Shown here piece by piece: positions 1-64,000 of a stretch of 64,000 nucleotides of DNA (its first letter is position 1; each line of letters starts with the position of its first letter). The notes below the pieces were generated by a model. The model saw only the letters and a program-made list of their open reading frames with translations, was not told the DNA's origin and made no database searches. The translations under genes and the position numbers were made by a program. Source of the DNA: Halovibrio variabilis (GTDB lineage Bacteria > Pseudomonadota > Gammaproteobacteria > Pseudomonadales > Halomonadaceae); assembly GCF_007991175.1 (NCBI RefSeq), contig NZ_BJXV01000010.1, positions 124,001 to 188,000 of the forward strand, given 5' to 3'.

Positions 1-59
1 TCGCCGGTGTCGGCAACCACAAGTGAATGTTGCTTTAACTGTTGCAGCTGGCTGGTCAT
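1..59 (-). CDS. tal: Transaldolase, N-terminal fragment cut by the window edge
   Basis: Reading back from the ATG at 59-57 gives 19 codons plus two bases. The peptide begins MTSQLQQLKQ and ends VVADTG(D), which matches the conserved start of TalB-type transaldolases (the VVADTGD motif). An AAGGAG ribosome binding site lies a few bases upstream of the ATG. It sits 70 bp downstream of xylB on the same strand, so it is probably the last gene of the polyol operon. Transaldolase moves a three-carbon unit between sugar phosphates in the non-oxidative pentose phosphate pathway, which fits disposal of xylulose 5-phosphate made by the upstream gene. Only the first 20 residues are visible, so length and completeness cannot be judged. 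Confidence 0.8.
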   Translation of the reverse strand, partial: MTSQLQQLKQHSLVVADTG

Positions 60-129
60 AAAAACTCCTTACATTTATTAAATTTTCATTTAATTTGTTT
101 CATCTTAACTGTTCACTAAGACCGCTTTA

Positions 130-1620
130 TTAAGCACTGCCATGGCGTTGTTCAAGTGCTGCGCAGTAGCGCGCATAAACCGGCTGGTAGGCGGCCACAC
201 GATCTGGATGAGGGTCGGCAAGCGTTTGCGCGTCCAAATGGACGAGCCGATCACACAACGCTTCCAGGGTGACGCCCTCGGCGCGCTGGTCACACCACGC
301 CGCCTGTATCGCAGCACCCAGCGCGGCCGCATCGGTAATCTCGGGGCAAATCACCTGGGTGCCGGTAATGTCCGCGACCATCTGCCGCCAAACCGGGCTG
401 TTAGCGCCGCCACCGATCAGGCGAATCTGGCTGGCCCCGGCGGTTAAATCACCCAACAATTCCAGCCCATAGCGTAGCCCGAAAGTGGCCCCCTCCACCA
501 CGGCCCGGCATAAATTCGCCTGGGTGGTATTTAAACTGGTCAGGCCAAGAAAGTCCGCTGAGGCGTTGGGCAACATCGGCACTCGCTCACCGTTGAAAAA
601 CGGCAGCACGGTAACCCCTTCGGCGCCTATTGGCGCGCTGGCCACTTTCTCGCCAAACGCTGCCAGATCTAAGCCAAACAGCTTGCGTACCCGCGTAGTG
701 GCCGAGGTGACATTCATGGTGCAAATCAGCGGCAGCCAGCCGCCGCTACTCGAACAGAAATTGGCTACCATGGCGCTATCGCACTCAACGGGGGTGTCTG
801 AGTAGGCGCAAACGGTACCGGAAGTGCCCAAACTCAGCGTAATCAACCCTGGGGTGATATTGCCCGTACCAATGGCACCCAGCATATTGTCACCGCCGCC
901 GGAGGAGACCACCACCTGATCGCTCAGCCCAAGTTCCTGGGCCACTGCTGGGCGCACAACGCCTACCGCCTCATGCGCCTCCAGCACACGGGGGAGAACC
1001 CGCTGGGGGTCTAATTCTGGGGCTATCTCTGCAAAAACATCTAACTGCCAGCAGCGCTTGCGAGTATCAAAATAGCCGGTGCCAGAGGCATCGCCCGCTT
1101 CTGTAACCCGCTCGCCGGTGAGCCAGAAATTGAGGTAGTCGTGGGGCAGAAGCAGGCTCTTGATACGCCGATACGCCTCCGGCTGATGCTCACGCAGCCA
1201 GGCAACTTTAGAGGCGGTGTAACCAGTTTGCAGCACTAGCCCCAGCTTCTCCAAGCAGCCCGCTTCGCCACCCAGGCGGGCGACTAAATCGGCGTTCTGG
1301 ACGCTGGTTTCGGTATCACACCACAGCTTGGCGGGGTAAACCGGCACACCGTCGTCATCCAGCGCTACCATCCCATGCTGCTGGCCAGAGACACCGATAC
1401 CACGCACTTGACTCGCCGACACTCCGGCTTTGTCCAACGCAGCAAAGAACGATTCTTTCAAGGCCGACAGCCACTCGGCCGGTGCCTGCTCCCGACGACC
1501 ATTTTCGCCTTCCTCCAAGCGGTGAGCTTGGCTTGCTTCAGCGAGAATCTTGCCGCGTTCAACGTCTATCAACACTACTTTGGTACTTTGGGTACCGCAA
1601 TCAACCCCGATATACATCAT
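130..1620 (-). CDS. xylB: Xylulokinase
   Basis: A 496-residue FGGY-family sugar kinase that phosphorylates D-xylulose to xylulose 5-phosphate in the cytoplasm. The N-terminal phosphate-binding loop (GVDCGTQSTK, about residues 5-14) is typical of XylB. SGQQHGMV near residue 78, GGGDNMLGAIG near 245 and the C-terminal LIGGGANSPVWRQMVAD are family signatures. The length fits the usual 480-500. Its ATG overlaps the stop of the upstream polyol dehydrogenase as ATGA, which suggests translational coupling. The context points to xylulose formed from arabinitol or xylitol as the substrate. Assignment to XylB rather than another FGGY kinase is strong. Confidence 0.95.
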   Translation of the reverse strand: MMYIGVDCGTQSTKVVLIDVERGKILAEASQAHRLEEGENGRREQAPAEWLSALKESFFAALDKAGVSASQVRGIGVSGQQHGMVALDDDGVPVYPAKLWCDTETSVQNADLVARLGGEAGCLEKLGLVLQTGYTASKVAWLREHQPEAYRRIKSLLLPHDYLNFWLTGERVTEAGDASGTGYFDTRKRCWQLDVFAEIAPELDPQRVLPRVLEAHEAVGVVRPAVAQELGLSDQVVVSSGGGDNMLGAIGTGNITPGLITLSLGTSGTVCAYSDTPVECDSAMVANFCSSSGGWLPLICTMNVTSATTRVRKLFGLDLAAFGEKVASAPIGAEGVTVLPFFNGERVPMLPNASADFLGLTSLNTTQANLCRAVVEGATFGLRYGLELLGDLTAGASQIRLIGGGANSPVWRQMVADITGTQVICPEITDAAALGAAIQAAWCDQRAEGVTLEALCDRLVHLDAQTLADPHPDRVAAYQPVYARYCAALEQRHGSA

Positions 1621-3122
1621 AATGTTCCTTTGGATGACACCAGACCCTCTAGCGTAGCGCGTGCGCCGCGTTCGTGCAGGGAACTGAGAGTCTCTACATA
1701 GGCTTCAACAAAGCGGGGGCTGTCGATTAAGTCGCCAAACAGCTCGCGGTTTTCGATAAAGGCCGTGGGTCGCGAGCGATTTTCGGCAGCAATCGCCGTG
1801 AGCGGCGCTTTCAAGCGATCGACAATCTCTATGGGCTCGCCCTGCTCGTCTACTCCTTCAGCGTAGCGCGCCCAGCTGGCTACCACGGCGGCGCTACGCT
1901 TTATCTCGCCGCCCTGAGCCAACTGCTGGCGAATCACCGGCACTAGCCATTTGGGGATGCGGTCGGAACTCTCGGCACAGAGCCGTGCCAAAGTATCTTT
2001 GATTTGCGGGTTGGCGAAGCGCTCAATCAGCGTTAAGCGGTAGCTTTCGAGATCGACCCCCGGCACCGGCGCCAGGGTGGGCGTGCCCTCTTCGCGCATA
2101 TAGCCCAGCAAAAAATCGACGAACAGCGAGTCCTGACACACTTCATGGGCGTAACGGTATCCGGCTAAATAGCCAAAATAGGTCAACGCCTGATGGCTGG
2201 CGTTGAGCAGGCGCAGCTTCATTAGTTCGTAGGGTTCCACGTCTTCCACCACTTGAACGCCTACTTTATCAAACGCCGGGCAGCCAAGGGGAAAGTGATC
2301 TTCCAAGACCCACTGGGTAAAGGGTTCACAGACCACCGGCCAGGCGTCCTCTACCCCAAAACGCTGAGCGAGTTCATCGATGTCATTGGGCGACGTCACC
2401 GGGGTAATACGATCCACCATGGCGTTGGGGAAGGCCACCTCTGCTTGCAGCCAGGCGCCTAACTCAGCATCCCGGGCCTGGGCATAGGCGCCGAACATAC
2501 GTTTGGCCACATCGCCGTTGCCTTGAATATTATCGCAGGACATCACGGTAAATGGTGCGATACCCCTAGCGCGACGGAGGGCTAGCGCTTCCACCACCAG
2601 CCCGAAGCTGGTGGAGGGCTGGGTAGGGTTGGCAAGATCGGCGCGCACTTGAGGATTGTCGAGATCGAACTCACCGCTCACTGGATGAAAGTTATAGCCG
2701 CCTTCGGTCACTGTCAGCGATACAATGCGAATGGCCGAATCGGCCATCTGCTCGATCACCGCCTCGGTCTCTTCGGGTGCAAACAGGTAATTGACCATGC
2801 TGCCAATGACCCGCGGCTCATACTGGCCATCTGGGTGTTTGACCACCAGGGTGTAGAGATAGTCCTGCGCTGCCAGCGCCTGCTGCATGCGTTTGTCGTC
2901 GGGCATCACGCCCACACCAACAATACCCCAATCTAGTGCTTCGCCCTGGTTCATCAATGCATCCAGGTACATCGCTTGGTGGGCGCGGTGAAAGCCGCCT
3001 ACCCCGATATGCACAATGCCGGGAGTGAGCGTCTTGCGGTCATAGCTGGGTTTGGCAACGTAACTAGGGTTGGCAACATCGTCGGTTAGCTTGCCCAGGT
3101 TGTGATTGTTAAGTTGGATCAT
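1617..3122 (-). CDS. mtlK: Mannitol 2-dehydrogenase / polyol dehydrogenase, long-chain family
   Basis: A 501-residue member of the polyol-specific long-chain dehydrogenase family, oxidising D-mannitol to D-fructose or D-arabinitol to D-xylulose with NAD. GVGGFHRAHQAMYLD near residue 40 is the family nucleotide-binding signature. The run KLRLLNASHQ carries the catalytic Lys, Asn and His. An ATG 42 bp further upstream is open, but the start at 3122 has GGAG at good spacing and gives the usual N-terminus MIQLNNHNL. It is tied by an ATGA overlap to xylokinase, so arabinitol use is as likely as mannitol use. It resembles MtlK of the Rhodobacter mannitol/sorbitol operon. Exact substrate preference cannot be read from sequence. 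Confidence 0.92.
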   Translation of the reverse strand: MIQLNNHNLGKLTDDVANPSYVAKPSYDRKTLTPGIVHIGVGGFHRAHQAMYLDALMNQGEALDWGIVGVGVMPDDKRMQQALAAQDYLYTLVVKHPDGQYEPRVIGSMVNYLFAPEETEAVIEQMADSAIRIVSLTVTEGGYNFHPVSGEFDLDNPQVRADLANPTQPSTSFGLVVEALALRRARGIAPFTVMSCDNIQGNGDVAKRMFGAYAQARDAELGAWLQAEVAFPNAMVDRITPVTSPNDIDELAQRFGVEDAWPVVCEPFTQWVLEDHFPLGCPAFDKVGVQVVEDVEPYELMKLRLLNASHQALTYFGYLAGYRYAHEVCQDSLFVDFLLGYMREEGTPTLAPVPGVDLESYRLTLIERFANPQIKDTLARLCAESSDRIPKWLVPVIRQQLAQGGEIKRSAAVVASWARYAEGVDEQGEPIEIVDRLKAPLTAIAAENRSRPTAFIENRELFGDLIDSPRFVEAYVETLSSLHERGARATLEGLVSSKGTL

Positions 3123-3194
3123 GGGACTCTCCAGCCAAGGCCTACTTGGCGCGATGGGATGCATAAAGTCAGGTAAAAAGCGCGGGTAAGTGTG

Positions 3195-3815
3195 CTAGCG
3201 CCAGCGCTGGTCTGGCGATAAACAGCAACTTTTCACTAACTGCGCGTTGAGCATGTCTTTGCGATGGGTGCGCGCTAGCGCCCCAGCGCGATCCTGGCCC
3301 ATCTCAAGCCAGCGATTGACCAGCCGCTCAATCAGCACGACGTCGTCGACGTCTATAAACAGCGTCCAATCAAACAGCGGGCGCAATTCGCGCCAGGGGG
3401 AGCGGTCAAGCAGCAGGTAGTTGCCCTCAACAATGACGATGCGCTGCTCAAGGGTAATCAGTCGCCCACCGGCACGGGCGAGATCCAGCGGGCGATCAAA
3501 CACTGGCACTGCGACTGGGTGAATTCCTTGGCGGATACGCTCAAGGTCACAGCGCAGTCCCTCCACATCGAAGGTATGAGGTGCGCCTTTTACCGGCACC
3601 TGCTGCTCGCCTAGCACGGCGTTATCGAAGTGGTAGCCGTCCATAGGCACCAACCCAGCTTGGCCTGGCAGGTATTGATTAATGGCATCGCAGAGCTGAT
3701 CGCTGCGATAAGATTTCCCCGCCCCCGGCGGCCCTGCCAGCGCTACCAGATAGCGTGATGCGCCTTCGGCAGCGCCAATAATCTGACGGGCTAACGTATC
3801 AAAATCAGGTGTCAT
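3195..3815 (-). CDS. P-loop sugar/nucleoside kinase, FrcK/YggC-like
   Basis: A 206-residue kinase of the uridine kinase/phosphoribulokinase superfamily. It has a Walker A loop GPPGAGKS near residue 27, PMDGYHFDN near 60 in the place of the substrate loop, and VIVEGNYLLLD near 130. Proteins of this type (YggC, FrcK) occur in sugar ABC-transporter operons, and FrcK lies in a rhizobial fructose uptake operon. Here it sits between sorbitol and mannitol dehydrogenases, both of which can give fructose, and no conventional PfkB fructokinase is visible. I infer a ketose kinase, possibly for fructose. The start at 3815 follows GAGG; a GTG two codons upstream is also possible. Confidence 0.75.
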   Translation of the reverse strand: MTPDFDTLARQIIGAAEGASRYLVALAGPPGAGKSYRSDQLCDAINQYLPGQAGLVPMDGYHFDNAVLGEQQVPVKGAPHTFDVEGLRCDLERIRQGIHPVAVPVFDRPLDLARAGGRLITLEQRIVIVEGNYLLLDRSPWRELRPLFDWTLFIDVDDVVLIERLVNRWLEMGQDRAGALARTHRKDMLNAQLVKSCCLSPDQRWR

Positions 3816-3822
3816 GACCACC

Positions 3823-4608
3823 TCAGTTCATCCAGTTGCCGCCATCGACATTGAGCGTCTGGGCGACCACGTAGTCACTGTCCTGGCTGGCCAAAAATAC
3901 CGCCGCGCCGGTGTGGTCTTCGGGAAGCCCCATACGCCCGAACGGCACCGCCTCGCCCACTAAGCGTTTTTTCTCACCGAGCGGGCGGCTCTCAAAACGG
4001 GCAAACAGCGCGTCGACCTCCTCCCACATCGGCGTATCCACCACGCCAGGGGCGATGCCGTTAACGTTGATGCGGTGTTTGATGAGATCCAAACCACTGG
4101 ATTGGGTAAGGCTGATGACAGCCGCTTTACTGGCGCAGTAAACGCTTACTAGGGCTTCACCGCGGCGACCTGCCTGAGAGGCCATATTGATAACCTTGCC
4201 GCCCTGGCCGCGCGCCACCATCGAACGGGCAACCGACTGCAGAGTGAAAAACATGCCTTTGGTATTGACCGCAAACTGCTTGTCAAAGCTCGCTTCGGTC
4301 ACCTCAAGCACCGGCGCCATATCAAAGATGGCGGCGTTATTGACCAGAATATCGATGCCGCCAAAGCGCTCTGTTACCACTTTGACCATGGCATCAATCG
4401 ACGTCTGATCGCAGACATTCAGCTCAACCCCCATCACCTTTTCGGCAGGCGACTGCTGCCGCAGCGTTGCCACAGCATCATCAATGGCAGCACGGTCAAT
4501 ATCCGCCACCACCACGCTGGCGCCTTCGGTTAAATAGCGCTGGGCGATGGCCAAGCCGATGCCCCGCGCGCCGCCGGTAATCACCGCAATTTTATTGTTT
4601 AGTTTCAT
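3823..4608 (-). CDS. Sorbitol dehydrogenase, short-chain type (SmoS-like)
   Basis: A 261-residue classical SDR. It shows the cofactor motif TGGARGIG (residues 10-17), an acidic residue after the second strand (VVADID) that favours NAD, NNAAI near residue 90, and the catalytic YxxxK as YCASK near 158. The C-terminus (VDGGNWMN) is typical of the SmoS group, which oxidises sorbitol to fructose and galactitol to tagatose. It follows the HAD phosphatase by 48 bp and precedes the kinase by 7 bp, so it is co-transcribed with the transporter. Sorbitol is the likeliest substrate by context, although SDR specificity cannot be fixed from sequence. Confidence 0.88.
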   Translation of the reverse strand: MKLNNKIAVITGGARGIGLAIAQRYLTEGASVVVADIDRAAIDDAVATLRQQSPAEKVMGVELNVCDQTSIDAMVKVVTERFGGIDILVNNAAIFDMAPVLEVTEASFDKQFAVNTKGMFFTLQSVARSMVARGQGGKVINMASQAGRRGEALVSVYCASKAAVISLTQSSGLDLIKHRINVNGIAPGVVDTPMWEEVDALFARFESRPLGEKKRLVGEAVPFGRMGLPEDHTGAAVFLASQDSDYVVAQTLNVDGGNWMN

Positions 4609-4656
4609 CTTGGTGCTCTCTTGTTTCGCTGTGCCGTTATTGCCAGGAAGCTTTTA

Positions 4657-5337
4657 TTAAGTGGATAAATAGCCATTGGCTTGCCACTCATCCACCAAGG
4701 CTTCCAAGCCGTGCATATGTTCTAGAATGCGCCAGGCGCCAGCCTGTAATAGTCGCGCTGACTGTTCAGTATCCACGTGACTGCCACCGACAAAACCAAT
4801 CACACACATACCTGCAGCATGGGCGGCGGTCACCCCCGCCACGCTATCCTCCACTACTAGGCAGTCCCGCGGCACCTGGCCCAATTGCGCTGCGGCTAAG
4901 CGATAGATCGCAGGGTCGGGCTTGGGGTTAGCCACCTGGTCAGCGGTAAAAATCGGCACTTCACCAAAGGCTTCAGCCAATCGTGTGCTGGCCAGCGACG
5001 CCAATACGCGGCTGCGCCGACTGTTGGAAACCACCGCCTTTTCAAGGCTAATGCCGCGAACCGCTCTATCGGCACCCTCTATGGCTTTAAGCTCCCGCAC
5101 CAGACGCGCCTCGATAGCGGTATCCACCTGTTCGGTGGCGTCCAATGGCAGGGTGTGGCCGCTTAACGCTTCAAGGTGGCGCAAGATATTTGCGGTGGTC
5201 ATGCCCAATGCTTGGCTAAGTAACGGGGTAATATCGAGGTCGGGCAGCCAGCGGCTGAGATGCTCCACCAAGGTGCCTTCAGCAAGAGCTTCGCTGTCGA
5301 CTAGCACGCCATCACAGTCAAAGATGAGCGTCCTCAT
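4657..5337 (-). CDS. HAD-superfamily sugar-phosphate phosphatase
   Basis: A 226-residue HAD hydrolase of the beta-phosphoglucomutase/GS1 subgroup. Motif I is DCDGVLVDSE at residues 8-17, with nucleophile Asp8 and acid/base Asp10. Motif II Ser is in VVSNSRRSR, and motif III/IV is KPDPAIYR followed by VVEDSVAGV. The helical cap lies between motifs I and II. Its ATG overlaps the stop of the ATPase gene as ATGA. Phosphatases of this type recur in polyol operons, where they may remove dead-end phosphates such as sugar 1-phosphates; this role is inferred. The Asp at position 10 argues for phosphatase or mutase rather than dehalogenase. Confidence 0.85.
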   Translation of the reverse strand: MRTLIFDCDGVLVDSEALAEGTLVEHLSRWLPDLDITPLLSQALGMTTANILRHLEALSGHTLPLDATEQVDTAIEARLVRELKAIEGADRAVRGISLEKAVVSNSRRSRVLASLASTRLAEAFGEVPIFTADQVANPKPDPAIYRLAAAQLGQVPRDCLVVEDSVAGVTAAHAAGMCVIGFVGGSHVDTEQSARLLQAGAWRILEHMHGLEALVDEWQANGYLST

Positions 5338-6485
5338 GCAGGCTCCTCAGAAGGCGCCCCTGGGCCGCGGTTATCGTGGCGGGTCAGCCCTGCCAGCGGG
5401 TGCTGCTGCAAGCTCGGCAGAGCCAGCCCGTCTGCCCCGAACAGGTGGGCACGCTCGGGAGCAAAGCCGAAATGCACCGTATCGTTGACCCGGTAGGCCA
5501 CGTCTCCATCGGCCATAATCGTGATTAGCTCATCGTTCATTTGTACGTAAAGCGAGGTCTGGCCACCTAGACGCTCCAAGACTTTAATTTCACCGCTCAA
5601 CGGGCCCTGTTCATCAAGCACCAGGTGTTCCGGGCGAACCCCCAGCTCCAGAGTAGCGCTCTCCTCCAGGTGGGTGCCGTCCACCGGAATGCTGCGTTCA
5701 CCACCGCCGGGCAAGCGAACACCTACTCCGCCAGGCGCTACGCCAGTCAGCGTGACCGGCAGAAAATTCATTTTTGGTGAGCCAATAAATCCCGCCACAA
5801 AGCGGTTGCACGGGTGATGGTAAAGCGCCATGGGAGACCCCACCTGCTCGACCACGCCGTCGTGGAGCACGACGATTTTATCCGCCATGGTCATCGCTTC
5901 GATCTGGTCGTGGGTGACGTAGATCATGGTGGCGTCCAGCTCATCATGCAGACGCGCCAGTTCGATGCGCATCTGCACCCGCAGCGCGGCATCCAGGTTA
6001 GAGAGCGGCTCGTCGAATAGAAAAATACTCGGGTTACGCACAATCGCCCGGCCAATCGCCACCCGCTGACGCTGACCACCGGAAAGCGCTTTGGGCTTGC
6101 GGTCTAACAGCGGCTCTAGCTGCAGAATCTTGGCCGCTTCCAGCACTTTCGCGCGCCGCTCCTCTTTGGGCACCCCGGCCAGGCGCATACTGAAGCCCAT
6201 GTTGCCCTCTACCGTCATGTGCGGGTAAAGCGCGTAGCTTTGAAACACCATGGCGAGCCCGCGGTCGGCTGGGCCAACGTCATTGATACGCTGACCGTTG
6301 ATCAAAATATCGCCGTCGGTGGCGCTCTCAAGCCCAGCAATCATGCGCATCAGGGTCGATTTACCGCAGCCCGAAGGGCCTACGAAGACCACAAATTCGC
6401 GGTCATTCACCTCAAGGTTGATACCCTTGATCACCTCAGTGTCGCCAAATCGCTTGGTAATATTGTGCAGTTGTAGTGTTGCCAT
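5334..6485 (-). CDS. smoK: Polyol ABC transporter ATP-binding protein (SmoK/MalK type)
   Basis: A 383-residue ATPase of the carbohydrate-uptake (CUT1) family. It has Walker A GPSGCGKST near residue 37, signature LSGGQRQRV near 135, Walker B IFLFDEPLSNLD near 155 and the switch His in THDQIEAM. After residue 240 comes the MalK-type regulatory OB-fold domain with GVRPEHL. It would act as a homodimer energising the two permeases that precede it. It is 12 bp downstream of the second permease and shares an ATGA junction with the HAD gene. CUT1 ATPases are similar across substrates, so the polyol assignment rests on the operon. Confidence 0.93.
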   Translation of the reverse strand: MATLQLHNITKRFGDTEVIKGINLEVNDREFVVFVGPSGCGKSTLMRMIAGLESATDGDILINGQRINDVGPADRGLAMVFQSYALYPHMTVEGNMGFSMRLAGVPKEERRAKVLEAAKILQLEPLLDRKPKALSGGQRQRVAIGRAIVRNPSIFLFDEPLSNLDAALRVQMRIELARLHDELDATMIYVTHDQIEAMTMADKIVVLHDGVVEQVGSPMALYHHPCNRFVAGFIGSPKMNFLPVTLTGVAPGGVGVRLPGGGERSIPVDGTHLEESATLELGVRPEHLVLDEQGPLSGEIKVLERLGGQTSLYVQMNDELITIMADGDVAYRVNDTVHFGFAPERAHLFGADGLALPSLQQHPLAGLTRHDNRGPGAPSEEPA

Positions 6486-6497
6486 GAGGAAGATCCT

Positions 6498-7364
6498 TTA
6501 CTTGACGGCACCAAAAGTAAGGCCACGTACCATTTGTTTTTGGGTCATCCAACCGAGTATCAAAATCGGCGCAATGGCCATGGTGGAAGCGGCAGATAGC
6601 TTGGCCCAGAACAGCCCCTCAGGGCTTGAGAATGAGGCGATATAAGCGGTTAACGGCGCTGCTTTTGAAGAAGTCAGATTGAGACTCCAGAACGCCTCGT
6701 TCCAACTTAAAATGATCGACAGCAGGCCTGTTGAAGCGATGCCCGGCAGCGTGAGTGGCAGCAGTAGAAAGAACACCTCCTGAAAGGTTGAGGCCCCATC
6801 CATACGGCCCGCTTCAAGAATGTCTTTGGGCATGTCCTTGAAGAAGGTGTAAAGCATCCACACTACAATCGGCAGATTCATCAACGTATAGATGATGATC
6901 AGCCCGGTGCGGGTATCGAGCAGGCCAACGTCGCGGAAAATGAGATAAATCGGCACCAGCACGCCGACCGGTGGCAGCATTTTGGTGGACAGCATCCATA
7001 GCAGGGTGCCTTTGGTGCGCTTGGTGGGCAAAAAGGCCATGGAGTAGGCAGCAGGAATCGCCAGTAGCAGCGCGAAGAACGTTGAGCCAAATGCCACCGC
7101 AACGCTGTTAAGCGCAAAGCGTGTATAACCCGAGCGCGCCTGCACCGCCTGGTAGCTCTCTAAGGTGGGCGAAAAAATCAGCGTGGGGTCGGCAATCGCT
7201 GCCGACTCGGTTTTAAAGCCGGTCAGGATCATCCAGAAAATCGGAAAGAAGATTACCAGCGCCACCGACCAACCTAACACCGTTATCATAGCCCGCTTGC
7301 TTTGCGCTGACCGTAAGCCAGTCACTGAGCGTGGTGCGGTCGTTGCGGAACGTAATATTGTCAT
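6498..7364 (-). CDS. smoG: Polyol ABC transporter permease 2 (SmoG type)
   Basis: A 288-residue inner-membrane permease of the CUT1 MalG group with about six membrane segments. The cytoplasmic EAA loop reads EAGRMDGASTFQEVFFLLLP near residue 190 and would dock on the ATPase. An in-frame ATG lies 93 bp further upstream, inside the preceding permease gene. The start at 7364 has GGGAG seven bases upstream and gives a normal N-terminus, so it is preferred. The C-terminus ends with the MalG-like QKQMVRGLTFGAVK. It forms the channel with the permease gene 22 bp upstream. Confidence 0.92.
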   Translation of the reverse strand: MTILRSATTAPRSVTGLRSAQSKRAMITVLGWSVALVIFFPIFWMILTGFKTESAAIADPTLIFSPTLESYQAVQARSGYTRFALNSVAVAFGSTFFALLLAIPAAYSMAFLPTKRTKGTLLWMLSTKMLPPVGVLVPIYLIFRDVGLLDTRTGLIIIYTLMNLPIVVWMLYTFFKDMPKDILEAGRMDGASTFQEVFFLLLPLTLPGIASTGLLSIILSWNEAFWSLNLTSSKAAPLTAYIASFSSPEGLFWAKLSAASTMAIAPILILGWMTQKQMVRGLTFGAVK

Positions 7365-7386
7365 TGAAGTACTCCCAGGTGCCGCT

Positions 7387-8277
7387 CTAATCTTCCAGGT
7401 TTTTGGCCACCATACGGACCAGGAAGATCGCCACGATATTGGCGAGAATGATCGCAATCACTCCACCGGCCGACGCAGTGCCCACGTCAAAATCCAGCAG
7501 TGCACGAATGTAAATCAGGTAAGCCAGATTGGTGGTCGCCAAGCCTGGGCCACCGGAGGTAGTAACAAAAATCTCGGCAAAGATGGTCAGCAGGAAGATC
7601 ATCTCAATCATGACCACTACGCTGATCGCGCGCCTTAAGTGCGGCAGGGTGATAAAGAAGAAAATCGCCACCGGCCCCGCGCCATCCATTCTTGCGGCTT
7701 CCACCTGATCCTCATCCAGCGACTGCATGGCGGTGAGTAGAATCAACAGCGCAAACGGCAGCCACTGCCACGCCACGATGATCACAATCGAGGTCAGCGG
7801 CAACGAAGAGAACCAATCGACAGCGGGCAGCCCGAAGGATTCTGCCAACCAAGCCAGCACCCCGTTTGAGGGGTGCATCATCATGTTTTTCCACACCAGC
7901 GCGCTAACGGTGGGCATCACAAAAAATGGCGAGATCGCCAGTACCCTAGCAATGCCGCGTCCCGCGAAATCCTGCTGGAACAGCACCGCCAGCAAGGTGC
8001 CGCCTACCACGGTAATTGCCAGCACCCAGCCCACCAACAGCAGCGTGTTGCCCATGGACTTCCAGAGCGCAGGGTCAGTTAACAGGTATTCATAGTTTTC
8101 CAGCCCGGCGAAGCCCGTCATACCGGGCATTAGCAGGTTGTAATACTGAAAGGAAAACCATAGCGTCATGCCCAGTGGCACAATCATCCATAGCAGCAGT
8201 AGCGTCACGGCCGGCGCTTGAAGCGACAGCGTCCTTAGCCCACCGACGGTACGGCCGGAAGCACGTGTTTTAGTCAT
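7387..8277 (-). CDS. smoF: Polyol ABC transporter permease 1 (SmoF type)
   Basis: A 296-residue CUT1 MalF-group permease with six predicted membrane helices. The first helix follows a short basic N-terminus. The EAA loop is EAARMDGAGPVAIFFFITLP near residue 195. It is the first membrane gene after the binding protein, from which it is separated by a perfect 13-bp hairpin. No strong Shine-Dalgarno sequence is seen (AGGT only), consistent with lower expression than the binding protein. It pairs with the next permease. Confidence 0.92.
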   Translation of the reverse strand: MTKTRASGRTVGGLRTLSLQAPAVTLLLLWMIVPLGMTLWFSFQYYNLLMPGMTGFAGLENYEYLLTDPALWKSMGNTLLLVGWVLAITVVGGTLLAVLFQQDFAGRGIARVLAISPFFVMPTVSALVWKNMMMHPSNGVLAWLAESFGLPAVDWFSSLPLTSIVIIVAWQWLPFALLILLTAMQSLDEDQVEAARMDGAGPVAIFFFITLPHLRRAISVVVMIEMIFLLTIFAEIFVTTSGGPGLATTNLAYLIYIRALLDFDVGTASAGGVIAIILANIVAIFLVRMVAKNLED

Positions 8278-8305
8278 GGGGTTACCTGCGGAAACAGTGT
8301 GGGGT

Positions 8306-8336
8306 AATGCCTGCCTTGACTGGCAAGGCAGGCATT
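8306..8336 (-). terminator. Intercistronic hairpin between binding protein and permease genes
   Basis: A perfect 13-bp inverted repeat (AATGCCTGCCTTG, loop ACTGG, then CAAGGCAGGCATT) lies in the 66-bp gap between smoE and smoF. There is no T-run after it on the minus strand, so it is not a classic intrinsic terminator. Hairpins at this position in binding-protein transporter operons often protect the upstream mRNA segment or partly stop transcription, so that binding protein exceeds permease. That role is inferred here. Confidence 0.75.
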
Positions 8337-8343
8337 GCGGCCA

Positions 8344-9663
8344 TCAGTCTAGATAACCGGCCCGCTGCATGGTGCGTTCGGTGGCACGCTGAGCACTGTC
8401 TAGCGCCTGTTCAACTGTGGTGTCACCGGTTAGCGCTGCGGCAATGGTTTGGCCGACTTGAGTACCGATCGACTGGAACTCGGGAATACCCACAAACTGC
8501 ACGCCCACATAAGGGCTAGGCTCCAAGGTAGAGTCGGTGGGGTCGGCGTCCTGAATAGCTTTCAGCACGAAGTCAGCAAAGGGGGCTGCTTCGATGTACT
8601 GCTCATTGGCATAGGTCGACTCACGAGTGCCTGGTGGCACACTGGTCCAGCCTTGGGTTTCACCGACCAGCTCAATGTACTCTTGTGAGGTTGCCCAGGT
8701 AACAAACTCAAGCGCCGCGTCCTGGTTCTCTGAAGAAGCCGGAATGGCTAGCGCCCAGGACCACAACCAGTGGGAACCTTTAGGTGTTTCCGCTATTGGC
8801 GCTGGAGCAAAACCTAAGCTGTCCGCCACATCGGACTCATCGCCGTCGTAGAGTTTGCCTGCCGCCGAGGTGGCATCGACCCACATACCGCAATTACCGC
8901 GCGAGAACAGCGCTAGGTTTTCGTTAAAGCCGTTGGAGCTTGCGCCTGGCGGACCGTAATCGTTGAGCAGATCAACGTAGAACTGGACGGCGTTTACCCA
9001 GGCATCGGAGTTCAGCTCGGGATTCCAGTCTTCGTCAAACCAGCGCCCACCAAAGGTGTTCACCAGGGTGGAGACAAACGCCATGTTTTCGCCCCAGCCG
9101 GGTTTACCGCGCAGGCATATACCGGCCAGATCGTCTTCCATGCCGTGCAATTCACCGGCCCATCCGCGCACCTCTTCCCAGGTGGGCTGATCGGTCATCT
9201 CAATGCCCGCTTCTTCGAACAGGTCCTTGCGGTAGTACATCATTGAGCTTTCAGCATAAAACGGCAGCGCGTGAAGCGTGTCATTATAGCTTAAACCATC
9301 GCGGACCGACGTCAGCAAATCGTCTTCGTTATAATCGTCCGGCAGGTTATCCAGCGGTGACAGCCAGCCGCGCTCAGCCCAGATCGGCACCTCGTAAGTG
9401 CCAATGGTCATCACATCGAACTGGGCACCGCCGGTGGCAATATCGGTGGTCATGCGTTGACGTAGCACGTTCTCCTCAAGCACCACCCAATCCAGGGTGA
9501 TATCAGGGTGAGCTTCCTCGAAAGCATCGGTGAGGCTCTGCATGATGACCATATCGTTATTGTTAACCGTGGCCACGGTAATTTCAGTTTGTGCCTGGGC
9601 ATGGCCGGACATAGCAATGGCGGCCGCTAGCGTGGTGACGGACAAGTGACGTGCGAGTCGCAT
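8344..9663 (-). CDS. smoE: Polyol ABC transporter substrate-binding protein (SmoE type)
   Basis: A 439-residue periplasmic binding protein of family 1 (extracellular solute-binding). A signal peptide covers about residues 1-24: a basic start, a hydrophobic core, and cleavage after AQA. The mature start (TEITVATVNNNDMVIMQ) and length match sorbitol/mannitol binding proteins. It is the first structural gene of the polyol operon. Its AGGAG ribosome binding site lies six bases before the ATG and is stronger than those of the permeases. It delivers polyol to the two permeases. Whether mannitol, sorbitol or arabinitol is preferred cannot be decided. Confidence 0.93.
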   Translation of the reverse strand: MRLARHLSVTTLAAAIAMSGHAQAQTEITVATVNNNDMVIMQSLTDAFEEAHPDITLDWVVLEENVLRQRMTTDIATGGAQFDVMTIGTYEVPIWAERGWLSPLDNLPDDYNEDDLLTSVRDGLSYNDTLHALPFYAESSMMYYRKDLFEEAGIEMTDQPTWEEVRGWAGELHGMEDDLAGICLRGKPGWGENMAFVSTLVNTFGGRWFDEDWNPELNSDAWVNAVQFYVDLLNDYGPPGASSNGFNENLALFSRGNCGMWVDATSAAGKLYDGDESDVADSLGFAPAPIAETPKGSHWLWSWALAIPASSENQDAALEFVTWATSQEYIELVGETQGWTSVPPGTRESTYANEQYIEAAPFADFVLKAIQDADPTDSTLEPSPYVGVQFVGIPEFQSIGTQVGQTIAAALTGDTTVEQALDSAQRATERTMQRAGYLD

Positions 9664-9713
9664 AAAGCACTCCTGTGGGCTTGTATTGGCATTGTTGTCG
9701 CCTTGATCTTATT

Positions 9714-9736
9714 GATCATCTAACGAACAAATGATC
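9714..9736. promoter_or_regulatory. Inverted repeat, possible operator of the SorC-type regulator
   Basis: GATCAT (9714-9719), eleven bases, then ATGATC (9731-9736) forms an interrupted palindrome in the 174-bp gap between the regulator gene and smoE. It lies about 50-75 bp before the smoE start. A further TTGATC lies at 9703-9708. The position suits an operator for the regulator encoded next door, but no binding data or second copy supports it. Confidence 0.4.
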
Positions 9737-9837
9737 GTACGTAAGCGCAAGAAAAGCAAAGCCCATACGCTTAGACTTTACGCTAACTTATTACCCCTAA
9801 CGCATGTTGCAGTGCCCACATTTAGGGTTTTAAAGGC

Positions 9838-10788
9838 TTAGAGCGCTTCAACAATCTGACGGGCGGCCACTTCGTCGGTTACCAATCCTTTCAACCAACC
9901 GCCGCGCAGTGCGGCATGAATCGCCGGGGCTTTTTCGCAGCCACCGGCAATCGCCACTATGTGGTGCTTACCAAAGCGTTCCAGGGGCAGACTAGTGACC
10001 CGTCGGGTAATCGAGCAGTCGATTACCTCGCCGTCGCTATTGAGTGGCCAGCCAAGCAACTCCCCTACCGCTTTTAGACCTAACAATTCATCCAGCTCGC
10101 TTTCGCTAATAAAGTGGTCTTGAAACAACGTGGCCTGGCGGTCGATGCGCCCAACACCGATAAACGCGGCCTCTGACTGCCGTGCCACATCGGCAATCGC
10201 TTTAAACAAGCGCTGTGCCAGCATCGCCTCTTTTTCAAACAGCGATTCAGCCACTACCGGCGCGGGCAGTAAGAACCGCTCACCGCCGGTTTTATCCGCC
10301 ATTACCATCACCGCATCGTAACGGTTGGCCGAGCCATCCCGAGCGACATTACCCACCAGCGACACAAAGCGGTGCTGGGGCCGTTCAATGCGGCTAAGCG
10401 CTTCTACCGCTGCCCGCACCGAACGCCCGGTACCCAGCGACAACGTCAACGGTTCGCTGCGCTCGACCATTTGCGCAATGCGCTCGGCGGCAGCGATTGC
10501 CAGGTAGGAGGCGGCGCTGTCTGCAGCGTGATTATCGGCGGGCACTACTTCACAGTAGGCCAGGCCAAAGTGATCACGCAGCGTACTGCCCAGCGCCATA
10601 CAGTTAGATATGGGGTGATCAATATGCACTTTCACCAGCCCTTCCTGGCGGGCCAACGCCAATAAACGCTGCACGCCTGGCCGCGAAACCCCCAGCTGGC
10701 TGGCAATCTCGTCCTGGGTCATGCTACCCACGTAGGACATCCAGGCGGCCCTGGCCGCCTGATCCAGCTTTACCTCGAATTTATCCAT
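9838..10788 (-). CDS. SorC/DeoR-family sugar-binding transcriptional regulator
   Basis: A 316-residue regulator. An N-terminal helix-turn-helix covers about residues 20-60 (MTQDEIASQLGVSRPGVQRL). It is followed by a sugar-phosphate-binding domain with SLGTGRSVR near 118 and the C-terminal GGCEKAPAIHAAL. This layout is that of the SorC family, which responds to phosphorylated sugars and controls neighbouring polyol operons. It reads in the same direction as the operon and ends 174 bp before smoE, so it either heads the operon or is transcribed separately. It probably controls the unit from smoE to tal. Confidence 0.9.
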   Translation of the reverse strand: MDKFEVKLDQAARAAWMSYVGSMTQDEIASQLGVSRPGVQRLLALARQEGLVKVHIDHPISNCMALGSTLRDHFGLAYCEVVPADNHAADSAASYLAIAAAERIAQMVERSEPLTLSLGTGRSVRAAVEALSRIERPQHRFVSLVGNVARDGSANRYDAVMVMADKTGGERFLLPAPVVAESLFEKEAMLAQRLFKAIADVARQSEAAFIGVGRIDRQATLFQDHFISESELDELLGLKAVGELLGWPLNSDGEVIDCSITRRVTSLPLERFGKHHIVAIAGGCEKAPAIHAALRGGWLKGLVTDEVAARQIVEAL

Positions 10789-10942
10789 GGGGCGGCTCTC
10801 GTATCAGTCGTGGCTAACAGTCGTGGGTAAACGTCATCAAAGTATCATTATACAAAGCCAAGCCCGCGACCAGAAGTCTTCTATCCGCTAACATGGTCAG
10901 CGTTACACGATTCACAATGGTTTGTTCGCTTGGAGTTACACT

Positions 10943-11254
10943 ATGTATAAGCTCGCATTTTTTGTTCCCATAGAAGACGCCGAAAGCGTTAAACAAGCGG
11001 TTTTTGAGGCCGGTGCTGGCCGTGTTGGCGACTATGAACATGCCTGTTTTCAAACCCGTGGCACGGGTCAGTTTCGCCCTACAGAAGGCGCCCACCCCCA
11101 TATCGGGTCGGTGGGCAGCTTGGAAAAGGTCGAAGAGTTCAAAGTCGAGTTGCTTTGCGATGAAGCTCATATTCACGGCGCTATCGCGGCGTTGAAGCTA
11201 GCTCATCCTTATGAAGAGGTCGCGTATGATGTCTTTCAGTTGGCCGACCTGTAA
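10943..11254 (+). CDS. NIF3/YqfO-like small protein
   Basis: A 103-residue protein resembling the stand-alone YqfO-type domain found inserted in some NIF3 proteins, with a CutA-like ferredoxin fold. Typical marks are the start MYKLAFFVP, GAGRVGDY near residue 25, TRGTGQFRP near 40, and the C-terminal AHPYEEVAYDV. The start at 10943 follows GGAG at seven bases; an upstream in-frame ATG has no such site. It is monocistronic. The molecular function of this group is not established. Confidence 0.82.
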   Translation: MYKLAFFVPIEDAESVKQAVFEAGAGRVGDYEHACFQTRGTGQFRPTEGAHPHIGSVGSLEKVEEFKVELLCDEAHIHGAIAALKLAHPYEEVAYDVFQLADL

Positions 11255-11300
11255 GGGTTTTTATATCCTGTAATGGTTTTTATACAGTGGCATTCGAGGC

Positions 11301-11858
11301 TCACGCGCTGCCAAAATAACGCTCGCGATCTTCTGGCGTTACCATACTGATGTGCAGCGGAAACTCATTGCGGAGGCGGTCAGTGTAAAAGTGGTGCAAC
11401 GTGCGCTCGATAGTCACGAAGGCGAGCTCATCCCAAGGGATCTCGTGCTCTTCAAACAGCGCGACCTCCAGGCTTTCTGGCCCGGCGCTAAAACCACTGA
11501 CCAACTCGGCGCGAAAAATCATATACACCTGATTGATATGAGGTAGGTCAATGAGCGTATACAGGTTGGCAAGTTCGACCTCAGCGCAGGCTTCTTCTTG
11601 GGTTTCTCGGATGGCTGCCTGCTGGGTCGATTCGGCGTTTTCCATATAGCCAGCGGGAAGTGTCCAGTAGCCTTTGCGCGGTTCAATAGCGCGCTTACAG
11701 AGCAGCACCTGACTACCTAACACCGGTAACGTACCGGCCACTATGCGCGGGTTTTGGTAGTGGATCATACCGCAAGCATCGCACAGGTAGCGCGGGCGAT
11801 CATCGCCTTCCGGGACGGCAAAACGTACTTTTTCACCACACTGGCTACAAAAATTCAT
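11301..11858 (-). CDS. Nudix hydrolase with N-terminal zinc ribbon
   Basis: A 185-residue protein. Residues 1-35 form a zinc ribbon with two cysteine pairs (CSQC, then CDAC). The Nudix fold follows, with its box starting AGYMENAES and containing RETQEEA, which supplies the metal-binding glutamates. This arrangement resembles the C-terminal half of NudC, or the ADP-ribose/NADH pyrophosphatase-like group. It lacks the long N-terminal part of full NudC, so NADH decapping cannot be assumed. It is convergent with the NIF3-like gene, and the substrate is unknown. Confidence 0.85.
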   Translation of the reverse strand: MNFCSQCGEKVRFAVPEGDDRPRYLCDACGMIHYQNPRIVAGTLPVLGSQVLLCKRAIEPRKGYWTLPAGYMENAESTQQAAIRETQEEACAEVELANLYTLIDLPHINQVYMIFRAELVSGFSAGPESLEVALFEEHEIPWDELAFVTIERTLHHFYTDRLRNEFPLHISMVTPEDRERYFGSA

Positions 11859-11941
11859 CGCGTGTTCTCAACGGCTAGTGAATAGAAGTCTCGACGTGCT
11901 TGACGTCAATGACCGCTGCTGGGTAAAAAGATAACAAAGTA

Positions 11942-12580
11942 ATGAGATACCCCATGTTAGAGAAACTGCGTAAACGGCTGCAACAGTTGACTCCTCAACG
12001 CTTGGACCACGTGGCGATGCCCGAAGCCGCCGTGCTGTTACCGATTGTTGAACGGCCAGCGCCCACCTTACTATTTACCCGTCGCGCCAGCCACTTGAGT
12101 ACCCACAGTGGCCAAGTAGCGTTTCCAGGCGGCAAGCGTGAATCCTATGATGCCGATCTATATGCGACCGCGCTGCGCGAAGCAGAAGAGGAGATTGCCC
12201 TCGACCCCGGCCTGGTGCAACCCCTGGGGCGGCTGTCGGATGTTATTTCGCTGCACGGTATTCGCGTCACCCCCTGGGTCGGCATTATTCCGCCGGATCT
12301 CCCCTTGATTGCCGACCCCGGTGAGCTAGACGCGATTTTTGAAGTCCCACTAAGTCACTTTCTAGACGATCACCGTACCCATACCGATGTGATTACCGTG
12401 GATGGGGTGACCCACTACGTGCCCAGCTATCACGTAGATGGCCATGTGATCTGGGGGCTTTCAGCGATGATGCTGGTAGAGTTGCTGGCCGAAGGCTTCG
12501 GCATGCCGATCAATTTATATCAACGTCCCAGGGGGCCACTGCGCCACTACCCTGAACGCAAAAGCCGCTTACCTACTTAA
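11942..12580 (+). CDS. Nudix CoA pyrophosphatase (NudL-like)
   Basis: A 212-residue Nudix protein of the CoA diphosphatase group. It shows the family run HSGQVAFPGGKRES near residue 57 and the Nudix glutamates in ALREAEEEIAL. The C-terminal region contains YHVDGHVIWGLSA, typical of NudL/PCD1. It probably cleaves CoA and derivatives to 4'-phosphopantetheine and 3',5'-ADP. The ATG at 11942 has only a weak Shine-Dalgarno sequence, and the ATG at 11954 is an equally possible start. It is divergent from the other Nudix gene and is followed by the oxygenase gene. Confidence 0.85.
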   Translation: MRYPMLEKLRKRLQQLTPQRLDHVAMPEAAVLLPIVERPAPTLLFTRRASHLSTHSGQVAFPGGKRESYDADLYATALREAEEEIALDPGLVQPLGRLSDVISLHGIRVTPWVGIIPPDLPLIADPGELDAIFEVPLSHFLDDHRTHTDVITVDGVTHYVPSYHVDGHVIWGLSAMMLVELLAEGFGMPINLYQRPRGPLRHYPERKSRLPT

Positions 12581-12621
12581 GCAGCCACTTCTTCACGCTC
12601 TGCGCCACCGAGGTCCAACAA

Positions 12622-13287
12622 ATGACGCCTACCGCTATGCCCTCCCCTGCATTACAACCCGCTACTCAGGTAGCGCTTATCGAAGCGTTAGTTGAGCAGG
12701 GCTGGTATGTCGGCCGTGACGTCATTGACCTTGGGTTATGCGACGTCCTCAATCACGAGCTTCTAAAGCGGGCGGCCTATAACGGCCTGGATGAAGCGGG
12801 CATCGGCCGCGGTCAGCAGCATCTTTTACGCAAAGATATTCGCGGTGACGCCATTCATTGGCTTGACCGTGAAAGCGCCGCCCAGCGGCAATACTTAGAG
12901 GCGATGGGCGAGCTGCAGCAGGCGCTCAACCAAGCGCTATTTTTAGGTTTATTTGAGTACGAAGCACACTTTGCCCACTACCCGCCGGGGGCTTTTTACC
13001 AGCGCCATCTGGATAGCTTTCGCGGTCGCGCCAACCGCGTGATATCCACTGTTGGCTACTTAACCCCGGATTGGCCAAGCGACGGTGGCGGTGAAATGGT
13101 CATTTACCATCCTAACGACCCCAGCCAGGAGGTCGCGCGCGTCGTTCCCGAGGCGGGCACCTTCGCCTGCTTCTTATCAGACACCATTCCCCACGAGGTG
13201 TTACCCACACGCTACCCGCGCACCAGCATCGCGGGCTGGTTTCGGCGCAATGCGTCGCTGGGCGGCGTGCTTGATCCGGCGCACTAG
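12622..13287 (+). CDS. 2-oxoglutarate/Fe(II)-dependent oxygenase, prolyl hydroxylase type
   Basis: A 221-residue protein with the double-stranded beta-helix iron site. HLDSF near residue 136 gives the His-x-Asp pair, IPHEV near 190 the distal His, and the following Arg (TSIAGWFR) would bind 2-oxoglutarate. GGGEMVIY and GTFACFLSD are typical of the P4H/SM-20-like family. Targets of the bacterial members are mostly unknown; ribosomal protein or translation-factor prolines are one possibility. GAGG lies eight bases before the ATG. It follows nudL by 41 bp and is probably co-transcribed. Confidence 0.85.
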   Translation: MTPTAMPSPALQPATQVALIEALVEQGWYVGRDVIDLGLCDVLNHELLKRAAYNGLDEAGIGRGQQHLLRKDIRGDAIHWLDRESAAQRQYLEAMGELQQALNQALFLGLFEYEAHFAHYPPGAFYQRHLDSFRGRANRVISTVGYLTPDWPSDGGGEMVIYHPNDPSQEVARVVPEAGTFACFLSDTIPHEVLPTRYPRTSIAGWFRRNASLGGVLDPAH

Positions 13288-13307
13288 ATTCTGAACGCCC
13301 AAACAGA

Positions 13308-14276
13308 CTAACTTCGCGGAACAATTTGCCCGTTAGCCCGTTCCAGCACTTCGCGCACCTGTTGGTAATCAGCGCTATGCGCGTTACCGCTCTCATGCTG
13401 TTCAATAAGCCCGACAACGTTTAACAGCGTGTCCATTCCATAGGCCTTTTCATCCGTGGCGGTAAACGCCTGGATATAGCCTTTACCGTCGGTATCCCAG
13501 CCTACTTTGATGGGCGAATCGATAATATTGACCTGGGTGCCTACCGGTACTCGCCAGAAGATCGACGCGATATCGTCGGGGTGCATGCGGATACAGCCTC
13601 GGCTAGCGCGCATGCCAATGCCATCCGGCTGGTTGGTGCCGTGAATCAGATATCCAGGGATATCCAGCAAAATAGCGTATTGGCCAAGCGGATTATCGGC
13701 GCCGGGGGGCACAACCTCAGGTGTCGGGTCGCCGCGTTCGGCGGCTTCCCGGCGAATCGACTCTGGCGGGTACCAAGCCGGATTTTCAAGTCGCATGGTC
13801 GTCTCGGTGATCCCCAACGGCGTGTTATACGCATCGCGCCCAATGCCAACGGGGTACGTCTCCACCTGCGGCGTCTCGCCCTCTTCTACCTCGGGGTAGT
13901 AGTAGAGGCGCAGCTCAGCCACGTTAATCACAATACCGGTACGCTCCTCGTCAGGCAGAATGAATTGCCCGGGGATCGTAACCTCCGTTCCCTCGCCAGG
14001 GAGCCAGATACTGACATCGGGATTGGCCATACGAATTTCTTCGTAGCCCACGTTGTGCGCCTGGGCAATATCCAGCAGCGTATCTTCTTCACTCGCCGTC
14101 ACGGTGTACACTTCGCCCACCATGTTGCCCGCTTCGGGCAGAGGAAAATGGCCTTTCGGCAACTCATCCCCGCTGGCCGCGCCAGTCGACGCTATTAGCC
14201 ATGCCGCGAAGGTAAAACGGCTGAAGCACAACTGTTTAAATCGCTGGAAAGGGTGGTATCGAGTACTCGATGTCAT
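13308..14276 (-). CDS. L,D-transpeptidase, YbiS/ErfK family
   Basis: A 322-residue exported enzyme that forms L,D crosslinks or attaches lipoprotein to peptidoglycan. A signal peptide ends near GAASG (about residue 37). A LysM-like segment follows (VTASEEDTLLDIAQAHNVG), then the YkuD domain. That domain holds LIHGTNQP and SRGCIRMHPDD, with catalytic Cys and the conserved His and Arg. The start at 14276 has GGAG five bases upstream; a longer frame to 14312 lacks a site. It is convergent with the oxygenase gene, 20 bp away. Which transpeptidase role applies is not determined. Confidence 0.9.
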   Translation of the reverse strand: MTSSTRYHPFQRFKQLCFSRFTFAAWLIASTGAASGDELPKGHFPLPEAGNMVGEVYTVTASEEDTLLDIAQAHNVGYEEIRMANPDVSIWLPGEGTEVTIPGQFILPDEERTGIVINVAELRLYYYPEVEEGETPQVETYPVGIGRDAYNTPLGITETTMRLENPAWYPPESIRREAAERGDPTPEVVPPGADNPLGQYAILLDIPGYLIHGTNQPDGIGMRASRGCIRMHPDDIASIFWRVPVGTQVNIIDSPIKVGWDTDGKGYIQAFTATDEKAYGMDTLLNVVGLIEQHESGNAHSADYQQVREVLERANGQIVPRS

Positions 14277-14379
14277 GGGGTCTCCTTTTTTTTGCTTAAG
14301 GAATATGACCACTGACGAGGAGCGAGGTCAATTCGCCACTCTGTCGCACAGTCGCAGCGCTCCCCTTTGGGTAAAAAAA

Positions 14380-14409
14380 ATGCCGCCCCATTAGATAATG
14401 GGGCGGCAT
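14380..14409 (-). terminator. Intrinsic terminator downstream of the OsmC gene
   Basis: A 12- to 14-bp GC-rich stem (core GCCGCCCC paired with GGGGCGGC) is followed on the minus strand by eight T residues, read as an A-run at 14373-14380 on the plus strand. It lies 29 bp after the osmC-like stop codon. It is a textbook rho-independent terminator for minus-strand transcripts. Confidence 0.9.
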
Positions 14410-14438
14410 CATAAACATCGGCTATCGAAAGGTCGCGT

Positions 14439-14861
14439 TTAGCCTTTTAATGTAGCCGTCATACTGATGTCGGCGTTCAGCACTTTGGAGACGGGGCAGT
14501 TGGCTTTAGCCGTTTCTGCCGCTTCTTGGAAGGCTGCATCGTCGGCGCCACTTATCGCAGCGACAACGTCCAGATGAATGTTGGAAATATCAAACCCGGC
14601 ATCGCTCTGTGAAAGCGTCACCTTGGCGCTGGTTTCAATCGAATCGGCGGTATACCCTTTATCGCCCAATATCATCGAAAGTGCCATTGAAAAACAGCTG
14701 GCGTGTGCTGCGCCAATTAGTTCTTCAGGATTAGTGCCTTTTTCATCCTCAAAGCGCTTGCTGAAGGAGTAATGGGCATCTATAACGCCACTTTCGGTTG
14801 AAACGGTGCCTTTGCCATCTTTGAGTCCACCTTCCCAACGTGCGCTAGCTTTACGATCCAT
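14439..14861 (-). CDS. osmC: OsmC-family peroxiredoxin
   Basis: A 140-residue cytoplasmic thiol peroxidase that reduces organic hydroperoxides. The first redox cysteine lies in AHASCFSMAL and the second in ANCPVSKVL, with ARWEGGLKDGKG at the N-terminus as in OsmC. The start at 14861 has AAGGAG six bases upstream. It belongs to the OsmC branch, unlike the Ohr protein at 22369, so the window has two different members of the superfamily. It has its own terminator and appears monocistronic. Confidence 0.92.
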   Translation of the reverse strand: MDRKASARWEGGLKDGKGTVSTESGVIDAHYSFSKRFEDEKGTNPEELIGAAHASCFSMALSMILGDKGYTADSIETSAKVTLSQSDAGFDISNIHLDVVAAISGADDAAFQEAAETAKANCPVSKVLNADISMTATLKG

Positions 14862-14949
14862 GAACAACTCCTTGTGCGTAGCTAATATGCTTAAACATGT
14901 ACTCAGACAGGGCTTAACGGCGGTTGCCGCCCCAGCCCCTTACCCAGCG

Positions 14950-14982
14950 TAGCTGATTTTTGGCGCTGTGCCGAATCAGCTA
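14950..14982. repeat. Inverted repeat in the osmC/EamA divergent region
   Basis: TAGCTGATT (14950-14958) pairs with AATCAGCTA (14974-14982), with GGC/GCC continuing the stem inside after a small bulge. It lies between the divergent osmC-like and EamA genes. It could be an operator or a structured leader. No T-run follows, so it is not an obvious terminator. Confidence 0.45.
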
Positions 14983-15068
14983 TCACGGTGGGCTTCCTTC
15001 ACTCTGCATTCCGCCGTAAGCTGGTTAGCTCCCTAATCGCCCTACCTAACGCAAATTAAGGACACACC

Positions 15069-15974
15069 ATGTCGTCGGCTGATGCGCTGCGTCTGAGTCT
15101 GCTTTCCACACTGTGGGGCCTGTCATTTATCTTTATGCGCGTTGCCGTCCCTGAGTTTGGTGCAGTGCCCTTGGTACTGGTACGCATGGGTCTTGGCGCG
15201 TTGCTGCTCATGCCGTTGCTTATTAGCCTGCGTTATCTGCGTCTCATCTGGGACCATAAAGGCCCCTTGTTACTGCTCGGGATAGTCAATCACGTACTGC
15301 CGTTTTCATTGCTGGCGCTGGCTACCACGCGCCTGGAAGCTGGCTTTACCTCATTGATTAACGCTACCACGCCAATTTTCACCGCTTTGCTAGGCGCGCT
15401 TTTTTTCGCCACGGCGGTGCAACGCCAACAGTATTTAGGCTTAGCCCTGGCACTCCTGGGCGTCTATGTGCTTTCTGCGGATCGGCTCGATTTTGCTCTG
15501 GGCGGCGACGGCTGGTTTATTCTGGCCGCCTTAGGAGCAACGTTCTGCTACGGCATTGCGAGCAACTACTCCAAGACGCGCCTCGGCCACTTGCCCACCC
15601 GGGTGCTGGCGGCGGGCAGTAGCGCTATGTCGGCGCTAGTGCTGCTAATTCCCGGTATTTTGCTATGGCCAAGCGTCCCTATCAGCCCACTGGCCTGGGG
15701 AAATGCGATGGCACTGGCGGCGCTCAGCACCACGCTGGCGTTCCTGCTCTACTTTGGCTTACTCGCCAGCGCGGGCGCCACGGCCACCTCAACAGTCACT
15801 TTTTTGGTGCCGGTCAGTGCGTTGATATGGGGCTATCTGCTGCTTGGCGAGACGCTGAATCTACACATTATCGCCGGTATGGTCATTACCCTGATCGGTA
15901 CCGCTATCGCTACCAAGCTACTGCGCATTAGGCGTCTCGGGGCGATGCCGCCAGTGTATCCCCCACACGAATAA
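15069..15974 (+). CDS. EamA-family (DMT) transporter
   Basis: A 301-residue integral membrane protein with about ten hydrophobic segments in two EamA repeats. The first repeat starts with TLWGLSFIFMRVAV. The second repeat ends with the family run PVSALIWGYLLLGE near residue 255. Such proteins export amino acids, metabolites or nucleobases; no substrate can be assigned. AAGGA precedes the ATG. Its last 47 bp overlap the 3' end of the convergent MOSC gene, which is unusual. Confidence 0.88.
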   Translation: MSSADALRLSLLSTLWGLSFIFMRVAVPEFGAVPLVLVRMGLGALLLMPLLISLRYLRLIWDHKGPLLLLGIVNHVLPFSLLALATTRLEAGFTSLINATTPIFTALLGALFFATAVQRQQYLGLALALLGVYVLSADRLDFALGGDGWFILAALGATFCYGIASNYSKTRLGHLPTRVLAAGSSAMSALVLLIPGILLWPSVPISPLAWGNAMALAALSTTLAFLLYFGLLASAGATATSTVTFLVPVSALIWGYLLLGETLNLHIIAGMVITLIGTAIATKLLRIRRLGAMPPVYPPHE

Positions 15975-16776
15975 CATTGCCGTCACCCGCGATCAGTGTG
16001 GCGTTTTGACCAAAAAAAGCGCCTTTTAACGTCGGCTGTGTGTTCAACGCCATTAAGGTTTTCAGTGGCTCGGCGGGGTCAGGCACCGCCGCCGTGTGCT
16101 GATCAATGGTGGTAATTTTACAGCGCTTGCAGGGCTTGCGTAGCGCTAGTTGAAAGGCGCCGTTTTGCTCTGTCAGCGTTGCCCAGCGGTCTTCCGCCCA
16201 GGCCTCGTCGCCCTCCACCACGATATTAGGGCGAAAACGGTTCATGGGCACAGGTGTGTGTCCCTTGGCTACCAAGGCTTGATTCAAGGCATTTAATGAA
16301 TCAGTGGTGGTTATCAAAAAAGGGTAACCGTCGGAGAAATAGGTGTGCGCCGCCCCGCCGTCGAGAAAATCCTCTTCAACCGCTCGGGTAAAGTCAGTCG
16401 CGAAGCGCACCAAGCTCAACCCCTGGCCCTGTTCGCCCAAAGCGGCTTCTAGCCAGCGTGAAACCTCCTCACTTTCAGGGAGCGCTTTGCAGTGGTCATT
16501 CCACACGTTGACCAAGCGCAGGTTTCCCTCGGGCTCGGCCAAGGGCACGTTGAGTGACTCGATATTAGGATGCGAAAGCACGAGGTGCTCATCGGTCAGC
16601 GCCACCTCAACGGTTGCCAGCGCCGGCAGTTGGCGCTGGGTCACGAAGCGTTGGTGAGCGTCAACCAGCATCCAGCGACGATCCCAGGCTAACCCGTGCG
16701 CCTGCAGCACGCTTTGGTCAACGCTGATGCCTTTGAGCGATTTAACGGGGTAGATGTTGAGTTGGGTAATCTGCAC
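15928..16776 (-). CDS. MOSC-domain protein (YcbX-like, without ferredoxin domain)
   Basis: A 282-residue protein. The MOSC N-terminal beta-barrel starts MQITQLNIYPVKSLKG with AWDRRWMLVD near residue 30. The MOSC domain follows with NRFRPNIVVEG near 185 and the cysteine pair CKRC near 218, which would bind the molybdenum cofactor. YcbX of E. coli has an extra 2Fe-2S domain at the C-terminus and is about 369 residues; that domain is absent here. Reduction of N-hydroxylated compounds is the likely role. The start is GTG with GAGG five bases upstream. It ends inside the convergent EamA gene. Confidence 0.88.
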   Translation of the reverse strand: MQITQLNIYPVKSLKGISVDQSVLQAHGLAWDRRWMLVDAHQRFVTQRQLPALATVEVALTDEHLVLSHPNIESLNVPLAEPEGNLRLVNVWNDHCKALPESEEVSRWLEAALGEQGQGLSLVRFATDFTRAVEEDFLDGGAAHTYFSDGYPFLITTTDSLNALNQALVAKGHTPVPMNRFRPNIVVEGDEAWAEDRWATLTEQNGAFQLALRKPCKRCKITTIDQHTAAVPDPAEPLKTLMALNTQPTLKGAFFGQNATLIAGDGNVIRVGDTLAASPRDA

Positions 16777-16829
16777 GGTGGCCTCACGACGGATTAAAAG
16801 GCTACTTTAGCCATTCTCACCACTAGCCG

Positions 16830-17846
16830 CTACCTTGAATCATCATCGCGTGACAGCGTCATTCCCGCTTCGATGCGATAGCCTAAATCGACCACTTGCT
16901 GGGTCAGCGGCTCTCCGCGCAGCCGCGCTAATAACTCCCTTGCCGCCGCTTCGCCGATGGCTCGGCGCGGCGTCACTACGCTGGCAAGCCTTGGATTCAT
17001 CACCTGTCCCACATCGTGGCCGTGAAAGCCTGCCAGCGCCATGCGCTCCGGCACGTCAACCCCGCGGCGCTGGCACTCGAAGTAAGCCCCCACCGCGACG
17101 TCATCGTTGGTGCAGAAAACCCCGTCGGCTGCTGGGTAATCGGTGAGCACCTGCTGCAACAGCGCGGCGCCCACGCTGTAGGAAGAACGCTGGGTGCTTT
17201 GAAGGGTAACGGGGCTTAACCCATGCTCTTCCATCGCCTGACGATAACCCTGCTCCCGCTGGCGAGTACGCTCATCCAAGCGCACCGCTAGGTAGATCAC
17301 CTGACGCCGCCCACGACGGATCATCTCGCTCACCATGTCGTAGGCGGCCTGCACGTTGTCGTAACCCACCGCCTGTTGCAGTGCAGGGCGGTGGGTATCC
17401 ATGACTTCCACAATCGGGATGCCGGCGGTTTCCAGCATGCGCAGGCTGCGTGGGGTATGGTCGCGATCCGACAAAATCACCCCATCAACGTTATAGGACA
17501 GCAGCGAAGCCAGACTGCGCTCTTCAAGTTCAGGGCTGTAGCCATAGTGCGACAGCATCAGGTGATAGCCTGCCGGTTCCGTCAGCGACTCGATGCCGAC
17601 GATCACATCGGCAAATACCTGGTTGGTCAGCGACGGCACCAGCACGCCAATCGAATGGCTGGTGGCGCGGGAGAGCAGATCGGGGGCACGGTTGGGAATG
17701 TAGCCAAGCTGCTCGGCAATCGAGAAGATGCGCTCGCGAAGGCCTGCCGATACCGTTTCCGGATCGCGCAGGCAGCGGCTAACGGTCATCTTGGTAGCCC
17801 CTACGTGGTCGGCAATATCCTGCAGGGTGGGGCGTTTTTTCTTCAC
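16830..17846 (-). CDS. gntR: Gluconate operon repressor, LacI family
   Basis: A 338-residue LacI-family regulator. Its N-terminus (KKKRPTLQDIADHVG) and HTH (TKMTVSRCLRDPE) closely follow E. coli GntR. The same holds for SHSIGVLVPSLTNQVF and GVFCTNDDVAVGA in the gluconate-binding domain. I place the start at the GTG at 17846 because it gives exactly the MKKKRP beginning of GntR, with AAGG further upstream. A TTG at 17867 is the longer alternative. It is the last gene of the gluconate operon, 83 bp after gntK. It should bind the palindrome at 21617-21630 and be released by gluconate. Confidence 0.9.
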   Translation of the reverse strand: MKKKRPTLQDIADHVGATKMTVSRCLRDPETVSAGLRERIFSIAEQLGYIPNRAPDLLSRATSHSIGVLVPSLTNQVFADVIVGIESLTEPAGYHLMLSHYGYSPELEERSLASLLSYNVDGVILSDRDHTPRSLRMLETAGIPIVEVMDTHRPALQQAVGYDNVQAAYDMVSEMIRRGRRQVIYLAVRLDERTRQREQGYRQAMEEHGLSPVTLQSTQRSSYSVGAALLQQVLTDYPAADGVFCTNDDVAVGAYFECQRRGVDVPERMALAGFHGHDVGQVMNPRLASVVTPRRAIGEAAARELLARLRGEPLTQQVVDLGYRIEAGMTLSRDDDSR

Positions 17847-17929
17847 TGGGGTGACTGCCTTTTGCAACGAGGGCGCATTGAGGCCTAGCCTAACCAGCAG
17901 CAGGCCTCAGTGCCTATTCTCCCTTTCGC

Positions 17930-18451
17930 TTATGAGCGGCTGGGTACCGGCAATGTGGCAGCAAATTGACGGACGATTTCCTCAGGTGGTAAAGCAATCG
18001 AAGCGGTGAACGCCTCCTCTTCTTTGGGCGGCTCCAGGTCAGCCAGTTGGCTGGCCAGCATGGTGTCGCCTTTAAAGAAGTGGCCTGCGCGGGTTTCGAG
18101 GCGTTCAAGCAGCAGCTCCCGGCTGCCCGCTAAATAGAGAATCTGCAGCGCCGTGTCGCCCTCGCGCAGCCGCTCGCGGTAGCGTTTTTTCAACCCTGAA
18201 CAAGCAATGACGAGGGAGGCGTCTCGCGCTTGATACTCGGCGAACAGCGCCGCCAACGTATCCAGCCATTCGCTGCGGTCAGCGTCATTGAGCGGCGTGC
18301 CGCTGGCCATTTTGGTCACGTTGGCGGGCGAGTGATGATCGTCACCATCGATAAACGTCGCGCCTATTTCAGCTGCCACCTGACGGCCAATGTGCGACTT
18401 ACCCGAGCCGGACACGCCCATTACCAATATACGCTGCGAGAGTGTCTTCAC
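17930..18451 (-). CDS. gntK: Gluconokinase
   Basis: A 173-residue thermoresistant-type gluconokinase producing 6-phosphogluconate from gluconate and ATP. The P-loop is MGVSGSGKS (residues 11-19). The next family run is FIDGDDHHSPANVTKM with LNDADRSEWL, and YLAGSRELLLERL follows near 118. The start is GTG, with AGGAG seven bases upstream. The gene lies 13 bp after the large TRAP permease, so import and phosphorylation are coupled in one operon. The product feeds the Entner-Doudoroff or pentose phosphate pathway. Confidence 0.95.
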   Translation of the reverse strand: MKTLSQRILVMGVSGSGKSHIGRQVAAEIGATFIDGDDHHSPANVTKMASGTPLNDADRSEWLDTLAALFAEYQARDASLVIACSGLKKRYRERLREGDTALQILYLAGSRELLLERLETRAGHFFKGDTMLASQLADLEPPKEEEAFTASIALPPEEIVRQFAATLPVPSRS

Positions 18452-18464
18452 AGAGGCTCTCCTC

Positions 18465-19745
18465 TTAATTGCCGCGCACGGCGGTTAGGTCAGGCAACCA
18501 CGTCACGATTCCCGGGAAGGCGACCAGTAACACTAGCACCACTAACAGCGCCACGTAGTAAGGCAGCATGGCTTTGACCAGCGACTCCATGGAGACCTTA
18601 CCCACGCCGCAGCCGACGTAAAGGCAGGTGCCCACCGGCGGAGTTAATAGCCCAATGCCCAATACAAAGGCCATCAGTACGCCGAAGTAGGCGGCATCTA
18701 CGCCCACCGAGGTTACAATGGGCGCCAGCATCGGGGCCATGATGACCATCGCCGGGGTTAAGTCCATCACAAACCCCACCAGCAGCAGCAAAAAGGCCAC
18801 AATCAATAACAGCAGGAAGGGATCCTGGGTGATCGCCTGCACCTGGCTAACCAGGGTTTGCGGCACCATATTGATGGTTAAAAACCAAGCGATCACCGTC
18901 GCAAACGCCAGTAACATCATGACCATACCGGTTAACCGAGCGGTACGGATCAGCATTCCGCCCAACGCTTTCAGCTTAAACTCGCGGTAAACGACCAGCG
19001 AAATAGCCAATGAGTAGAGCAGTGCCGCCACAGCCGCTTCGGTGGCGGTAAACACGCCACCGATAATGCCGCCAATCACAATCACCGGCAGCACCAGCGC
19101 CAGCCAGGCATCCTTAAAGGCTTTCCAGAGACGATCCCAACGGAACTGCCGCACGCCGCCGCCATCCTTTTTGGCCAGAACATAGGTGGTGACCATCAGC
19201 GCAAAGCCAATCAACAGGCCTGGAATAATACCGGCAATGAACAGGCGGCTAATGGAGGTTTCGGTGACGATGCCGTACAGAATCAGCGGAATCGACGGCG
19301 GAATAATGATCCCAATCACCGAGGAGACGGTGTTAATTGCGGTGGCATTGGCCGCGCTGTAACCCTGCTCTTTCATCGACGGAATCATCATTGCACCGGT
19401 AGCCGCCGTGTCGGCCACCGCTGAACCGCTAATGCCGCCAAAAAACATCGAACCGGTGATCGCGACCTGCCCCAACCCGCCGCGCACAGAGCCAACCAGC
19501 GCACCGGCCAGCTCCATTAAACGCCGCGCAATGCCGCCGTTGCTCATCACCTCGCCAACTAAAATAAAGAACGGGATCGCCAGAAGCGGGAAGCTGTTCA
19601 CTCCGCGGATCGACTGCTCAATCATAATCGATAGCGGAATATCAGAGAGTACCGCCATCACTAGCGCCGCCACACCTAAGCCAAAGGCGATGGGAAGCCC
19701 AATCACAATGGAGGCCAACAAAATAGCTAAAAAAATCCACAGCAT
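18465..19745 (-). CDS. TRAP transporter large permease (DctM type), gluconate
   Basis: A 426-residue integral membrane protein with about 12 hydrophobic segments, the ion-coupled translocator of a TRAP system. MFFGGISGSAVADTAATG near residue 95 is the DctM signature. PPSIPLILYG near 150 and LLTPPVGTCLYVG near 365 mark the two inverted halves. It starts 2 bp after the small permease stop. Gluconate is inferred from gntK and gntR in the same operon; the protein itself does not reveal the substrate. Confidence 0.93.
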   Translation of the reverse strand: MLWIFLAILLASIVIGLPIAFGLGVAALVMAVLSDIPLSIMIEQSIRGVNSFPLLAIPFFILVGEVMSNGGIARRLMELAGALVGSVRGGLGQVAITGSMFFGGISGSAVADTAATGAMMIPSMKEQGYSAANATAINTVSSVIGIIIPPSIPLILYGIVTETSISRLFIAGIIPGLLIGFALMVTTYVLAKKDGGGVRQFRWDRLWKAFKDAWLALVLPVIVIGGIIGGVFTATEAAVAALLYSLAISLVVYREFKLKALGGMLIRTARLTGMVMMLLAFATVIAWFLTINMVPQTLVSQVQAITQDPFLLLLIVAFLLLLVGFVMDLTPAMVIMAPMLAPIVTSVGVDAAYFGVLMAFVLGIGLLTPPVGTCLYVGCGVGKVSMESLVKAMLPYYVALLVVLVLLVAFPGIVTWLPDLTAVRGN

Positions 19746-19747
19746 GC

Positions 19748-20341
19748 TTAGCGCTCCCGCTCAGGGTGACGAATAACGGTCAGGCTTACCCACATACGCC
19801 AAACCGCGACCGCCGCAATAAAGATGACACACAGCACCAGCGAGAGGCTGATGAAACTCAGCGGCACGTTCATGATCGCCGAGCGTCCACTTGAGCGCTC
19901 CAGCACTTGATAGCCGCCCCAGATCATGACCCCCATCAGGCCGGTGATGATCAGGTGCTGCAAGAAATAAAGGATATGCGCCAGACGCAGCGGCAAGCGC
20001 CGCACCAGGGCGTCGACGGCAATGTGCTCGTAGCGAGAAAATGCCGCGGCGGCGCCGATAAACACCAGCCATACAAACAGCATGCGCGCCAACTCATCGG
20101 CCCACGGCAGCGAGTGATTGAACAGCGCGCGCCCCACCACGTTGCAGGAAACCGATGCAATCAGCGCGACTAAAATAACCCCGATCAAATACTCCATGCC
20201 CAAGGTCAGCCAGCGAAACAGCGCCGGACCATGGCGATTATCGGTATCGATTTCCAATAATTTGCGATTGGGGTCGTCCAGGTATACCGACGGATCTTCA
20301 ATCGGTGTCGGGGTATGCGCGGACGTAGAAGAGAGAGGCAT
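19748..20341 (-). CDS. TRAP transporter small permease (DctQ type)
   Basis: A 197-residue protein with four membrane helices (the first near residues 55-75). The DctQ motif ELARMLFVWLVFIGAA lies near residue 95. An unusually long polar N-terminus of about 50 residues precedes the first helix. The start at 20341 has GGAG six bases upstream; the longer frame to 20377 would run across the intercistronic hairpin and is less likely. It forms the membrane complex with the large subunit. Confidence 0.9.
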   Translation of the reverse strand: MPLSSTSAHTPTPIEDPSVYLDDPNRKLLEIDTDNRHGPALFRWLTLGMEYLIGVILVALIASVSCNVVGRALFNHSLPWADELARMLFVWLVFIGAAAAFSRYEHIAVDALVRRLPLRLAHILYFLQHLIITGLMGVMIWGGYQVLERSSGRSAIMNVPLSFISLSLVLCVIFIAAVAVWRMWVSLTVIRHPERER

Positions 20342-20366
20342 AGAAAACTCCAGGGCACTGACACAA

Positions 20367-20390
20367 CGGGCAGGCACAAAGGCCTGCCCG
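20367..20390 (-). terminator. Intercistronic hairpin between TRAP binding-protein and permease genes
   Basis: CGGGCAGGC (20367-20375) and GCCTGCCCG (20382-20390) form a perfect 9-bp stem with a 6-base loop. They lie in the gap between dctP and dctQ, with no T-run. It sits in the same place as the hairpin in the polyol ABC operon and probably serves the same differential-expression role; that is inferred. Confidence 0.7.
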
Positions 20391-20411
20391 ATGGCGCGCT
20401 AAACGAATAGC

Positions 20412-21485
20412 TTAGTTGCTGCTATCTTCAACAATCTGCTGGATATCGGCGATCAAATCTTCGCCAATGCGCGGCGCCCATTCTTCATAAACCGGTTGAA
20501 CGGCGTCTTGGAAAGCGGCTAGCTGTTCGTCGTCAAGGCGGGTAATTTGCATACCGCGTTCTGCTAACTGATTCCGTGACCAATCGTCGTATTCAGCCGA
20601 GAGCTGGATTTCATACTCGGCTGATTGACGCGCTGCTTCCTGCACCAGTTCTTGATACTCGGGCGCCATGCGGTCCCAGGTACGCTCGGAAAGCATCATG
20701 ATAAACGGGGTGTAGACGTGGCGGGTTTCGGTGCCGTAATCCTGCACTTCGTGGAAGTTAGAGGTCAGGATGGTGCTCCAGGGGTTTTCCTGGCCATCGA
20801 CAACGCCTTGCTCCAGCGCAGAGAACAGCTCGCCAAAGGCCATCGGCGTTGGGTTGGCGCCCAGGGCTTCCCAAATGGCCAAGTGCACTGGATTTTCCAT
20901 GGTACGCACGCTTAAACCGCGCACATCCAGACCCGCTACATCTTCAGGACTAGTGATCGGGCGAGCGCTGTTGGAAAGCTGACGATAACCATTTTCAGAG
21001 AAGGCCAAGGCTTTCAGTCCCGTCCCTTCAAAAGCATCGAGCATGTTCTGAGCAACATCGCTCTGCATCACGGCCACAGCGGCTTCGCGGCTAGGCAGCA
21101 GGAACGGTAGATCGAAAGCAGCCAGCTCTTCAACGTAGCCGGTAGCAGCTGAGCTGGAGGGGTAGGTCATATCCAGCGTGCCGGTTTGCAGCATCTCCAG
21201 CATTTGCACGTCGTCGCCTAACTGGCTGTTAGGGAAAACGTTAACGCTGATACGACCGTCGGTGCGCTGCTCAAGAATCTCACCAAAGTATTGGCTGGAT
21301 AGATACTGCGGCGAGCTTTCCGCAAGGCCGATGCCCATGCGTAGGGTGTGCGAGCCGTGATCACCGACTACCTCACCGTCAATTTCCGGCGGATCAGAGA
21401 GCTCTGGGCTCTGAGCATGCGCCATGCCAAAGGTCAGGGTGGTGGCACCGACGAGGGTAAGCGTGTTGCGCCAAATAGCGGTCAT
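20412..21485 (-). CDS. TRAP transporter substrate-binding protein (DctP type), gluconate
   Basis: A 357-residue periplasmic protein. The signal peptide ends near residue 24 (GMAHAQS). The DctP fold follows, with LRMGIGLAESSPQY at the start, FPNSQLGDDVQMLEML near 105 and LEQGVVDGQENPWS near 230. That last run includes the region of the conserved carboxylate-binding Arg (DVRGLSVRT nearby). It is the first gene of the gluconate operon. GGAG lies seven bases before the ATG. Binding of gluconate is inferred from gene context. Confidence 0.92.
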   Translation of the reverse strand: MTAIWRNTLTLVGATTLTFGMAHAQSPELSDPPEIDGEVVGDHGSHTLRMGIGLAESSPQYLSSQYFGEILEQRTDGRISVNVFPNSQLGDDVQMLEMLQTGTLDMTYPSSSAATGYVEELAAFDLPFLLPSREAAVAVMQSDVAQNMLDAFEGTGLKALAFSENGYRQLSNSARPITSPEDVAGLDVRGLSVRTMENPVHLAIWEALGANPTPMAFGELFSALEQGVVDGQENPWSTILTSNFHEVQDYGTETRHVYTPFIMMLSERTWDRMAPEYQELVQEAARQSAEYEIQLSAEYDDWSRNQLAERGMQITRLDDEQLAAFQDAVQPVYEEWAPRIGEDLIADIQQIVEDSSN

Positions 21486-21510
21486 AGCGTTTCTCCAAAT
21501 ACTCGTTGTT

Positions 21511-21570
21511 GTTGATAACTGAGTTGTTAATGGCTGAGTTGTTGATGGCTGAGTCGTTAATCACTGAACT
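21511..21570. repeat. Four tandem 15-bp repeats in the gluconate operon leader
   Basis: Four units related to GTTGATGGCTGAGTT run without gaps (21511-21525, 21526-21540, 21541-21555, 21556-21570), and the pattern decays into the next 17 bases. They lie between a possible minus-strand -10 element (TATAGT, complement of 21571-21576) and the dctP ribosome binding site. The repeats would therefore form the mRNA leader. Their function is unknown. Confidence 0.75.
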
Positions 21571-21616
21571 ACTATAATCAATGAACTACTAATAGTTAAT
21601 TCAATGACCGGCAGCT

Positions 21617-21630
21617 TGTTACCGGTAACA
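21617..21630. promoter_or_regulatory. GntR-type operator
   Basis: TGTTACCGGTAACA is a perfect 14-bp palindrome with the central CpG and half-sites of GntR operators in enteric bacteria (known consensus close to ATGTTACCGGTAACAT). It is 132 bp upstream of the dctP start, on the side from which the operon is transcribed. A GntR orthologue is encoded at the end of the same operon. This gives a direct autoregulatory loop. Confidence 0.85.
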
Positions 21631-21761
21631 TTCAGTAAGCGAAGGCTAGCCACCTGCCCTACGCGTGTCAAAACAAAACTGCCAACTTACGACCATCGTC
21701 TAGGCCTAGTCACTGGCGGATCATCACGCTACATTAGCCTGTCTACTTTTTTGGAGCCGCT

Positions 21762-22211
21762 ATGTCTGAGCAACCTTCTTGCAGTGAATTAGAGCTCGAT
21801 AATCAGCTTTGCTTTGCGCTCTATTCAACTTCGCTAATGATGACGAAGGTTTATAAGCCGCTGCTCAAAGAGCTTGGGCTTACTTACCCCCAATACCTTG
21901 CCATGCTGGTATTGTGGCAAGAAGATGGCATCACGGTAGGCACCATGAGTAAGCGCCTACTAACTGATCCAGGCTCACTGACGCCGCTGCTTAAACGCCT
22001 TGAAGCCGATCAACTGCTGAACCGAAAGCGCAGTTATCAAGATGAACGCGTCGTTGAGCTTTATCTGACTGAAAAGGGCCAAAACCTACGCGAACACGCT
22101 CACAGTATTCCTAGCTGCGTGGTAAATGCCAGCGAGCAGTCTGTCGAGGCGCTCACAACGCTGAAAGAGGATTTGGTGCGTCTGCGCGATAGCTTACAAA
22201 AAAATCAGTAA
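21762..22211 (+). CDS. ohrR: Organic hydroperoxide sensor, MarR family
   Basis: A 149-residue MarR-family repressor. The N-terminal helix carries the reactive cysteine in LDNQLCFALYS (Cys17), the signature of OhrR. A second cysteine near residue 124 (SIPSCVVNA) indicates the two-cysteine type, as in Xanthomonas. The winged helix covers LTYPQYLAML to the wing KRSYQDERVVELYLT. It lies 157 bp before ohr on the same strand. It probably represses ohr and itself until oxidised by organic hydroperoxides. Confidence 0.93.
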   Translation: MSEQPSCSELELDNQLCFALYSTSLMMTKVYKPLLKELGLTYPQYLAMLVLWQEDGITVGTMSKRLLTDPGSLTPLLKRLEADQLLNRKRSYQDERVVELYLTEKGQNLREHAHSIPSCVVNASEQSVEALTTLKEDLVRLRDSLQKNQ

Positions 22212-22257
22212 CCACCTCGGATAACGACGAGGTAGCTAAGTTTTATTGTCATTTAAC

Positions 22258-22267
22258 TTGCGCGCAA
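22258..22267. promoter_or_regulatory. Palindrome in the ohr upstream region
   Basis: TTGCGCGCAA is a 10-bp palindrome 102 bp before the ohr start, in the 157-bp ohrR-ohr gap. It could be part of an OhrR operator, but it does not match an operator I can name. A weak stem-loop (ACCTCG paired with CGAGGT, 22214-22233) followed by TTTT lies just after ohrR and may be a partial terminator. Confidence 0.3.
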
Positions 22268-22368
22268 AATAAAGCTGCGCTAATTTGAAAGGCACGTTGC
22301 AAGGCGACGGGAATGAGAAGTACGCCAATCACACCGGCATAATCAATAACGCTGATAGGAGATATACT

Positions 22369-22800
22369 GTGTCTACATCGATCGAAAACGTTGTGTACCG
22401 CGCCCATTCCACCGCCACGGGTGGCCGCGAAGGGTCCGCCAAATCATCGGATGGGGCCTTGGATGTCAAACTCAGCACGCCTAAGGAACTGGGCGGCGCA
22501 GGCGGTGATGGCACCAACCCCGAACAACTCTTTGCCGCTGGCTACTCGGCCTGCTTCCTAGGCGCATTAAAGCACGTAGCCAGCCAGGAAAAAGTCAAAC
22601 TGCCTGAAGAGACGCAAATTGATGGCCACGTCGGTATTGGCGCTATCCCAACCGGCTTTGGTATTGAAGTTGAACTAAAAATCAGCCTGCCCGGCCTTGA
22701 TAAAGACGTTGCCCAGCAGCTGGTCGATAAAGCCCACGTTGTATGCCCCTACTCTAATGCGACTCGCGGTAATATCGACGTCACCCTGACACTGGTATAA
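22369..22800 (+). CDS. ohr: Organic hydroperoxide resistance protein
   Basis: A 143-residue Ohr-type thiol peroxidase reducing organic and fatty acid hydroperoxides, usually with lipoylated proteins as electron donors. The redox cysteines lie in [10 protein letters not shown] and [29 protein letters not shown] is the Ohr signature. I choose the GTG at 22369 because AGGAG lies seven bases upstream and it gives the normal [11 protein letters not shown] start. The frame is open to an ATG at 22285, which would add 28 untypical residues. Confidence 0.93.
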
Positions 22801-22831
22801 AGGTCGTAGCCTAATTTATTGATTACTTGGC

Positions 22832-23527
22832 TTAATCATTGAGTGCCCACGCCACCGCTTGCTGTGCATGCAGCGCGGTGGTGTCGTAAAGCGGCACAGT
22901 GGTATCGCTTTGACTTATCAGCATGGCGATTTCGGTGCAGCCCAAAATAATCGCCTGGGCGCCTTGGGCATGGAGTGAATCAATGATGGCCAAAAAGCGC
23001 TGCCGCGATGCATCTTCAATGTGGCCTTGGCAGAGTTCATCGAAAATTACCCGATGAATAGTGTCACGCTCAGGCTGATCGGGCACCACGACTTCGATGC
23101 CAAACTGCTTTTCCAAGCGGCCGATATAAAAGTCCTGTTCCATTGTGAAGCGCGTACCCAATAGGCCGACGCGAGTCATTCCGTCCGCCGTCAGTTTTTC
23201 AGCCGTGGCATCGGCAATATGCAACAGTGGAATAGCAATGGCCTGTTCGATAGCGGGCGCTACCTTATGCATGGTGTTGGTGGCAATCACAAGGCAATCG
23301 GCGCCCGCGCGTTCGACGCTTTGAGCAGCGCTGGCCAGCAGTTCACCAGCGGCGTGCCAATCGCCCTGTTGCTGCAGCGCTTCGATGTCGGCAAAGTCGA
23401 CGCTAACCATCACGATCTTAGCCGAATGAAAGCCACCTAGCGCCGCTTTGACGCCCTCGTTTAGGGCTCGGTAGTAGCCTTGGGTCGACTCCCAGCTCAT
23501 ACCGCCTAGCACGCCAATAACACGCAT
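22832..23527 (-). CDS. Aspartate/glutamate racemase family protein (YgeA-like)
   Basis: A 231-residue amino acid racemase. It starts MRVIGVLGGMSWEST as in YgeA/RacD. The first active-site position, usually Cys in glutamate racemases, is Thr here (ATNTMHK near residue 83). The second Cys is present in ILGCTEIAML near 197. YgeA-type broad-specificity racemases share this Thr/Cys pair. It probably interconverts L- and D-forms of basic or hydrophobic amino acids for wall remodelling; this is inferred from the family. It is convergent with ohr. Confidence 0.88.
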   Translation of the reverse strand: MRVIGVLGGMSWESTQGYYRALNEGVKAALGGFHSAKIVMVSVDFADIEALQQQGDWHAAGELLASAAQSVERAGADCLVIATNTMHKVAPAIEQAIAIPLLHIADATAEKLTADGMTRVGLLGTRFTMEQDFYIGRLEKQFGIEVVVPDQPERDTIHRVIFDELCQGHIEDASRQRFLAIIDSLHAQGAQAIILGCTEIAMLISQSDTTVPLYDTTALHAQQAVAWALND

Positions 23528-23628
23528 CCGCCACCTCTATGGAAAATGAGCTACTTTATTATCAGGCTAATCTCCAGCCCCCTAGTAGCCGCTTTATCAT
23601 CAATAGACTCTTTATAGCGAGGAAACGA

Positions 23629-24501
23629 ATGAGCGACAATACCTATACCCCACCCCGCGTTTGGAAATGGGAACCGGGCAATGGCGGTAAATTTGCCAAT
23701 ATCAATCGCCCGATTGCAGGCCCTACCCATGACAAAGCACTGCCGGTAGGTAAACACCCTCTCCAGCTCTACTCCCTTGCCACCCCTAACGGTGTCAAAG
23801 TCACCGTGATGCTCGAAGAGCTGCTGGAACAAGGCATAACAGGTGCCGAGTACGACGCCCACCTGATTCAAATTGGCGAAGGCGATCAGTTCAGCAGCGG
23901 CTTTGTGGAGGTGAACCCCAACTCCAAAATACCCGCACTAATGGATCACTCGACCACCCCACCCCAGCGGGTGTTTGAGTCCGGCGCCATCCTGCTTTAT
24001 CTGGCTGAAAAATTTAACGCCTTCTTGCCCACCGACCCAGCGACACGCACCGAATGCCTGTCCTGGCTGTTCTGGCAAATGGGCAGCGCACCGATGCTGG
24101 GCGGCGGCTTTGGTCACTTTTACGCTTACGCACCGGAAAGCTATCAGTACCCAATCGACCGCTACACCATGGAAGTAAAGCGCCAGCTTGACGTGCTAGA
24201 CCGCCACTTGGCAGAAAACCGCTTTATGGCGGGCGACGAGTACACCATTGCCGATATGGCGATTCACCCCTGGTACGGCGCGCTGGTAAAAAACCGCGTT
24301 TACGAGGCGGCAGAGTTCCTGGAAGCTCACACCTACAAGAACGTTCTACGCTGGACCGAGGAGCTCGATGAGCGCCCTGCCGTTAAGCGTGGCCGTATGG
24401 TCAACCGCACCTGGGGCGAACCCCACGAGCAGTTGCATGAACGCCACGACGCCAGCGACTTTGAGCTCAAAACGCAGGATAAACTGGCTGATGGTGAGTA
24501 A
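23629..24501 (+). CDS. yghU: Glutathione S-transferase, YghU (nu) class
   Basis: A 290-residue protein close in length to E. coli YghU (288). It has the class-specific extended N-terminus (TPPRVWKWEPGNGGKFANIN) and PVGKHPLQLYSLATPNG. The Thr-Pro-Asn-Gly site of YghU binds two glutathiones and reduces disulfides. The glutathione-binding run follows with NSKIPALMDH and ESGAILLYLAEKF. The start at 23629 has GAGG six bases upstream; the frame is open 90 bp further up without a site. It is divergent from the racemase gene and ends at a bidirectional terminator. Confidence 0.93.
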   Translation: MSDNTYTPPRVWKWEPGNGGKFANINRPIAGPTHDKALPVGKHPLQLYSLATPNGVKVTVMLEELLEQGITGAEYDAHLIQIGEGDQFSSGFVEVNPNSKIPALMDHSTTPPQRVFESGAILLYLAEKFNAFLPTDPATRTECLSWLFWQMGSAPMLGGGFGHFYAYAPESYQYPIDRYTMEVKRQLDVLDRHLAENRFMAGDEYTIADMAIHPWYGALVKNRVYEAAEFLEAHTYKNVLRWTEELDERPAVKRGRMVNRTWGEPHEQLHERHDASDFELKTQDKLADGE

Positions 24502-24522
24502 ATAGCCGCAAAAAACCGTAAA

Positions 24523-24561
24523 AAAAGGGCCTACGCGTGATCACTCAGCGTAGGCCCTTTT
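24523..24561. terminator. Bidirectional intrinsic terminator
   Basis: A 14-bp perfect stem, AAAAGGGCCTACGC (24523-24536) with GCGTAGGCCCTTTT (24548-24561), has an 11-base loop. It has an A-run before and a T-run after it, so it can stop transcripts from yghU on the plus strand and from the TonB receptor gene on the minus strand. Confidence 0.92.
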
Positions 24562-24587
24562 ATGTTCTAAAGGCGATTCATCACATC

Positions 24588-26693
24588 TTAAAACTGGTAA
24601 CGCACGTTAGCCGTTACGTTGCGTCGCTCGCCATAGCCACAGTCACCGCCTTCGTAACGGCACCAAGAGACAAATTCTTCATCTGTCAGGTTTTTGGCGT
24701 CCAGGCTTAGATCCCACTGCCCGACGGTATAGCCGATCATGGCGTCAAATAAGGTCTCAGAAGGCACCTTAGGCGCACCACCCGAGCCTACGTTGTCACC
24801 GATGTAGCGAACTCCGGCACCAAATCGCCAGTTATTGCCTAGGTAGAGTTTGTTCCACCAGGACGCCTGTTTTTCCGCAACGTATGGTAGCCGCTCGCCA
24901 GAGCTTGCATCATCGGCATTCATGTGTGTGTAACCCAGTTGGGTTTCAAAGTCCTGCCAGCGTTTGTTTACCTGCAGTTCCCAGCCGTCGATGACTGCGC
25001 CGGTTTGCTCAACGCCTCCCGGCGTAGCGCCGTCGCTGACCCGGTTTTCCTGGGTGATATCGAAATACGCGGCGTTGATAGCCAGCGACTTGTCCGGTGA
25101 CAGGTACTTGATCCCCGCTTCTTCCTGCTCGCCGGTCGTTGGCTCAAGCGCACTGGGGTTGGCGGTGCCGTCATCGCCCAGATTCATGGTAAAGGATTCC
25201 GAATAACTCACATAAGGCGAAATGCCGTTATCAAAGCGGTACATTAGGCCAAGACGCCCAGTAGTGGCTTCTTGTTCGTAAACCTCATCAGGTTCAGACA
25301 CCGATAATTTGCGATTTTCCGCCCAGTCGTGGCGTAAGCCCGCTGACACCGCTACCCGGCTGACTTCGATATGATCAGCCAAGTAAATACCTACCTGCTC
25401 AATTTCATTACCCGATTGCCCCGAAGGATCAAGTGCCTCCAATTGCAAGTTGCCGTATTCAGGGTCATAGACATCAATCGTGCCACCAGTTGCAGAACCA
25501 TTATTGTTTCGTTCCCAGTGAGCATCCTGCCTATCGATACCAGCAATCAGGTTATGCTGAGTATCACCCAACTCAAACTCCCCTTCCAGGCGGGCATCGA
25601 TATTGAAAATTTGCGTTTCGTCATCAGCAGTATAAATCGTCCGAGGCACCTCACCATTAGCATCCGGTGCACTTGAGATAGTCACCCAGTGCTCGCGGGT
25701 TTCCGTGCTGGAGTCGGTGTAGCGCGCAGTGGCGGAAAACGCCCAGTCGCGGTTCAACTGATGATCGAAGAACAACGTGGTCTCGGTTTTTTCGCGGTCA
25801 TAGCGGTCCCATCCCGGCTCGCCGACAAAACGCTCAGAGCCGATAAAGCCCTGTGAACCCGGTTCTAATGTGCCCGCCTGGGGCAGGAACTGCGCAGATA
25901 CCTGGCCTTTATTCTCTTGGCGGTTAACCAACAGCGTGATTTCGGTATCATCACTGGGTCGCCAGGTCAGTGAGGGTGAGACTAAATAGCCATCGTCCTC
26001 AACGTGATCCACCTGAGTGTCGCTGTCACGCTTCAGGGCCACCAGGCGGTAAAGCAGCTTGCCCTCTTCGTCAGCAGCCCCGGTGACATCGACAGCGAGC
26101 TGTTTGCGGTTATGGGAACCATATTGTGCCCATACCTCGCCGCTGGACTCTTCTTCAGGCAGTTTGGAGACCCCATTGATGACGCCGCCCAAATCCGCCT
26201 GACCGTACAACATGGAAGACGGCCCTTTCAGTACTTCCAGGCTTTCGAGCGCATAGGGGTTGGTGCGCACTGAATTGTAAGAGCCGTAAAGCTGACGCAG
26301 GCCATCAAGGTAACGGCCTGCCGTAACACCGCGAACCGAGGCACCGTCTATGCGCGTATCGAACCCGAAGTTACCGGCGTAAACGCCTGGGGTATACAAC
26401 AGCGCATCCTGAATCGTTTTGCTGCCGGTATCCTGCATGAACTGCTCGTCCACCACCGAGATGGAGAATGGCTGATCTTTTAGCGGCACGTTCATTTTGC
26501 CAACACCAGGCGTCTCTTCCATTTCGATATAGCCGAATTGGCCAGTGGATTCTGCTGTTACCTCGACCGTATCCAGCTCAACGGTTGGAGTATTTAGGTC
26601 GTCTTGGGCCACAGCATAAGCGGAGGTGCCTAGCAGAGAAGCTATCGCAATAGCGCGTGGCATTTTGCGCAAACAAAAGGTTGTAGTGTGCAT
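24588..26693 (-). CDS. TonB-dependent siderophore receptor
   Basis: A 701-residue outer membrane receptor. The signal peptide ends near AVAQDD, and the TonB box is within LDTVEVTAES. The plug domain includes LKDQPFSISVVDEQFMQD, DALLYTPGV, RIDGASVRG and LEVLKGPSSMLYGQADLGG. The barrel runs to the C-terminal NVRYQF with terminal Phe, as required for insertion. These are marks of the ferrichrome/coprogen/ferrioxamine receptor type (FhuE/FpvA-like). The start at 26693 is ATG with GGGA upstream; the longer frame starts with TTG. A Fur-box-like site lies 41 bp upstream. No siderophore synthesis genes are nearby, so it may take up foreign siderophores. Confidence 0.93.
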   Translation of the reverse strand: MHTTTFCLRKMPRAIAIASLLGTSAYAVAQDDLNTPTVELDTVEVTAESTGQFGYIEMEETPGVGKMNVPLKDQPFSISVVDEQFMQDTGSKTIQDALLYTPGVYAGNFGFDTRIDGASVRGVTAGRYLDGLRQLYGSYNSVRTNPYALESLEVLKGPSSMLYGQADLGGVINGVSKLPEEESSGEVWAQYGSHNRKQLAVDVTGAADEEGKLLYRLVALKRDSDTQVDHVEDDGYLVSPSLTWRPSDDTEITLLVNRQENKGQVSAQFLPQAGTLEPGSQGFIGSERFVGEPGWDRYDREKTETTLFFDHQLNRDWAFSATARYTDSSTETREHWVTISSAPDANGEVPRTIYTADDETQIFNIDARLEGEFELGDTQHNLIAGIDRQDAHWERNNNGSATGGTIDVYDPEYGNLQLEALDPSGQSGNEIEQVGIYLADHIEVSRVAVSAGLRHDWAENRKLSVSEPDEVYEQEATTGRLGLMYRFDNGISPYVSYSESFTMNLGDDGTANPSALEPTTGEQEEAGIKYLSPDKSLAINAAYFDITQENRVSDGATPGGVEQTGAVIDGWELQVNKRWQDFETQLGYTHMNADDASSGERLPYVAEKQASWWNKLYLGNNWRFGAGVRYIGDNVGSGGAPKVPSETLFDAMIGYTVGQWDLSLDAKNLTDEEFVSWCRYEGGDCGYGERRNVTANVRYQF

Positions 26694-26733
26694 ATTGATC
26701 CCGGAGCGGAAAACTGTTATTAACGGAAAAGCC

Positions 26734-26752
26734 AATGATAGTAATTTTTATT
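26734..26752 (-). promoter_or_regulatory. Candidate Fur box
   Basis: The 19 bases at 26734-26752 match the classical Fur consensus at 12 of 19 positions. They lie in an AT-rich stretch just upstream of the siderophore receptor gene, so iron-dependent repression is expected. The match is moderate. Confidence 0.55.
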
Positions 26753-26810
26753 TCCGAAAATATAATGTTCTCATCACCGGGTGTCAATCAAACCAGCTTA
26801 TCGTATGAAA

Positions 26811-27125
26811 TCACTCGACCCGCGAGTTATTCAACGCGTAATTCCATACCCGATAGAAGTAGAAAATATACCCTAGGCCGAAGGTAACCAGCGAAATCAG
26901 CATCCATAAGATGATGTGGCCGATATTACTGAATAGGTTGATATCGCAGACCATTTTTCGCTCGATGCCAGTCGCATCCACGACTGAGGTGCGGTTAATC
27001 ACAAACCGCGAAAATGAATAGGGGAAGAAAAAGAGCGCTATCCCAAAAGTGATAAAACTCAGCACCACCCAAATAATCAGATGAACGATGATATCGAGAA
27101 TCGACAGGTCTGCTTTGATTTTCAC
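26811..27125 (-). CDS. Small membrane protein of unknown function (DUF6693/YjgN-like)
   Basis: A 104-residue protein with two pairs of hydrophobic segments (about residues 9-35 and 65-95). They are built on a repeated pattern: IWVVLSFITFGIALFFFPY and LWMLISLVTFGLGYIFYFY. The halves are clearly related and separated by a polar loop with NRTSVVDATG. The pattern resembles DUF898/YjgN-type proteins. The start is GTG with AAGGGT upstream. No function can be given. Confidence 0.7.
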   Translation of the reverse strand: MKIKADLSILDIIVHLIIWVVLSFITFGIALFFFPYSFSRFVINRTSVVDATGIERKMVCDINLFSNIGHIILWMLISLVTFGLGYIFYFYRVWNYALNNSRVE

Positions 27126-27233
27126 ACGTTACCCTTAGCATGCATGGAAAGCGGCAGAGAGTATCACCGTCAGCCACAAGCGTGAACATTAAAATTAAAA
27201 TAAATTAGGAAAATGAATCGGATGGGTATGACG

Positions 27234-27755
27234 TTAATGCGGCCCACGAACGCCCTCTAAACTCGAATGGCGACTTTCTGCCTGCCGTTTGACGACACTC
27301 AACGAACCATCGGTTTCTAACACAACGGCTTCTACCGCAGTCACATCATTAAGGCCGCTACTGCGGATAGCCGCTAAAACTTCGTCTTGAGTGACCCGCG
27401 CTTGTTGCAGTGGTGTGGATAGAAACTCCCCCTGATAGAGCAGCATCAGTGGCTCGCCAGTGACTAACCGACGTACCCAGCGAAATCGCACGCTAGTCCA
27501 GGTAATCACAAATTGGAGCGAGATCAATAGCGCTAGTGCGACCGCACCATCAGCCAGCGCAACATCTTTAGACAGGAGAACAGTCGCCAGAGTTGAACCC
27601 AGCGCAACCGTTACGATTAGGTCGAAAGCATTCATTTTCGAAAGCGTACGATTACCTGACAGGCGCAGAAAGAGCACCAGCGTTGCATATGCCAGTAACC
27701 CGATGATTAGAACGCGTAATAAGCTGCCCCAGCCATTAAAAAATACCAGATCCAT
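27234..27755 (-). CDS. DUF421 (YetF-type) membrane protein
   Basis: A 173-residue protein. There are three hydrophobic segments in the first 90 residues, with RLSGNRTLSKMNAFDLIVTVALGS (read as two parts around residue 35-55) marking the DUF421 family. A soluble C-terminal domain follows, with GEPLMLLYQGEFL and DEVLAAIRSSGL. The start at 27755 has AAGGAG nine bases upstream. YetF-type proteins are linked to spore and envelope processes in Bacillus but are uncharacterised in proteobacteria. Confidence 0.85.
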   Translation of the reverse strand: MDLVFFNGWGSLLRVLIIGLLAYATLVLFLRLSGNRTLSKMNAFDLIVTVALGSTLATVLLSKDVALADGAVALALLISLQFVITWTSVRFRWVRRLVTGEPLMLLYQGEFLSTPLQQARVTQDEVLAAIRSSGLNDVTAVEAVVLETDGSLSVVKRQAESRHSSLEGVRGPH

Positions 27756-27945
27756 ATGTTCTTTCTCCTTAGACATCAAGCGATATAAAAAACACTTGCC
27801 TACCACACAGCCTAGGCTAACAGCCCTGTGTCTACTGTATTAGCTAAGAAGATATTTAGCACTGGCTCTGCCGCCACTGGGCATAGGAACTGTTACATGA
27901 GGGCGCTTGCCCTCTTCATCGGAGTATGTATGGAACGGTAGCCGT

Positions 27946-28935
27946 TTAGAAGCGTTTAGATAGGGTGATCGCGCCAAACTTATCCTGTTCGTCCTGAGCG
28001 TCGAATTCACGCGTTCGCTGTATAGCAGCGTAAGTGACTTGCCAATCTTCCCAGGCCAGTGCCAGCCCGGCTGAGACATCGCCCACCCACTCTTTGCGGT
28101 CGACCGAGTGGCTATTTCTAAACGTATTACCATCAAGCGTCAGGTTTTGGGCCATATAGTAGCCTTCTACGCTGGCAAACAGGTACCACTGCCAGCCGTC
28201 GTTTCCAGTCATATGGTGGCGACTACCAGGGTTGGGCCTGAGAGAGGGGATACCCGGCGCTTCATCGCCCCAGCGCACGCTGTAACCGGCGCTTGCATAA
28301 GTATACAGATTACCCAGGGCAGCTCCGGCGTTAGGGCCGTGAGCAAATTGCTTACCCATCAATGTGGCGCTCTGCCACCACTGGCGGCGCATGGCAACAT
28401 TGACGATGGCTTCATCGCCCAGCTGGTTATCCCAGCCATCGGGACGATCACTCTCGGTGATCCGATGCACTTCACGCTGAATGCTGTCAGCAAGCGAAGA
28501 GGGGCCGACTAAGCCAATATCCAGATGCAGGTCGGTGGCCTGGCGCCAGCTACCCATCGGCACATCTTCGTAAAGCGAAAGCCCCCCGTAAACGAGTCCT
28601 GCGTAAGGGCGATCGTCTTCAATCAAACCACGCTGCTCGATGTTATTCGGCGTATAGATCTGGTGTACCAGCCGAAAAGCGGCCATATCAGCGCTGCCGA
28701 TAATGCTATCAGGCAACGTAGTGGCTAGGCGCTGTGCCCAGCTTTCAGCCTTGGGCTCAAACGCCCAATTAAGTTCAAAGCCGCTGGTATAGTGGCCATC
28801 ATCACTACTGGCCAAGCCATCATTGGCGTGCTGAATCGACAGCACGTTATTTTCTGCTTGCGCCAGCGTTGGCAGTAGACCAATAACGGCCACTAGAGAG
28901 AGCAGTGGCCACCGTGCAGAGGAGTAGCTGGTCAT
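27946..28935 (-). CDS. Lipid A deacylase LpxR family protein
   Basis: A 329-residue outer membrane protein of the LpxR/DUF2219 family, which removes the 3'-acyloxyacyl group from lipid A. The signal peptide ends near TLAQAEN. The conserved runs are NDGLASSDDGHYTSGFE (residues 38-54), DDRPYAGLVYGG near 105 and a terminal KRF motif. The DRPYAG motif and N-terminal Asn/Asp residues match the catalytic region of LpxR. AAGGA lies seven bases before the ATG. It is one of several lipid A or envelope genes in the window, including the acyltransferase at 37505. Confidence 0.85.
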   Translation of the reverse strand: MTSYSSARWPLLSLVAVIGLLPTLAQAENNVLSIQHANDGLASSDDGHYTSGFELNWAFEPKAESWAQRLATTLPDSIIGSADMAAFRLVHQIYTPNNIEQRGLIEDDRPYAGLVYGGLSLYEDVPMGSWRQATDLHLDIGLVGPSSLADSIQREVHRITESDRPDGWDNQLGDEAIVNVAMRRQWWQSATLMGKQFAHGPNAGAALGNLYTYASAGYSVRWGDEAPGIPSLRPNPGSRHHMTGNDGWQWYLFASVEGYYMAQNLTLDGNTFRNSHSVDRKEWVGDVSAGLALAWEDWQVTYAAIQRTREFDAQDEQDKFGAITLSKRF

Positions 28936-28988
28936 TACTCATTCCTTGAGTTGAGGGAGTAGAGTCGGGTCATTAAGGCATCAATTAA

Positions 28989-29003
28989 CAACAAACATTG
29001 TTG
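28989..29003. promoter_or_regulatory. Inverted repeat upstream of the LpxR-family gene
   Basis: CAACAA, three bases, TTGTTG forms a perfect short palindrome in an AT-rich region 54-68 bp before the lpxR-like start. It is well placed for a repressor or activator site, but no regulator can be named. Confidence 0.35.
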
Positions 29004-29118
29004 ATTGTATGTAATTGTGCAAAAAGATAGCAAGTCTATTTTTTTAGCTATCACAAAAACATTAGGTTACCCCTTACCTCCCTCACCAATGGTGGAAATA
29101 GACAAAAACTGCGAATGC

Positions 29119-29658
29119 TTAGCGGTCGCGTAGTAGCCACTGCGGGGTAATTTCATGCTGGCCGTTTTCATCGGTAATAAACAGCGACCCTTCGCTGACC
29201 ATCACCGCCCAATTAATCGCCCTTGGCAGGTCTTTAGCGATGGTCGCTAGCGCTTCCTGGGGCAGTTTCGCCACATGCACATTTTTTAGCGAGGCTACGT
29301 TAGCCAGTACTTTGCTCTCCCACAAATCTACCCGGCCGTAGGCAAGTAGAGACACGCGTTCCGCGCGGCGAGAACACCAGGTAATACGCTCAGCATCAGG
29401 CAAGCCCACTTCAATCCAGTGAAGCAAACGCCCATCTAGGCTTTTCTCCCACAGCGCCGGCTCGTCCACATCGGAAAGCCCCCGCCCGAAGGCCAGCGAT
29501 TCGTTGTACCACAGCACATAAGCAAGCAAGCGCGCGGTCATGCGCTCTTCGGTTTCTGACGGATGACGCGCCACGGTAAAACGCAGTGTTTCATACACCC
29601 CGCGATCCAGGTCGGTCAGATTAATATCAACTTTATAGGGCGTTGCGCTAAGAGCCAT
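29119..29658 (-). CDS. yaeQ: YaeQ family protein
   Basis: A 179-residue protein of the YaeQ family, which has a PD-(D/E)XK nuclease-like fold. It matches the family in length (E. coli 181) and in its runs: LTDLDRGVYE, ARLLAYVLWYNE, LSDVDEPALWEKSLDG, WIEVGLP and the C-terminal ITPQWLL. The Asp and Glu residues of the nuclease-like site (DEPALWE, WIEVG) are present. The start at 29658 has GGA upstream; the longer frame to 29727 is untypical. The true biochemical role is unsettled. Confidence 0.92.
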   Translation of the reverse strand: MALSATPYKVDINLTDLDRGVYETLRFTVARHPSETEERMTARLLAYVLWYNESLAFGRGLSDVDEPALWEKSLDGRLLHWIEVGLPDAERITWCSRRAERVSLLAYGRVDLWESKVLANVASLKNVHVAKLPQEALATIAKDLPRAINWAVMVSEGSLFITDENGQHEITPQWLLRDR

Positions 29659-29728
29659 GGGACTTTCCAAACGAAAATTTGCGCCAGTGTACCCGATGTA
29701 GGGTGGCCTTGGTGAACGGCAAAGCAAG

Positions 29729-30418
29729 TTAAGACTTGCGATAATCGATTTTCAGAACGCCATTTTTTAACGTTTCGGCCTCGTGCATAGGCTCACGCCA
29801 TGGTTCTTCCAGCGCAGATTGATACCATGCTTGCATAGCATCAAGCGCTATCAGGCGTTCCACATAAGCCTGGGCAGCCTCACTAACAGGCAACTTAAAA
29901 GTCTGCACGCGAAACGCCACAGGGGCATAAAACGCATCTACTGCTGAAAAGTGTTCACCCGCCAAAAACGGACCGCCAAAGCCCTCAAGCCCCTGTTGCC
30001 ACAGCGTATCTAAGCGAGCCAAATCGGCTTTGAGTTTGGCCGATAAGCTATTCAATTCAACCCGCACAGCGCAGTTCATCGAGCACTCGTCGCGCAGTGC
30101 ACCAAAGCCGCTGTGCATCTCTGCTGTCGCGGAGCGTGCCCAAGCCCGAGCGGCCTTATCATTCGGCCAAACGTTCGGGTGCTGCTCGGCCACATACTCG
30201 ACAATGGCCAATGAATCCCATACGGCAATATCACCGTCAACTAAACACGGTACCAGGCCCGAGGGCGAAAACCGCTTAAACGCCTCATGACTAGCACCAA
30301 AACCACCCTCAAACGGCACTAGATGCTCATTAAACGGAACCTCCAGCGCTTTCATCAGCACCCAAGGGCGCAACGACCAGGAAGAGTAGTTCTTATTGGC
30401 AATATACAGATCAAACAT
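29729..30418 (-). CDS. Glutathione S-transferase family protein
   Basis: A 229-residue GST. The thioredoxin-like N-domain begins MFDLYIANKNYSSWSLRPW, with the serine-rich site SSWS where glutathione is activated. SGLVPCLVDG holds the cis-proline, and VWDSLAIVEYVAE holds the Ser that binds the glutathione glutamyl group. The helical C-domain contains GEHFSAVDAFYAPV. AAGGAG precedes the ATG. It lies 70 bp before yaeQ on the same strand. The substrate is unknown. Confidence 0.9.
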   Translation of the reverse strand: MFDLYIANKNYSSWSLRPWVLMKALEVPFNEHLVPFEGGFGASHEAFKRFSPSGLVPCLVDGDIAVWDSLAIVEYVAEQHPNVWPNDKAARAWARSATAEMHSGFGALRDECSMNCAVRVELNSLSAKLKADLARLDTLWQQGLEGFGGPFLAGEHFSAVDAFYAPVAFRVQTFKLPVSEAAQAYVERLIALDAMQAWYQSALEEPWREPMHEAETLKNGVLKIDYRKS

Positions 30419-30477
30419 GCAGCGCTCCTTGTGTAGGGAAAATAGCGGCTTACTACATTAGCCTTTGAGCATAAAAC

Positions 30478-30501
30478 GGGGGTGACGCAAGCGCCACCCC
30501 C
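30478..30501 (-). terminator. Intrinsic terminator downstream of the enoyl-CoA hydratase gene
   Basis: GGGGGTG (30478-30484) pairs with CACCCCC (30495-30501), with CGC/GCG extending the stem across a mismatch. On the minus strand it is followed by GTTTTAT. It lies 30 bp after the hydratase stop codon. Confidence 0.75.
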
Positions 30502-30530
30502 TAAATAAGCAAAATTGAAACGAGCAACCT

Positions 30531-31304
30531 TTAGAATCTGGCTTTGCGCTTCTCAACAAACGCTGACATGCCCTCCTTTTGCTCGCCACCGGCGAAGCAT
30601 AGGGCAAACAGGCTGGTTTCCAGCGCCAGGGCGCTATTCAGGTCTTGATCCAGCCCGTCGTGGACCGCCTGCTTGGCACTGCGGACCGCCTGCGGGCCAT
30701 TGCCTTTAAGCTGGTTGGTGAGTTCTTCAACGTAGCCCTCAAGCTCCGCTTGGGGCATTACCCGGTTTACCAGGCCGATACGCAGCGCCTCTTGGGCGTC
30801 AATTTTGCGCCCGGTGGTCGCCAGATCAATCGCCATGGCAGGGCCAACCCGGCGCGGCAGGCGTTGAGTGCCTCCAAAGCCGGGGATGACGCCCAACTGT
30901 ACTTCCGGTTGACCAAATACAGCGTTATCGCTGGCTACGGCCCAATCGCAGGCCAGTGCCAGTTCGCAGCCGCCGCCAAGGCAAAACCCGTTCACCAGCG
31001 CGACCACCGGCACGGGTAAAGTCTCTAGGCGTTTAATGGTTCTCAGCGCTTGGCTGGCAAAAGCTCGCGCTTCTTCGGGTGTTTTATCGCGCATTTCGGT
31101 GATGTCGGCGCCGGCCACAAAGGACTTTTCGCCCGCGCCGGTAATCACTACACCGCGTAGATGGGGGTGGGCCTCAAGCTCGACCAAGTGCGCTTCCAGC
31201 GCGGCCAATACTTCGCTGTTTAGGGCATTCAGCGCTTTAGGACGATTGATGGTCAGTTGCACCATCCCATCGTTATCAACCTTTTCAATCACTGCTTCGC
31301 TCAT
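30531..31304 (-). CDS. Enoyl-CoA hydratase
   Basis: A 257-residue crotonase-family enzyme that hydrates trans-2-enoyl-CoA. The oxyanion-hole runs are KSFVAGADITEM near residue 62 and GFCLGGGCELALACD near 105. The two catalytic glutamates fall in GGCELALA (near 112) and FGQPEVQLGVIPGFGG (near 132). The start at 31304 has AAGGAG six bases upstream. With the dehydrogenases upstream on the same strand it would carry out middle steps of beta-oxidation or a related CoA-ester route. Confidence 0.93.
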   Translation of the reverse strand: MSEAVIEKVDNDGMVQLTINRPKALNALNSEVLAALEAHLVELEAHPHLRGVVITGAGEKSFVAGADITEMRDKTPEEARAFASQALRTIKRLETLPVPVVALVNGFCLGGGCELALACDWAVASDNAVFGQPEVQLGVIPGFGGTQRLPRRVGPAMAIDLATTGRKIDAQEALRIGLVNRVMPQAELEGYVEELTNQLKGNGPQAVRSAKQAVHDGLDQDLNSALALETSLFALCFAGGEQKEGMSAFVEKRKARF

Positions 31305-31421
31305 GGCGGGCTCCTTATTTGATTTGTTATTGAACATTAAAGTGAACACCACCCAACCCTAGCGAACGCTTGGTTGAGTGGCAATGACTTATTTATGCCG
31401 CGCTCTTCACGTCACTGCAAG

Positions 31422-32270
31422 CTAATCGTAGTGATAAAATCCTCGCCCGCTTTTACGCCCTAGGTATCCCGCTGCGACCATGCGCTTGAGCAGTGGGCAA
31501 GGGCGGTATTTGGGGTCGCCAAAGCCTTCTTGAAGCACTTCCATAATCGCCAAGCAAACGTCCAGGCCAACCAAATCTGCTAGTGCCAGTGGCCCCATGG
31601 GGTGAGCGGCGCCAAGCTTCATCGCCTCATCGATCGCCTCCGGCGTCGCGGTGCCTTCTTGAACGATAAACACCGCTTCGTTGATCATCGGTACCAGCAG
31701 GCGATTCACCGCAAAACCTGGCGCGTCGCCCACCGGCACGGCGGTTTTACCTAACGCCTGGGCAAGGGCTTCAATCTCGGCAACGGTTTTATCCGCGGTC
31801 TGTTCAGCGCGAATCACTTCCACCAGTTTGAGCACCGGCACTGGGTTAAAGAAGTGCATACCCACGACGCGCTCGGGGTGCTCGCACACCGCCGCCAAGC
31901 GGGTGAGTGATAGCGACGAAGTGTTGGAGGCTAAAATTGCGGAACTGCTCAAGCGGCTTAGATCGCGAAACAGTTGCTCTTTGAGTTCAGACTGCTCGGG
32001 GGCGGCCTCAATAATCACCGCGCAGTCGCTCAGGGCATCCAGCGTGGTGGTCGTGGAGAGCCGCGCCAAGGCAGCATCTTTATCCGCCTCGCTAATTTTG
32101 TCTTTGGCCACCTGCTTTCCCAGGCCTTTGTCGATAGCCGCCTCGGCGCGGCTGAGTTGCTCTTCGGCCACATCATAAAGGCGCACGTGAAAACCGCTGG
32201 CAACCGCCACTTGGGTGATGCCCTGCCCCATGGTGCCAGCCCCTACTACACCGATTAATTGATCGCTCAT
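31422..32270 (-). CDS. 3-hydroxybutyryl-CoA dehydrogenase
   Basis: A 282-residue NAD-dependent 3-hydroxyacyl-CoA dehydrogenase. The Rossmann motif is GVVGAGTMGQGI at the N-terminus. SNTSSLSLTRLA near 117 and the catalytic HFFNPVPVLKLVEVI near 140 follow, with His and the downstream Glu. GRKSGRGFYHYD is the usual C-terminus. The length is that of Hbd/PaaH. The ribosome binding site is strong (GGGAGAG). It lies between the acyl-CoA dehydrogenase and the hydratase, which gives the oxidation step after hydration. Confidence 0.93.
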   Translation of the reverse strand: MSDQLIGVVGAGTMGQGITQVAVASGFHVRLYDVAEEQLSRAEAAIDKGLGKQVAKDKISEADKDAALARLSTTTTLDALSDCAVIIEAAPEQSELKEQLFRDLSRLSSSAILASNTSSLSLTRLAAVCEHPERVVGMHFFNPVPVLKLVEVIRAEQTADKTVAEIEALAQALGKTAVPVGDAPGFAVNRLLVPMINEAVFIVQEGTATPEAIDEAMKLGAAHPMGPLALADLVGLDVCLAIMEVLQEGFGDPKYRPCPLLKRMVAAGYLGRKSGRGFYHYD

Positions 32271-32382
32271 GCCCTCTCTCCCTATCGATTAGCAATACTA
32301 GTTATCAGTACTATTTATCCATACTAGGCGGTTATTGGTGTCGCTGTTTCAAGCGGCCGATTTAGATTTAATAACCTTAAAA

Positions 32383-32414
32383 CAGCACCGCCGCCTCTAG
32401 GGGCGGCGGTGCTG
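32383..32414 (-). terminator. Terminator-like hairpin after the acyl-CoA dehydrogenase gene
   Basis: A 13-bp GC-rich stem (CAGCACCGCCGCC with GGCGGCGGTGCTG) with a 6-base loop is followed by TTTTAAGG on the minus strand. It lies 17 bp after the acyl-CoA dehydrogenase stop and 113 bp before the next gene. That suggests the dehydrogenase is largely transcribed apart from the two genes downstream. Confidence 0.8.
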
Positions 32415-32430
32415 AGCTGAGAAAATAACG

Positions 32431-34218
32431 CTAACGAATCTCAAATTCGCTTAGGCACTGTATCCCCGCCTCAATGACCGCACGCTGAGCACGACCTACC
32501 GGCAGCCATTGGGTGATGGCAAACTCGGCACTACGCATTTTGGCAGTATAGAAGGGATCATCGCTGCCGTTTTGAATCGCAGCTTTGGCACTCAACGCCG
32601 CCTGGCCCATTTGCCACGCGCACAGCACATGCCCTGCTAAGTTAAGGAACGGCGTGGCATAAGCCTGAACGGCATCAGCGCCGTTTTCGGGGTCTTTGCC
32701 TTGTTCGAGAACAATCGCTTGGGTGGCTTTTAAGTCCTCAAGCCCTCCAGCCAGGCTGCTCCCGAGTATTGCCAAGGCGGGGTCGGCGTTTAACTGCTCC
32801 ACGGTGGCAGCAACGTCATGCAGCAGCGCCGTGAGCGCTTCGCCGTTGTCACGCTGGAGCTTACGGCCCGCCAAATCGAGCGCCTGAATGCCGTTAGTGC
32901 CTTCATAAATCGGCGCGATGCGGGCATCGCGCAGCAGTTGCGCTGCGCCAGTCTCTTCAACGTAGCCCATTCCGCCGTGTACCTGAATGCCCATCGAGGC
33001 GATATCCACCGCTTGATCGGTGGAGAAGCTTTTGATCACCGGAATCAGAATATCCGCGCGGGCCTGGGCAGTTTGCCGGGCATCGTCACTTTCAGCGTGG
33101 CGGGCGGTGTCCAGCTCAGCGGCGCAGTACAGCGCCAGCGCGCGTAGCGCATCGGTACGCGAACGCATGGAGAGCAGCATACGGCGCACGTCGAGATGGT
33201 CGCTAATGGCACACTCCTGACCGCCGCGTGATTTTGGCGAGCGACCCTGCTGACGCTCCAACGCGTAGGCGAAAGCATGCTGGCAGGCGCGCTCAGCCAC
33301 GCCAATGCCCTGAATGCCGACTTTGTGACGCGCTTCGTTCATCATGGTGAACATGTGGTTTAAACCACGGCCTTCTTCGCCGACCAAGTAGCCAATGGCA
33401 CCGCCGTTCTCGCCAAAGCTTAAGGTGCAGGTGGGCGAGCCGTGAATGCCCAGCTTGTGCTCAATAGAGGCACAGGTGACATCGTTGCGCTCACCCAGCG
33501 AGCCATCGTCATTGACCAGAAACTTGGGCACCAAGAACAGTGAGATGCCTTTGTTGCCTTCCGGCGCATCGGGCTTGCGGGCCAATACCAGGTGGATAAT
33601 ATTGTCGGCGGCATCGTGCTCGCCCCAGGTGATATAGATCTTTTGTCCACTGATGCGGTAGTGGTCATTTTCAGGCACGGCGCGAGTGCGCACTTGGGAG
33701 AGATCCGACCCCGCTTGGGATTCGGTCAGGTTCATGGTGCCCGTCCAGCTGCCTTCCACCAGCTTGGGCAAATAGGTCGCTTTGAGTGCCTCACTGCCGT
33801 GATGGGCCAGCGCTTCGATGGCACCAGCGGTCAGCATCGGGCACAGGCCTAGCGCCATATTGGCGCCGTGAAGCATCTCCTGGACGGCGCTGGCGACCAC
33901 CTCAGGCAGGTTCTGCCCGCCAAGCGCTTCTGATACACCAATCCCGTTCCAGCCGCCCTCGACATACGCTTGGTAAGCCGCCGCAAAGCCTTTCGGAGTG
34001 GTCACGCTGCCATCTGAGTGGCGTGTAGTCCCCTGCTGGTCGCCAATCTTGTTAAGCGGTCCCCAGACATCACCGGCAAGTTTTGCGGCCTCTTCGAGTA
34101 CCGCCTCGACGAGATCAGGCGTGGCTTCTTCAAAGCCCGGTAGGCTGAGCGAACGGTGCGCTAGTAGCTCTTCGAGCACGAAGCGCATATCGCGTACCGG
34201 TGCGGCGTAATAGTTCAT
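32431..34218 (-). CDS. Acyl-CoA dehydrogenase, long DmdC-like type
   Basis: A 595-residue flavoprotein that oxidises acyl-CoA to enoyl-CoA. It has the N-terminal extension typical of the DmdC/AcdB group (MNYYAAPVRDMRFVLEEL). Next come MNLTESQAGSDLSQVRT near 160, QKIYITWGEHD near 195 and the catalytic-base region IAPIYEGTNGIQALDL near 440. A C-terminal helical domain follows. DmdC itself acts on methylmercaptopropionyl-CoA, but the group also covers ordinary acyl-CoAs, so substrate is left open. GAGG lies seven bases before the ATG. Confidence 0.92.
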   Translation of the reverse strand: MNYYAAPVRDMRFVLEELLAHRSLSLPGFEEATPDLVEAVLEEAAKLAGDVWGPLNKIGDQQGTTRHSDGSVTTPKGFAAAYQAYVEGGWNGIGVSEALGGQNLPEVVASAVQEMLHGANMALGLCPMLTAGAIEALAHHGSEALKATYLPKLVEGSWTGTMNLTESQAGSDLSQVRTRAVPENDHYRISGQKIYITWGEHDAADNIIHLVLARKPDAPEGNKGISLFLVPKFLVNDDGSLGERNDVTCASIEHKLGIHGSPTCTLSFGENGGAIGYLVGEEGRGLNHMFTMMNEARHKVGIQGIGVAERACQHAFAYALERQQGRSPKSRGGQECAISDHLDVRRMLLSMRSRTDALRALALYCAAELDTARHAESDDARQTAQARADILIPVIKSFSTDQAVDIASMGIQVHGGMGYVEETGAAQLLRDARIAPIYEGTNGIQALDLAGRKLQRDNGEALTALLHDVAATVEQLNADPALAILGSSLAGGLEDLKATQAIVLEQGKDPENGADAVQAYATPFLNLAGHVLCAWQMGQAALSAKAAIQNGSDDPFYTAKMRSAEFAITQWLPVGRAQRAVIEAGIQCLSEFEIR

Positions 34219-34310
34219 AACAAAACCTCGGGCTAAGAGTTAAACAATTGTTTGAAAGTGTGGCTAGGATAGTAGTAACACTCTCCTGCCGACACCATTA
34301 GCCCAAGGTA

Positions 34311-35717
34311 TCAGCCGTTACCCATAACGTCTTTATCCGGTCTTTTTTTACGCACTTCCACTTGTTCCACGTCATCATAGTAGGTGATATGGCTTTTATC
34401 TTCGGCGGGCGGCCCCACCACCGGTTCAGCCACATCCACATCCCAAACGGCATCAGACAGGTCCTCCAGGTGCTCGTGCTCTAGCGCTCCCTGCATCAGC
34501 TCTTCGGTGACAACCAGTTCAGCCCCGGCAGCCGTCATCGGTGTAGTGGGTGTAAAGGGCGCCACAGGCACTGGCGCGGGGCGCACACTGCGCCGCCAGG
34601 AGAAGAACAGTAAGAAGAACAGGCTCAGCGAGCCAAAGGCCCAGAACAGGCCGGCATCGCCCATCACCGTCATCACCGGGGAGATCATCAACGGGCTGAT
34701 GGTGGCGCCAATCGAATTAATCAGTAGCAGGCCCTGGCTCATGCGCACCAGCGCCCCGGCGGGCGCGCGGTCGGCGGCATGGCTCACCGCCACCGGATAG
34801 AGCGCAAATACGCCACCGCCAAGCAAGAATAGCAGCGCCGCCAGCATTGGCGTTGGAAGCGGTAGCCAGATCATCGCCGCCGAGATCAGTACGCAGAAAC
34901 CACTGATACCCATCAGCACCATCTGACGGTCGTGGCGATCCGACCAGCGGCCAATGGGGTACTGCAGCAGCATGGCCCCCATAATCACCACCGCCATCAT
35001 CTGCCCCACTTGGCTGACGCTCATGCCAATCCGCTGCAGATAAAGCGGCAAGAGGGTATAGGCCGCGGCGACCACCATACCGGAGCCTAAACTGCCCATT
35101 ACACCGGTCGGCGTCAGGGTGATCAGGCGCAGCGGATGCAGCGGCTCGGCGTGTTCCATAATCGGGGAGACGCGGGGAATCATTGCCATGGGAAGCACGG
35201 AAAGCGAGGCCAGCAGGCCAATCACCATAAAGGGCGCCGTGACGCCCATGGCATTGGTCACGCCGAGTAGGAGTTGACCCAATACGCCGGCGGCATAAAG
35301 CGAAATCATGTACAGCGCCAGCAGGCGCCCGCGGACTTTTTGATCGCCCGACGTCAACAGCCAGCTCTCAATGACCAAATAAACACCCACCGTGGCCCAG
35401 CCGCCGATCAAGCGCAGCACAAACCAAGCCCAAGGGTCGAAGAACAAACCTTGCAGCAGCACGGTAACCGCAACGAGCGAGGCAAAACTGCCGTAGGCGC
35501 GAATATGGCCAATGCGCAGCAGCAGGCGGTCGTTAACCAACGCGCCCAGGGCTAAGCCAATAAAGTAGGCCGACGAGACAATACCGATTAGCGTGGCCGA
35601 CTCACCGGCCGCGTCTAAGCGCACGGTAATTAAGGTGGCCAGAAAACCGTTGCCAATCCCGAGAATAAATAGCCCCAACAGAGGGGCCAGCGCCATGGCT
35701 AGCAGTTGCCGCGACAT
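34311..35717 (-). CDS. MFS transporter, YcaD-like
   Basis: A 468-residue major facilitator protein with twelve hydrophobic segments in the first 385 residues. YFIGLALGALVNDRLLLRIGH near 52-72 corresponds to the loop 2-3 signature, and LIGGWATVGVYLVIESWLL follows near 107 (read in parts). The group resembles YcaD. It has an unusual acidic C-terminal tail of about 80 residues after the last helix, ending in a basic run (VRKKRPDKD). The tail is probably cytoplasmic. The substrate is unknown. GAGG precedes the ATG. Confidence 0.88.
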   Translation of the reverse strand: MSRQLLAMALAPLLGLFILGIGNGFLATLITVRLDAAGESATLIGIVSSAYFIGLALGALVNDRLLLRIGHIRAYGSFASLVAVTVLLQGLFFDPWAWFVLRLIGGWATVGVYLVIESWLLTSGDQKVRGRLLALYMISLYAAGVLGQLLLGVTNAMGVTAPFMVIGLLASLSVLPMAMIPRVSPIMEHAEPLHPLRLITLTPTGVMGSLGSGMVVAAAYTLLPLYLQRIGMSVSQVGQMMAVVIMGAMLLQYPIGRWSDRHDRQMVLMGISGFCVLISAAMIWLPLPTPMLAALLFLLGGGVFALYPVAVSHAADRAPAGALVRMSQGLLLINSIGATISPLMISPVMTVMGDAGLFWAFGSLSLFFLLFFSWRRSVRPAPVPVAPFTPTTPMTAAGAELVVTEELMQGALEHEHLEDLSDAVWDVDVAEPVVGPPAEDKSHITYYDDVEQVEVRKKRPDKDVMGNG

Positions 35718-35848
35718 GAATACCTCACCTTGACCAGAAGGATGAAAAAAACAGCATTACAAAGGTAATGATATAAACCGTCATCTCACCTGGCGCATCT
35801 AGTCAGGTAGTATTACGGCGCGCAATTATTGCCCTCGACTGAGCAAAG

Positions 35849-36520
35849 TCAATGCTTTTCTGATGGCATCGCTATCGGCGACAGCGATTTACGCAGAATA
35901 ACCGTGTCAGGCCCCGGAAATTCCACTGCTAACGTATTCTTTTGTGCCCACCAACGGAAGGTCTCTTGACTAAAAAAGCTAATATGCGTGGGGTCGCTAA
36001 TATAGTGCCAGCGGGCAAAGGCCTCGGGCGACGTGACCCGTTTGGTCATCACCCCCAGATACCCGCCTGGCGCCAGTTGAGCCACTAATTGAGTAAGCAC
36101 CTGGCCGGGCTGTGACAAGTGCTCAACAACTTCTGTTGCGGTGATAAAATCAAACATCTGGGCGAGAGCCGAGGCGTCAGGGGCGTAAAACGGATCGTAG
36201 ATAGCCATCGGGTAGCCCTGCTCTGCGAACATCACCGACAGCGTTGGCCCCGGCCCTGAACCAAAATCGAGCCCGCGGGCATTAGCGGGAAGCTTCGCCA
36301 GCAGCGGGGTAAATAAACGCCCTAAAAAGCGCCGGTATCCCGTATCATGCGGCGAGTTTTGGTGTTTATCGTATTCGGCTTTTTCAGCAGCAGCGCTCAA
36401 ATGCTGCGCCGGGGGGACAAATACCAGCTTGCACGTGGCACACTGGTAGTAGTCACGGCGCCGATCCCGGTGGTAAAGCGCAGTCGTGGATGCCGCGCAG
36501 AGCGGACAGCGACGCATCAT
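35849..36520 (-). CDS. SAM-dependent methyltransferase with N-terminal zinc ribbon
   Basis: About 223 residues. The N-terminus has a four-cysteine ribbon (CPLC, then CATC about 20 residues later). The class I methyltransferase fold follows with GLDFGSGPGPTLSV near residue 80 as the SAM site and TATEVVEHL near 130. FKJWD-like ribbon methyltransferases modify small molecules or glycans; the target here is unknown. The start is placed at the ATG pair 36520/36517. An ATG at 36562 would overlap the divergent VOC gene's start. It is divergent from the VOC gene with about 40 bp between starts. Confidence 0.82.
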   Translation of the reverse strand: MMRRCPLCAASTTALYHRDRRRDYYQCATCKLVFVPPAQHLSAAAEKAEYDKHQNSPHDTGYRRFLGRLFTPLLAKLPANARGLDFGSGPGPTLSVMFAEQGYPMAIYDPFYAPDASALAQMFDFITATEVVEHLSQPGQVLTQLVAQLAPGGYLGVMTKRVTSPEAFARWHYISDPTHISFFSQETFRWWAQKNTLAVEFPGPDTVILRKSLSPIAMPSEKH

Positions 36521-36560
36521 CGTATTCTCTGGCTTATCGTTACGTATTAAGGAAGGTGGC

Positions 36561-36944
36561 ATGCTCTCAGGTCTGGATCATCTTGTGGTTACCGTGACCG
36601 ATATGGGTCGCGCAGTGGATTTTTACTCGCGTGTTTTAGGCTTGGACGTCCGCTACCGGGATGCTCAACGGGTCGATTTAATGCTCGGCGATACGGCGTT
36701 ACGTCTACACCAAACCGATACCGACATTGCGCCCATTTCAGCGACGCCGACTCCCGGCAGTCTGGATTTATGCCTACGCTGCCAACTGCCGCTGGATGAG
36801 TTCAAGCAGCATTTAGAGGTGCTGGGCATTGATGTAGAACTGGGTCCTGTCGCCCGCCAAGGCGCCAATGGGCCGATTGAGTCGCTTTACCTGCGCGACC
36901 CGGATGGCAACCTGTTGGAAATTTGCCGCCCCGCTTCACGTTAA
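36561..36944 (+). CDS. VOC family protein (glyoxalase/fosfomycin-resistance fold)
   Basis: A 127-residue single-domain member of the vicinal oxygen chelate superfamily. The first beta-alpha-beta module is LDHLVVTVTDMGRAVDFYS, and the second ends with the metal-site run YLRDPDGNLLEI. His6, His50 and a C-terminal Glu are candidate metal ligands. The start at 36561 has AAGGAAGG upstream. The family includes lactoylglutathione lyases, dioxygenases and antibiotic-binding proteins; I cannot choose between these. Confidence 0.85.
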   Translation: MLSGLDHLVVTVTDMGRAVDFYSRVLGLDVRYRDAQRVDLMLGDTALRLHQTDTDIAPISATPTPGSLDLCLRCQLPLDEFKQHLEVLGIDVELGPVARQGANGPIESLYLRDPDGNLLEICRPASR

Positions 36945-37055
36945 GGCTCAATCTTGGTTAGTGATAAGCCGAATAGCGCACGGTATCATAATGCGCCTGA
37001 CCAGCGCCCGCTGAAATGCGCTAGCCAGTATTCTATTATTCAAAACTAATCATTC

Positions 37056-37097
37056 AGCACTAACCATTAGTGCTAACCGTATAGTCTTTATACGGTT
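37056..37097 (+). promoter_or_regulatory. Two abutting hairpins in the leader of the DUF4870/acyltransferase operon
   Basis: AGCACTAA, loop CCA, TTAGTGCT (37056-37074) is directly followed by AACCGTATA, loop GTCTT, TATACGGTT (37075-37097). The second stem ends in a TTTT run and stops about ten bases before the ribosome binding site of the gene at 37116. The pair may terminate the upstream VOC transcript, or act as an attenuator or translational control for the operon. Confidence 0.6.
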
Positions 37098-37115
37098 TTA
37101 TCGAAAGGAAACGTT

Positions 37116-37502
37116 ATGCTTGATAACGACAGTGATTCCCCCTCTCAAGGCGAAGTCGTCAGCGGCGCGCAGCAGCCGCCCGACACCACCATGGCGATGG
37201 TTATCTATGCGCTCTATCTGGCCAGCTTCATCCTCGGCTTTACGTCGCTGATTGGTGTGGTTATCGCTTACGTCTATAAAGGCAAAGGGCCTGAATGGTT
37301 GGACGAGCACTACCGCTACCAGATTCGCACCTTCTGGATGGGCTTGGCATACGGCATCCTTTTTTCACTGCTAACCTTCGTGTTGATCGGTTTTCCGCTT
37401 TTGCTGGCGCTGGCTGTCTGGCTAATTATTCGCTGCGTGAAAGGCTTCAAGGGGCTGCAAGAGAAGCGTGCACCCTCTAATATAGATTCCTGGCTGTTTT
37501 AA
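37116..37502 (+). CDS. DUF4870-type small membrane protein (first copy)
   Basis: A 128-residue protein. A polar N-terminus of about 28 residues is followed by three hydrophobic segments. Between the first and second lies an amphipathic run (EWLDEHYRYQIRTFWMG), and the C-terminus ends SWLF. It is clearly related to the gene at 38458, which shares IYALYLA, IGV-IAYVY, HYRY-IRTFW and the SWL end. The pair flanks an acyltransferase gene with tight spacing. The ribosome binding site is AAAGGAAA. The function of the family is unknown; a helper role for the acyltransferase is inferred from position only. Confidence 0.85.
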   Translation: MLDNDSDSPSQGEVVSGAQQPPDTTMAMVIYALYLASFILGFTSLIGVVIAYVYKGKGPEWLDEHYRYQIRTFWMGLAYGILFSLLTFVLIGFPLLLALAVWLIIRCVKGFKGLQEKRAPSNIDSWLF

Positions 37503-37504
37503 CC

Positions 37505-38440
37505 ATGGCTCAACAAACGCTTGAAACGCGTGGGCGTTTTTCCAAAGCCAGCGCGATCAGCTGGCTTTGGCGGCGCCTTTCGCACTGGCCCCTGGCGCGC
37601 CTGTGGCGCTTTGCGTCAGCGCTGGGCCCCTTGGTGTACCGCTTTAACCAGCGCGAACGCCATATCACCGATATTAATATCGGCGTTGTTTATCCCCGCC
37701 TTAGCCCCCGCGAACGTAAAGCACTGGCACAGGATAGCCTGCGCCACTCAACGGCGACCATGTTAGAGCTGGGGCATGCCTGGATGGCGGCACCGGAAAC
37801 AGTAGACGCGGGTATTTTAGCGGTGCACGGACGCGACAAACTCGACAGTGCCCGGGCAGAGGGTCGCGGCGTGATTGTGCTTGCCCCCCACTTCGGCAAC
37901 TGGGAGGTGCTCAACTTCTGGCTATCGAGCCATTTCCCCTTTACCGCCATGTACGAGCCACCCAAGATCACTGCCCTCGACCCGGTCATTCGGCACGGTC
38001 GAGAGCGCATGGGTGCAAGCTTAGTGCCGACCAACCCACGCGGTGTGGCGGCGCTGCTTAAAGCGCTTAAACGCAGCGAGGCGATAGGTATATTGCCTGA
38101 TCAAGAGCCTTCGTGGGGCAGCGGCGTCTTCGCCCCGTTTTTTGGCCGCGACGCCTACACCGCAACGCTGTTGCCGAAACTGGTGGCCCGCACCCAGGCG
38201 CGCGTGGTCACGGGGGTAGCGCTGCGTATTCCCGGTAAAGGCTTTGAGATCCATTTACTGGATGCCGATGAGCGCGTTTACAGCAGCGACGATGTACTGT
38301 CTGCCACGGGCGTTAACGCCAGCGTAGAAACCGCGATTGGCTTGGCACCTGCGCAGTATCAGTGGGAGTACAAGCGCTACCGCAAAGTGGTGCAAGCGCA
38401 GCAAAAGCTGGCTAACCACCGCGACTATCGGCTTTATTAA
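37505..38440 (+). CDS. Lipid A late acyltransferase (LpxL/HtrB family)
   Basis: A 311-residue inner-membrane acyltransferase. It has the HX4E motif as HFGNWE (His129, Glu134), the only copy expected in the family. PDQEPSWGSGVFAPFFG near residue 200 and an N-terminal hydrophobic stretch place it with LpxL/LpxM. It would add a secondary acyl chain to Kdo2-lipid A or an equivalent lipid precursor. The ATG is two bases after the stop of the first small membrane protein, so the two are in one operon. Whether it is the LpxL or LpxM orthologue, or acts on another lipid, is not clear. Confidence 0.9.
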   Translation: MAQQTLETRGRFSKASAISWLWRRLSHWPLARLWRFASALGPLVYRFNQRERHITDINIGVVYPRLSPRERKALAQDSLRHSTATMLELGHAWMAAPETVDAGILAVHGRDKLDSARAEGRGVIVLAPHFGNWEVLNFWLSSHFPFTAMYEPPKITALDPVIRHGRERMGASLVPTNPRGVAALLKALKRSEAIGILPDQEPSWGSGVFAPFFGRDAYTATLLPKLVARTQARVVTGVALRIPGKGFEIHLLDADERVYSSDDVLSATGVNASVETAIGLAPAQYQWEYKRYRKVVQAQQKLANHRDYRLY

Positions 38441-38457
38441 TCTAAAAGAGTTTTCTG

Positions 38458-38808
38458 ATGACGCCACACGCTAGTCCGCCCGATGCAACCCGCACGCCGC
38501 AGATTATCTACGCCCTTTATTTAGCGGGGATTGTCACCGCCAATATTACCCTGCTGATTGGCGTAATCATTGCCTATGTTTACCGCAAGGACGCCGCACC
38601 GTGGCTGCAGCAGCACTACCGCTATATGATCCGCACCTTCTGGATCGGCACCCTGTATGCCTGCATTGCCTTTGTGCTCAGCATTTTTGTGGTTGGCACG
38701 CTACTCTGGCCGCTGCTAGCCGTGTGGCTGGGGGTACGCTGCGTACTGGGCTGGGTAGACGTGCGCAAAGGGCGCCCCCCGGCCAGGCCCGCTAGCTGGC
38801 TTTGGTAA
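38458..38808 (+). CDS. DUF4870-type small membrane protein (second copy)
   Basis: A 116-residue paralogue of the protein at 37116, with the same order of features: three hydrophobic segments, HYRYMIRTFWIG after the first, and a C-terminus ending SWLW. It lacks part of the polar N-terminus. It lies 17 bp after the acyltransferase gene. Its last bases run to 19 bp from the end of the convergent manC gene. Confidence 0.84.
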   Translation: MTPHASPPDATRTPQIIYALYLAGIVTANITLLIGVIIAYVYRKDAAPWLQQHYRYMIRTFWIGTLYACIAFVLSIFVVGTLLWPLLAVWLGVRCVLGWVDVRKGRPPARPASWLW

Positions 38809-38827
38809 GCCGTGCGTCATCTGCCCT

Positions 38828-40237
38828 TCACTCGTTGTTATCACGGGCATAAACATCATCCAAACGCTCAATATCGTCTTCGCCCAGATAACTACCTGAC
38901 TGCACTTCGATCAGTTCAAGGGGGATTTTGCCGGTGTTCTCCAGCCGGTGGAGCGCGCCGATCGGGATATAGGTCGACTGGTTTTCCGTTACCAGAAAGC
39001 GTTGTTCCTCAAGCGTTACCTGCGCCGTCCCCCTCACCACAACCCAGTGCTCAGCGCGGTGATGGTGGCGCTGCAGCGACAGCCGCCCACCGGGCTTAAC
39101 GGTGATGTGTTTGACTTGATAGCGTGCACCGCGATCCATTGCTTGAAAGCTGCCCCAGGGACGCTGCACCAAGGGTGCCGCCACCGGTTCGCTGCGGCCC
39201 GCTTGAGAGAGCGCCGCCACTAGCTGCTTTACCTGCTGCGCTTGATCGCGATGAGCCACCAGCACGCTATCCGATGTTTCCACCACGATATGGTTCTGCA
39301 CGCCTAGCGTGGCCACCAGGCGGTGCTCGGCAAACACCAGCGAATCCTGGGTATCGGTTAGCCAGGTATCGCCCTTGGTGGCGTTGCCCGCCGCATCAGG
39401 TTCCAGCGTGGCCCATAGCGAATCGAAACTACCGATATCGCTCCACTGCGCCGCCAAGGGCACGACCGCCGCGTGGTCGCAGTGTTCCATCACCGCGTAG
39501 TCGATCGAGTCCGCCGGGCAGCGTCGAAACGCGGCTTCGTCCAGGCGCAGAAAATCCAGGTCGCGATGCGCGCCGCTAACGGCCGCTTTGCAGGCCTCAA
39601 GCATGCTCGGGTTAAGCCGTTCCAGCTCGGCTAAATAGCGCGACGCCGGAAGCAAAAACATGCCGCTGTTCCAAAGGTAGCCACCGTTTTCCACCAGCTC
39701 GGCTGCGCGTCTGGCGTCAGGCTTTTCAATAAAGGCGGCGAGGCGATGGCCGCCTTCGAGAGGGTCACCGCAGGCGATATAACCGTAGCCGGTTTCAGGC
39801 TGGGTAGGCACCACGCCGAAAGTAACCAGATACCCCGCTTCAGCTAACGGCACGGCCAGCGAAACGCTGTACTGAAACGCCTGAACATCGCCAATCACAT
39901 GGTCCGCCGGTAGCACCAGCAGGAGCGGATCATCGCCCGATTGACGCGCCAACAGCGCTGCGCAAGCAATCGCCGGGGCCGTATTACGCCCTTCGGGCTC
40001 GAGCACCAGCGTCGCTGCTTGCTCCATCTCACGCAGTTGTTCAGCCATTAAAAAACGGTGGCTGTGGTGGCCCATTAGCAATGGCACGGCAGTGGTGACG
40101 CCCACTAAGCGGCTGAGCGTTTGCTGAAGCAGGCTTTGCGACGCGGTTAACGACAGAAACTGTTTGGGCATCTGCTCGCGGGAGAGGGGCCAGAGCCGTG
40201 TGCCACTGCCACCGCTCAAAATCACCGGCTGAATCAT
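38828..40237 (-). CDS. manC: Mannose-1-phosphate guanylyltransferase / mannose-6-phosphate isomerase
   Basis: A 469-residue bifunctional enzyme of the ManC/CpsB/AlgA type making GDP-mannose. The nucleotidyltransferase begins MIQPVILSGGSGTRLWPLSR, with LPADHVIGD near 110 and AFIEKPD near 170. The C-terminal cupin isomerase domain has GGRLSLQRHHHRAEHW near 390. The ATG overlaps the stop of the sulfatase-like gene as ATGA. GDP-mannose would be used for exopolysaccharide, LPS or glycosylation; no other GDP-mannose gene is in view. Confidence 0.95.
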   Translation of the reverse strand: MIQPVILSGGSGTRLWPLSREQMPKQFLSLTASQSLLQQTLSRLVGVTTAVPLLMGHHSHRFLMAEQLREMEQAATLVLEPEGRNTAPAIACAALLARQSGDDPLLLVLPADHVIGDVQAFQYSVSLAVPLAEAGYLVTFGVVPTQPETGYGYIACGDPLEGGHRLAAFIEKPDARRAAELVENGGYLWNSGMFLLPASRYLAELERLNPSMLEACKAAVSGAHRDLDFLRLDEAAFRRCPADSIDYAVMEHCDHAAVVPLAAQWSDIGSFDSLWATLEPDAAGNATKGDTWLTDTQDSLVFAEHRLVATLGVQNHIVVETSDSVLVAHRDQAQQVKQLVAALSQAGRSEPVAAPLVQRPWGSFQAMDRGARYQVKHITVKPGGRLSLQRHHHRAEHWVVVRGTAQVTLEEQRFLVTENQSTYIPIGALHRLENTGKIPLELIEVQSGSYLGEDDIERLDDVYARDNNE

Positions 40238-41856
40238 GGTGCCATCCTTGTTGTCGTTCCTGGGGGCGGGAAAGTGTCAGCGTCAGGTGCCGCAAAATCG
40301 GCCTGCAACCAGTGGCGCAGTTGGCTCATTCTGGGTGCGTTAGCGGCCTGCTCAAGCGCTGGCAGCGTGCCGGGTATAAATCCACGCGCCAAAAAGGGTG
40401 CCAACAGCGCTGGGTCGCCGCTGATAATATGCACGGGCACCGCCTTGCTGGCATCGTCACCGGTAATCAGCGGTGCTGCCTGATGGTCGCCGAGGACGAT
40501 CAGCAGAGTGTCGTTATCCACCACCCGCTCGGCCCAGCGCCCGGTAACTTTGACAGCATAGTCGACCGACCAGGCATAGTGATCACGAATACGCTCGATG
40601 TCCTGCCATAACACCTCGGGCGGGTCGCCGGCCTCCTCCCAGGGGGTAAAAATCTGGCCGTCTGCGATTAACGACCAGTCTTCAATCACTGGCAAAATCG
40701 GTGTCCAGGGCGCGTGGCTGGAAATCAGTGCCAGCTGCGCGAATACCGGCGTGTCGCCCAGCAAGTGGCGCTGGGTGTAATCGAGGGTGAACTGGTCGGG
40801 CATGGTCACCCAGTTGAGCGCGGGGCCGGCGTAGTCGATATCGTTGGCGGCGGCAATCTGATCAAAACCGTAGGCCTGCCCTTCCGGCCACGCCATGGTG
40901 ATGGCGGGCATTACGCTGAGGGTGCGTTGACCGGTGGCGCTAAAATCATCGATCAACGTCGAGTGATCGCTATTTAGCATCAACCGATACCATAGCTGAT
41001 TATCGATCCACCGGCCGCTAAGGACGGTTGCATGAGCAAGCCACGACTGCCCCCCTTGAATGGGCGCCTCTAACATACCTGACACGACATGCAGATGGCG
41101 ATTCTCCAGGCGCTGCTGCATCTCGCTAAGCGTGGGTAGCAACACGTCAGCATAGCGCGGGTCATTCAGCGCCGAAATGCCGTAGGACTCAATAAACGTC
41201 AGCAACACGTTACGCCCCTCAAGCCCGGGCATCGGCTGCGTAGCAATGGGTGATGTCTCCAACTGCTCGGCAAAGGCAAGGCGCGCGGCGTGGGTATCGG
41301 CTATTTGCTGCCACTGAAACCGCGTGGTGTTGAGCATGGGCAAACGGGCACTGTCCACCAGCCGTACCCCGGCCAACTCAAGTGCGGCGCCGCTGGTAGC
41401 CACCACCAGCACCGCTAACGCGGCGGCCCCAGGGAGTTGCTTCACACAATAGTGAAAGGGCGGTAGCAGTAAGCGTAATAAGCCCAAAACAATACCCAGC
41501 AGCACAGCGGCCCCGACGAACATCGCGCAAACCGCCACAGTTTGGCCTACATTACCTACTAGCAGATGATAAATAGAGCGCAGCAAAGGAATATCAAGGT
41601 AAAGGTTCAATGGCCGGGCAAAGGCCATATTAATGGCCGCATCGCCTAAATTAGCGGCAGTGGCCACCAAAATCCAACTGACGAACGCAACGACCAGCCA
41701 ACGACGCAGTTGGCGGGGAGGAAGCAGTAGCATAAGCGGCGCGATAATCAGCGCCTCCCAAGCAATAAGATGGGAACTGACATCACCAAAACGCCACCAC
41801 AGCGGCGCGATGAGTAATACATTCAGTGTTAGTAGCGTTAATAATAATCGACTCAT
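40234..41856 (-). CDS. Sulfatase-like membrane hydrolase/transferase (LtaS/PetA superfamily)
   Basis: A 540-residue protein. The first 170 residues hold about five membrane helices. A periplasmic alkaline-phosphatase-superfamily domain follows, with the metal-site run LLTFIESYG near residue 215, a nucleophile candidate in GGQSWLAHATVLSG near 270, and LIVLGDHQAA near 465. Relatives transfer phosphoethanolamine or phosphoglycerol to lipids or glycans, or hydrolyse esters. Coupling by ATGA to manC suggests that it modifies a mannose-containing surface polymer; this is inferred. Confidence 0.82.
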   Translation of the reverse strand: MSRLLLTLLTLNVLLIAPLWWRFGDVSSHLIAWEALIIAPLMLLLPPRQLRRWLVVAFVSWILVATAANLGDAAINMAFARPLNLYLDIPLLRSIYHLLVGNVGQTVAVCAMFVGAAVLLGIVLGLLRLLLPPFHYCVKQLPGAAALAVLVVATSGAALELAGVRLVDSARLPMLNTTRFQWQQIADTHAARLAFAEQLETSPIATQPMPGLEGRNVLLTFIESYGISALNDPRYADVLLPTLSEMQQRLENRHLHVVSGMLEAPIQGGQSWLAHATVLSGRWIDNQLWYRLMLNSDHSTLIDDFSATGQRTLSVMPAITMAWPEGQAYGFDQIAAANDIDYAGPALNWVTMPDQFTLDYTQRHLLGDTPVFAQLALISSHAPWTPILPVIEDWSLIADGQIFTPWEEAGDPPEVLWQDIERIRDHYAWSVDYAVKVTGRWAERVVDNDTLLIVLGDHQAAPLITGDDASKAVPVHIISGDPALLAPFLARGFIPGTLPALEQAANAPRMSQLRHWLQADFAAPDADTFPPPGTTTRMAP

Positions 41857-41998
41857 CGCATTCTCATTTCTGCCTGCGTTAGCTTAAGGTGGCTGAGGTA
41901 TCACCGGTCAGTGTTCGACCTCAGTGAGCGGTTATGAAAAAAGCAAGGAATAAGGGCTGCTGTAAAACGCAATAATCATGTACTGTTGTGCAAAATTG

Positions 41999-42004
41999 TA
42001 TAAT
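41999..42004 (+). promoter_or_regulatory. Candidate -10 element for mdoGH
   Basis: A perfect TATAAT lies 77 bp before the mdoG start in an AT-rich stretch. No good -35 element is found at 16-18 bp, so either an activator is needed or the match is fortuitous. The rest of the 224-bp gap holds no gene. Confidence 0.4.
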
Positions 42005-42080
42005 TATTGTGTAAAAAATTCACGCTTTGCGTCGCTGATGGCGAAGCGTGTGCAGACCTTCTACCGAAAGGACTTCGCCC

Positions 42081-43622
42081 ATGTGTTGTAACACTATTGG
42101 TAGGTGGTGGGCAGGTAAGTGGATGGTTCTCCTCAGTAGTGCCGTCATCTCTTCCGCGTTTGCCCAAGACGATCAACAGTTCAGCGACGTCATAGAACGT
42201 GCTCAACAGCTTGCCGAGCACGCGTATCAAGCCCCCGAAGAGACGCTGCCGAAGGCACTGCGTGAGCTTGACTACGATGCCTACCGACAAATTCGTTTTG
42301 ATCCCGAGCATGCCTATTGGCAAGACGAAAGCCCCTTCAGCTTACAGCTGTTTCACAGCGGCTTTCTGTTCCAAACCCCGATAGCCCTTAATGTCATTGA
42401 TCAAGATGGCGTTACCCCGCTGCCCTTTTCAGCAGGCGATTACCGCTACGATGGCGCCGCTGAAACGTTGCAAGAGCATGACCTAAGCGGCAGCGGTCAC
42501 GCGGGCTTTCGCCTGCATTATCCCCTCAACAGCGACGACTACGCCGATGAGTTTGCCGTTTTTCTCGGCGCGAGCTATTTCCGCCTGGTAGGGCGCGGCC
42601 AAGCTTACGGGCTCTCGTCACGGGGGCTGGCGATTGATACGGCGTCTGCCGAGGGCGAAGAGTTTCCCGCGTTTCGCGAATTCTGGTTGTACAAACCCGC
42701 CGCTGACGCCAGGCAAATTGAGCTGTTAGCGTTAATGGATAGCCCATCAATTAGCGCTGCCTACCGTTTTATCATCCAGCCTGGCGACAGTACTCAGGTT
42801 GAAGTAGAGGCCGAATTGTTTGCCCGGCACGATATTGCCAAGCTAGGCGTGGCGCCGTTAACCAGCATGTTTACGTTTGGTGAAGCAAGCCGCGAGCGCC
42901 CGGACGATTTTCGCCCTCAGGTACACGACTCTGACGGCCTGCTGATGCATACCGGCAGCGGCGAGTGGATCTGGCGCCCCCTGAGCAACCCCAAGCATCT
43001 TCGCACCTCGGCATTTAGCGATAGTCAGCCTCAAGGGTTTGGCTTGATGCAGCGGGAACGTGACTTTAGCCGCTACCTGGACACCGAGGCCCAGTATCAC
43101 CGCCGCCCCAGCCAATGGGTCGAGCCCTTAGCGCAATGGGGGCCAGGCCACGTCGAACTGGTTGAAATTCCCACCCCCGATGAAACCCACGACAACATCG
43201 TTGCCTACTGGGTGGCGGACGACACGCTTGACGCGGGCGAATCCCGCCGCCTGCACTACCGCACTTACACGCTTAACGCTCAGCCAGAAGCGCATACGCT
43301 AGGTCGGGTCATTCGCACCCGCCACGGGAACGCAAAGGTACCGGGAACAGATTCACCCGCTGACGCTCAGCGTCAGTTTATCGTCGATTTCCAAGGCGGG
43401 GCGTTAGATGCTATTAGCGCCGACCAAGCCGTCGAGTTAGCTATTAGCAGCCAACAAGGTGAGGTATTGCTGCCCCAAGTTACCGCACTGCCTCATCAAG
43501 GCTTTCGGGCGAGTTTTCGGCTACCCGAAAGCGATCAACCCAGCGATGTTCGCCTCAGGCTGACCCTAAACGGCGAACCGGTTAGCGAAACCTGGAACTA
43601 CGTGTGGTATCCCGATGCCTAG
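42081..43622 (+). CDS. mdoG: Glucan biosynthesis protein G
   Basis: A 513-residue periplasmic protein needed for osmoregulated periplasmic glucan backbone synthesis or branching. A signal peptide spans the first 30 residues and ends near SAFAQDD. MdoG runs include DYDAYRQIRFDPEHAYW near 60, LFHSGFLF near 85 and SRGLAIDTA near 180. The start at 42081 has AAAGGA upstream; the frame is open 33 bp earlier without need. The stop overlaps the mdoH start by eight bases, the standard mdoGH arrangement. Confidence 0.93.
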   Translation: MCCNTIGRWWAGKWMVLLSSAVISSAFAQDDQQFSDVIERAQQLAEHAYQAPEETLPKALRELDYDAYRQIRFDPEHAYWQDESPFSLQLFHSGFLFQTPIALNVIDQDGVTPLPFSAGDYRYDGAAETLQEHDLSGSGHAGFRLHYPLNSDDYADEFAVFLGASYFRLVGRGQAYGLSSRGLAIDTASAEGEEFPAFREFWLYKPAADARQIELLALMDSPSISAAYRFIIQPGDSTQVEVEAELFARHDIAKLGVAPLTSMFTFGEASRERPDDFRPQVHDSDGLLMHTGSGEWIWRPLSNPKHLRTSAFSDSQPQGFGLMQRERDFSRYLDTEAQYHRRPSQWVEPLAQWGPGHVELVEIPTPDETHDNIVAYWVADDTLDAGESRRLHYRTYTLNAQPEAHTLGRVIRTRHGNAKVPGTDSPADAQRQFIVDFQGGALDAISADQAVELAISSQQGEVLLPQVTALPHQGFRASFRLPESDQPSDVRLRLTLNGEPVSETWNYVWYPDA

Positions 43623-45627
43623 CACAACCGATATCCAACCATCGATTCCCTGGCTGACCACACGCCGGGGCGGTCTGGCCATTGTGGTGCTGCTTTCCAG
43701 CGCGGCGGGCTGTATCGCCATGAACCACGTCGTCGCCAGCCTCGCTATCGGCTGGCAGGTTTCCATGCTGGTGCTGTTTGCGTTGACCTTTACCTGGATC
43801 GCGCTGGCATTTTGGGGCGCCGTTTGCGGCTTTGTGGTCTGCGCGCTGCGCCGCGACCCGCTTAGCCTACGCAAGCTCGACCAGCAAGCGCCCAGCGCAC
43901 GCCTGCTCGTGAGCCGCACCGCGATCGTGATGCCGATTTATGCCGAGCCACCGATCCCCACCTTTGCCGGGCTTGAAGCCACCTGCCGTTCGCTGTTGAG
44001 CTACGCCATTCATAGCGATGGAAACGACGCGGTACGGCCCATGAGCGAGCATTTTGAGGTGTTTATTCTTAGCGATACGCAAGACGCCGCCCAAGCTCAG
44101 GTAGAAGAGGCTCACGTGGCGGCCTTGCAGCGTCGTTTTAGCGAGCAGTTGGCCATCCATTACCGCCGGCGGGCTAACAATAACGGCCGCAAAGCGGGTA
44201 ACATCGCCGAGTTTTGCCGCCGCTGGGGGCGCTACTATGATTATATGATCGTACTCGATGCCGACAGTTTAATGAGCGGCGCCACGCTGCTGCGCATGGT
44301 CCAGCGCATGCAGCGCCAGCCCTCACTGGGTTTGATCCAAACGGTACCCATCCCGGTCGGCCAAAAAACCCTGTTTGGGCGCTTCACGCAGTTTGCTTCA
44401 GCGCTCTACAGCCCCATGCTGGCCGCTGGCCAGAGCTTCTGGCAAGGGGATGCCGCGAACTATTGGGGACACAATGCGATTATCCGCACGCGTGCCTTTA
44501 TGGATTACGCCGGCCTCCCCACGCTCTCCGGCAGGCCACCGCTGGGCGGTGAAATACTCAGCCACGACTTCGTGGAGGCCGCCTTGCTCAAACGCGGCGG
44601 CTGGCAGGTCATACTGGACACCACTATCACCACGGCGGTATCGCGCCATGACCCCTACGCCAGCGCCTCCCACAATAGTTTTGAAGCCATGCCGAGTAAT
44701 CTGCTCGACTTTGCGAAGCGTGACCGCCGCTGGCTCCAGGGCAACCTTCAGCATTTACGTTTGCTAAGCGGCGCAGGGTTGCACCCCCTCAGCCGCCTGC
44801 ATTTCTTCTACGGCGCGTTTGCTTATTTATCCTCATTAGTGTGGCTAGGGCTTTTGCTATGCACCAGCGCATTGGTAACGGTTCACTCGCTGAGTAATGA
44901 GTCAGGTGAGCTGCTGTCAGGTAACGTTACCTTTAACCCGCTTTCGCTGGGGTTACTGTCCATTACCTTAGTGATGCTATTGGCGCCTAAACTACTCGGC
45001 TGGCTACTGGCCTGCTGGCAAACGCCCCACGCCTTCGGTGGTCGGCTGCGCCTGACCGTCAGTACCTTTCTGGAAATGCTGTTTGCCGCCTTGTTAGCGC
45101 CGTTGATGATGGCGTGGCACAGTCTCTTTATTATCAACGTGCTGCTAGGGCGCTCCATTGAATGGCAAACGCAAGAGCGGGGTGAGCGGTCACTGACTTG
45201 GCGTGAAACCTGGCAACACACGTGCTGGATGACGCTCACCGGCGTGGCATGGGCGGGCATAATGGCCGCCTTTTCGGCGACGGCCTTTGGTTGGTTAACC
45301 CCGGCCTGGCTAGGCCTAGTGGCGGCGGCACCGCTGGTTAAATACTCCAGCAGCAGTACCTGGGGCGGCGTGGTGAGCTATCGGCTCGGGCTTCTTAAAA
45401 CGCCCAGCGAATGCTTAATGCCGTCGGTACTAGCGGATTTTGCAGCACTCATGAGCAGTAGCCACCCGCATCCTCTCGACCCATCGACCCAAGCGGCTTA
45501 CCCACTTCAGCTACCGCCGCCGGAGCGCCTGGGAGCGATGCTCTGCCAATCCTTTCAGCAGTTTGATCGTCAGGCATTGGCAGCCTCATCACAAACGCCG
45601 CCGACAACGACCAAGGAGCCGTATTAA
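43615..45627 (+). CDS. mdoH: Glucans biosynthesis glucosyltransferase H
   Basis: A 670-residue inner-membrane family 2 glucosyltransferase that extends the beta-1,2 glucan from UDP-glucose. Two N-terminal helices precede the catalytic domain. That domain holds AIVMPIYAEPP near 103, LDADSLMSG (Asp215, Asp217), HDFVEAALLKRGGW near 322 and the QxxRW-equivalent RDRRWLQGN near 375. Several helices follow. E. coli MdoH is 847 residues; this one lacks much of the N-terminal cytoplasmic region and some C-terminal part. It overlaps mdoG by eight bases, and its stop shares TAATG with the next gene. Confidence 0.93.
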   Translation: MPSTTDIQPSIPWLTTRRGGLAIVVLLSSAAGCIAMNHVVASLAIGWQVSMLVLFALTFTWIALAFWGAVCGFVVCALRRDPLSLRKLDQQAPSARLLVSRTAIVMPIYAEPPIPTFAGLEATCRSLLSYAIHSDGNDAVRPMSEHFEVFILSDTQDAAQAQVEEAHVAALQRRFSEQLAIHYRRRANNNGRKAGNIAEFCRRWGRYYDYMIVLDADSLMSGATLLRMVQRMQRQPSLGLIQTVPIPVGQKTLFGRFTQFASALYSPMLAAGQSFWQGDAANYWGHNAIIRTRAFMDYAGLPTLSGRPPLGGEILSHDFVEAALLKRGGWQVILDTTITTAVSRHDPYASASHNSFEAMPSNLLDFAKRDRRWLQGNLQHLRLLSGAGLHPLSRLHFFYGAFAYLSSLVWLGLLLCTSALVTVHSLSNESGELLSGNVTFNPLSLGLLSITLVMLLAPKLLGWLLACWQTPHAFGGRLRLTVSTFLEMLFAALLAPLMMAWHSLFIINVLLGRSIEWQTQERGERSLTWRETWQHTCWMTLTGVAWAGIMAAFSATAFGWLTPAWLGLVAAAPLVKYSSSSTWGGVVSYRLGLLKTPSECLMPSVLADFAALMSSSHPHPLDPSTQAAYPLQLPPPERLGAMLCQSFQQFDRQALAASSQTPPTTTKEPY

Positions 45628-46412
45628 TGCCTAGCCTGTATTTCCAACGGCTGCGCAGTGCGAGTGGGCTCGCCCGCTCGCTATTTATTTATTGGCGGCC
45701 GGGTCGACAACGCGGGCTACAACGCCTTTACCGCCCTTTCATTCAGCCCGGCGCCATCGCCTTTGATATTGGCGCCCACTTAGGCGACCGCAGTGCCGCC
45801 TTTCAAAGGCTGGGGGCCACCGTGGTAGCCCTTGAGCCACAGCCGAATCTCGCCAAGTGGTTCAGGCGTATGGTCAACAAACCCAACGTAACGCTGCTGC
45901 CGCTGGCCGCCGGGCCAAGCCCAGGCTTTGCCGAGATTGCCATTAGCTCCGGCAACCCCACGCTTTCGACCCTGGCCACCGACTGGCGCGAACAAATCGG
46001 CGAACGCAACGCAGGCTTTAGCCACGTTCGCTGGGAACAGCGGCTGCGCGTCCCGGTCATCACCCTGGATAGGTTGATTGATGAATATGGCGAACCCAGT
46101 TTTATCAAAGTCGATGTCGAAGGTTTTGAGGCTGACGTATTGGCAGGGCTTAGCTGCCCGGTGGCCGCCCTGTCGGTGGAGTTCGTCGCCGGCGCGCTGG
46201 ACGTCGGTCGCGCCTGCGTTGAACACCTGAGCGCCCTCGGTGATTATCGTTATAACGTCGTGGTCGGTGAGCAACGCCACTTTCAGTGGAGCGAGTGGCA
46301 ACCCCCACAAGCGACTATCCAGTGGCTTGCCGATGGCGCCAACGACGTCCCTTCCGGCGATCTTTACGCCTGCCGCGCCGATCATCCCTTGGTGCTGAAT
46401 GATGTTAAATAA
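45627..46412 (+). CDS. FkbM family methyltransferase
   Basis: A 261-residue SAM-dependent methyltransferase. FDIGAHLGDRSAAF near residue 48 is the SAM site, ALEPQPNLAKWF follows, and FIKVDVEGFEADVLAGL near 152 is the FkbM hallmark. The TAATG junction with mdoH makes it co-translated with the glucan genes. FkbM proteins O-methylate sugars or polyketides. I infer that it may methylate the periplasmic glucan or a related glycan, a modification not standard for mdoGH operons. Confidence 0.85.
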   Translation: MPSLYFQRLRSASGLARSLFIYWRPGRQRGLQRLYRPFIQPGAIAFDIGAHLGDRSAAFQRLGATVVALEPQPNLAKWFRRMVNKPNVTLLPLAAGPSPGFAEIAISSGNPTLSTLATDWREQIGERNAGFSHVRWEQRLRVPVITLDRLIDEYGEPSFIKVDVEGFEADVLAGLSCPVAALSVEFVAGALDVGRACVEHLSALGDYRYNVVVGEQRHFQWSEWQPPQATIQWLADGANDVPSGDLYACRADHPLVLNDVK

Positions 46413-46430
46413 CGCGAGGCCCTTCCCTTT

Positions 46431-47210
46431 ATGATTCACCACTGGCAAACGCTGACCGCGCCACAGCTCGCGGATTTCGCCCAACGCGACCCGGTGGCCG
46501 TGCTAGTACTCGGCGCCATTGAGCAGCACGGCACGCACCTTCCCCTCGCTACTGACCTCATGATTGGCGAAGGGCTGCAGGCCGCCATGCTAGAGGTGCT
46601 TGACCCCGATCTTAACGTGATCTGCCTGCCGCCTATCGCCGTGGGCGCCAGCGACGAGCACGTCAGCTTCCCCGGTACGCTAAGCCTGCCTGCGCCGCTG
46701 GCGATTGCCACCCTGGAAGCCTACGGCGACAGCTTGGCCCGCGCGGGCATCCGCCGTTTGGTGCTGCTTAACAGCCACGGGGGGAACAAAGCAGTCATGG
46801 ACTTGGCGGGGCTAACGCTACGGCGGCGGCATGGCATGCGCGTCGTCAAAGCGACCTACACGCGTCTGCCCGCGCTGGAAGGTGCAATAGATGCCGACGA
46901 ACTGCGCTACGGGTTGCACGGAGGATTGCTTGAAACCGCCATGATGCGCTACCTGGCGCCTTCGTTAGTGCAACTCGACGATTACACAGCAGCGCCGACC
47001 GCCGCACCGCAAGACGCTGCTTTGGTCAGTGCCGAAGGCGCTGCAGCGTTTGCGTGGTTGGCTGAAGACTTGAGCCCGCATGGCGTGGCAGGCGACGCGA
47101 CCCACGCCAGCGCTGAACTAGGCGAGCAGCTGGTTCAACACTATGCCCGCCAACTAGCGGCCGTAGTGGCGGAAACCGCCCACCTACCACCGCTAACCAG
47201 CCACCGCTAA
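46431..47210 (+). CDS. Creatininase-family amidohydrolase (MftE/ArfB-like)
   Basis: A 259-residue metal-dependent amidohydrolase. The metal-binding runs are LGAIEQHGTHLPLATD near 30-45, with Glu, His and Asp, and LNSHGGNKA near 118. HGGLLETAMM near 165 gives the third site. The superfamily includes creatininase, MftE of mycofactocin synthesis and ArfB, which deformylates a GTP-derived pyrimidine in archaeal riboflavin/F420 synthesis. The next gene is a GTP cyclohydrolase II, whose products are of just this kind, so an ArfB-like role is attractive but unproven. It is 18 bp after the FkbM gene. Confidence 0.85.
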   Translation: MIHHWQTLTAPQLADFAQRDPVAVLVLGAIEQHGTHLPLATDLMIGEGLQAAMLEVLDPDLNVICLPPIAVGASDEHVSFPGTLSLPAPLAIATLEAYGDSLARAGIRRLVLLNSHGGNKAVMDLAGLTLRRRHGMRVVKATYTRLPALEGAIDADELRYGLHGGLLETAMMRYLAPSLVQLDDYTAAPTAAPQDAALVSAEGAAAFAWLAEDLSPHGVAGDATHASAELGEQLVQHYARQLAAVVAETAHLPPLTSHR

Positions 47211-47266
47211 CCAACCAAACTTGCTGCACAAGTGGGAACCAGCTTTAGCTCGCGGCCGTGTTGCGT

Positions 47267-48370
47267 TTAACGCTGGTCACTGAGCACATCTTCCAACAGA
47301 TGCCCACCGCGGGTGGCCTTGGCATTTAAGTAGCGGTGATTTTGGTCGGTAACGCTACCGTAAAGCGCCTGGCGCGATACCACCTCGATACCGCCTTGGC
47401 GCAGCGCCTCCATTTTCAACGGATTATTGGTCAGCAGCTGCACCTGGGTGATCTCAAGCGCGTTTAACATATCCACCGCCACCGCATACTGGCGCTCGTC
47501 GTCGCCAAAGCCAAGCACCTGATCCGCATCCACGGTGTCCAAACCACCGTCCTGCAAGGTATAGGCGCGCAGCTTATTGGCCAGGCCGATACCCCGGCCC
47601 TCCTGGGCTAAATAAAGCAGCACGCCGCCGCCCATGGCTTGAATATCCGCCACGGCATTGCGCAGCTGCTCGCCACAGTCACAGCGCAAGCTACCAAACA
47701 AATCGCCCGTCAAACACGCCGAGTGCATACGTAACGGCACCGCACCTTGCCATTGCGCCTGCTCACCGATGACCACGGCCACGTGCTCACGCAAGCCGTC
47801 CGGCTCCCGGAACAGCACAAAGCGGCTATGAGCGGCCTCTTCGAGGGGAATGTGCGCTTCGCTGACACGTTTAAGCATGCCCGGCGCACCGGCCAGGCAC
47901 TGCTGCGCCTCTTCGGCGTCCACTTCCAGCAGCCGCCCTTGGGCCAGCTGTTGATCAATAGTGGCCGCGGCGGCTTCACTGACAAACGCGCATAGCGCCG
48001 CGGGGATTAGCAACGCCCGGCGCATAAGCGCAACCGCGCCACGCTCGGCCAGTCCCGCGGGTTTTAAACCGCTCGTTAAGCCACTGGGAGCCTGCGGCCA
48101 GTTTTCCGCAGTAGCTAAGCCGTGCAGCTCGCTAACACTTATATCGGCGGCTAACGGCAAACTGGCCGCCTCTGCCGTCAGCGAGATCCCCATCGCTGCC
48201 AAACGGTGACGAGTGAGGACCAACGCTGGCCGCGACCCCGCCGTTTGAGCCAGGGTTTCCACCGACTCACTGCCCTCCAGCGCCTGCACTAACAAGCGCT
48301 GCCCATCGGCATTGACCACCACTGGCAATCCCCGACGTATATCGAAAATAGCTCGTTCAATCTGATACAT
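47267..48370 (-). CDS. ribA: GTP cyclohydrolase II with degenerate RibB-like N-terminal domain
   Basis: A 367-residue protein. The C-terminal 200 residues are a full GTP cyclohydrolase II: the zinc cysteines lie in HSACLTGDLFGSLRCDCG, then LYLAQEGRGIGL and LLTNNPLKMEAL. This enzyme opens GTP to a 2,5-diamino-6-ribosylamino-pyrimidinone. The N-terminal 160 residues align in style with 3,4-dihydroxy-2-butanone-4-phosphate synthase (IERAIFDIRRGLPVVV) but lack its acidic metal/substrate motif (DDEDRENEGD), so that activity is probably lost. AGGAGG lies five bases before the ATG. It is divergent from the ribD-like gene. It is best seen as a paralogue serving the local cluster. Confidence 0.88.
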   Translation of the reverse strand: MYQIERAIFDIRRGLPVVVNADGQRLLVQALEGSESVETLAQTAGSRPALVLTRHRLAAMGISLTAEAASLPLAADISVSELHGLATAENWPQAPSGLTSGLKPAGLAERGAVALMRRALLIPAALCAFVSEAAAATIDQQLAQGRLLEVDAEEAQQCLAGAPGMLKRVSEAHIPLEEAAHSRFVLFREPDGLREHVAVVIGEQAQWQGAVPLRMHSACLTGDLFGSLRCDCGEQLRNAVADIQAMGGGVLLYLAQEGRGIGLANKLRAYTLQDGGLDTVDADQVLGFGDDERQYAVAVDMLNALEITQVQLLTNNPLKMEALRQGGIEVVSRQALYGSVTDQNHRYLNAKATRGGHLLEDVLSDQR

Positions 48371-50267
48371 GTAGGCCTCCTGGCTTCCTGGCGTGAGGGA
48401 CGTTCCGCGCTTGCGCTAAACCGACAGGCGCCGCATGATAAAGCGGATTTTCTAGCGCGGAGGCGTCATGCCCGACTCCCCTATCGACACGGGTTTTATC
48501 TATCAAGAAAGCGATATTGCGCTGGCAGATGCCTGGCAGTGGCTGCTGGCACGGCGCCACCAGCGCCCCTGCTCGGTCGCCGTTACCCTGGCGCCCGACG
48601 GTGAATGGCAATCGCCGCAAACGGTGACGCCTGAAGCGCGCCAGCTGCTGGATTGTTTGACCCCGCTGGCTAGCCGCCCCGCGTGGGTCATCGCACAGCT
48701 GGGACAAAGCATGGATGGCCGGATCGCCACCGAAAGTGGCCACTCGCATTACATTAACGGCCATCAAAGTTTGGTCCACCTGCACCGGCTGCGGGCCTTG
48801 GTAGACGCTGTGGTGATCGGCGCCGGCACCGCCAGCGCTGACAACCCGCAGCTGACGGTGCGCCATGTCAGCGGCGTTAGCCCGACCCGGGTGGTGCTGG
48901 ACCCGCGTGGGCGCCTGCCGGATGACTTGACGCTGCTGACGACGCCGTCCGCCGCGACGCTGCATATCGTTGGGCCCAGCGTAGCAACGGCGTCCGCCAA
49001 CGCTCACGTAGAGCGCTGCGTACTGCCATTGAACAGCAGCGGCCAGTTCAGCCCCAATGACGTGATTGCGCTGTTGGCTGAGCACGGCTTGCACCGCGTA
49101 CTGATCGAAGGCGGCGGCATTACGGTGTCCCAATTTATCGAAGCGGGGGCCGTTGACCGGCTGCACCTGCTGGTCGCTCCGCTGCTGATTGGTTCCGGCC
49201 GACCGGGGCTTAAAATGACCCCCATCGACACCCTTGAAAGTGCGCTGCGCCCGCCCACCCGAACGTTCCGCTGCGGGGACGACACGCTGTTTGACATGCA
49301 ACTGAGCGCCGCCGCCACCTGACGGCTGTGCCGTGCGGCGACGGCTTAACGCTACCCAAATACCCGGCAGGCTGGCCAGTAACACGATGACGCCATAGGC
49401 CAGCGACACTGCCACGCCCTGGGCAGCGGGCAAGCCCACCAGCGCCCATACGCCCGCAGCAGTGCCTTCGCGCAGCCCCCACCCCGCCACCGACAAGGGA
49501 ATCAGCATCGCGAGCAGCAGCACCGGCGTTAGCGCCAGCAGCTGCAGGGCAGGCAGTTCGACGCCAATCGCCCGCGCAGCGCACACCATCACTAAACCGT
49601 AGCTCACCACAATCGCCAGCGACGAGAGCAACTGCTGGGGCCAAACCCCACGCTGATATAAGCCGCGTTTTAGGTCTCTGGCCAAGGCGCGACACCATTG
49701 GGGTGCACGGGCTAAGCCCACGCCAACGCGCTGACGGAGCAGCAGCCCGGTGACCACGACGCCCCCCACCGCCGCTGCCAGCGTAGTCAGCACTGGCCAG
49801 CCTAATGCGCCATGCCAAAGCGGTGAGAGCAGCAGCGCCGTGAGCGTTAGCAACGCCACCGCGACCTGCCCGGAGGCGCGCTCAATAATCACCGCGCGCC
49901 ACGCACTGCCTCGAAACGCGGCCTGGCTGGCATGGCGGTGCGCGCGCCCTGCGTCTCCTAACACACCACCCGGCAAAAGCTGGTTCACTAACAGCGCCAG
50001 ATAGTATTCGCGCAGGGCATAGGTAAACCGTAACGGCACATCGATAAGGCCCGCGGTGAGCTGCCAGCGCCAGGCGCATAGCATTACTTGCAGGGTACTG
50101 ATCGCTAGCGCCAGCACCACCCATCCGGCTGAAAAGCGCTGCACCTCGGCAAGTATCGCCTGAGGCTCCACCCACAGCGCAACGGCGCCCAGCAGCGCGG
50201 CGCTGATTAACCCACGACGTAGCCATGGGCGGTCCATCCAGACAAGTAACCGGCGTGCAAGGCGCAT
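48357..50267 (-). CDS. Flippase-like membrane protein (LPG synthase TM/UPF0104), open frame extended antisense through ribD
   Basis: The first 310 residues (50267 down to about 49340) form an integral membrane protein with 7-8 helices. Its UPF0104/AglD-type runs are ALREYYLALLVNQLLPGGVLGD (read near residue 82-103) and LIPLSVAGWGLREG near 245. The usual family length is 310-330. Here no stop follows: the frame stays open for about 325 more codons, antisense to the whole RibD-like gene, and ends 14 bp inside ribA on the same strand. That tail is low in hydrophobic pattern and looks non-biological. The start at 50267 lies four bases after the glycosyltransferase stop. Either the stop was lost, a sequence error is present, or the tail is translated. 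Confidence 0.7.
   Translation of the reverse strand: MRLARRLLVWMDRPWLRRGLISAALLGAVALWVEPQAILAEVQRFSAGWVVLALAISTLQVMLCAWRWQLTAGLIDVPLRFTYALREYYLALLVNQLLPGGVLGDAGRAHRHASQAAFRGSAWRAVIIERASGQVAVALLTLTALLLSPLWHGALGWPVLTTLAAAVGGVVVTGLLLRQRVGVGLARAPQWCRALARDLKRGLYQRGVWPQQLLSSLAIVVSYGLVMVCAARAIGVELPALQLLALTPVLLLAMLIPLSVAGWGLREGTAAGVWALVGLPAAQGVAVSLAYGVIVLLASLPGIWVALSRRRTAQPSGGGGAQLHVKQRVVPAAERSGGRAQRTFKGVDGGHFKPRSAGTNQQRSDQQVQPVNGPRFDKLGHRNAAAFDQYAVQAVLSQQRNHVIGAELAAAVQWQYAALYVSVGGRRCYAGPNDMQRRGGRRRQQRQVIRQAPTRVQHHPGRANAADMAHRQLRVVSAGGAGADHHSVYQGPQPVQVDQTLMAVNVMRVATFGGDPAIHALSQLCDDPRGAASQRGQTIQQLARFRRHRLRRLPFTVGRQGNGDRAGALVAPCQQPLPGICQRNIAFLIDKTRVDRGVGHDASALENPLYHAAPVGLAQARNVPHARKPGGLHVSD
48468..49322 (+). 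CDS. RibD-type reductase domain protein, no deaminase
   Basis: A 284-residue NADPH-dependent reductase of the RibD C-terminal/dihydrofolate-reductase-like family. From residue 75 it follows the family: VIAQLGQSMDGRIAT, HYINGHQS, HLHRLRALVDAVVIG, GTASADNPQLTVR and LIEGGG near 208. The zinc deaminase domain of full RibD is absent, replaced by about 70 unrelated residues. GGAGG lies four bases before the ATG. The whole gene lies antisense to the open frame continuing from the flippase-like gene. It probably reduces the ribosylamino side chain of the RibA product or a related pyrimidine. Confidence 0.88.
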   Translation: MPDSPIDTGFIYQESDIALADAWQWLLARRHQRPCSVAVTLAPDGEWQSPQTVTPEARQLLDCLTPLASRPAWVIAQLGQSMDGRIATESGHSHYINGHQSLVHLHRLRALVDAVVIGAGTASADNPQLTVRHVSGVSPTRVVLDPRGRLPDDLTLLTTPSAATLHIVGPSVATASANAHVERCVLPLNSSGQFSPNDVIALLAEHGLHRVLIEGGGITVSQFIEAGAVDRLHLLVAPLLIGSGRPGLKMTPIDTLESALRPPTRTFRCGDDTLFDMQLSAAAT

Positions 50268-50271
50268 ACGA

Positions 50272-52197
50272 TTAGCCCTCTTCCCGGGGCGTCGCGAGTA
50301 AATCGCAGTGCCCAACCCAAACCCCAAGGGCACCGTCTGCCACTGCTTGCTGACGCTGCTGCAACCAGTGGGTAATCCGTTGCGCCGCCTGCGGGGCTTG
50401 TGTCATTGCCGCTTCCGCCCAACCTTCGAGTAGGGCTTTGATCAACGGCTGCTGGGCACTGTTGCCAGCGGCTAACCGCCAAGGTGTTTCGGCCTGCTCA
50501 ACGCGGTAATTGGCCTGTTCTAAAGCGCTGACCAGAGCGCTATGCGCCTGCCCGCCCAGGGCGGCTCCCAAGCCTTTATCACGCCGCTGGTGGGCAGTAA
50601 ACATTGCCAACACCCAATGATCTTCGTCGTCCAGCACCGGCTCGCCCTGGGAATCCATAAAGTGCCACTTACCGGTAACGCTCAAGGCGATGAATAGCGC
50701 TTGGCGCTGCGCGGCGCAACGGGCCACCAATGCCTCAATCCACGCTTGTGAAACGAGATCCAGCAAGGCCGACGCGGTTACCAAATGGGCCCCATGCAGC
50801 GGGACGCTATCCACCGGCGCCAGGGAGACGCAGTGGGTTTCGACGGCAATGGGCCGCCCCTCGGCATCGCTAACATCGGCGGCGCGTTGGCGCGCTTGCG
50901 CTAACAAGGCAGCGTCGTGGTCGATTAGATTCCAACGCTGAGGGCCATGCAAGCGCGGGGCGAGAAAGCGCATATTGCTGCCTCGGCCACAGCCCAGGTC
51001 GGCTATCAACGGGGTCGATGTCCGCGCACGCAACCATTCATCGGCGAGCGCCGCAAGCGGCTGACTGCGTGAATCAACATCGGCCTCTTCGCGCAGGGTT
51101 AACCAATCTGCCGCAAACTGACTCCCAGCGTGCAAGCTCGTGACGTTTAAAGCCGCAGCAAATGCTGCCCCCGCCGCTTGCCAGTCGCTTAACTGTTCGC
51201 GCGACTTTATAGCGCCCTGACGCAGCCGGTGGCGTAACTCGGCGTCGTGACAAAAGCGGTTCAAGGCGTCTTGCAGGGCATCGCTGTCGCCCGGTATAAC
51301 GCTCAACCCGGCGCCTTCCGGCAAGGTATCGCGAAGCGCGCCGCCGGTGGTGGTGATTACCGGTAAGCCGTGAGCCAAGGCTTCGGTGACGACCATGCCG
51401 TAGCCTTCGTACCAGGATGGCAGTAACAGCGCATGCGCGTGTCGATAGGCAGTTTCCAGCGTTTCGCCATCACACTCGCCGTGCAGGTGCACGCGGGCTT
51501 GCAAGCCATGTTGCTCGATCAACTGCTCTACGCGCTGGGTGAACGCTGGGTCGCGTGCGTCGCCATAGCAGTCGCATTGCCAATGCTCACCCGCAACGCC
51601 CGCCAGTGCTTGAACCAGAATGTCCTGCCCCTTGCGCGGCGTTAGCGTCGCCACGCACAGCAGCCGTAGCGGTTCGCCGGGCTCAGCGGCGGGGCTAATG
51701 GGCGCCTGAGCGACGCCCGGTTCCACCACGCTGACACCCGCGTTCAGCGGTACGTCGTAATGAGCCGCCAGTTCCGGCAGGCGTCGGGCGGTAAAACGGC
51801 TGGTCACAATAATCCGCGCCACAGCGGCTAACGCGGCTAGTTCACTGCGATGAAAACGCTGCTGGTCGGCGGCATTAAGCCCCAACTCATCGCCTAAGGG
51901 GTGGTGCAGTAACGCCGTGATATCCAGCCGCTGAGCATGCGGCGCCACTACCTCAGGCAAAGCGCCCATGGCGAGCCCATCAATCACCACAGCGGCGCTA
52001 TCGGGCAGCCTTTCCAGCGTCAGGCCAAGCTGGGCTGCCGCCGTGGCATCGGCGTCGGGAAATTCACCGTCCAGGCCAACCACATCGATATCAAAGCCCT
52101 GTTCACGCAGGGCCGAGACGATATGGGCATCATAGAGGTAACCCCCGGTACGTTGCCCTGGGTCACCCGCCACGATTAAGCTAAACCGCTGGCTCAT
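50272..52197 (-). CDS. Glycosyltransferase family 4 - methyltransferase fusion
   Basis: A 641-residue two-domain protein. Residues 1-355 are a GT-B glycosyltransferase, with LCVATLTPRKGQDILV near 180 and LLLPSWYEGYGMVVTEALAHG near 258-278, which holds the EX7E region. Residues 375-600 are a class I methyltransferase with IADLGCGRGSNMRFLAP near 397. The start overlaps the stop of the pterin-synthase-like gene's reading as ATGA, so the genes are coupled. The acceptor is unknown. In this cluster it would add a sugar and a methyl group to the pyrimidine/pterin product; this is inference. Confidence 0.87.
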   Translation of the reverse strand: MSQRFSLIVAGDPGQRTGGYLYDAHIVSALREQGFDIDVVGLDGEFPDADATAAAQLGLTLERLPDSAAVVIDGLAMGALPEVVAPHAQRLDITALLHHPLGDELGLNAADQQRFHRSELAALAAVARIIVTSRFTARRLPELAAHYDVPLNAGVSVVEPGVAQAPISPAAEPGEPLRLLCVATLTPRKGQDILVQALAGVAGEHWQCDCYGDARDPAFTQRVEQLIEQHGLQARVHLHGECDGETLETAYRHAHALLLPSWYEGYGMVVTEALAHGLPVITTTGGALRDTLPEGAGLSVIPGDSDALQDALNRFCHDAELRHRLRQGAIKSREQLSDWQAAGAAFAAALNVTSLHAGSQFAADWLTLREEADVDSRSQPLAALADEWLRARTSTPLIADLGCGRGSNMRFLAPRLHGPQRWNLIDHDAALLAQARQRAADVSDAEGRPIAVETHCVSLAPVDSVPLHGAHLVTASALLDLVSQAWIEALVARCAAQRQALFIALSVTGKWHFMDSQGEPVLDDEDHWVLAMFTAHQRRDKGLGAALGGQAHSALVSALEQANYRVEQAETPWRLAAGNSAQQPLIKALLEGWAEAAMTQAPQAAQRITHWLQQRQQAVADGALGVWVGHCDLLATPREEG

Positions 52198-52592
52198 AGC
52201 GGGCCTTCGAAGCTTGCCCAGGCCACATGGGATTCGTGCAGTTTGACCTCTAGATGGGTCAACCCACGCGCGGTCGTGCCCATTTCACCGGCGTTAATCG
52301 CCGCCGCCAACTGGTCAAAAATCACTTTGGCCATAAACTCGGTGGTAGTGTTCTTGCCTTGCAGTTCACTTACCTCATCCAGATTTTGATAGTTGTAGCC
52401 TGCCAGCACGGCTTTGAGGGTCTCACTGGCCAGACCAATATCGATAACGAGACCATCGTCATCCAATTCGGGGCGCTGAAAAACCACATCCACCACATAG
52501 GTAGCACCGTGGGTGCGCTGCGCCGGTCCAAACACCTCTCCCTTAAAGCTGTGGGCAATCATAAAGTGGTCACGAACACATAAACGGAACAT
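52194..52592 (-). CDS. 6-pyruvoyl-tetrahydropterin synthase/QueD homologue with altered active site
   Basis: A 132-residue member of the PTPS/6-carboxytetrahydropterin synthase fold. In QueD the site is AH...C-x-R-L-HGH. Here the first His is kept (IAHSF, His14). The catalytic Cys position is Ala (GPAQRTHG, Ala24), and the second His of HGH is Ala (THGATY, His28, Ala30). The C-terminal catalytic Glu is kept (VKLHESHVAW). Zinc binding and chemistry are therefore unlikely to be those of QueD. The ATG at 52592 has GAGG seven bases upstream. It is coupled to the downstream glycosyltransferase gene. Confidence 0.85.
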   Translation of the reverse strand: MFRLCVRDHFMIAHSFKGEVFGPAQRTHGATYVVDVVFQRPELDDDGLVIDIGLASETLKAVLAGYNYQNLDEVSELQGKNTTTEFMAKVIFDQLAAAINAGEMGTTARGLTHLEVKLHESHVAWASFEGPL

Positions 52593-52629
52593 ACACACGC
52601 CTCATAGTTAACTTTTTAAAAATATACAC

Positions 52630-53613
52630 TTACAAGGGATATCGTAGCCGGTGGCAGAGTTCAGCGCTGCCGCGACCAAACAACCAAGGGGCCAGCGTAG
52701 GCAGCTGGGCAAAGTCGCTTTCACCGCTGATAAGTGCCTCCAGCCGATCATCTACCAGCAGGCTCAAGGCTAAACGAAGGCGTCGCGTGTAATCCCAGCG
52801 AGGGCTCAATTTAGCCGGCAACTGGCCTACCTGGCTGGCCTTAAGCGTCAGCCGCTGGGAGTGAAAAGCGCCACCCAATGGCAAGGCCACCTCACCTTCG
52901 CCAAACCAGCTCATTTCGATAATGCGCCCTTCATTGCCAACGACTGCCAGCGCCTGGCGTAAGCCAGCCGCGTGCCCGCTGGCGTGGATCACACAGTCCT
53001 GATCGTGAGTCACCTCCTCAGGGGCACAGAAAGCCACGCCCAGTTGCTCGGCAAGCTGGCGACGCTCGGGATTAATATCGACCAATCGCACATTGACGCC
53101 GGGGATTTGAGCGCAAAGGTACGCCACCAGCGTACCCACCACGCCAGCCCCGATCACACATATCCGCTCGCCCAGCATGGGCTCGGCGTCCCACACCCCG
53201 TTAATAGCGGTTTCCATATTCGCGGCCAGCACCGCTCGCTCGGCGGGTACATGGGTAGGCACTTCAAGCACCGCCGAGGCAGGCACGACGTAATGATCTT
53301 GATGGGGAAACAAGCAGAAGACGGTTTTATCCAATAAAGCGCTTGGGCCTTGTTCAACGCGGCCAACACTGCAGTAACCGTACTTAACCGGGGCAGGAAA
53401 CTCCCCGGCTTGAAAGGGAGCCTGCATGCGGAAGTATTCGCTTTCGGGCACATGGCCATTGAACACCAGCGATTCGGTGCCACGGCTGATGCCGCTGTAC
53501 AAGGTGCGTACACGCACCTCATCCGCTGCCACGGCGGGCAAGGGTTCAGGACGCAGTTCACCCTGTGCTGGGCGTGTCACCCAAAAGGCATTCGCGTATT
53601 CAGGCGTCGACAT
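52630..53613 (-). CDS. Zinc-type alcohol dehydrogenase-like protein (MDR)
   Basis: A 327-residue medium-chain dehydrogenase/reductase. The GroES-like N-domain has LYSGISRGTESLVFNG near residue 38. The Rossmann part has ICVIGAGVVGTLVAYL near 150 and LVDINPERR. It resembles the BchC-type dehydrogenases. The usual Cys of the catalytic zinc site (GxCGTD) is replaced by SRGTE, so it may be zinc-free. The start at 53613 has AAGGAAGG upstream. It is the first gene of the minus-strand unit running to ribA, and shares a 314-bp divergent region with the CDP-alcohol transferase gene. Confidence 0.85.
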   Translation of the reverse strand: MSTPEYANAFWVTRPAQGELRPEPLPAVAADEVRVRTLYSGISRGTESLVFNGHVPESEYFRMQAPFQAGEFPAPVKYGYCSVGRVEQGPSALLDKTVFCLFPHQDHYVVPASAVLEVPTHVPAERAVLAANMETAINGVWDAEPMLGERICVIGAGVVGTLVAYLCAQIPGVNVRLVDINPERRQLAEQLGVAFCAPEEVTHDQDCVIHASGHAAGLRQALAVVGNEGRIIEMSWFGEGEVALPLGGAFHSQRLTLKASQVGQLPAKLSPRWDYTRRLRLALSLLVDDRLEALISGESDFAQLPTLAPWLFGRGSAELCHRLRYPL

Positions 53614-53927
53614 AACCCTTCCTTCTGGTTGCGAACTCCAACGCCGCGAGCTCTTTTTCACTCCATTGAACACGGTGTCGCGCTATTGAATTGCACGTTA
53701 AGTAGCGTGGCGTTGTCATATACAAAACGTTTATCAATGGCTCACCTTTTTTAAGCTTAGCGTTTGAAAATGAAATATTCGATTAACAATTTTGGTCAGT
53801 GGATACTAACGTGTGTATTGTCTTGAGCGTATGGACAACCCTACCTTCTTCTACAAGAATGGTACATATAAAAATTTTTGCATCATTTTTTCAGTCGTAT
53901 GCCGCGCTATTGCGGTGAGGGGCTTGC
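53614..53927. promoter_or_regulatory. Divergent promoter region with two inverted repeats
   Basis: This 314-bp gap lies between the dehydrogenase-like gene (minus) and the CDP-alcohol transferase gene (plus). It contains TTGT-5 bases-ACAA at 53713-53725 and TTGTC-11 bases-GACAA at 53818-53838. The two share the TTGT/ACAA half-site. The region is AT-rich compared with its surroundings and holds no gene. Joint control of both arms of the cluster by one regulator is possible; no regulator gene is adjacent. Confidence 0.4.
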
Positions 53928-54647
53928 ATGTTTCGCTTTTTGAATACCTCAGGGTGTTATTCGTTATCCAAGCGCCTTCAAACCGCTATAGAGCTGGTGC
54001 TGGGCGGTTTGCTGCTGCTGGTAGCTGGCCAACTCTTGCCCACTCTAATGGCCGGCCCGATTAATTGGGCCGTCGCTTTTGGTCTGTACATGATGATTGC
54101 TGGCCTAGTGGTCATTTACTGGCCACAAGGCGCACTCGGCTGGGCAAACCGCGTTACGTTAGTGCGGGCCGTGCTGGTCGCCTTGGTAGCAGGCGGCTTA
54201 GCCGCGGGCACATTTACGCAGGTGATTTGGCAGTGGCTGCTGATCGCCGTGTTAGCACTACTGCTGGATGGAGTGGACGGCTGGGTCGCCAGACGCACCC
54301 AAAGCCACTCTGTCTTTGGGGCACGTTTTGACATGGAGCTTGATGCCCTGTTGATTATGCTGCTGTGCATCGGCCTGCTGCTTGAATCGATGGCCCCTTG
54401 GGTGCTGTTGATTGGCGGTATGCGCTATCTATTTGTGATCGCGGGCTACCGGCTTAGCTGGCTACTGGCGCCGTTGCTGCCTAGTTTACGCCGCAAAATA
54501 GTCTGTGTTTGGCAAGTCTCCGCCTTGCTGCTAGCGCTGACACCGCTGACCTCACCGTTGCTAACCGGGCTGCTTGCCATCAGTGCGCTGCTATCGCTCA
54601 TAATGTCATTTGGTGCCGATGTAAAATGGCTCTACCAGCAAACATGA
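53928..54647 (+). CDS. CDP-alcohol phosphatidyltransferase family protein
   Basis: A 239-residue membrane protein with about six helices. The family signature DG(x)2AR(x)8G(x)3D(x)3D is seen as DGVDGWVARRT...GARFDMELDA around residues 108-135, with all aspartates kept. Such enzymes move a phosphoalcohol between CDP and an alcohol acceptor, usually making a phospholipid head group. GAGGGG lies just before the ATG. It is divergent from the pterin-like cluster and most similar in layout to archetypal PgsA/Pcs proteins, but the substrates cannot be told. With the flippase-like protein it hints at a lipid-linked product. Confidence 0.85.
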   Translation: MFRFLNTSGCYSLSKRLQTAIELVLGGLLLLVAGQLLPTLMAGPINWAVAFGLYMMIAGLVVIYWPQGALGWANRVTLVRAVLVALVAGGLAAGTFTQVIWQWLLIAVLALLLDGVDGWVARRTQSHSVFGARFDMELDALLIMLLCIGLLLESMAPWVLLIGGMRYLFVIAGYRLSWLLAPLLPSLRRKIVCVWQVSALLLALTPLTSPLLTGLLAISALLSLIMSFGADVKWLYQQT

Positions 54648-54660
54648 ATGTCTCAACGCG

Positions 54661-55131
54661 CTAGCGCTCCAGCCCCAAGCGTTGATGCCATTCGGCCAGG
54701 CTTTCGTCTGGGTAGGCATAGAAGCATTTGTCCTGAATCGGCGCATTCACTTCGACCCACTCCGCCTTACTACCCAGCATCATGTGGGTACGCTTGGGAG
54801 GCGAAGGCAACTCACTATCAATAGCTGAGGCGAAGGGGTGTACCAGCTCAGGCCACTCGGGGTCGTAAACCCACAGCGATGAAGCGCAATGCTTGCAAAA
54901 GTGCCGCTCTGCCGTGCTCTGCTCGCCATTGATGATGGCCCGATAGACCCTAATGTGCTCGTCTCCCTTCACCATCAATGATTTGCTATTGCCGCCGAGG
55001 TTGATGGCATAGCCACCGCCCCCCGCCGTCTTACGACACACTGAACAGTAACAGCGGTTAAAGGGAAAGGGATGGTGTGATTTCACACTGAACGTTACTG
55101 CCTGACAATGACATGAACCTCTTAACAGCAT
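54661..55131 (-). CDS. GFA family protein (glutathione-dependent formaldehyde-activating fold)
   Basis: A 156-residue zinc protein of the Gfa/CENP-V family. The cysteine pattern is CHC near residue 7, CYCSVCRK near 27 and CKHCAS near 80, which builds two zinc sites. The start at 55131 has AAGGAGG four bases upstream. The frame runs 111 bp further up into the tandem repeats, but that part is not coding in style. Members may handle S-hydroxymethylglutathione, though most are uncharacterised. A second, different member is at 63537. Confidence 0.88.
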   Translation of the reverse strand: MLLRGSCHCQAVTFSVKSHHPFPFNRCYCSVCRKTAGGGGYAINLGGNSKSLMVKGDEHIRVYRAIINGEQSTAERHFCKHCASSLWVYDPEWPELVHPFASAIDSELPSPPKRTHMMLGSKAEWVEVNAPIQDKCFYAYPDESLAEWHQRLGLER

Positions 55132-55200
55132 AGTGCCTCCTTCCGCAGCCGTTACCAACCACGGGTATCTGAGAAGCCGCATGGCTGGGTAATTTTTTAC

Positions 55201-55298
55201 GTATGCTCTTGCACGTACTTTCTTAAACGTATTCTCTTGCACGTACTTTCTTAAACGTATTCTCTTGCACGTACTTTATTACACGTACTCTCTTACTA
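55201..55298. repeat. Seven tandem 14-bp repeats
   Basis: Two alternating 14-mers, GTATTCTCTTGCAC and GTACTTTCTTAAAC, run head to tail: units at 55201, 55215, 55229, 55243, 55257, 55271 and 55285. Units 2 and 4 are identical, as are 3 and 5, so the array grew as 28-bp pairs. It lies 70 bp upstream of the GFA gene start, in its probable promoter or leader. The unit is too short and has no spacers, so it is not a CRISPR. Confidence 0.9.
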
Positions 55299-55489
55299 TA
55301 GACACAACAGCATGAAGCCATCATTTTTAAGCAGCGTTGGTGGCTATCGCGGCAAATAGCGATTCGGGCTCTCCCTTCACCTTAGCGCACAGCGCCCCCC
55401 GCTCTTTCAACGCTGCTGTCTCCGCTATCTATGAGAACTTCCTCATCGCTTACAACAGGGGAGCGCTTTGTGATGGGCGACCTGTGTAA

Positions 55490-55616
55490 AGCGTGCTCAT
55501 CAGCACGGTGTTCCTGCGTGCGTAAGCTGGGTAAATTTTTCGGCCACTGGACCGAACTGATCGGCGGCGTGGAGCTGATCGGTATTGGCTGCGTGATACT
55601 GCGGAGCAGGCGGGCG
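55490..55616 (+). pseudogene. Decayed 3' end of an mntP-like manganese exporter gene
   Basis: In one frame SVLISTVFLRA resembles the penultimate helix of MntP (TLIMST region). After a frame change, LGKFFGHWTELIGGVELIGIGC follows the MntP C-terminus ([20 protein letters not shown] in E. coli). The two pieces lie in the right order and spacing but need a frameshift, and no upstream part or start is visible. I read this as the remnant of a gene lost by deletion. The rest of the 574-bp gap (55132-55705) holds only the 14-bp repeats and a terminator. Confidence 0.5.
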
Positions 55617-55655
55617 TTATCGCGCATCTTGAAGCAGGCAGCACGCCATAAAAAA

Positions 55656-55682
55656 ATGAACCCGCCTCATGGGCGGGTTCAT
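55656..55682 (-). terminator. Intrinsic terminator downstream of the CurA-type reductase gene
   Basis: ATGAACCCGCC (55656-55666) pairs with GGCGGGTTCAT (55672-55682) around a 5-base loop. The A-run at 55649-55656 becomes a T-run after the stem on the minus strand. It lies 24 bp past the reductase stop codon. Confidence 0.9.
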
Positions 55683-55705
55683 TACTGATGTTGTGACTTC
55701 GACCG

Positions 55706-56710
55706 TCAGTCCAGCTTCACCAGCATCTTGCCCTGGTTGGACCCTTCAAACAGGGCAAAAAAAGCGTCCGGAGTACGCTCAAGCCCTTCTTCCACGGTTT
55801 CGCGGTATTCGATACTGCCATTGGCGACCAGCGGCCCTACCTGCTCATAAAATGCCTGCTCGTGGCCCTGGACCCACTCATGCACGATAAAGCCCTGCAT
55901 GCGCAGACGCTTGATCAGCACGGCGGCAATATTGGCCGGCCCTGCTGAAGGCGTCGATTCGTTATAGCGCGAAATCATGCCGCAAACCGCAATACGGCCA
56001 AAATCGTTCATGACATCAAGTGCCGCCTCAAGCATGGGGCCGCCCACGTTTTCGTAATAAACGTCGACACCCTGCGGAGCAGCTTTCTTCAGTGCCTTCT
56101 TGATCTCATCAGCACTCTGATGGTGATCAATGGCCGTGATACCGTGCGCCTCAAGCCACTCACGCTTCTCCTGGCTGCCGGCACTACCAATGACCTTGCA
56201 GCCCTTTTGATGGGCCAGCTGAGCGGCCAGCGAACCCACAGCGCCGCTGGCAGCCGAGATCAGCACGGTATCCGAGGATTTAAGTTCAGCGACCAGTTCC
56301 AGTCCACTCCAGGCGGTCATACCGGGCATGCCCAGAACGCCCAGAAATGCCTGAGGGGGTACATCAATATCCGGCAGGGGCTGTACCTGGTCACCATCAA
56401 GCTGTGCCACGTCTCGCCAGCCGCCCATGTGAACGACCCGGTCGCCTTTTTTCAGCTGCTGATGCCGGGATTCAATAATTTCTCCGAGCGCCCCACCCTC
56501 CATAGGCTTGTTCAATTCAAAGGGCTCAACATAGGTTTTGACGCCGCTCATGCGCCCACGCATGTAGGGATCCACGGAAAGCCAGTGATTACGGATACGT
56601 ACTTCACCTTCTTCAAGCTCAGGCAGTTCACAGGTTTCAAGCTGAAAAAGTGAACGCTCGGGTAGGCCTTCGGGATATTCACCGATCGTGAAATAGCGTG
56701 ATTGGGTCAT
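55706..56710 (-). CDS. NADPH-dependent oxidoreductase, CurA/YncB type
   Basis: A 334-residue MDR of the leukotriene B4 12-hydroxydehydrogenase/CurA group that reduces activated double bonds (enones) with NADPH. The runs are LSVDPYMRGRMSG near 47, GVLGMPGMTAWSGL near 122, VLISAASGAVGSLAAQLA near 148 and DVYYENVGG near 215. No zinc ligands are present, as expected. AGGAG lies six bases before the ATG. It is monocistronic, with a terminator. Confidence 0.92.
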   Translation of the reverse strand: MTQSRYFTIGEYPEGLPERSLFQLETCELPELEEGEVRIRNHWLSVDPYMRGRMSGVKTYVEPFELNKPMEGGALGEIIESRHQQLKKGDRVVHMGGWRDVAQLDGDQVQPLPDIDVPPQAFLGVLGMPGMTAWSGLELVAELKSSDTVLISAASGAVGSLAAQLAHQKGCKVIGSAGSQEKREWLEAHGITAIDHHQSADEIKKALKKAAPQGVDVYYENVGGPMLEAALDVMNDFGRIAVCGMISRYNESTPSAGPANIAAVLIKRLRMQGFIVHEWVQGHEQAFYEQVGPLVANGSIEYRETVEEGLERTPDAFFALFEGSNQGKMLVKLD

Positions 56711-56896
56711 GGGTCTCTCCTAGATGCTTCAAAAAAGTACCAATAATAAGCAAGTGGATAAACCACAGGATAAAAAAAGGCGCGGCCAATGTTGCACCTT
56801 AAAACGATAGCAGGCTACTTAATTTTTCGAAATGTCGGCATGGTTACGAAAAGCGCTCATGCGTGGCTAGCTTATTCACGTTTGTGAATCAGAGTA

Positions 56897-57856
56897 TTAT
56901 CGTGCCCCCTTCAAGGCTTCAAGCAGTTCGGCGACCGCCAGACTCCCTTCGGGTTCATCAAATGCTTGCGTTAGTGAGCCTTCGGCAAAGCTCAGAAACC
57001 GGTAAGCGGCAGGAGGTAAGCGACGCTCCCGGCGCACCACGAAATGCCAGCGGCTTTTCAATGGAAACCCTGTCAACGTTAGCTCCTGAACGCCCTTGGG
57101 CGAATCGGCCACCACGTAGCGCGACAGCACCGCCAGCCCCATGTTCGACGCCACCGCTAGCCGAATCGCCTCATTACTGGCGATCTGCTGGGTGGACGTT
57201 AGCTCAATACCGGCGCTGTAAAGCCAGGCATCAAAGGTATGCCGGGTGGCAGAACCCGGCTCGCGCAGTAGAAATCGCTCGTCTTTCAAGGCCTCCATGG
57301 AAAGGTCTTTTACATTGGCCCAGTGGCACTTCTCAGGCCCTACCACCACCAACGGATTGCTTAGAAATGGGGCGGCCAGCACATCGTCATCCGAAGGCGG
57401 ATGGCTAAACACGTAGATATCATCCTCATGGCGCTCAAAGCGATTGAGCATCTGCTGACGATTACCGATCTCTACCGTGACATCTACCTGCGGATTAGCC
57501 TGACTGAAGGGGCCCAACAGCCGCGGCAACACGTACTGGGCGGTGTTGACCAGGCCAATACTAAAATGGCCGCGCCCGCCGCGGTTGTATTCCTCCAGGT
57601 ACTGGCTGAACACATCGGCGCGGCTGAGCAAATCCTGGCTGAGCTGATAGAGCGCCTGGCCGACCTCTGTTGGCACAATGCGGCCTTTCTCCTGGCGCAC
57701 AATGGGTTCGCCGACGATCTCACGCAGCCGTTTCAGTTGCTGAGACACCGTCGGCTGGGTCAGGTGAAGTCGATTGGCGGTGGCGGTAATCGACCCCGTG
57801 CGCACCACATCGGCGTAGACCTGGAGCAAACGAAACGTCAATTGGCGTATTTTCAT
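56897..57856 (-). CDS. LysR-family regulator, CbbR/CmpR-like
   Basis: About 319 residues. The N-terminal HTH is SITATANRLHLTQPTVSQQLKRL, read near residues 20-42. The effector domain begins FSIGLVNTAQYVLPRLLGPF, with HPPSDDDVL near 150, which is typical of CbbR/CmpR regulators. Those control CO2 fixation and bicarbonate transport genes. It is divergent from an SbtA-type bicarbonate transporter, which it probably activates. The start at 57856 is preferred over the ATG at 57868 because the latter overlaps a possible operator; neither has a strong ribosome site. Confidence 0.9.
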   Translation of the reverse strand: MKIRQLTFRLLQVYADVVRTGSITATANRLHLTQPTVSQQLKRLREIVGEPIVRQEKGRIVPTEVGQALYQLSQDLLSRADVFSQYLEEYNRGGRGHFSIGLVNTAQYVLPRLLGPFSQANPQVDVTVEIGNRQQMLNRFERHEDDIYVFSHPPSDDDVLAAPFLSNPLVVVGPEKCHWANVKDLSMEALKDERFLLREPGSATRHTFDAWLYSAGIELTSTQQIASNEAIRLAVASNMGLAVLSRYVVADSPKGVQELTLTGFPLKSRWHFVVRRERRLPPAAYRFLSFAEGSLTQAFDEPEGSLAVAELLEALKGAR

Positions 57857-57866
57857 CGTAGACACC

Positions 57867-57882
57867 ATAGGTATTTATCTAT
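57867..57882. promoter_or_regulatory. LysR-type inverted repeat in the cbbR-like/sbtA-like gap
   Basis: ATAG, eight bases, CTAT lies just before the LysR gene, in the AT-rich divergent region. It contains a T-N11-A type core of LysR boxes. Weak as a stand-alone motif but well placed for autoregulation. Confidence 0.35.
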
Positions 57883-57976
57883 GACTGTATAAAGTTTATT
57901 TGTTTTCATCAATTCACACAGACCGCTAAAGTGGCCGCGCTGTGCTTTCAACCCCAGCCTGTCAAGGAGAATTACC

Positions 57977-58921
57977 GTGCCGGATATTGTGGTCATGTTT
58001 TTTGTATTAGGTGTGGTCGCCGGGGTGGTGCGTTCCGACCTCAGCATTCCTAAAGCCGCTTACGACATTCTAAGCCTGCTGCTGATGCTAACCATTGGCC
58101 TTAAAGGCGGCATGGCACTGCACGGCAGCTTAAGCACCTCACTACTGATCGAGCTTGCTGGGGTCACGCTATTGGGCATCATCATTCCGCTGGTGGTGTT
58201 TCCGGTGGTTCGCTACCTGGTGCGGCTGTCGCTTGCCGACAGCGCCAGCCTGGCCGCCCACTATGGCTCGGTGAGCGCCGGTACTTTTGCTGTTGCTTTA
58301 GCGTATACCGAAGCACATAGCCTGGTGACCGGTGGGCAAGTCACGCTTTATCTGGTACTCCTGGAGCTACCGGCCATCATGCTGGGGCTGATGCTCTACC
58401 GGCGCTTTAGCCGTGCCGACGCAAGCACTTCGCCAGCTGGCCTATGGCATGAAACCCTGACCAATCGCGGCGTTATTCTGCTGGTGGGCGGCGTTTTGAT
58501 CGGTTGGCTATACGGCCCGAATGCCGGCGAATCGGTCACCGGTCTTTACACCAATGCTTTCCAGGGCATTCTGGCGCTGTTCCTGCTGGAAATGGGTCTG
58601 GTAGCGGCAGAAACACTGCGCAGCCTACGCTGGTCACATAGCCGACTGATCATTTTCGCCCTGACAGCACCTATCGTGCTTTCCAGCTTTGGCCTGATGA
58701 TGGCGTTCTGGCTGGGCCTGCCCGCTGGCTCCGCGGTAATTCTTGCCAGTCTCACCGCCAGCGCCTCCTACATCGCCGCGCCCGTCGCCGTACGCGCCGC
58801 CATTCCAGACGCCAACATTGGCCTTGCCATGCTGGCATCACTGGGGCTCACCTTCCCGTTCAATGTGTTGATTGGCATACCGCTCTATCATCACCTTTGG
58901 GGATGGCTGGTGGGGATTTAA
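57977..58921 (+). CDS. Sodium-dependent bicarbonate transporter, SbtA family
   Basis: A 314-residue membrane protein with about ten helices. It follows SbtA/DUF897 in length and in motifs: LTIGLKGGMAL near residue 38, HYGSVSAGTFAVAL near 95, LEMGLVAAETL near 210 and SASYIAAPVAVRAAIPDAN near 262. SbtA imports bicarbonate with Na+ in cyanobacteria; heterotrophic homologues may supply bicarbonate to carboxylases. The start is GTG with AAGGAG seven bases upstream. Pairing with a CbbR/CmpR-like regulator supports the role. Confidence 0.9.
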   Translation: MPDIVVMFFVLGVVAGVVRSDLSIPKAAYDILSLLLMLTIGLKGGMALHGSLSTSLLIELAGVTLLGIIIPLVVFPVVRYLVRLSLADSASLAAHYGSVSAGTFAVALAYTEAHSLVTGGQVTLYLVLLELPAIMLGLMLYRRFSRADASTSPAGLWHETLTNRGVILLVGGVLIGWLYGPNAGESVTGLYTNAFQGILALFLLEMGLVAAETLRSLRWSHSRLIIFALTAPIVLSSFGLMMAFWLGLPAGSAVILASLTASASYIAAPVAVRAAIPDANIGLAMLASLGLTFPFNVLIGIPLYHHLWGWLVGI

Positions 58922-58957
58922 TACAGCTAGTGAGGGGGAGCCGTTTTGGGCAATCGC

Positions 58958-59380
58958 TTAGCCAAGAGCGCCTAGAATCAGGCCGCACATCACCAACGTG
59001 CAGCCCACACCGACGATATACGCCACCGTCCGCCAGGGCTGAAGCCCCGCCAGCAGGCACAAGGTGTGCATGTAACGGGCGCCGGTAAATGTCAGGAAGA
59101 GCCAGGCCGCCAAGCCTGGCGCGGCATCTACCCACACGTAGGCAACCCCAAGCGCCAGAAAGATGGGGATATTTTCAAGGTCGTTTAACCAGGCGCGGGC
59201 CGCTCGTTGCACTTGGGGCAATTCCTCCTTGGCGGCTTCACGGCCCACCAAAGCCGCATCTTCGGGGGTCTTGAAAGTCATCTTGGTGATGCGATGAAAC
59301 CCTTGATACGCGGCAATCGCGAACATCTTCAAAAACAGCAGCACCGACGCCACTGCGTACCAATACACTGCGCTATCCAT
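58958..59380 (-). CDS. MAPEG family membrane protein
   Basis: A 140-residue protein with four helices, of the MAPEG (microsomal glutathione transferase-like) family. It has RAWLNDLENIPIFLALG (near residue 63-79), which contains the ERxxxN/NxxE-type glutathione-contact region, and GARYMHTLCLLAGLQPWR near 100. Bacterial members can conjugate glutathione to hydrophobic toxins. AAGGAG precedes the ATG. It is convergent with the transporter gene. Confidence 0.87.
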   Translation of the reverse strand: MDSAVYWYAVASVLLFLKMFAIAAYQGFHRITKMTFKTPEDAALVGREAAKEELPQVQRAARAWLNDLENIPIFLALGVAYVWVDAAPGLAAWLFLTFTGARYMHTLCLLAGLQPWRTVAYIVGVGCTLVMCGLILGALG

Positions 59381-59477
59381 GGTGTCTCCTTGCGTTTAAT
59401 ACTCGGCTTTGCAACGCGCCGCTCCTGCAGCCAACATAAAACATTGAAACCTAACGATGAGAGGCATAAGGCGAAGT

Positions 59478-60152
59478 ATGGACCATACACTTGAAATCCA
59501 GGAAATCCGTAATCTCACCCACGATGTCAAACAGATACGGCTTGCCAAGCCTGAGGGATACACGTTCACACCTGGCCAGGCGACCGAGGTAGCCGTCAAC
59601 CGTGAAGGGTGGACCGACGAGAAACGGCCGTTCACCTTCGCCTCTCTGGTTTCGGATCCGTGGCTGGAATTCGTCATCAAGATCTATCCAGACCATGAGG
59701 GCGTCACCCAGCAGATCGGCCAGCTAAAAGAGGGGGATTCGCTGATCATTGGCGATCCCTGGGGCACCATTGAATACAAGGACGAAGGCGTTTTCCTGGC
59801 GGGCGGTGCAGGGGTAACGCCGTTTATCGCTATTCTGCGCGACTTGCATCGCAAGGGCGAGATCGGCAACAACCAGTTGGTCTTCTCCAACAAGACAGAA
59901 CGCGACATCATCCTCAAGGAGGAATTCGAGACGATGCTGGGGGATCAATTCATCAATGTCATCACCGACGAAAAGCCGTCCGGCAATCATACCGTCATTG
60001 ATGGCGTCATCGACAAGGCCTTCCTGACATCGCATATCAAGGACATGAGTCAAGCCTTCTACGTGTGCGGCCCCGACCCGTTCAACGAGAGCATCATGGC
60101 AGCCCTCAAAGAGTTGGGCGCCAACCCGGACGCGCTGGTCTTTGAAGAGTAG
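59478..60152 (+). CDS. FAD-binding ferredoxin/flavodoxin-type reductase
   Basis: A 224-residue flavoprotein of the ferredoxin-NADP reductase superfamily. The FAD-domain motif is KRPFTFASL near residue 49. The NAD(P) domain starts at FLAGGAGVTPFIAI near 105, with VCGPDPF near 195 and a C-terminal VFEE. It lacks a plant-type ferredoxin domain, so it must pass electrons to or from a separate partner. AAGG lies before the ATG at 59478; an ATG at 59457 is possible. No partner is adjacent. Confidence 0.87.
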   Translation: MDHTLEIQEIRNLTHDVKQIRLAKPEGYTFTPGQATEVAVNREGWTDEKRPFTFASLVSDPWLEFVIKIYPDHEGVTQQIGQLKEGDSLIIGDPWGTIEYKDEGVFLAGGAGVTPFIAILRDLHRKGEIGNNQLVFSNKTERDIILKEEFETMLGDQFINVITDEKPSGNHTVIDGVIDKAFLTSHIKDMSQAFYVCGPDPFNESIMAALKELGANPDALVFEE

Positions 60153-60232
60153 TCGGTCTCGCAACGCGGCCTGATTCAACGGCGCATTGACAGTGCCAAG
60201 GTGTTATAAAGGCTTCAGATTATCCGCTTTTT

Positions 60233-60258
60233 GCTCCCCGCCCGATTGGGTGGGGAGC
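60233..60258 (+). terminator. GC-rich hairpin after the flavin reductase gene
   Basis: GCTCCCCGCCC pairs with GGGTGGGGAGC around a 4-base loop (one G-T pair), 80 bp after the reductase stop. No T-run follows, so termination would be weak or rho-aided. The remaining part of this 253-bp gap shows no gene. Confidence 0.5.
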
Positions 60259-60405
60259 GATTACTTAGTGCTTTACACCTCCACCGCTTTGTGGCGATTC
60301 ACTGTGGTATCGCTTTGCCTCTCTATTAAGGCGTTTTCATCGCCTGACGTTTGACCTACCCAGGGGTTTACGTTTGAATAACCGATATTCTTAGGGCTCT
60401 GAATA

Positions 60406-62523
60406 ATGACATCCGATGCACGAATCGCGGAAATGCAGCGTCGTCTCCAGCGCTGGTTGAGTAAAGGGCCGATCGGCACTGAAAGTGAAGCTTACGGCAG
60501 CCTTGAGGGGCTGGACGATGATATTCAGGCACTGGAAGCAGAAATGCGCACCCTGTTTCCTGGGCGCGAATCCACCCGGGATGTGTTCGAAGCCCTGAGA
60601 GACCAGTCCATGTTCCGCACGGTTCTTGAGTCCGTGGTCGAGGGTGTGGTGGTTGCTGATATGGAAGGTCGGCTCCTCGTCTTCAATTCCGCCGCACGGG
60701 CGTTACTGGGCAGTGGTCCCACCGAAGGCGATGCCGAAAACTGGAGTGATGAGTACGGTTTTTTCTATCCCGATGGGATAACGCCCTGCCCTTCCTCACA
60801 ACTCCCCCTCAGCCGGGCGATGCAGGGAGAACCGGTTGATGGGGAGGAACTGGTTGTCCGCACGCCGGGCCGAGCGAATGTCCATATTCTTGCAACCGCC
60901 AGACCCCTGCTTGATACGGACGATAAACAAATGGGCGGTGTGGTGGTATTCCATGACATCACGGCCTCCAAGGCCTTGGAGCAGGAGCAGCTCCATGCCC
61001 GAATGGCCGCAGAGGATGCGTCTCAGGCGAAGAGCGAATTTCTCGCCAACATGAGCCATGAAATCCGCACTCCGCTGACAGCCGTCCTTGGGTTCGCAGA
61101 TCTACTAATGGACGGACAGCTCGGAGAGAGCGACAGGCTCAACTACATCCAGGCGGTCAGACGAAACGGCGAACACCTGCTTGCACTAATCAACGACGTT
61201 CTGGATATATCGAAGATCCAGGCCAATAAAATGCACGTTGAACAGTTGACCTGTTCGCTCCATCAGTTGGTGCACGAAACCGCCTCCATTATGCAGGTGC
61301 GGGCCCTCGAAAAGGGCCTGCGATTTGAGGTGGAATATGAAACTCCGATTCCGGTGCACATTCGCAGCGACGCCATGCGAGTGCGTCAGGTGTTGCTCAA
61401 TCTTCTCAGTAATGCCATCAAGTTTACCCGTCAGGGCCGGGTCAAACTCACCGCACGCTGTGTTGACCCAGGCACTGAAGCCTCCCGGGTGGAGCTAGCG
61501 GTCAGCGACACCGGCATAGGGCTGAGTGAGGAAGATATTAGCAACCTGTTTCAGCCCTTCCACCAGGCAAGCCCTTCCACCACCAGGGAATACGGCGGTA
61601 CCGGCCTTGGCTTGGCCATCTGCCGGTCACTTGCCGAGGCGCTGGGTGGTGAAATCCGCGCAAGCAGCACGGCCGGTGAGGGCAGTACGTTCACCTTTGT
61701 GCTTTACCATTCGATAGACGAAAACACCGAGATGGTCGCCGAGCACGGTCTCGCCTCTGGAGAACTTCAGATGGAGACGCCTGCTGCAGCCATGCCTGCG
61801 CAGATGCTCGCCGGGCGGATACTTCTAGCGGAGGACGGGCACGATAACCAGTTGCTGATTTCAACCATCCTGCAGAAGCACGGCCTGGAAGTGGATATTG
61901 CTGAGAACGGCCAGATTGCCGTGGATGAGGGGATGAAGGCGCTGGAAAACGGCAAGCCCTACGACCTCATCCTGATGGATATGCAGATGCCAAAACTGGA
62001 CGGCTACGGCGCTACAGCCAGGCTTCGCTCCAAGGGCTACTCCGGGCCGATCGTTGCCCTGACCGCCCACGCCATGTCCGGCGAGAGAGAGCGCTGCATC
62101 AAAGCCGGCTGCGATGACTACCTTACCAAACCCATCGCCCGCGCGGTGCTGCTTGCCGCGGTGGCGCTCCACCTGAACCAGGGCCAGGGCGACCATGACG
62201 GGCCCGCCGAAGATCGACTTTACAGCGCCTATGCCGATGACCCGGACATGGATGAGCTGGTCGCAGGCTTTGTCGAGCGACTACCCCAACAGCTGACGGA
62301 TCTACGCCTGGCCGCTGACGAAGGGGATAGCGCCCAGCTGAAGCGTCTAGCTCACCAACTCAAGGGCGCTGCCGGAGGCTATGGTTTCATGCCCGTGAGC
62401 GAGCAGGCCGATGCAGTGGAAGCAGCCGCTGGGGATGGGCAGACAAGCGAGATTCAAGCAGCCGTAGCCCGGCTAGAACACCTCTGTGAACGCGTCAGCC
62501 ACAAACCATTAAACGGCGGGTAA
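60406..62523 (+). CDS. Hybrid sensor histidine kinase (PAS-HisKA-HATPase-REC-Hpt)
   Basis: A 705-residue cytoplasmic kinase without membrane segments. A PAS domain covers about residues 70-190. HisKA carries SHEIRTPL with His218. HATPase_c has the N-box LSNAIKFT near 340 and G-boxes DTGIGLS and GGTGLGLAI. The receiver domain has Asp525 (ILMDMQMP), and the Hpt domain has His650 (AHQLKGAAG). This is a full phosphorelay in one chain that probably senses a cytoplasmic cue through PAS. The next gene, four bases on, is a receiver-GGDEF protein, its likely output. Confidence 0.94.
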   Translation: MTSDARIAEMQRRLQRWLSKGPIGTESEAYGSLEGLDDDIQALEAEMRTLFPGRESTRDVFEALRDQSMFRTVLESVVEGVVVADMEGRLLVFNSAARALLGSGPTEGDAENWSDEYGFFYPDGITPCPSSQLPLSRAMQGEPVDGEELVVRTPGRANVHILATARPLLDTDDKQMGGVVVFHDITASKALEQEQLHARMAAEDASQAKSEFLANMSHEIRTPLTAVLGFADLLMDGQLGESDRLNYIQAVRRNGEHLLALINDVLDISKIQANKMHVEQLTCSLHQLVHETASIMQVRALEKGLRFEVEYETPIPVHIRSDAMRVRQVLLNLLSNAIKFTRQGRVKLTARCVDPGTEASRVELAVSDTGIGLSEEDISNLFQPFHQASPSTTREYGGTGLGLAICRSLAEALGGEIRASSTAGEGSTFTFVLYHSIDENTEMVAEHGLASGELQMETPAAAMPAQMLAGRILLAEDGHDNQLLISTILQKHGLEVDIAENGQIAVDEGMKALENGKPYDLILMDMQMPKLDGYGATARLRSKGYSGPIVALTAHAMSGERERCIKAGCDDYLTKPIARAVLLAAVALHLNQGQGDHDGPAEDRLYSAYADDPDMDELVAGFVERLPQQLTDLRLAADEGDSAQLKRLAHQLKGAAGGYGFMPVSEQADAVEAAAGDGQTSEIQAAVARLEHLCERVSHKPLNGG

Positions 62524-62527
62524 GCCC

Positions 62528-63439
62528 ATGAGCGATATGGTGCATCAGTCCGTCCTGATTGTTGACGACTCGCCGGACATCCACCAACTGGTGGGTGCCC
62601 GACTGCGATCCGAGCGGGTGAACCTGATTCATGCCCACGATGCGGCCGAAGGCTTCCGGCTTGCCGCTTCGGAGAAGCCCGACCTGATCCTTCTTGATCT
62701 GGACATGCCGATTACCGATGGCATGACGCTATGCCGCCAGCTCAAGGCTGAGCAAGAGCTTTCTGACATACCGGTGATCTTCCTGACCGGCACTATGGAC
62801 GTGCAGACCAAGGTCCAGGCCTTCGAACTGGGCGCAGTGGATTATGTCACCAAACCATTCGATGCCGTTGAGCTTAAGGCCCGGGTGCGAGCGGCCCTGC
62901 GGACAAAACGTTATCACGACCTTCTCACCACCAAGGCCCAGATTGATGCCCTTACCGGCCTCTGGAACCGCGGCTATCTCAATGATCGGCTGGCCGTCGA
63001 GATGTCAGTGCTAGAGCGCAAAGGCCTCCCGGTGGCTGTCGCGATGGTGGATATCGATCACTTTAAGCCAATCAACGACACTTACGGCCATCCCTTCGGG
63101 GATGCGGTGATACAGCGCATTGCGGAAGTGCTCGGCAATATGTCGCGGGACAGCGATGTTGTCTGCCGCTACGGTGGTGAAGAGTTCGCTATCATTCTGC
63201 GGGACACGCCATCAGAGGGGGCCATGACCGTGGCAGAGCGCATGCGCAAGGCGGTGGAAACCCTGCAACTGACATGCGGCAAAACGCCCGTGCCGGTGAC
63301 AGTGAGCATCGGAGTAGCTGGCAGCGACCGGGTCGGCAATGCCACAGATTCAGGGACACATCTTCTGGAAGCGGCCGACCGGGCGCTCTATCGCGTCAAG
63401 GAAGCAGGCCGCAACCGGGTCGGGGGGATAACCCCCTAA
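62528..63439 (+). CDS. Response regulator diguanylate cyclase (REC-GGDEF)
   Basis: A 303-residue response regulator. The N-terminal receiver has its phosphorylation site at Asp57 (ILLDLDMP) and Lys in VTKPFD near 107. The GGDEF domain has an intact catalytic GGEEF at 216-220 and an RxxD inhibition site (RDSD, 207-210). It should make c-di-GMP from GTP when phosphorylated, with product feedback. It is four bases downstream of the hybrid kinase, so the pair links a PAS signal to c-di-GMP. Confidence 0.95.
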   Translation: MSDMVHQSVLIVDDSPDIHQLVGARLRSERVNLIHAHDAAEGFRLAASEKPDLILLDLDMPITDGMTLCRQLKAEQELSDIPVIFLTGTMDVQTKVQAFELGAVDYVTKPFDAVELKARVRAALRTKRYHDLLTTKAQIDALTGLWNRGYLNDRLAVEMSVLERKGLPVAVAMVDIDHFKPINDTYGHPFGDAVIQRIAEVLGNMSRDSDVVCRYGGEEFAIILRDTPSEGAMTVAERMRKAVETLQLTCGKTPVPVTVSIGVAGSDRVGNATDSGTHLLEAADRALYRVKEAGRNRVGGITP

Positions 63440-63536
63440 ACTGTTTCACCGAGCACATCGTAATGGCCTAGGGTCTCCTGCACATCCTCGGGGCCCCGCC
63501 CCTTACTTCTTGTCAGTAACTATCTGGTGCCTCTAT

Positions 63537-63959
63537 CTATTGCAGGGTCTCATGAAGTGCCTTCAGGCTTTCGGGGCCTTCATCGAGCCGTTGGCAGTGG
63601 GGCAATTCTTGCTCCCATCCGGCCGCTGAATTCAGGTGAAGATGAACCGCTACGCGGGAGGTGGTTTCTTCGTCCAGCAAGCCTGCCGGCACCCACATCA
63701 ATTCTGTATCGCGCAGCTTGTTGGGCACAGAGCTGCCGCATGTAGAGCAGAAATCATTGCGATAACCCGTTAGCCGCTGGAAAGAGCGGATACTGGCCTG
63801 CCCGGCCACCCAGCGGAAATGCGCTTCGCTGACAAACGTCGCCGCATTGGCGGTGGAGCCTGTTGTTTTTCGGCATAAAGAGCAGTGGCATTGGTACAGG
63901 TTGGGAAGTGCGCCATCAATTTCGAACTTCACCTCACCGCAGAGGCACTCACCGATCAT
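63537..63959 (-). CDS. GFA family protein (second member)
   Basis: A protein of about 140 residues with the Gfa/CENP-V zinc pattern: CLCG near residue 5, CHCSLCRK near 25 and CSTCGS near 73. It is only distantly similar to the GFA protein at 54661, so the two are not recent duplicates. The ATG at 63959 has AAGG nine bases upstream; the ATG at 63968 is the other option. Its substrate is unknown. Confidence 0.87.
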   Translation of the reverse strand: MIGECLCGEVKFEIDGALPNLYQCHCSLCRKTTGSTANAATFVSEAHFRWVAGQASIRSFQRLTGYRNDFCSTCGSSVPNKLRDTELMWVPAGLLDEETTSRVAVHLHLNSAAGWEQELPHCQRLDEGPESLKALHETLQ

Positions 63960-64000
63960 GGACGACATCCTTGAAACTTATGCTGATTAGGAAACCCAAT

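Follow-up and report, generated by a model that had tools for sequence, protein, structure and literature searches.

Why would a bacterium that has a complete riboflavin pathway keep further homologues of RibA and RibD among genes for glycosyl-, methyl- and CDP-alcohol transferases? This question is raised by a locus of Halovibrio variabilis, which we analyzed within a 64,000-nucleotide stretch of contig NZ_BJXV01000010.1 (the window). The original prediction, made from the sequence, described eight genes surrounding GTP cyclohydrolase II chemistry and proposed a pathway to a glycosylated, methylated pyrimidine or pterin, possibly lipid-linked and flipped across the membrane.

Gene content and the riboflavin question

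All eight genes were found where they had been placed, or close by, and fall into the Pfam families that had been named. The gene set reaches further left, with genes for an EptA/LtaS-like protein, OpgG, OpgH and an FkbM-family protein that are repeated neighbors in other genomes. The features of the locus are as follows.

40234..41856, minus strand: EptA/LtaS-fold membrane-anchored periplasmic phospho-headgroup transferase-like protein (Pfam Sulfatase 1.5e-4, under the curated cut-off)
42048..43622, plus strand: OpgG/MdoG, periplasmic glucan biosynthesis protein (Pfam MdoG 2.8e-187)
43615..45627, plus strand: OpgH/MdoH, glucan glucosyltransferase (NCBIfam NF003958, 690.6 bits; cut-off 419)
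45627..46412, plus strand: FkbM-family methyltransferase (TIGR01444, 87.4 bits, over the cut-off)
46431..47210, plus strand: creatininase-family amidohydrolase (Pfam Creatininase 6.6e-64)
47267..48370, minus strand: GTP cyclohydrolase II (RibA) with a degenerate RibB-like N-terminus (Pfam GTP_cyclohydro2 1.5e-54)
48468..49322, plus strand: RibD reductase domain without the deaminase domain (Pfam RibD_C 1.8e-37)
49365..50268, minus strand: LPG_synthase_TM flippase-like membrane protein (Pfam PF03706 9.2e-35)
50272..52197, minus strand: fusion of a GT4 glycosyltransferase and a class I SAM methyltransferase (Pfam Glycos_transf_1 5.6e-30, Methyltransf_25 2.7e-6)
52194..52598, minus strand: PTPS-like T-fold protein with the FGPAQ signature (Pfam PTPS 4.5e-25)
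52630..53673, minus strand: MDR (medium-chain dehydrogenase), NAD-binding (Pfam ADH_zinc_N 6.5e-8)
53928..54647, plus strand: CDP-alcohol phosphotransferase, divergent from the MDR gene (Pfam CDP-OH_P_transf 1e-11)

The PTPS-like gene likely starts at its third codon (52592). The flippase frame, earlier drawn as 48357-50333, stays open to 48357, antisense through the whole of ribD; its family domain ends at about 49365. In the window, the CDP-alcohol gene has a GFA-family gene downstream of it in convergent orientation.

A riboflavin biosynthesis operon was rejected as an explanation of the locus. None of the ten cluster-region proteins scanned with Pfam was RibB, RibH or RibE, and the cluster RibD has no deaminase domain. 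A check for complete riboflavin genes elsewhere in the genome found bifunctional RibD, RibBA and RibH on C22, riboflavin synthase on C19 and RibA on C1; because this full set is present, riboflavin is not the purpose of the cluster. The claim that the cluster has no working RibB was borne out as well: the N-terminal 165 residues of the cluster RibA gave no match to PF00926 (RibB) at E 1e-3; this model does recognize the genome's housekeeping RibBA, at 2.1e-86. Anti-phage defense was also set aside. PADLOC had no match for six of the seven cluster proteins (the flippase and left-hand genes lay outside the scan), and the seventh gave a weak, partial mad2 match (17.8 bits) on the methyltransferase part.

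GTP cyclohydrolase II relies on three zinc Cys residues and a catalytic Tyr/Arg set, and its Tyr and zinc Cys are thought to complete deformylation. This set is intact in the cluster enzyme (C219, C230, C232, Y253 and R259, kept in 44/44 sequences), which matches the GTP cyclohydrolase II structure 2bz0 at E 2.7e-47. The best solved chain for the cluster RibD is 6p8c, annotated as a 2,5-diamino-6-ribosylamino-4(3H)-pyrimidinone 5'-phosphate reductase (E 8.1e-21). Residues E31, H33, D42, H116 and E168 of the creatininase-family protein are kept in 39/39 sequences, and its top NCBIfam match, MftE, scores 109.9 bits, under the cut-off of 172. The BrbF/ArfB formamidases, as treated in PMC9478397, likewise place a creatininase-family enzyme next to GTP ring opening; in contrast to that setting, the cluster RibA retains its Tyr and zinc Cys.

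Conservation and co-occurrence of the gene set

We compared the locus with 80 loci from other genomes, which are the best 80 of at least 586 confirmed relatives and therefore biased towards close relatives. Up to 10 kb was fetched on each side, less on short contigs, and a gene was scored absent when no HMM match was obtained at E 1e-6. Judged by record title, Halomonadaceae account for 27 of the 80, including L049, a MAG labelled Rhodovulum that groups inside Vreelandella in the MDR tree. Among these best 80, the MDR and PTPS-like genes are present at every locus, GT4 and the methyltransferase at 79 each, the RibD reductase at 70 and the CDP-alcohol phosphotransferase at 67, with some of the 10 and 13 gaps falling on short contigs. 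The flippase-like protein (53/80), creatininase-family gene (39/80) and FkbM family (26/80) follow, and RibA is local in only 42. Across the same best 80, gene order recurs and the core is near-invariant, and the loci span four phyla (Pseudomonadota, Actinomycetota, Acidobacteriota and Gemmatimonadota). The conserved-neighborhood check thus found the set kept far beyond one strain. OpgH and OpgG occur at only 5 and 4, respectively, of the 53 non-Halomonadaceae loci in this best-80 sample, one of the OpgG matches being weak and partial.

The CDP-alcohol gene often lies divergently beside the MDR gene. In 23 of 88 loci it is followed by a co-oriented YceI gene, but not in the window. The predicted GT4-methyltransferase fusion is indeed one protein here, but it is not the general arrangement: of 78 other loci, 16 have their best GT4 and methyltransferase matches in a common reading frame and 62 have them in separate frames. 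Nine loci without a BLAST-labelled PTPS were later recovered by HMM; the residue counts given for the creatininase-family protein, RibA, the PTPS-like protein, the MDR and the CDP-alcohol enzyme cover open reading frames with a BLAST label and leave out highly divergent copies. One Rhodobacteraceae plasmid carries MDR, PTPS, methyltransferase and RibD only, and two Streptomyces plasmid stretches carry the PTPS-like gene by itself. Actinomycetota stay together in the tree of the 80 MDR proteins, which does not establish transfer between phyla. Cytochrome b561 was rejected as a member (3/88 loci; beside RibD at two plasmid loci and several kb off in L084), as were the recurrent ORF clusters c13 and c28, which resembled conserved genes of a new kind and run antisense to CDP-alcohol, EptA/LtaS-like or YceI genes where coordinates were compared.

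Within the family, the PTPS-like gene was detected in 36 of 61 genomes. RibD and the CDP-alcohol phosphotransferase were each found in 35 of these 36 and in none of the 25 others, the EptA/LtaS-like gene in 34/36 versus 0/25, and MdoG in 36/36 versus 9/25. Fisher values overstate this evidence, since genomes within a family do not count as independent. In 17 of the 34 genomes the EptA/LtaS-like gene co-occurs although it sits on a different contig or at a distance above 20 kb, and OpgG adjoins it in 20 of the 34 (coordinates compared by eye). The sole PTPS-positive genome without a CDP-alcohol match, G009, is without the EptA/LtaS-like gene too; G043 has the cluster and is without that gene. 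In a 398-genome phylum sample, 110 genomes matched the PTPS-like profile at E 1e-3, of which only the 27 at E ≤3.8e-53 were counted as positive; the 83 with a best match of 2.8e-15 or weaker were taken for QueD or some other PTPS and not counted as positive. The EptA/LtaS-like gene was present in 15 of these 27 versus 4 of the 371 other genomes; it is thus missing from 12 positive genomes, and those 4 carry it but have no cluster. The 61-genome scans, and both 398-genome scans, were taken as the same genome sets because their labels agree.

Active sites and folds of the associated proteins

PTPS and QueD enzymes have a catalytic Cys, three zinc His residues (CxxxHGH plus an upstream His) and an Asp-His pair, and a Glu anchors the pterin. 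In the cluster protein, the Cys position is Ala26 and HGH reads HGA, each in 79/79 sequences, so that the catalytic Cys and the third zinc His are both replaced by Ala. The Asp-His pair is Asn-Tyr when aligned to a QueD-like protein from locus L148. A working PTPS/QueD synthase was ruled out by these residues. Glu122, in contrast, is present in 79/79 and aligns with the Glu of the L148 protein. Judged from aligned residues, the PTPS-like protein has lost the synthase active site and retained the pterin-type Glu.

The FGPAQ signature is nearly invariant (F23, G24, A26 and Q27 in 79/79, P25 in 77/79), and the family profile matches PDB 3d7j, the Streptomyces coelicolor protein SCO6650, at E 9.5e-64. 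SCO6650, of the same family, was deposited as uncharacterized; it reportedly has no zinc, no catalytic triad and no PTPS activity and keeps pterin-binding residues. The cluster protein carries the signature and the RibD/PF00925 neighborhood that mark the PTPS-IV (FGPAQ) subfamily of COG0720 in AGeNNT (PMC5445326), where, in section 19, 561 sequences with PF00925 and PF01872 (RibD) neighbors are reported, no function is given, and the CxxxHGH motif also appears. That text names the PF00925 partner as GTP cyclohydrolase I/FolE2, whereas the cluster's is GTP cyclohydrolase II, and that section makes no mention of CDP-alcohol, GT4-methyltransferase, flippase, YceI or EptA/LtaS-like partners. The label PTPS-IV is ambiguous, because Zallot 2016 (PMC5041015) applies it to an archaeal F420 role.

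The RibD/PF00925 link of the FGPAQ proteins was therefore already published in 2017. What is new here is the membrane and periplasm partners: the flippase-like protein, YceI in other genomes, OpgGH, and the EptA/LtaS-fold transferase, which co-occurs even when unlinked. The conserved CDP-alcohol motif, YceI, the flippase-like protein and the EptA/LtaS-fold transferase strengthen the idea of a product that is not riboflavin and is lipid-linked and flipped. The original interpretation has partial support, with a glycosylated, methylated pyrimidine or pterin as the putative product. We found no description of the whole cluster or its product in the open-licence literature (CC0, CC BY, CC BY-SA).

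CDP-alcohol phosphotransferases share the motif DxxDGxxAR...GxxxDxxxD, and archaetidylinositol phosphate synthase, a polyol phosphate user, is the best NCBIfam match of the cluster enzyme, although its score of 28.9 bits falls far short of the cut-off, 180. The motif is complete in 62/62 sequences (D114, D117, G118, A121, R122, G131, D135, D139). S63 of the MDR aligns with the catalytic-zinc Cys of RspB and is Ser in 85/85; NCBIfam bchC scores 55.8 bits, under its cut-off. The methyltransferase part was modeled with a pLDDT of 95.2, and fold comparison returned generic class I matches only, with no hint of the substrate.

The EptA/LtaS-like protein had no NCBIfam match at E 0.01. Its AlphaFold model (pLDDT 93.1) matches LtaP, LtaS, GacH, EptC, EptA, MCR and BcsG, and sulfatases too (Z up to 17.7). 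The match to EptA is full-length (433 residues, Z 18.2, rmsd 6.9), and that to LtaS covers 278 residues (Z 21.3, rmsd 4.1). The protein is predicted to combine a transmembrane anchor with an alkaline-phosphatase-fold periplasmic domain that carries metal and nucleophile residues. E223, S271, H381, D457, H458 and H476 are invariant across 35 rows. The nucleophile of LtaS and EptA is Thr, and BcsG uses Ser; Ser271, found in 35/35 rows, was matched to the nucleophile position by sequence only. The OpgG gene is the genome's sole MdoG match. OpgB and OpgE, which also have a membrane anchor and a sulfatase-type periplasmic domain serving OpgGH, move phospholipid headgroups to periplasmic glucans, according to PMC3818809. 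Unlike in that case, the headgroup here would be a GTP-derived conjugate from a dedicated pathway.

A proposed envelope pathway and its alternatives

We propose, with a probability of roughly 0.4, that a specialized side branch of riboflavin biosynthesis leads from GTP to a substituent of the cell envelope. The proposal draws on gene content, conservation, active-site residues, co-occurrence and folds, from which we infer substrates, step order and final acceptor. Counting against it are the loci and genomes that have just part of the set, the rarity of OpgG and OpgH outside Halomonadaceae, the lack of a YceI neighbor in the window, the sulfatase matches of the EptA/LtaS-like fold and the generic fold matches of the methyltransferase. 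GTP cyclohydrolase II, or the housekeeping enzyme where the cluster has no RibA, would convert GTP to 2,5-diamino-6-ribosylaminopyrimidinone phosphate. The RibD reductase would turn the sugar into a ribityl chain and, having no deaminase domain, would leave the 2-amino group in place. The zinc-less, NAD-dependent MDR could oxidize the polyol chain. With its Glu, the FGPAQ protein may hold the 2-amino-4-oxo-pyrimidine end and aid a rearrangement; a pterin ring might be closed in this way with no need for GTP cyclohydrolase I. GT4 and the methyltransferase would decorate the intermediate, giving a glycosylated, methylated pyrimidine or pterin; the CDP-alcohol phosphotransferase would couple the alcohol so formed with a lipid phosphate, and the LPG_TM protein would flip the lipid. 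The last step, in lineages with the gene, would fall to the EptA/LtaS-fold transferase, which would pass the phospho-headgroup on to a glycan in the periplasm; for Halomonadaceae this glycan is probably the glucan made by OpgGH.

The fullest version of this proposal is a doubtful one. It holds that bacteria of at least four phyla make an undescribed class of phospholipid, its headgroup a glycosylated, methylated pterin or diaminopyrimidine formed from GTP through riboflavin-type intermediates, possibly independently of GTP cyclohydrolase I (RibA, RibD reduction, MDR oxidation at C2', PTPS-like ring closure), and that a dedicated EptA/LtaS-fold enzyme then hands the phospho-headgroup over to glycans of the envelope, be they periplasmic glucans or others. 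If true, it would join the reuse of GTP ring-opening chemistry to bacterial envelope decoration, give a pathway to the uncharacterized FGPAQ family with its solved structure 3d7j, account for extra RibA/RibD copies easily annotated as riboflavin genes, and possibly place a redox- or light-active headgroup on membrane lipids and periplasmic glucans. The toxoflavin cluster and vicine biosynthesis also reuse riboflavin-type RibA/RibD for another pyrimidine product; to our knowledge, neither includes a counterpart of the PTPS-like, CDP-alcohol, flippase or EptA/LtaS-like genes.

It is possible, though on balance unlikely, that the product is a soluble pterin or pyrimidine, glycosylated and methylated, that serves as pigment, cofactor or signal, and that the lipid and envelope genes are neighbors of other function. 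The tightest core (MDR, PTPS, GT4, methyltransferase and RibD) fits such a product, lipid genes are missing at some loci, and pterin glycosides occur in cyanobacteria and green sulfur bacteria. However, the CDP-alcohol gene, often divergent beside MDR, tracks the cluster within the family (35/36 versus 0/25), and the EptA/LtaS-like gene co-occurs though unlinked. It is improbable that GTP instead supplies a ribityl or aminopolyol phosphate headgroup, with the pyrimidine cut off and the polyol phosphate alone passed to lipid and glycan. The archaetidylinositol phosphate synthase match of the CDP-alcohol enzyme (28.9 bits, cut-off 180) would suit this, the RibD product is a polyol phosphate, and the amidohydrolase and the unusual T-fold protein could make the cut; yet a GTP route is expensive, and the invariant Glu122 (79/79) would hold a pyrimidine, although it is also compatible with a cutting enzyme.

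It is very improbable that the cluster makes riboflavin by another route, serves flavin secretion or acts as a riboflavin backup. The cluster has RibA and RibD homologues, and in Sinorhizobium, according to PMC9478397, secreted flavins depend on RibBA, while BrbF, of the creatininase family, is used for riboflavin inside the cell. Such a route is at odds with the lack of RibB, RibH and RibE among the scanned cluster genes, the missing deaminase domain and the complete set elsewhere, and it leaves the glycosyltransferase, methyltransferase, CDP-alcohol and flippase genes unexplained. We equally disfavor, as scarcely credible, an exopolysaccharide or glycolipid locus in which unrelated pterin/riboflavin paralogues were captured by chance or hitch-hiking. 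Polysaccharide loci commonly contain genes for glycosyltransferases, FkbM proteins, OpgH and flippases, but here the set and its order recur in four phyla, co-occurrence in family genomes is all-or-nothing, and the catalytic residues of RibA are kept in all 44 sequences.

A gene set distinct from riboflavin synthesis

All eight genes of the original prediction were located at 46431-54647 by ORF listing and translation, and their Pfam families were as expected: a creatininase, RibA, RibD, an LPG_TM flippase-like protein, a GT4-methyltransferase (GT4-MT) fusion, a PTPS-like protein with an FGPAQ signature, an MDR dehydrogenase, and a CDP-alcohol transferase. NCBIfam assignments were the same in kind but fell below most curated cut-offs: creatininase scored 109.9 bits to MftE (cut-off 172), RibA 333.4 bits to PRK08815 (cut-off 464), RibD 120.6 bits to ribD_Cterm (cut-off 150), and the PTPS-like protein 45.5 bits to QueD (cut-off 89). 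RibA was above the cut-off for the subfamily model PRK00393 (232 versus 148). Such scores mark these proteins as diverged paralogues. The left-hand neighbours are FkbM, OpgH, OpgG, and a membrane protein (EptA/LtaS-like) that matches Sulfatase weakly.

The prediction that riboflavin is not the product is supported, as the host genome carries riboflavin genes elsewhere: bifunctional RibD, RibBA, and lumazine synthase on contig C22, riboflavin synthase on C19, and a further RibA on C1. This separate gene set, together with a cluster RibD that lacks a deaminase domain and a cluster RibA whose N-terminus has no RibB match (both by Pfam), indicates that riboflavin is not the cluster's purpose. The GTP cyclohydrolase II residues checked in the cluster RibA are kept in 44/44 sequences. 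The best solved match of the cluster RibD, 6p8c, is named for reducing the non-deaminated 2,5-diamino compound, and the second, 2azn, is named a putative uracil-type reductase. We put the probability that the cluster encodes a dedicated, non-riboflavin GTP-derived pathway at about 0.85.

Conservation of the neighbourhood

A 15-row alignment of the PTPS-like protein was searched against genome contigs. At least 586 relatives were found, of which the best 80 were kept and scored with HMMs built from our own families. The neighbourhood recurs across these 80 loci, well beyond this strain, and is a real, widespread pathway.

Loci with each gene among the best 80 of at least 586 loci, and among the 53 of these outside Halomonadaceae
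Gene	Best 80	Outside Halomonadaceae (53)
MDR	80	53
PTPS-like	80	53
GT4	79	52
MT	79	52
RibD	70	46
CDP-alcohol transferase	67	40
LPG_TM	53	28
RibA	42	21
Creatininase	39	18
FkbM	26	13
EptA/LtaS-like	21	17
OpgG	16	4 (one weak)
OpgH	14	5

The recurring order, with parts missing, is CDP-alcohol transferase<, MDR>, PTPS>, GT4>, MT>, LPG>, RibD<, RibA>, creatininase<, FkbM<. The whole or partial set occurs on plasmids of Thiodictyon, Methylosinus, Rhizobium, Microbacterium, and a Rhodobacteraceae strain. In a Gemmatimonadales MAG (L082:3-4205), opgG, opgH, and the MDR gene overlap end to end in a single run, so that the glucan genes are joined directly to the cluster.

On two Streptomyces plasmids (L035 and L041), the FGPAQ PTPS-like gene has nearby cupin, MBL-fold, and regulator genes, and the rest of the cluster was not found in the fetched stretch. 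Four Actinomadura and Amycolatopsis loci (L077, L092, L100, and L119) have RibA and creatininase, with no RibD match in the fetched stretch. Locus L049, titled as a Rhodovulum sp. SAT37 MAG, was placed inside Vreelandella in the MDR tree and is probably a misplaced contig. The window's flippase frame (48357-50333, minus strand) has no stop at the domain end and is open antisense across the entire ribD. Among 41 convergent flippase/ribD pairs, 16 have such a frame covering >80% of ribD, and every one of these bears a Halomonadaceae title (Halomonas, Vreelandella, or Modicisalibacter).

The PTPS-like protein and a candidate route

The PTPS-like profile matches solved SCO6650 of S. coelicolor (3d7j) at 9.5e-64, while other PTPS/QueD chains match weakly (7.8e-7 at best). 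When aligned to a QueD-like protein from locus L148, the window's protein has Ala26 at the catalytic Cys, Ala32 at the final His of HGH, Asn-Tyr at the Asp-His pair, and Glu122 at the substrate Glu. Ala26, Ala32, His16, His30, and Glu122 are present in 79/79 sequences. Replacement of the Cys, the His, and the Asp-His pair argues against PTPS chemistry. This residue pattern predicts a protein that still binds a 2-amino-4-oxo-pyrimidine ring but lacks PTPS chemistry; the SCO6650 structure study is reportedly consistent with this. The AGeNNT paper (2017, PMC5445326) places the FGPAQ signature in PTPS-IV and lists PF00925, there called GTP cyclohydrolase I, and PF01872 in its neighbourhood. The PTPS-IV label is insecure, since Zallot 2016 (PMC5041015) uses it for an unpublished archaeal F420 role.

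In the proposed route, RibA would convert GTP to a diaminopyrimidine ribotide, RibD would yield the ribityl compound, and MDR would oxidize it. MDR reads as NAD-type from its GxGxxG...D pattern, and its S63, which aligns with the zinc Cys of RspB, is present in 85/85 sequences. On paper, a 2'-ketone made by MDR would allow ring closure by the 5-amino group to a dihydropterin, giving a neopterin route without GTP cyclohydrolase I. The PTPS-like protein would be the site of rearrangement after this oxidation. The product would then be glycosylated and methylated, joined to a lipid phosphate, flipped, and passed on to a glycan. By analogy, the cluster creatininase could plausibly act as a deformylase or a related amidase, because the family includes the proven AFRPP deformylase BrbF, as described in PMC9478397. 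The full model, in which a GTP-derived conjugate is attached to phospholipid, flipped, and moved to periplasmic glycan, is tentative, and we hold it at somewhat under even odds.

Lipid and periplasmic partners

All eight motif residues of the CDP-alcohol transferase are kept in 62/62 sequences, and among PDB chains its profile matches choline and serine phospholipid synthases. A YceI gene lies 3' of the CDP-alcohol gene on the same strand in 23/88 loci; none was found at this position in the window. A literature search of open-licence papers (CC0, CC BY, and CC BY-SA) found nothing on the cluster's lipid or periplasmic partners, nor on its product. In E. coli, according to PMC3818809, OpgB and OpgE combine a membrane part with a sulfatase-type periplasmic domain and transfer phospholipid headgroups to periplasmic glucans. 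Linking the neighbourhood to a phospholipid headgroup and to a periplasmic transferase renders the lipid-linked reading testable.

The EptA/LtaS-like protein was modeled with a pLDDT of 93.1. Its best Foldseek rows include LtaP, LtaS, EptC, GacH, and an unnamed Vibrio member of the alkaline-phosphatase superfamily; sulfatases appear from rank 20 onwards. VIA-align gave Z 21.3 with LtaS (278 residues, rmsd 4.1) and Z 18.2 with full-length EptA (433 residues, rmsd 6.9). Because sulfatases align at Z up to 17.7, the modeled protein may instead hydrolyse. Residues E223, S271, H381, D457, H458, and H476 are invariant across 35 rows.

In the window's family, 36/61 genomes carry the PTPS-like gene. 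Of these 36, 35 also have RibD (the exception is G020), 35 have the CDP-alcohol transferase (the exception is G009), and 34 have the EptA/LtaS-like gene (absent from G009 and G043); each of the three occurs in 0/25 of the other genomes. MdoG is present in 36/36 versus 9/25. Fisher values range from 3e-16 to 1e-8, for genomes that share history within one family. In 17/34 genomes, the EptA/LtaS-like and PTPS-like genes are no more than 20 kb apart; in the other 17, they are more widely separated or on different contigs. By coordinates, the EptA/LtaS-like gene adjoins MdoG in 20/34, including G038 and G051, where the pair is on a contig of >500 kb that is not the PTPS-like contig.

Across the phylum sample (n = 398), 27 genomes have the PTPS-like gene (E 3.8e-53 or better, among 110 with any match), 19 have the EptA/LtaS-like gene, and 15 have both. 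Outside the window's family, 6 have both, 12 only the PTPS-like gene, and 4 only the EptA/LtaS-like gene (P = 7.5e-7; 1.3e-4 after collapsing one genus). These counts and those within the family indicate that the EptA/LtaS-like partner is linked, yet neither universal nor exclusive. Four genomes of family f55 (G240, G265, G295, and G334) have the EptA/LtaS-like gene and fall outside the 110 with any PTPS-like match; their neighbourhoods might reveal another donor lipid.
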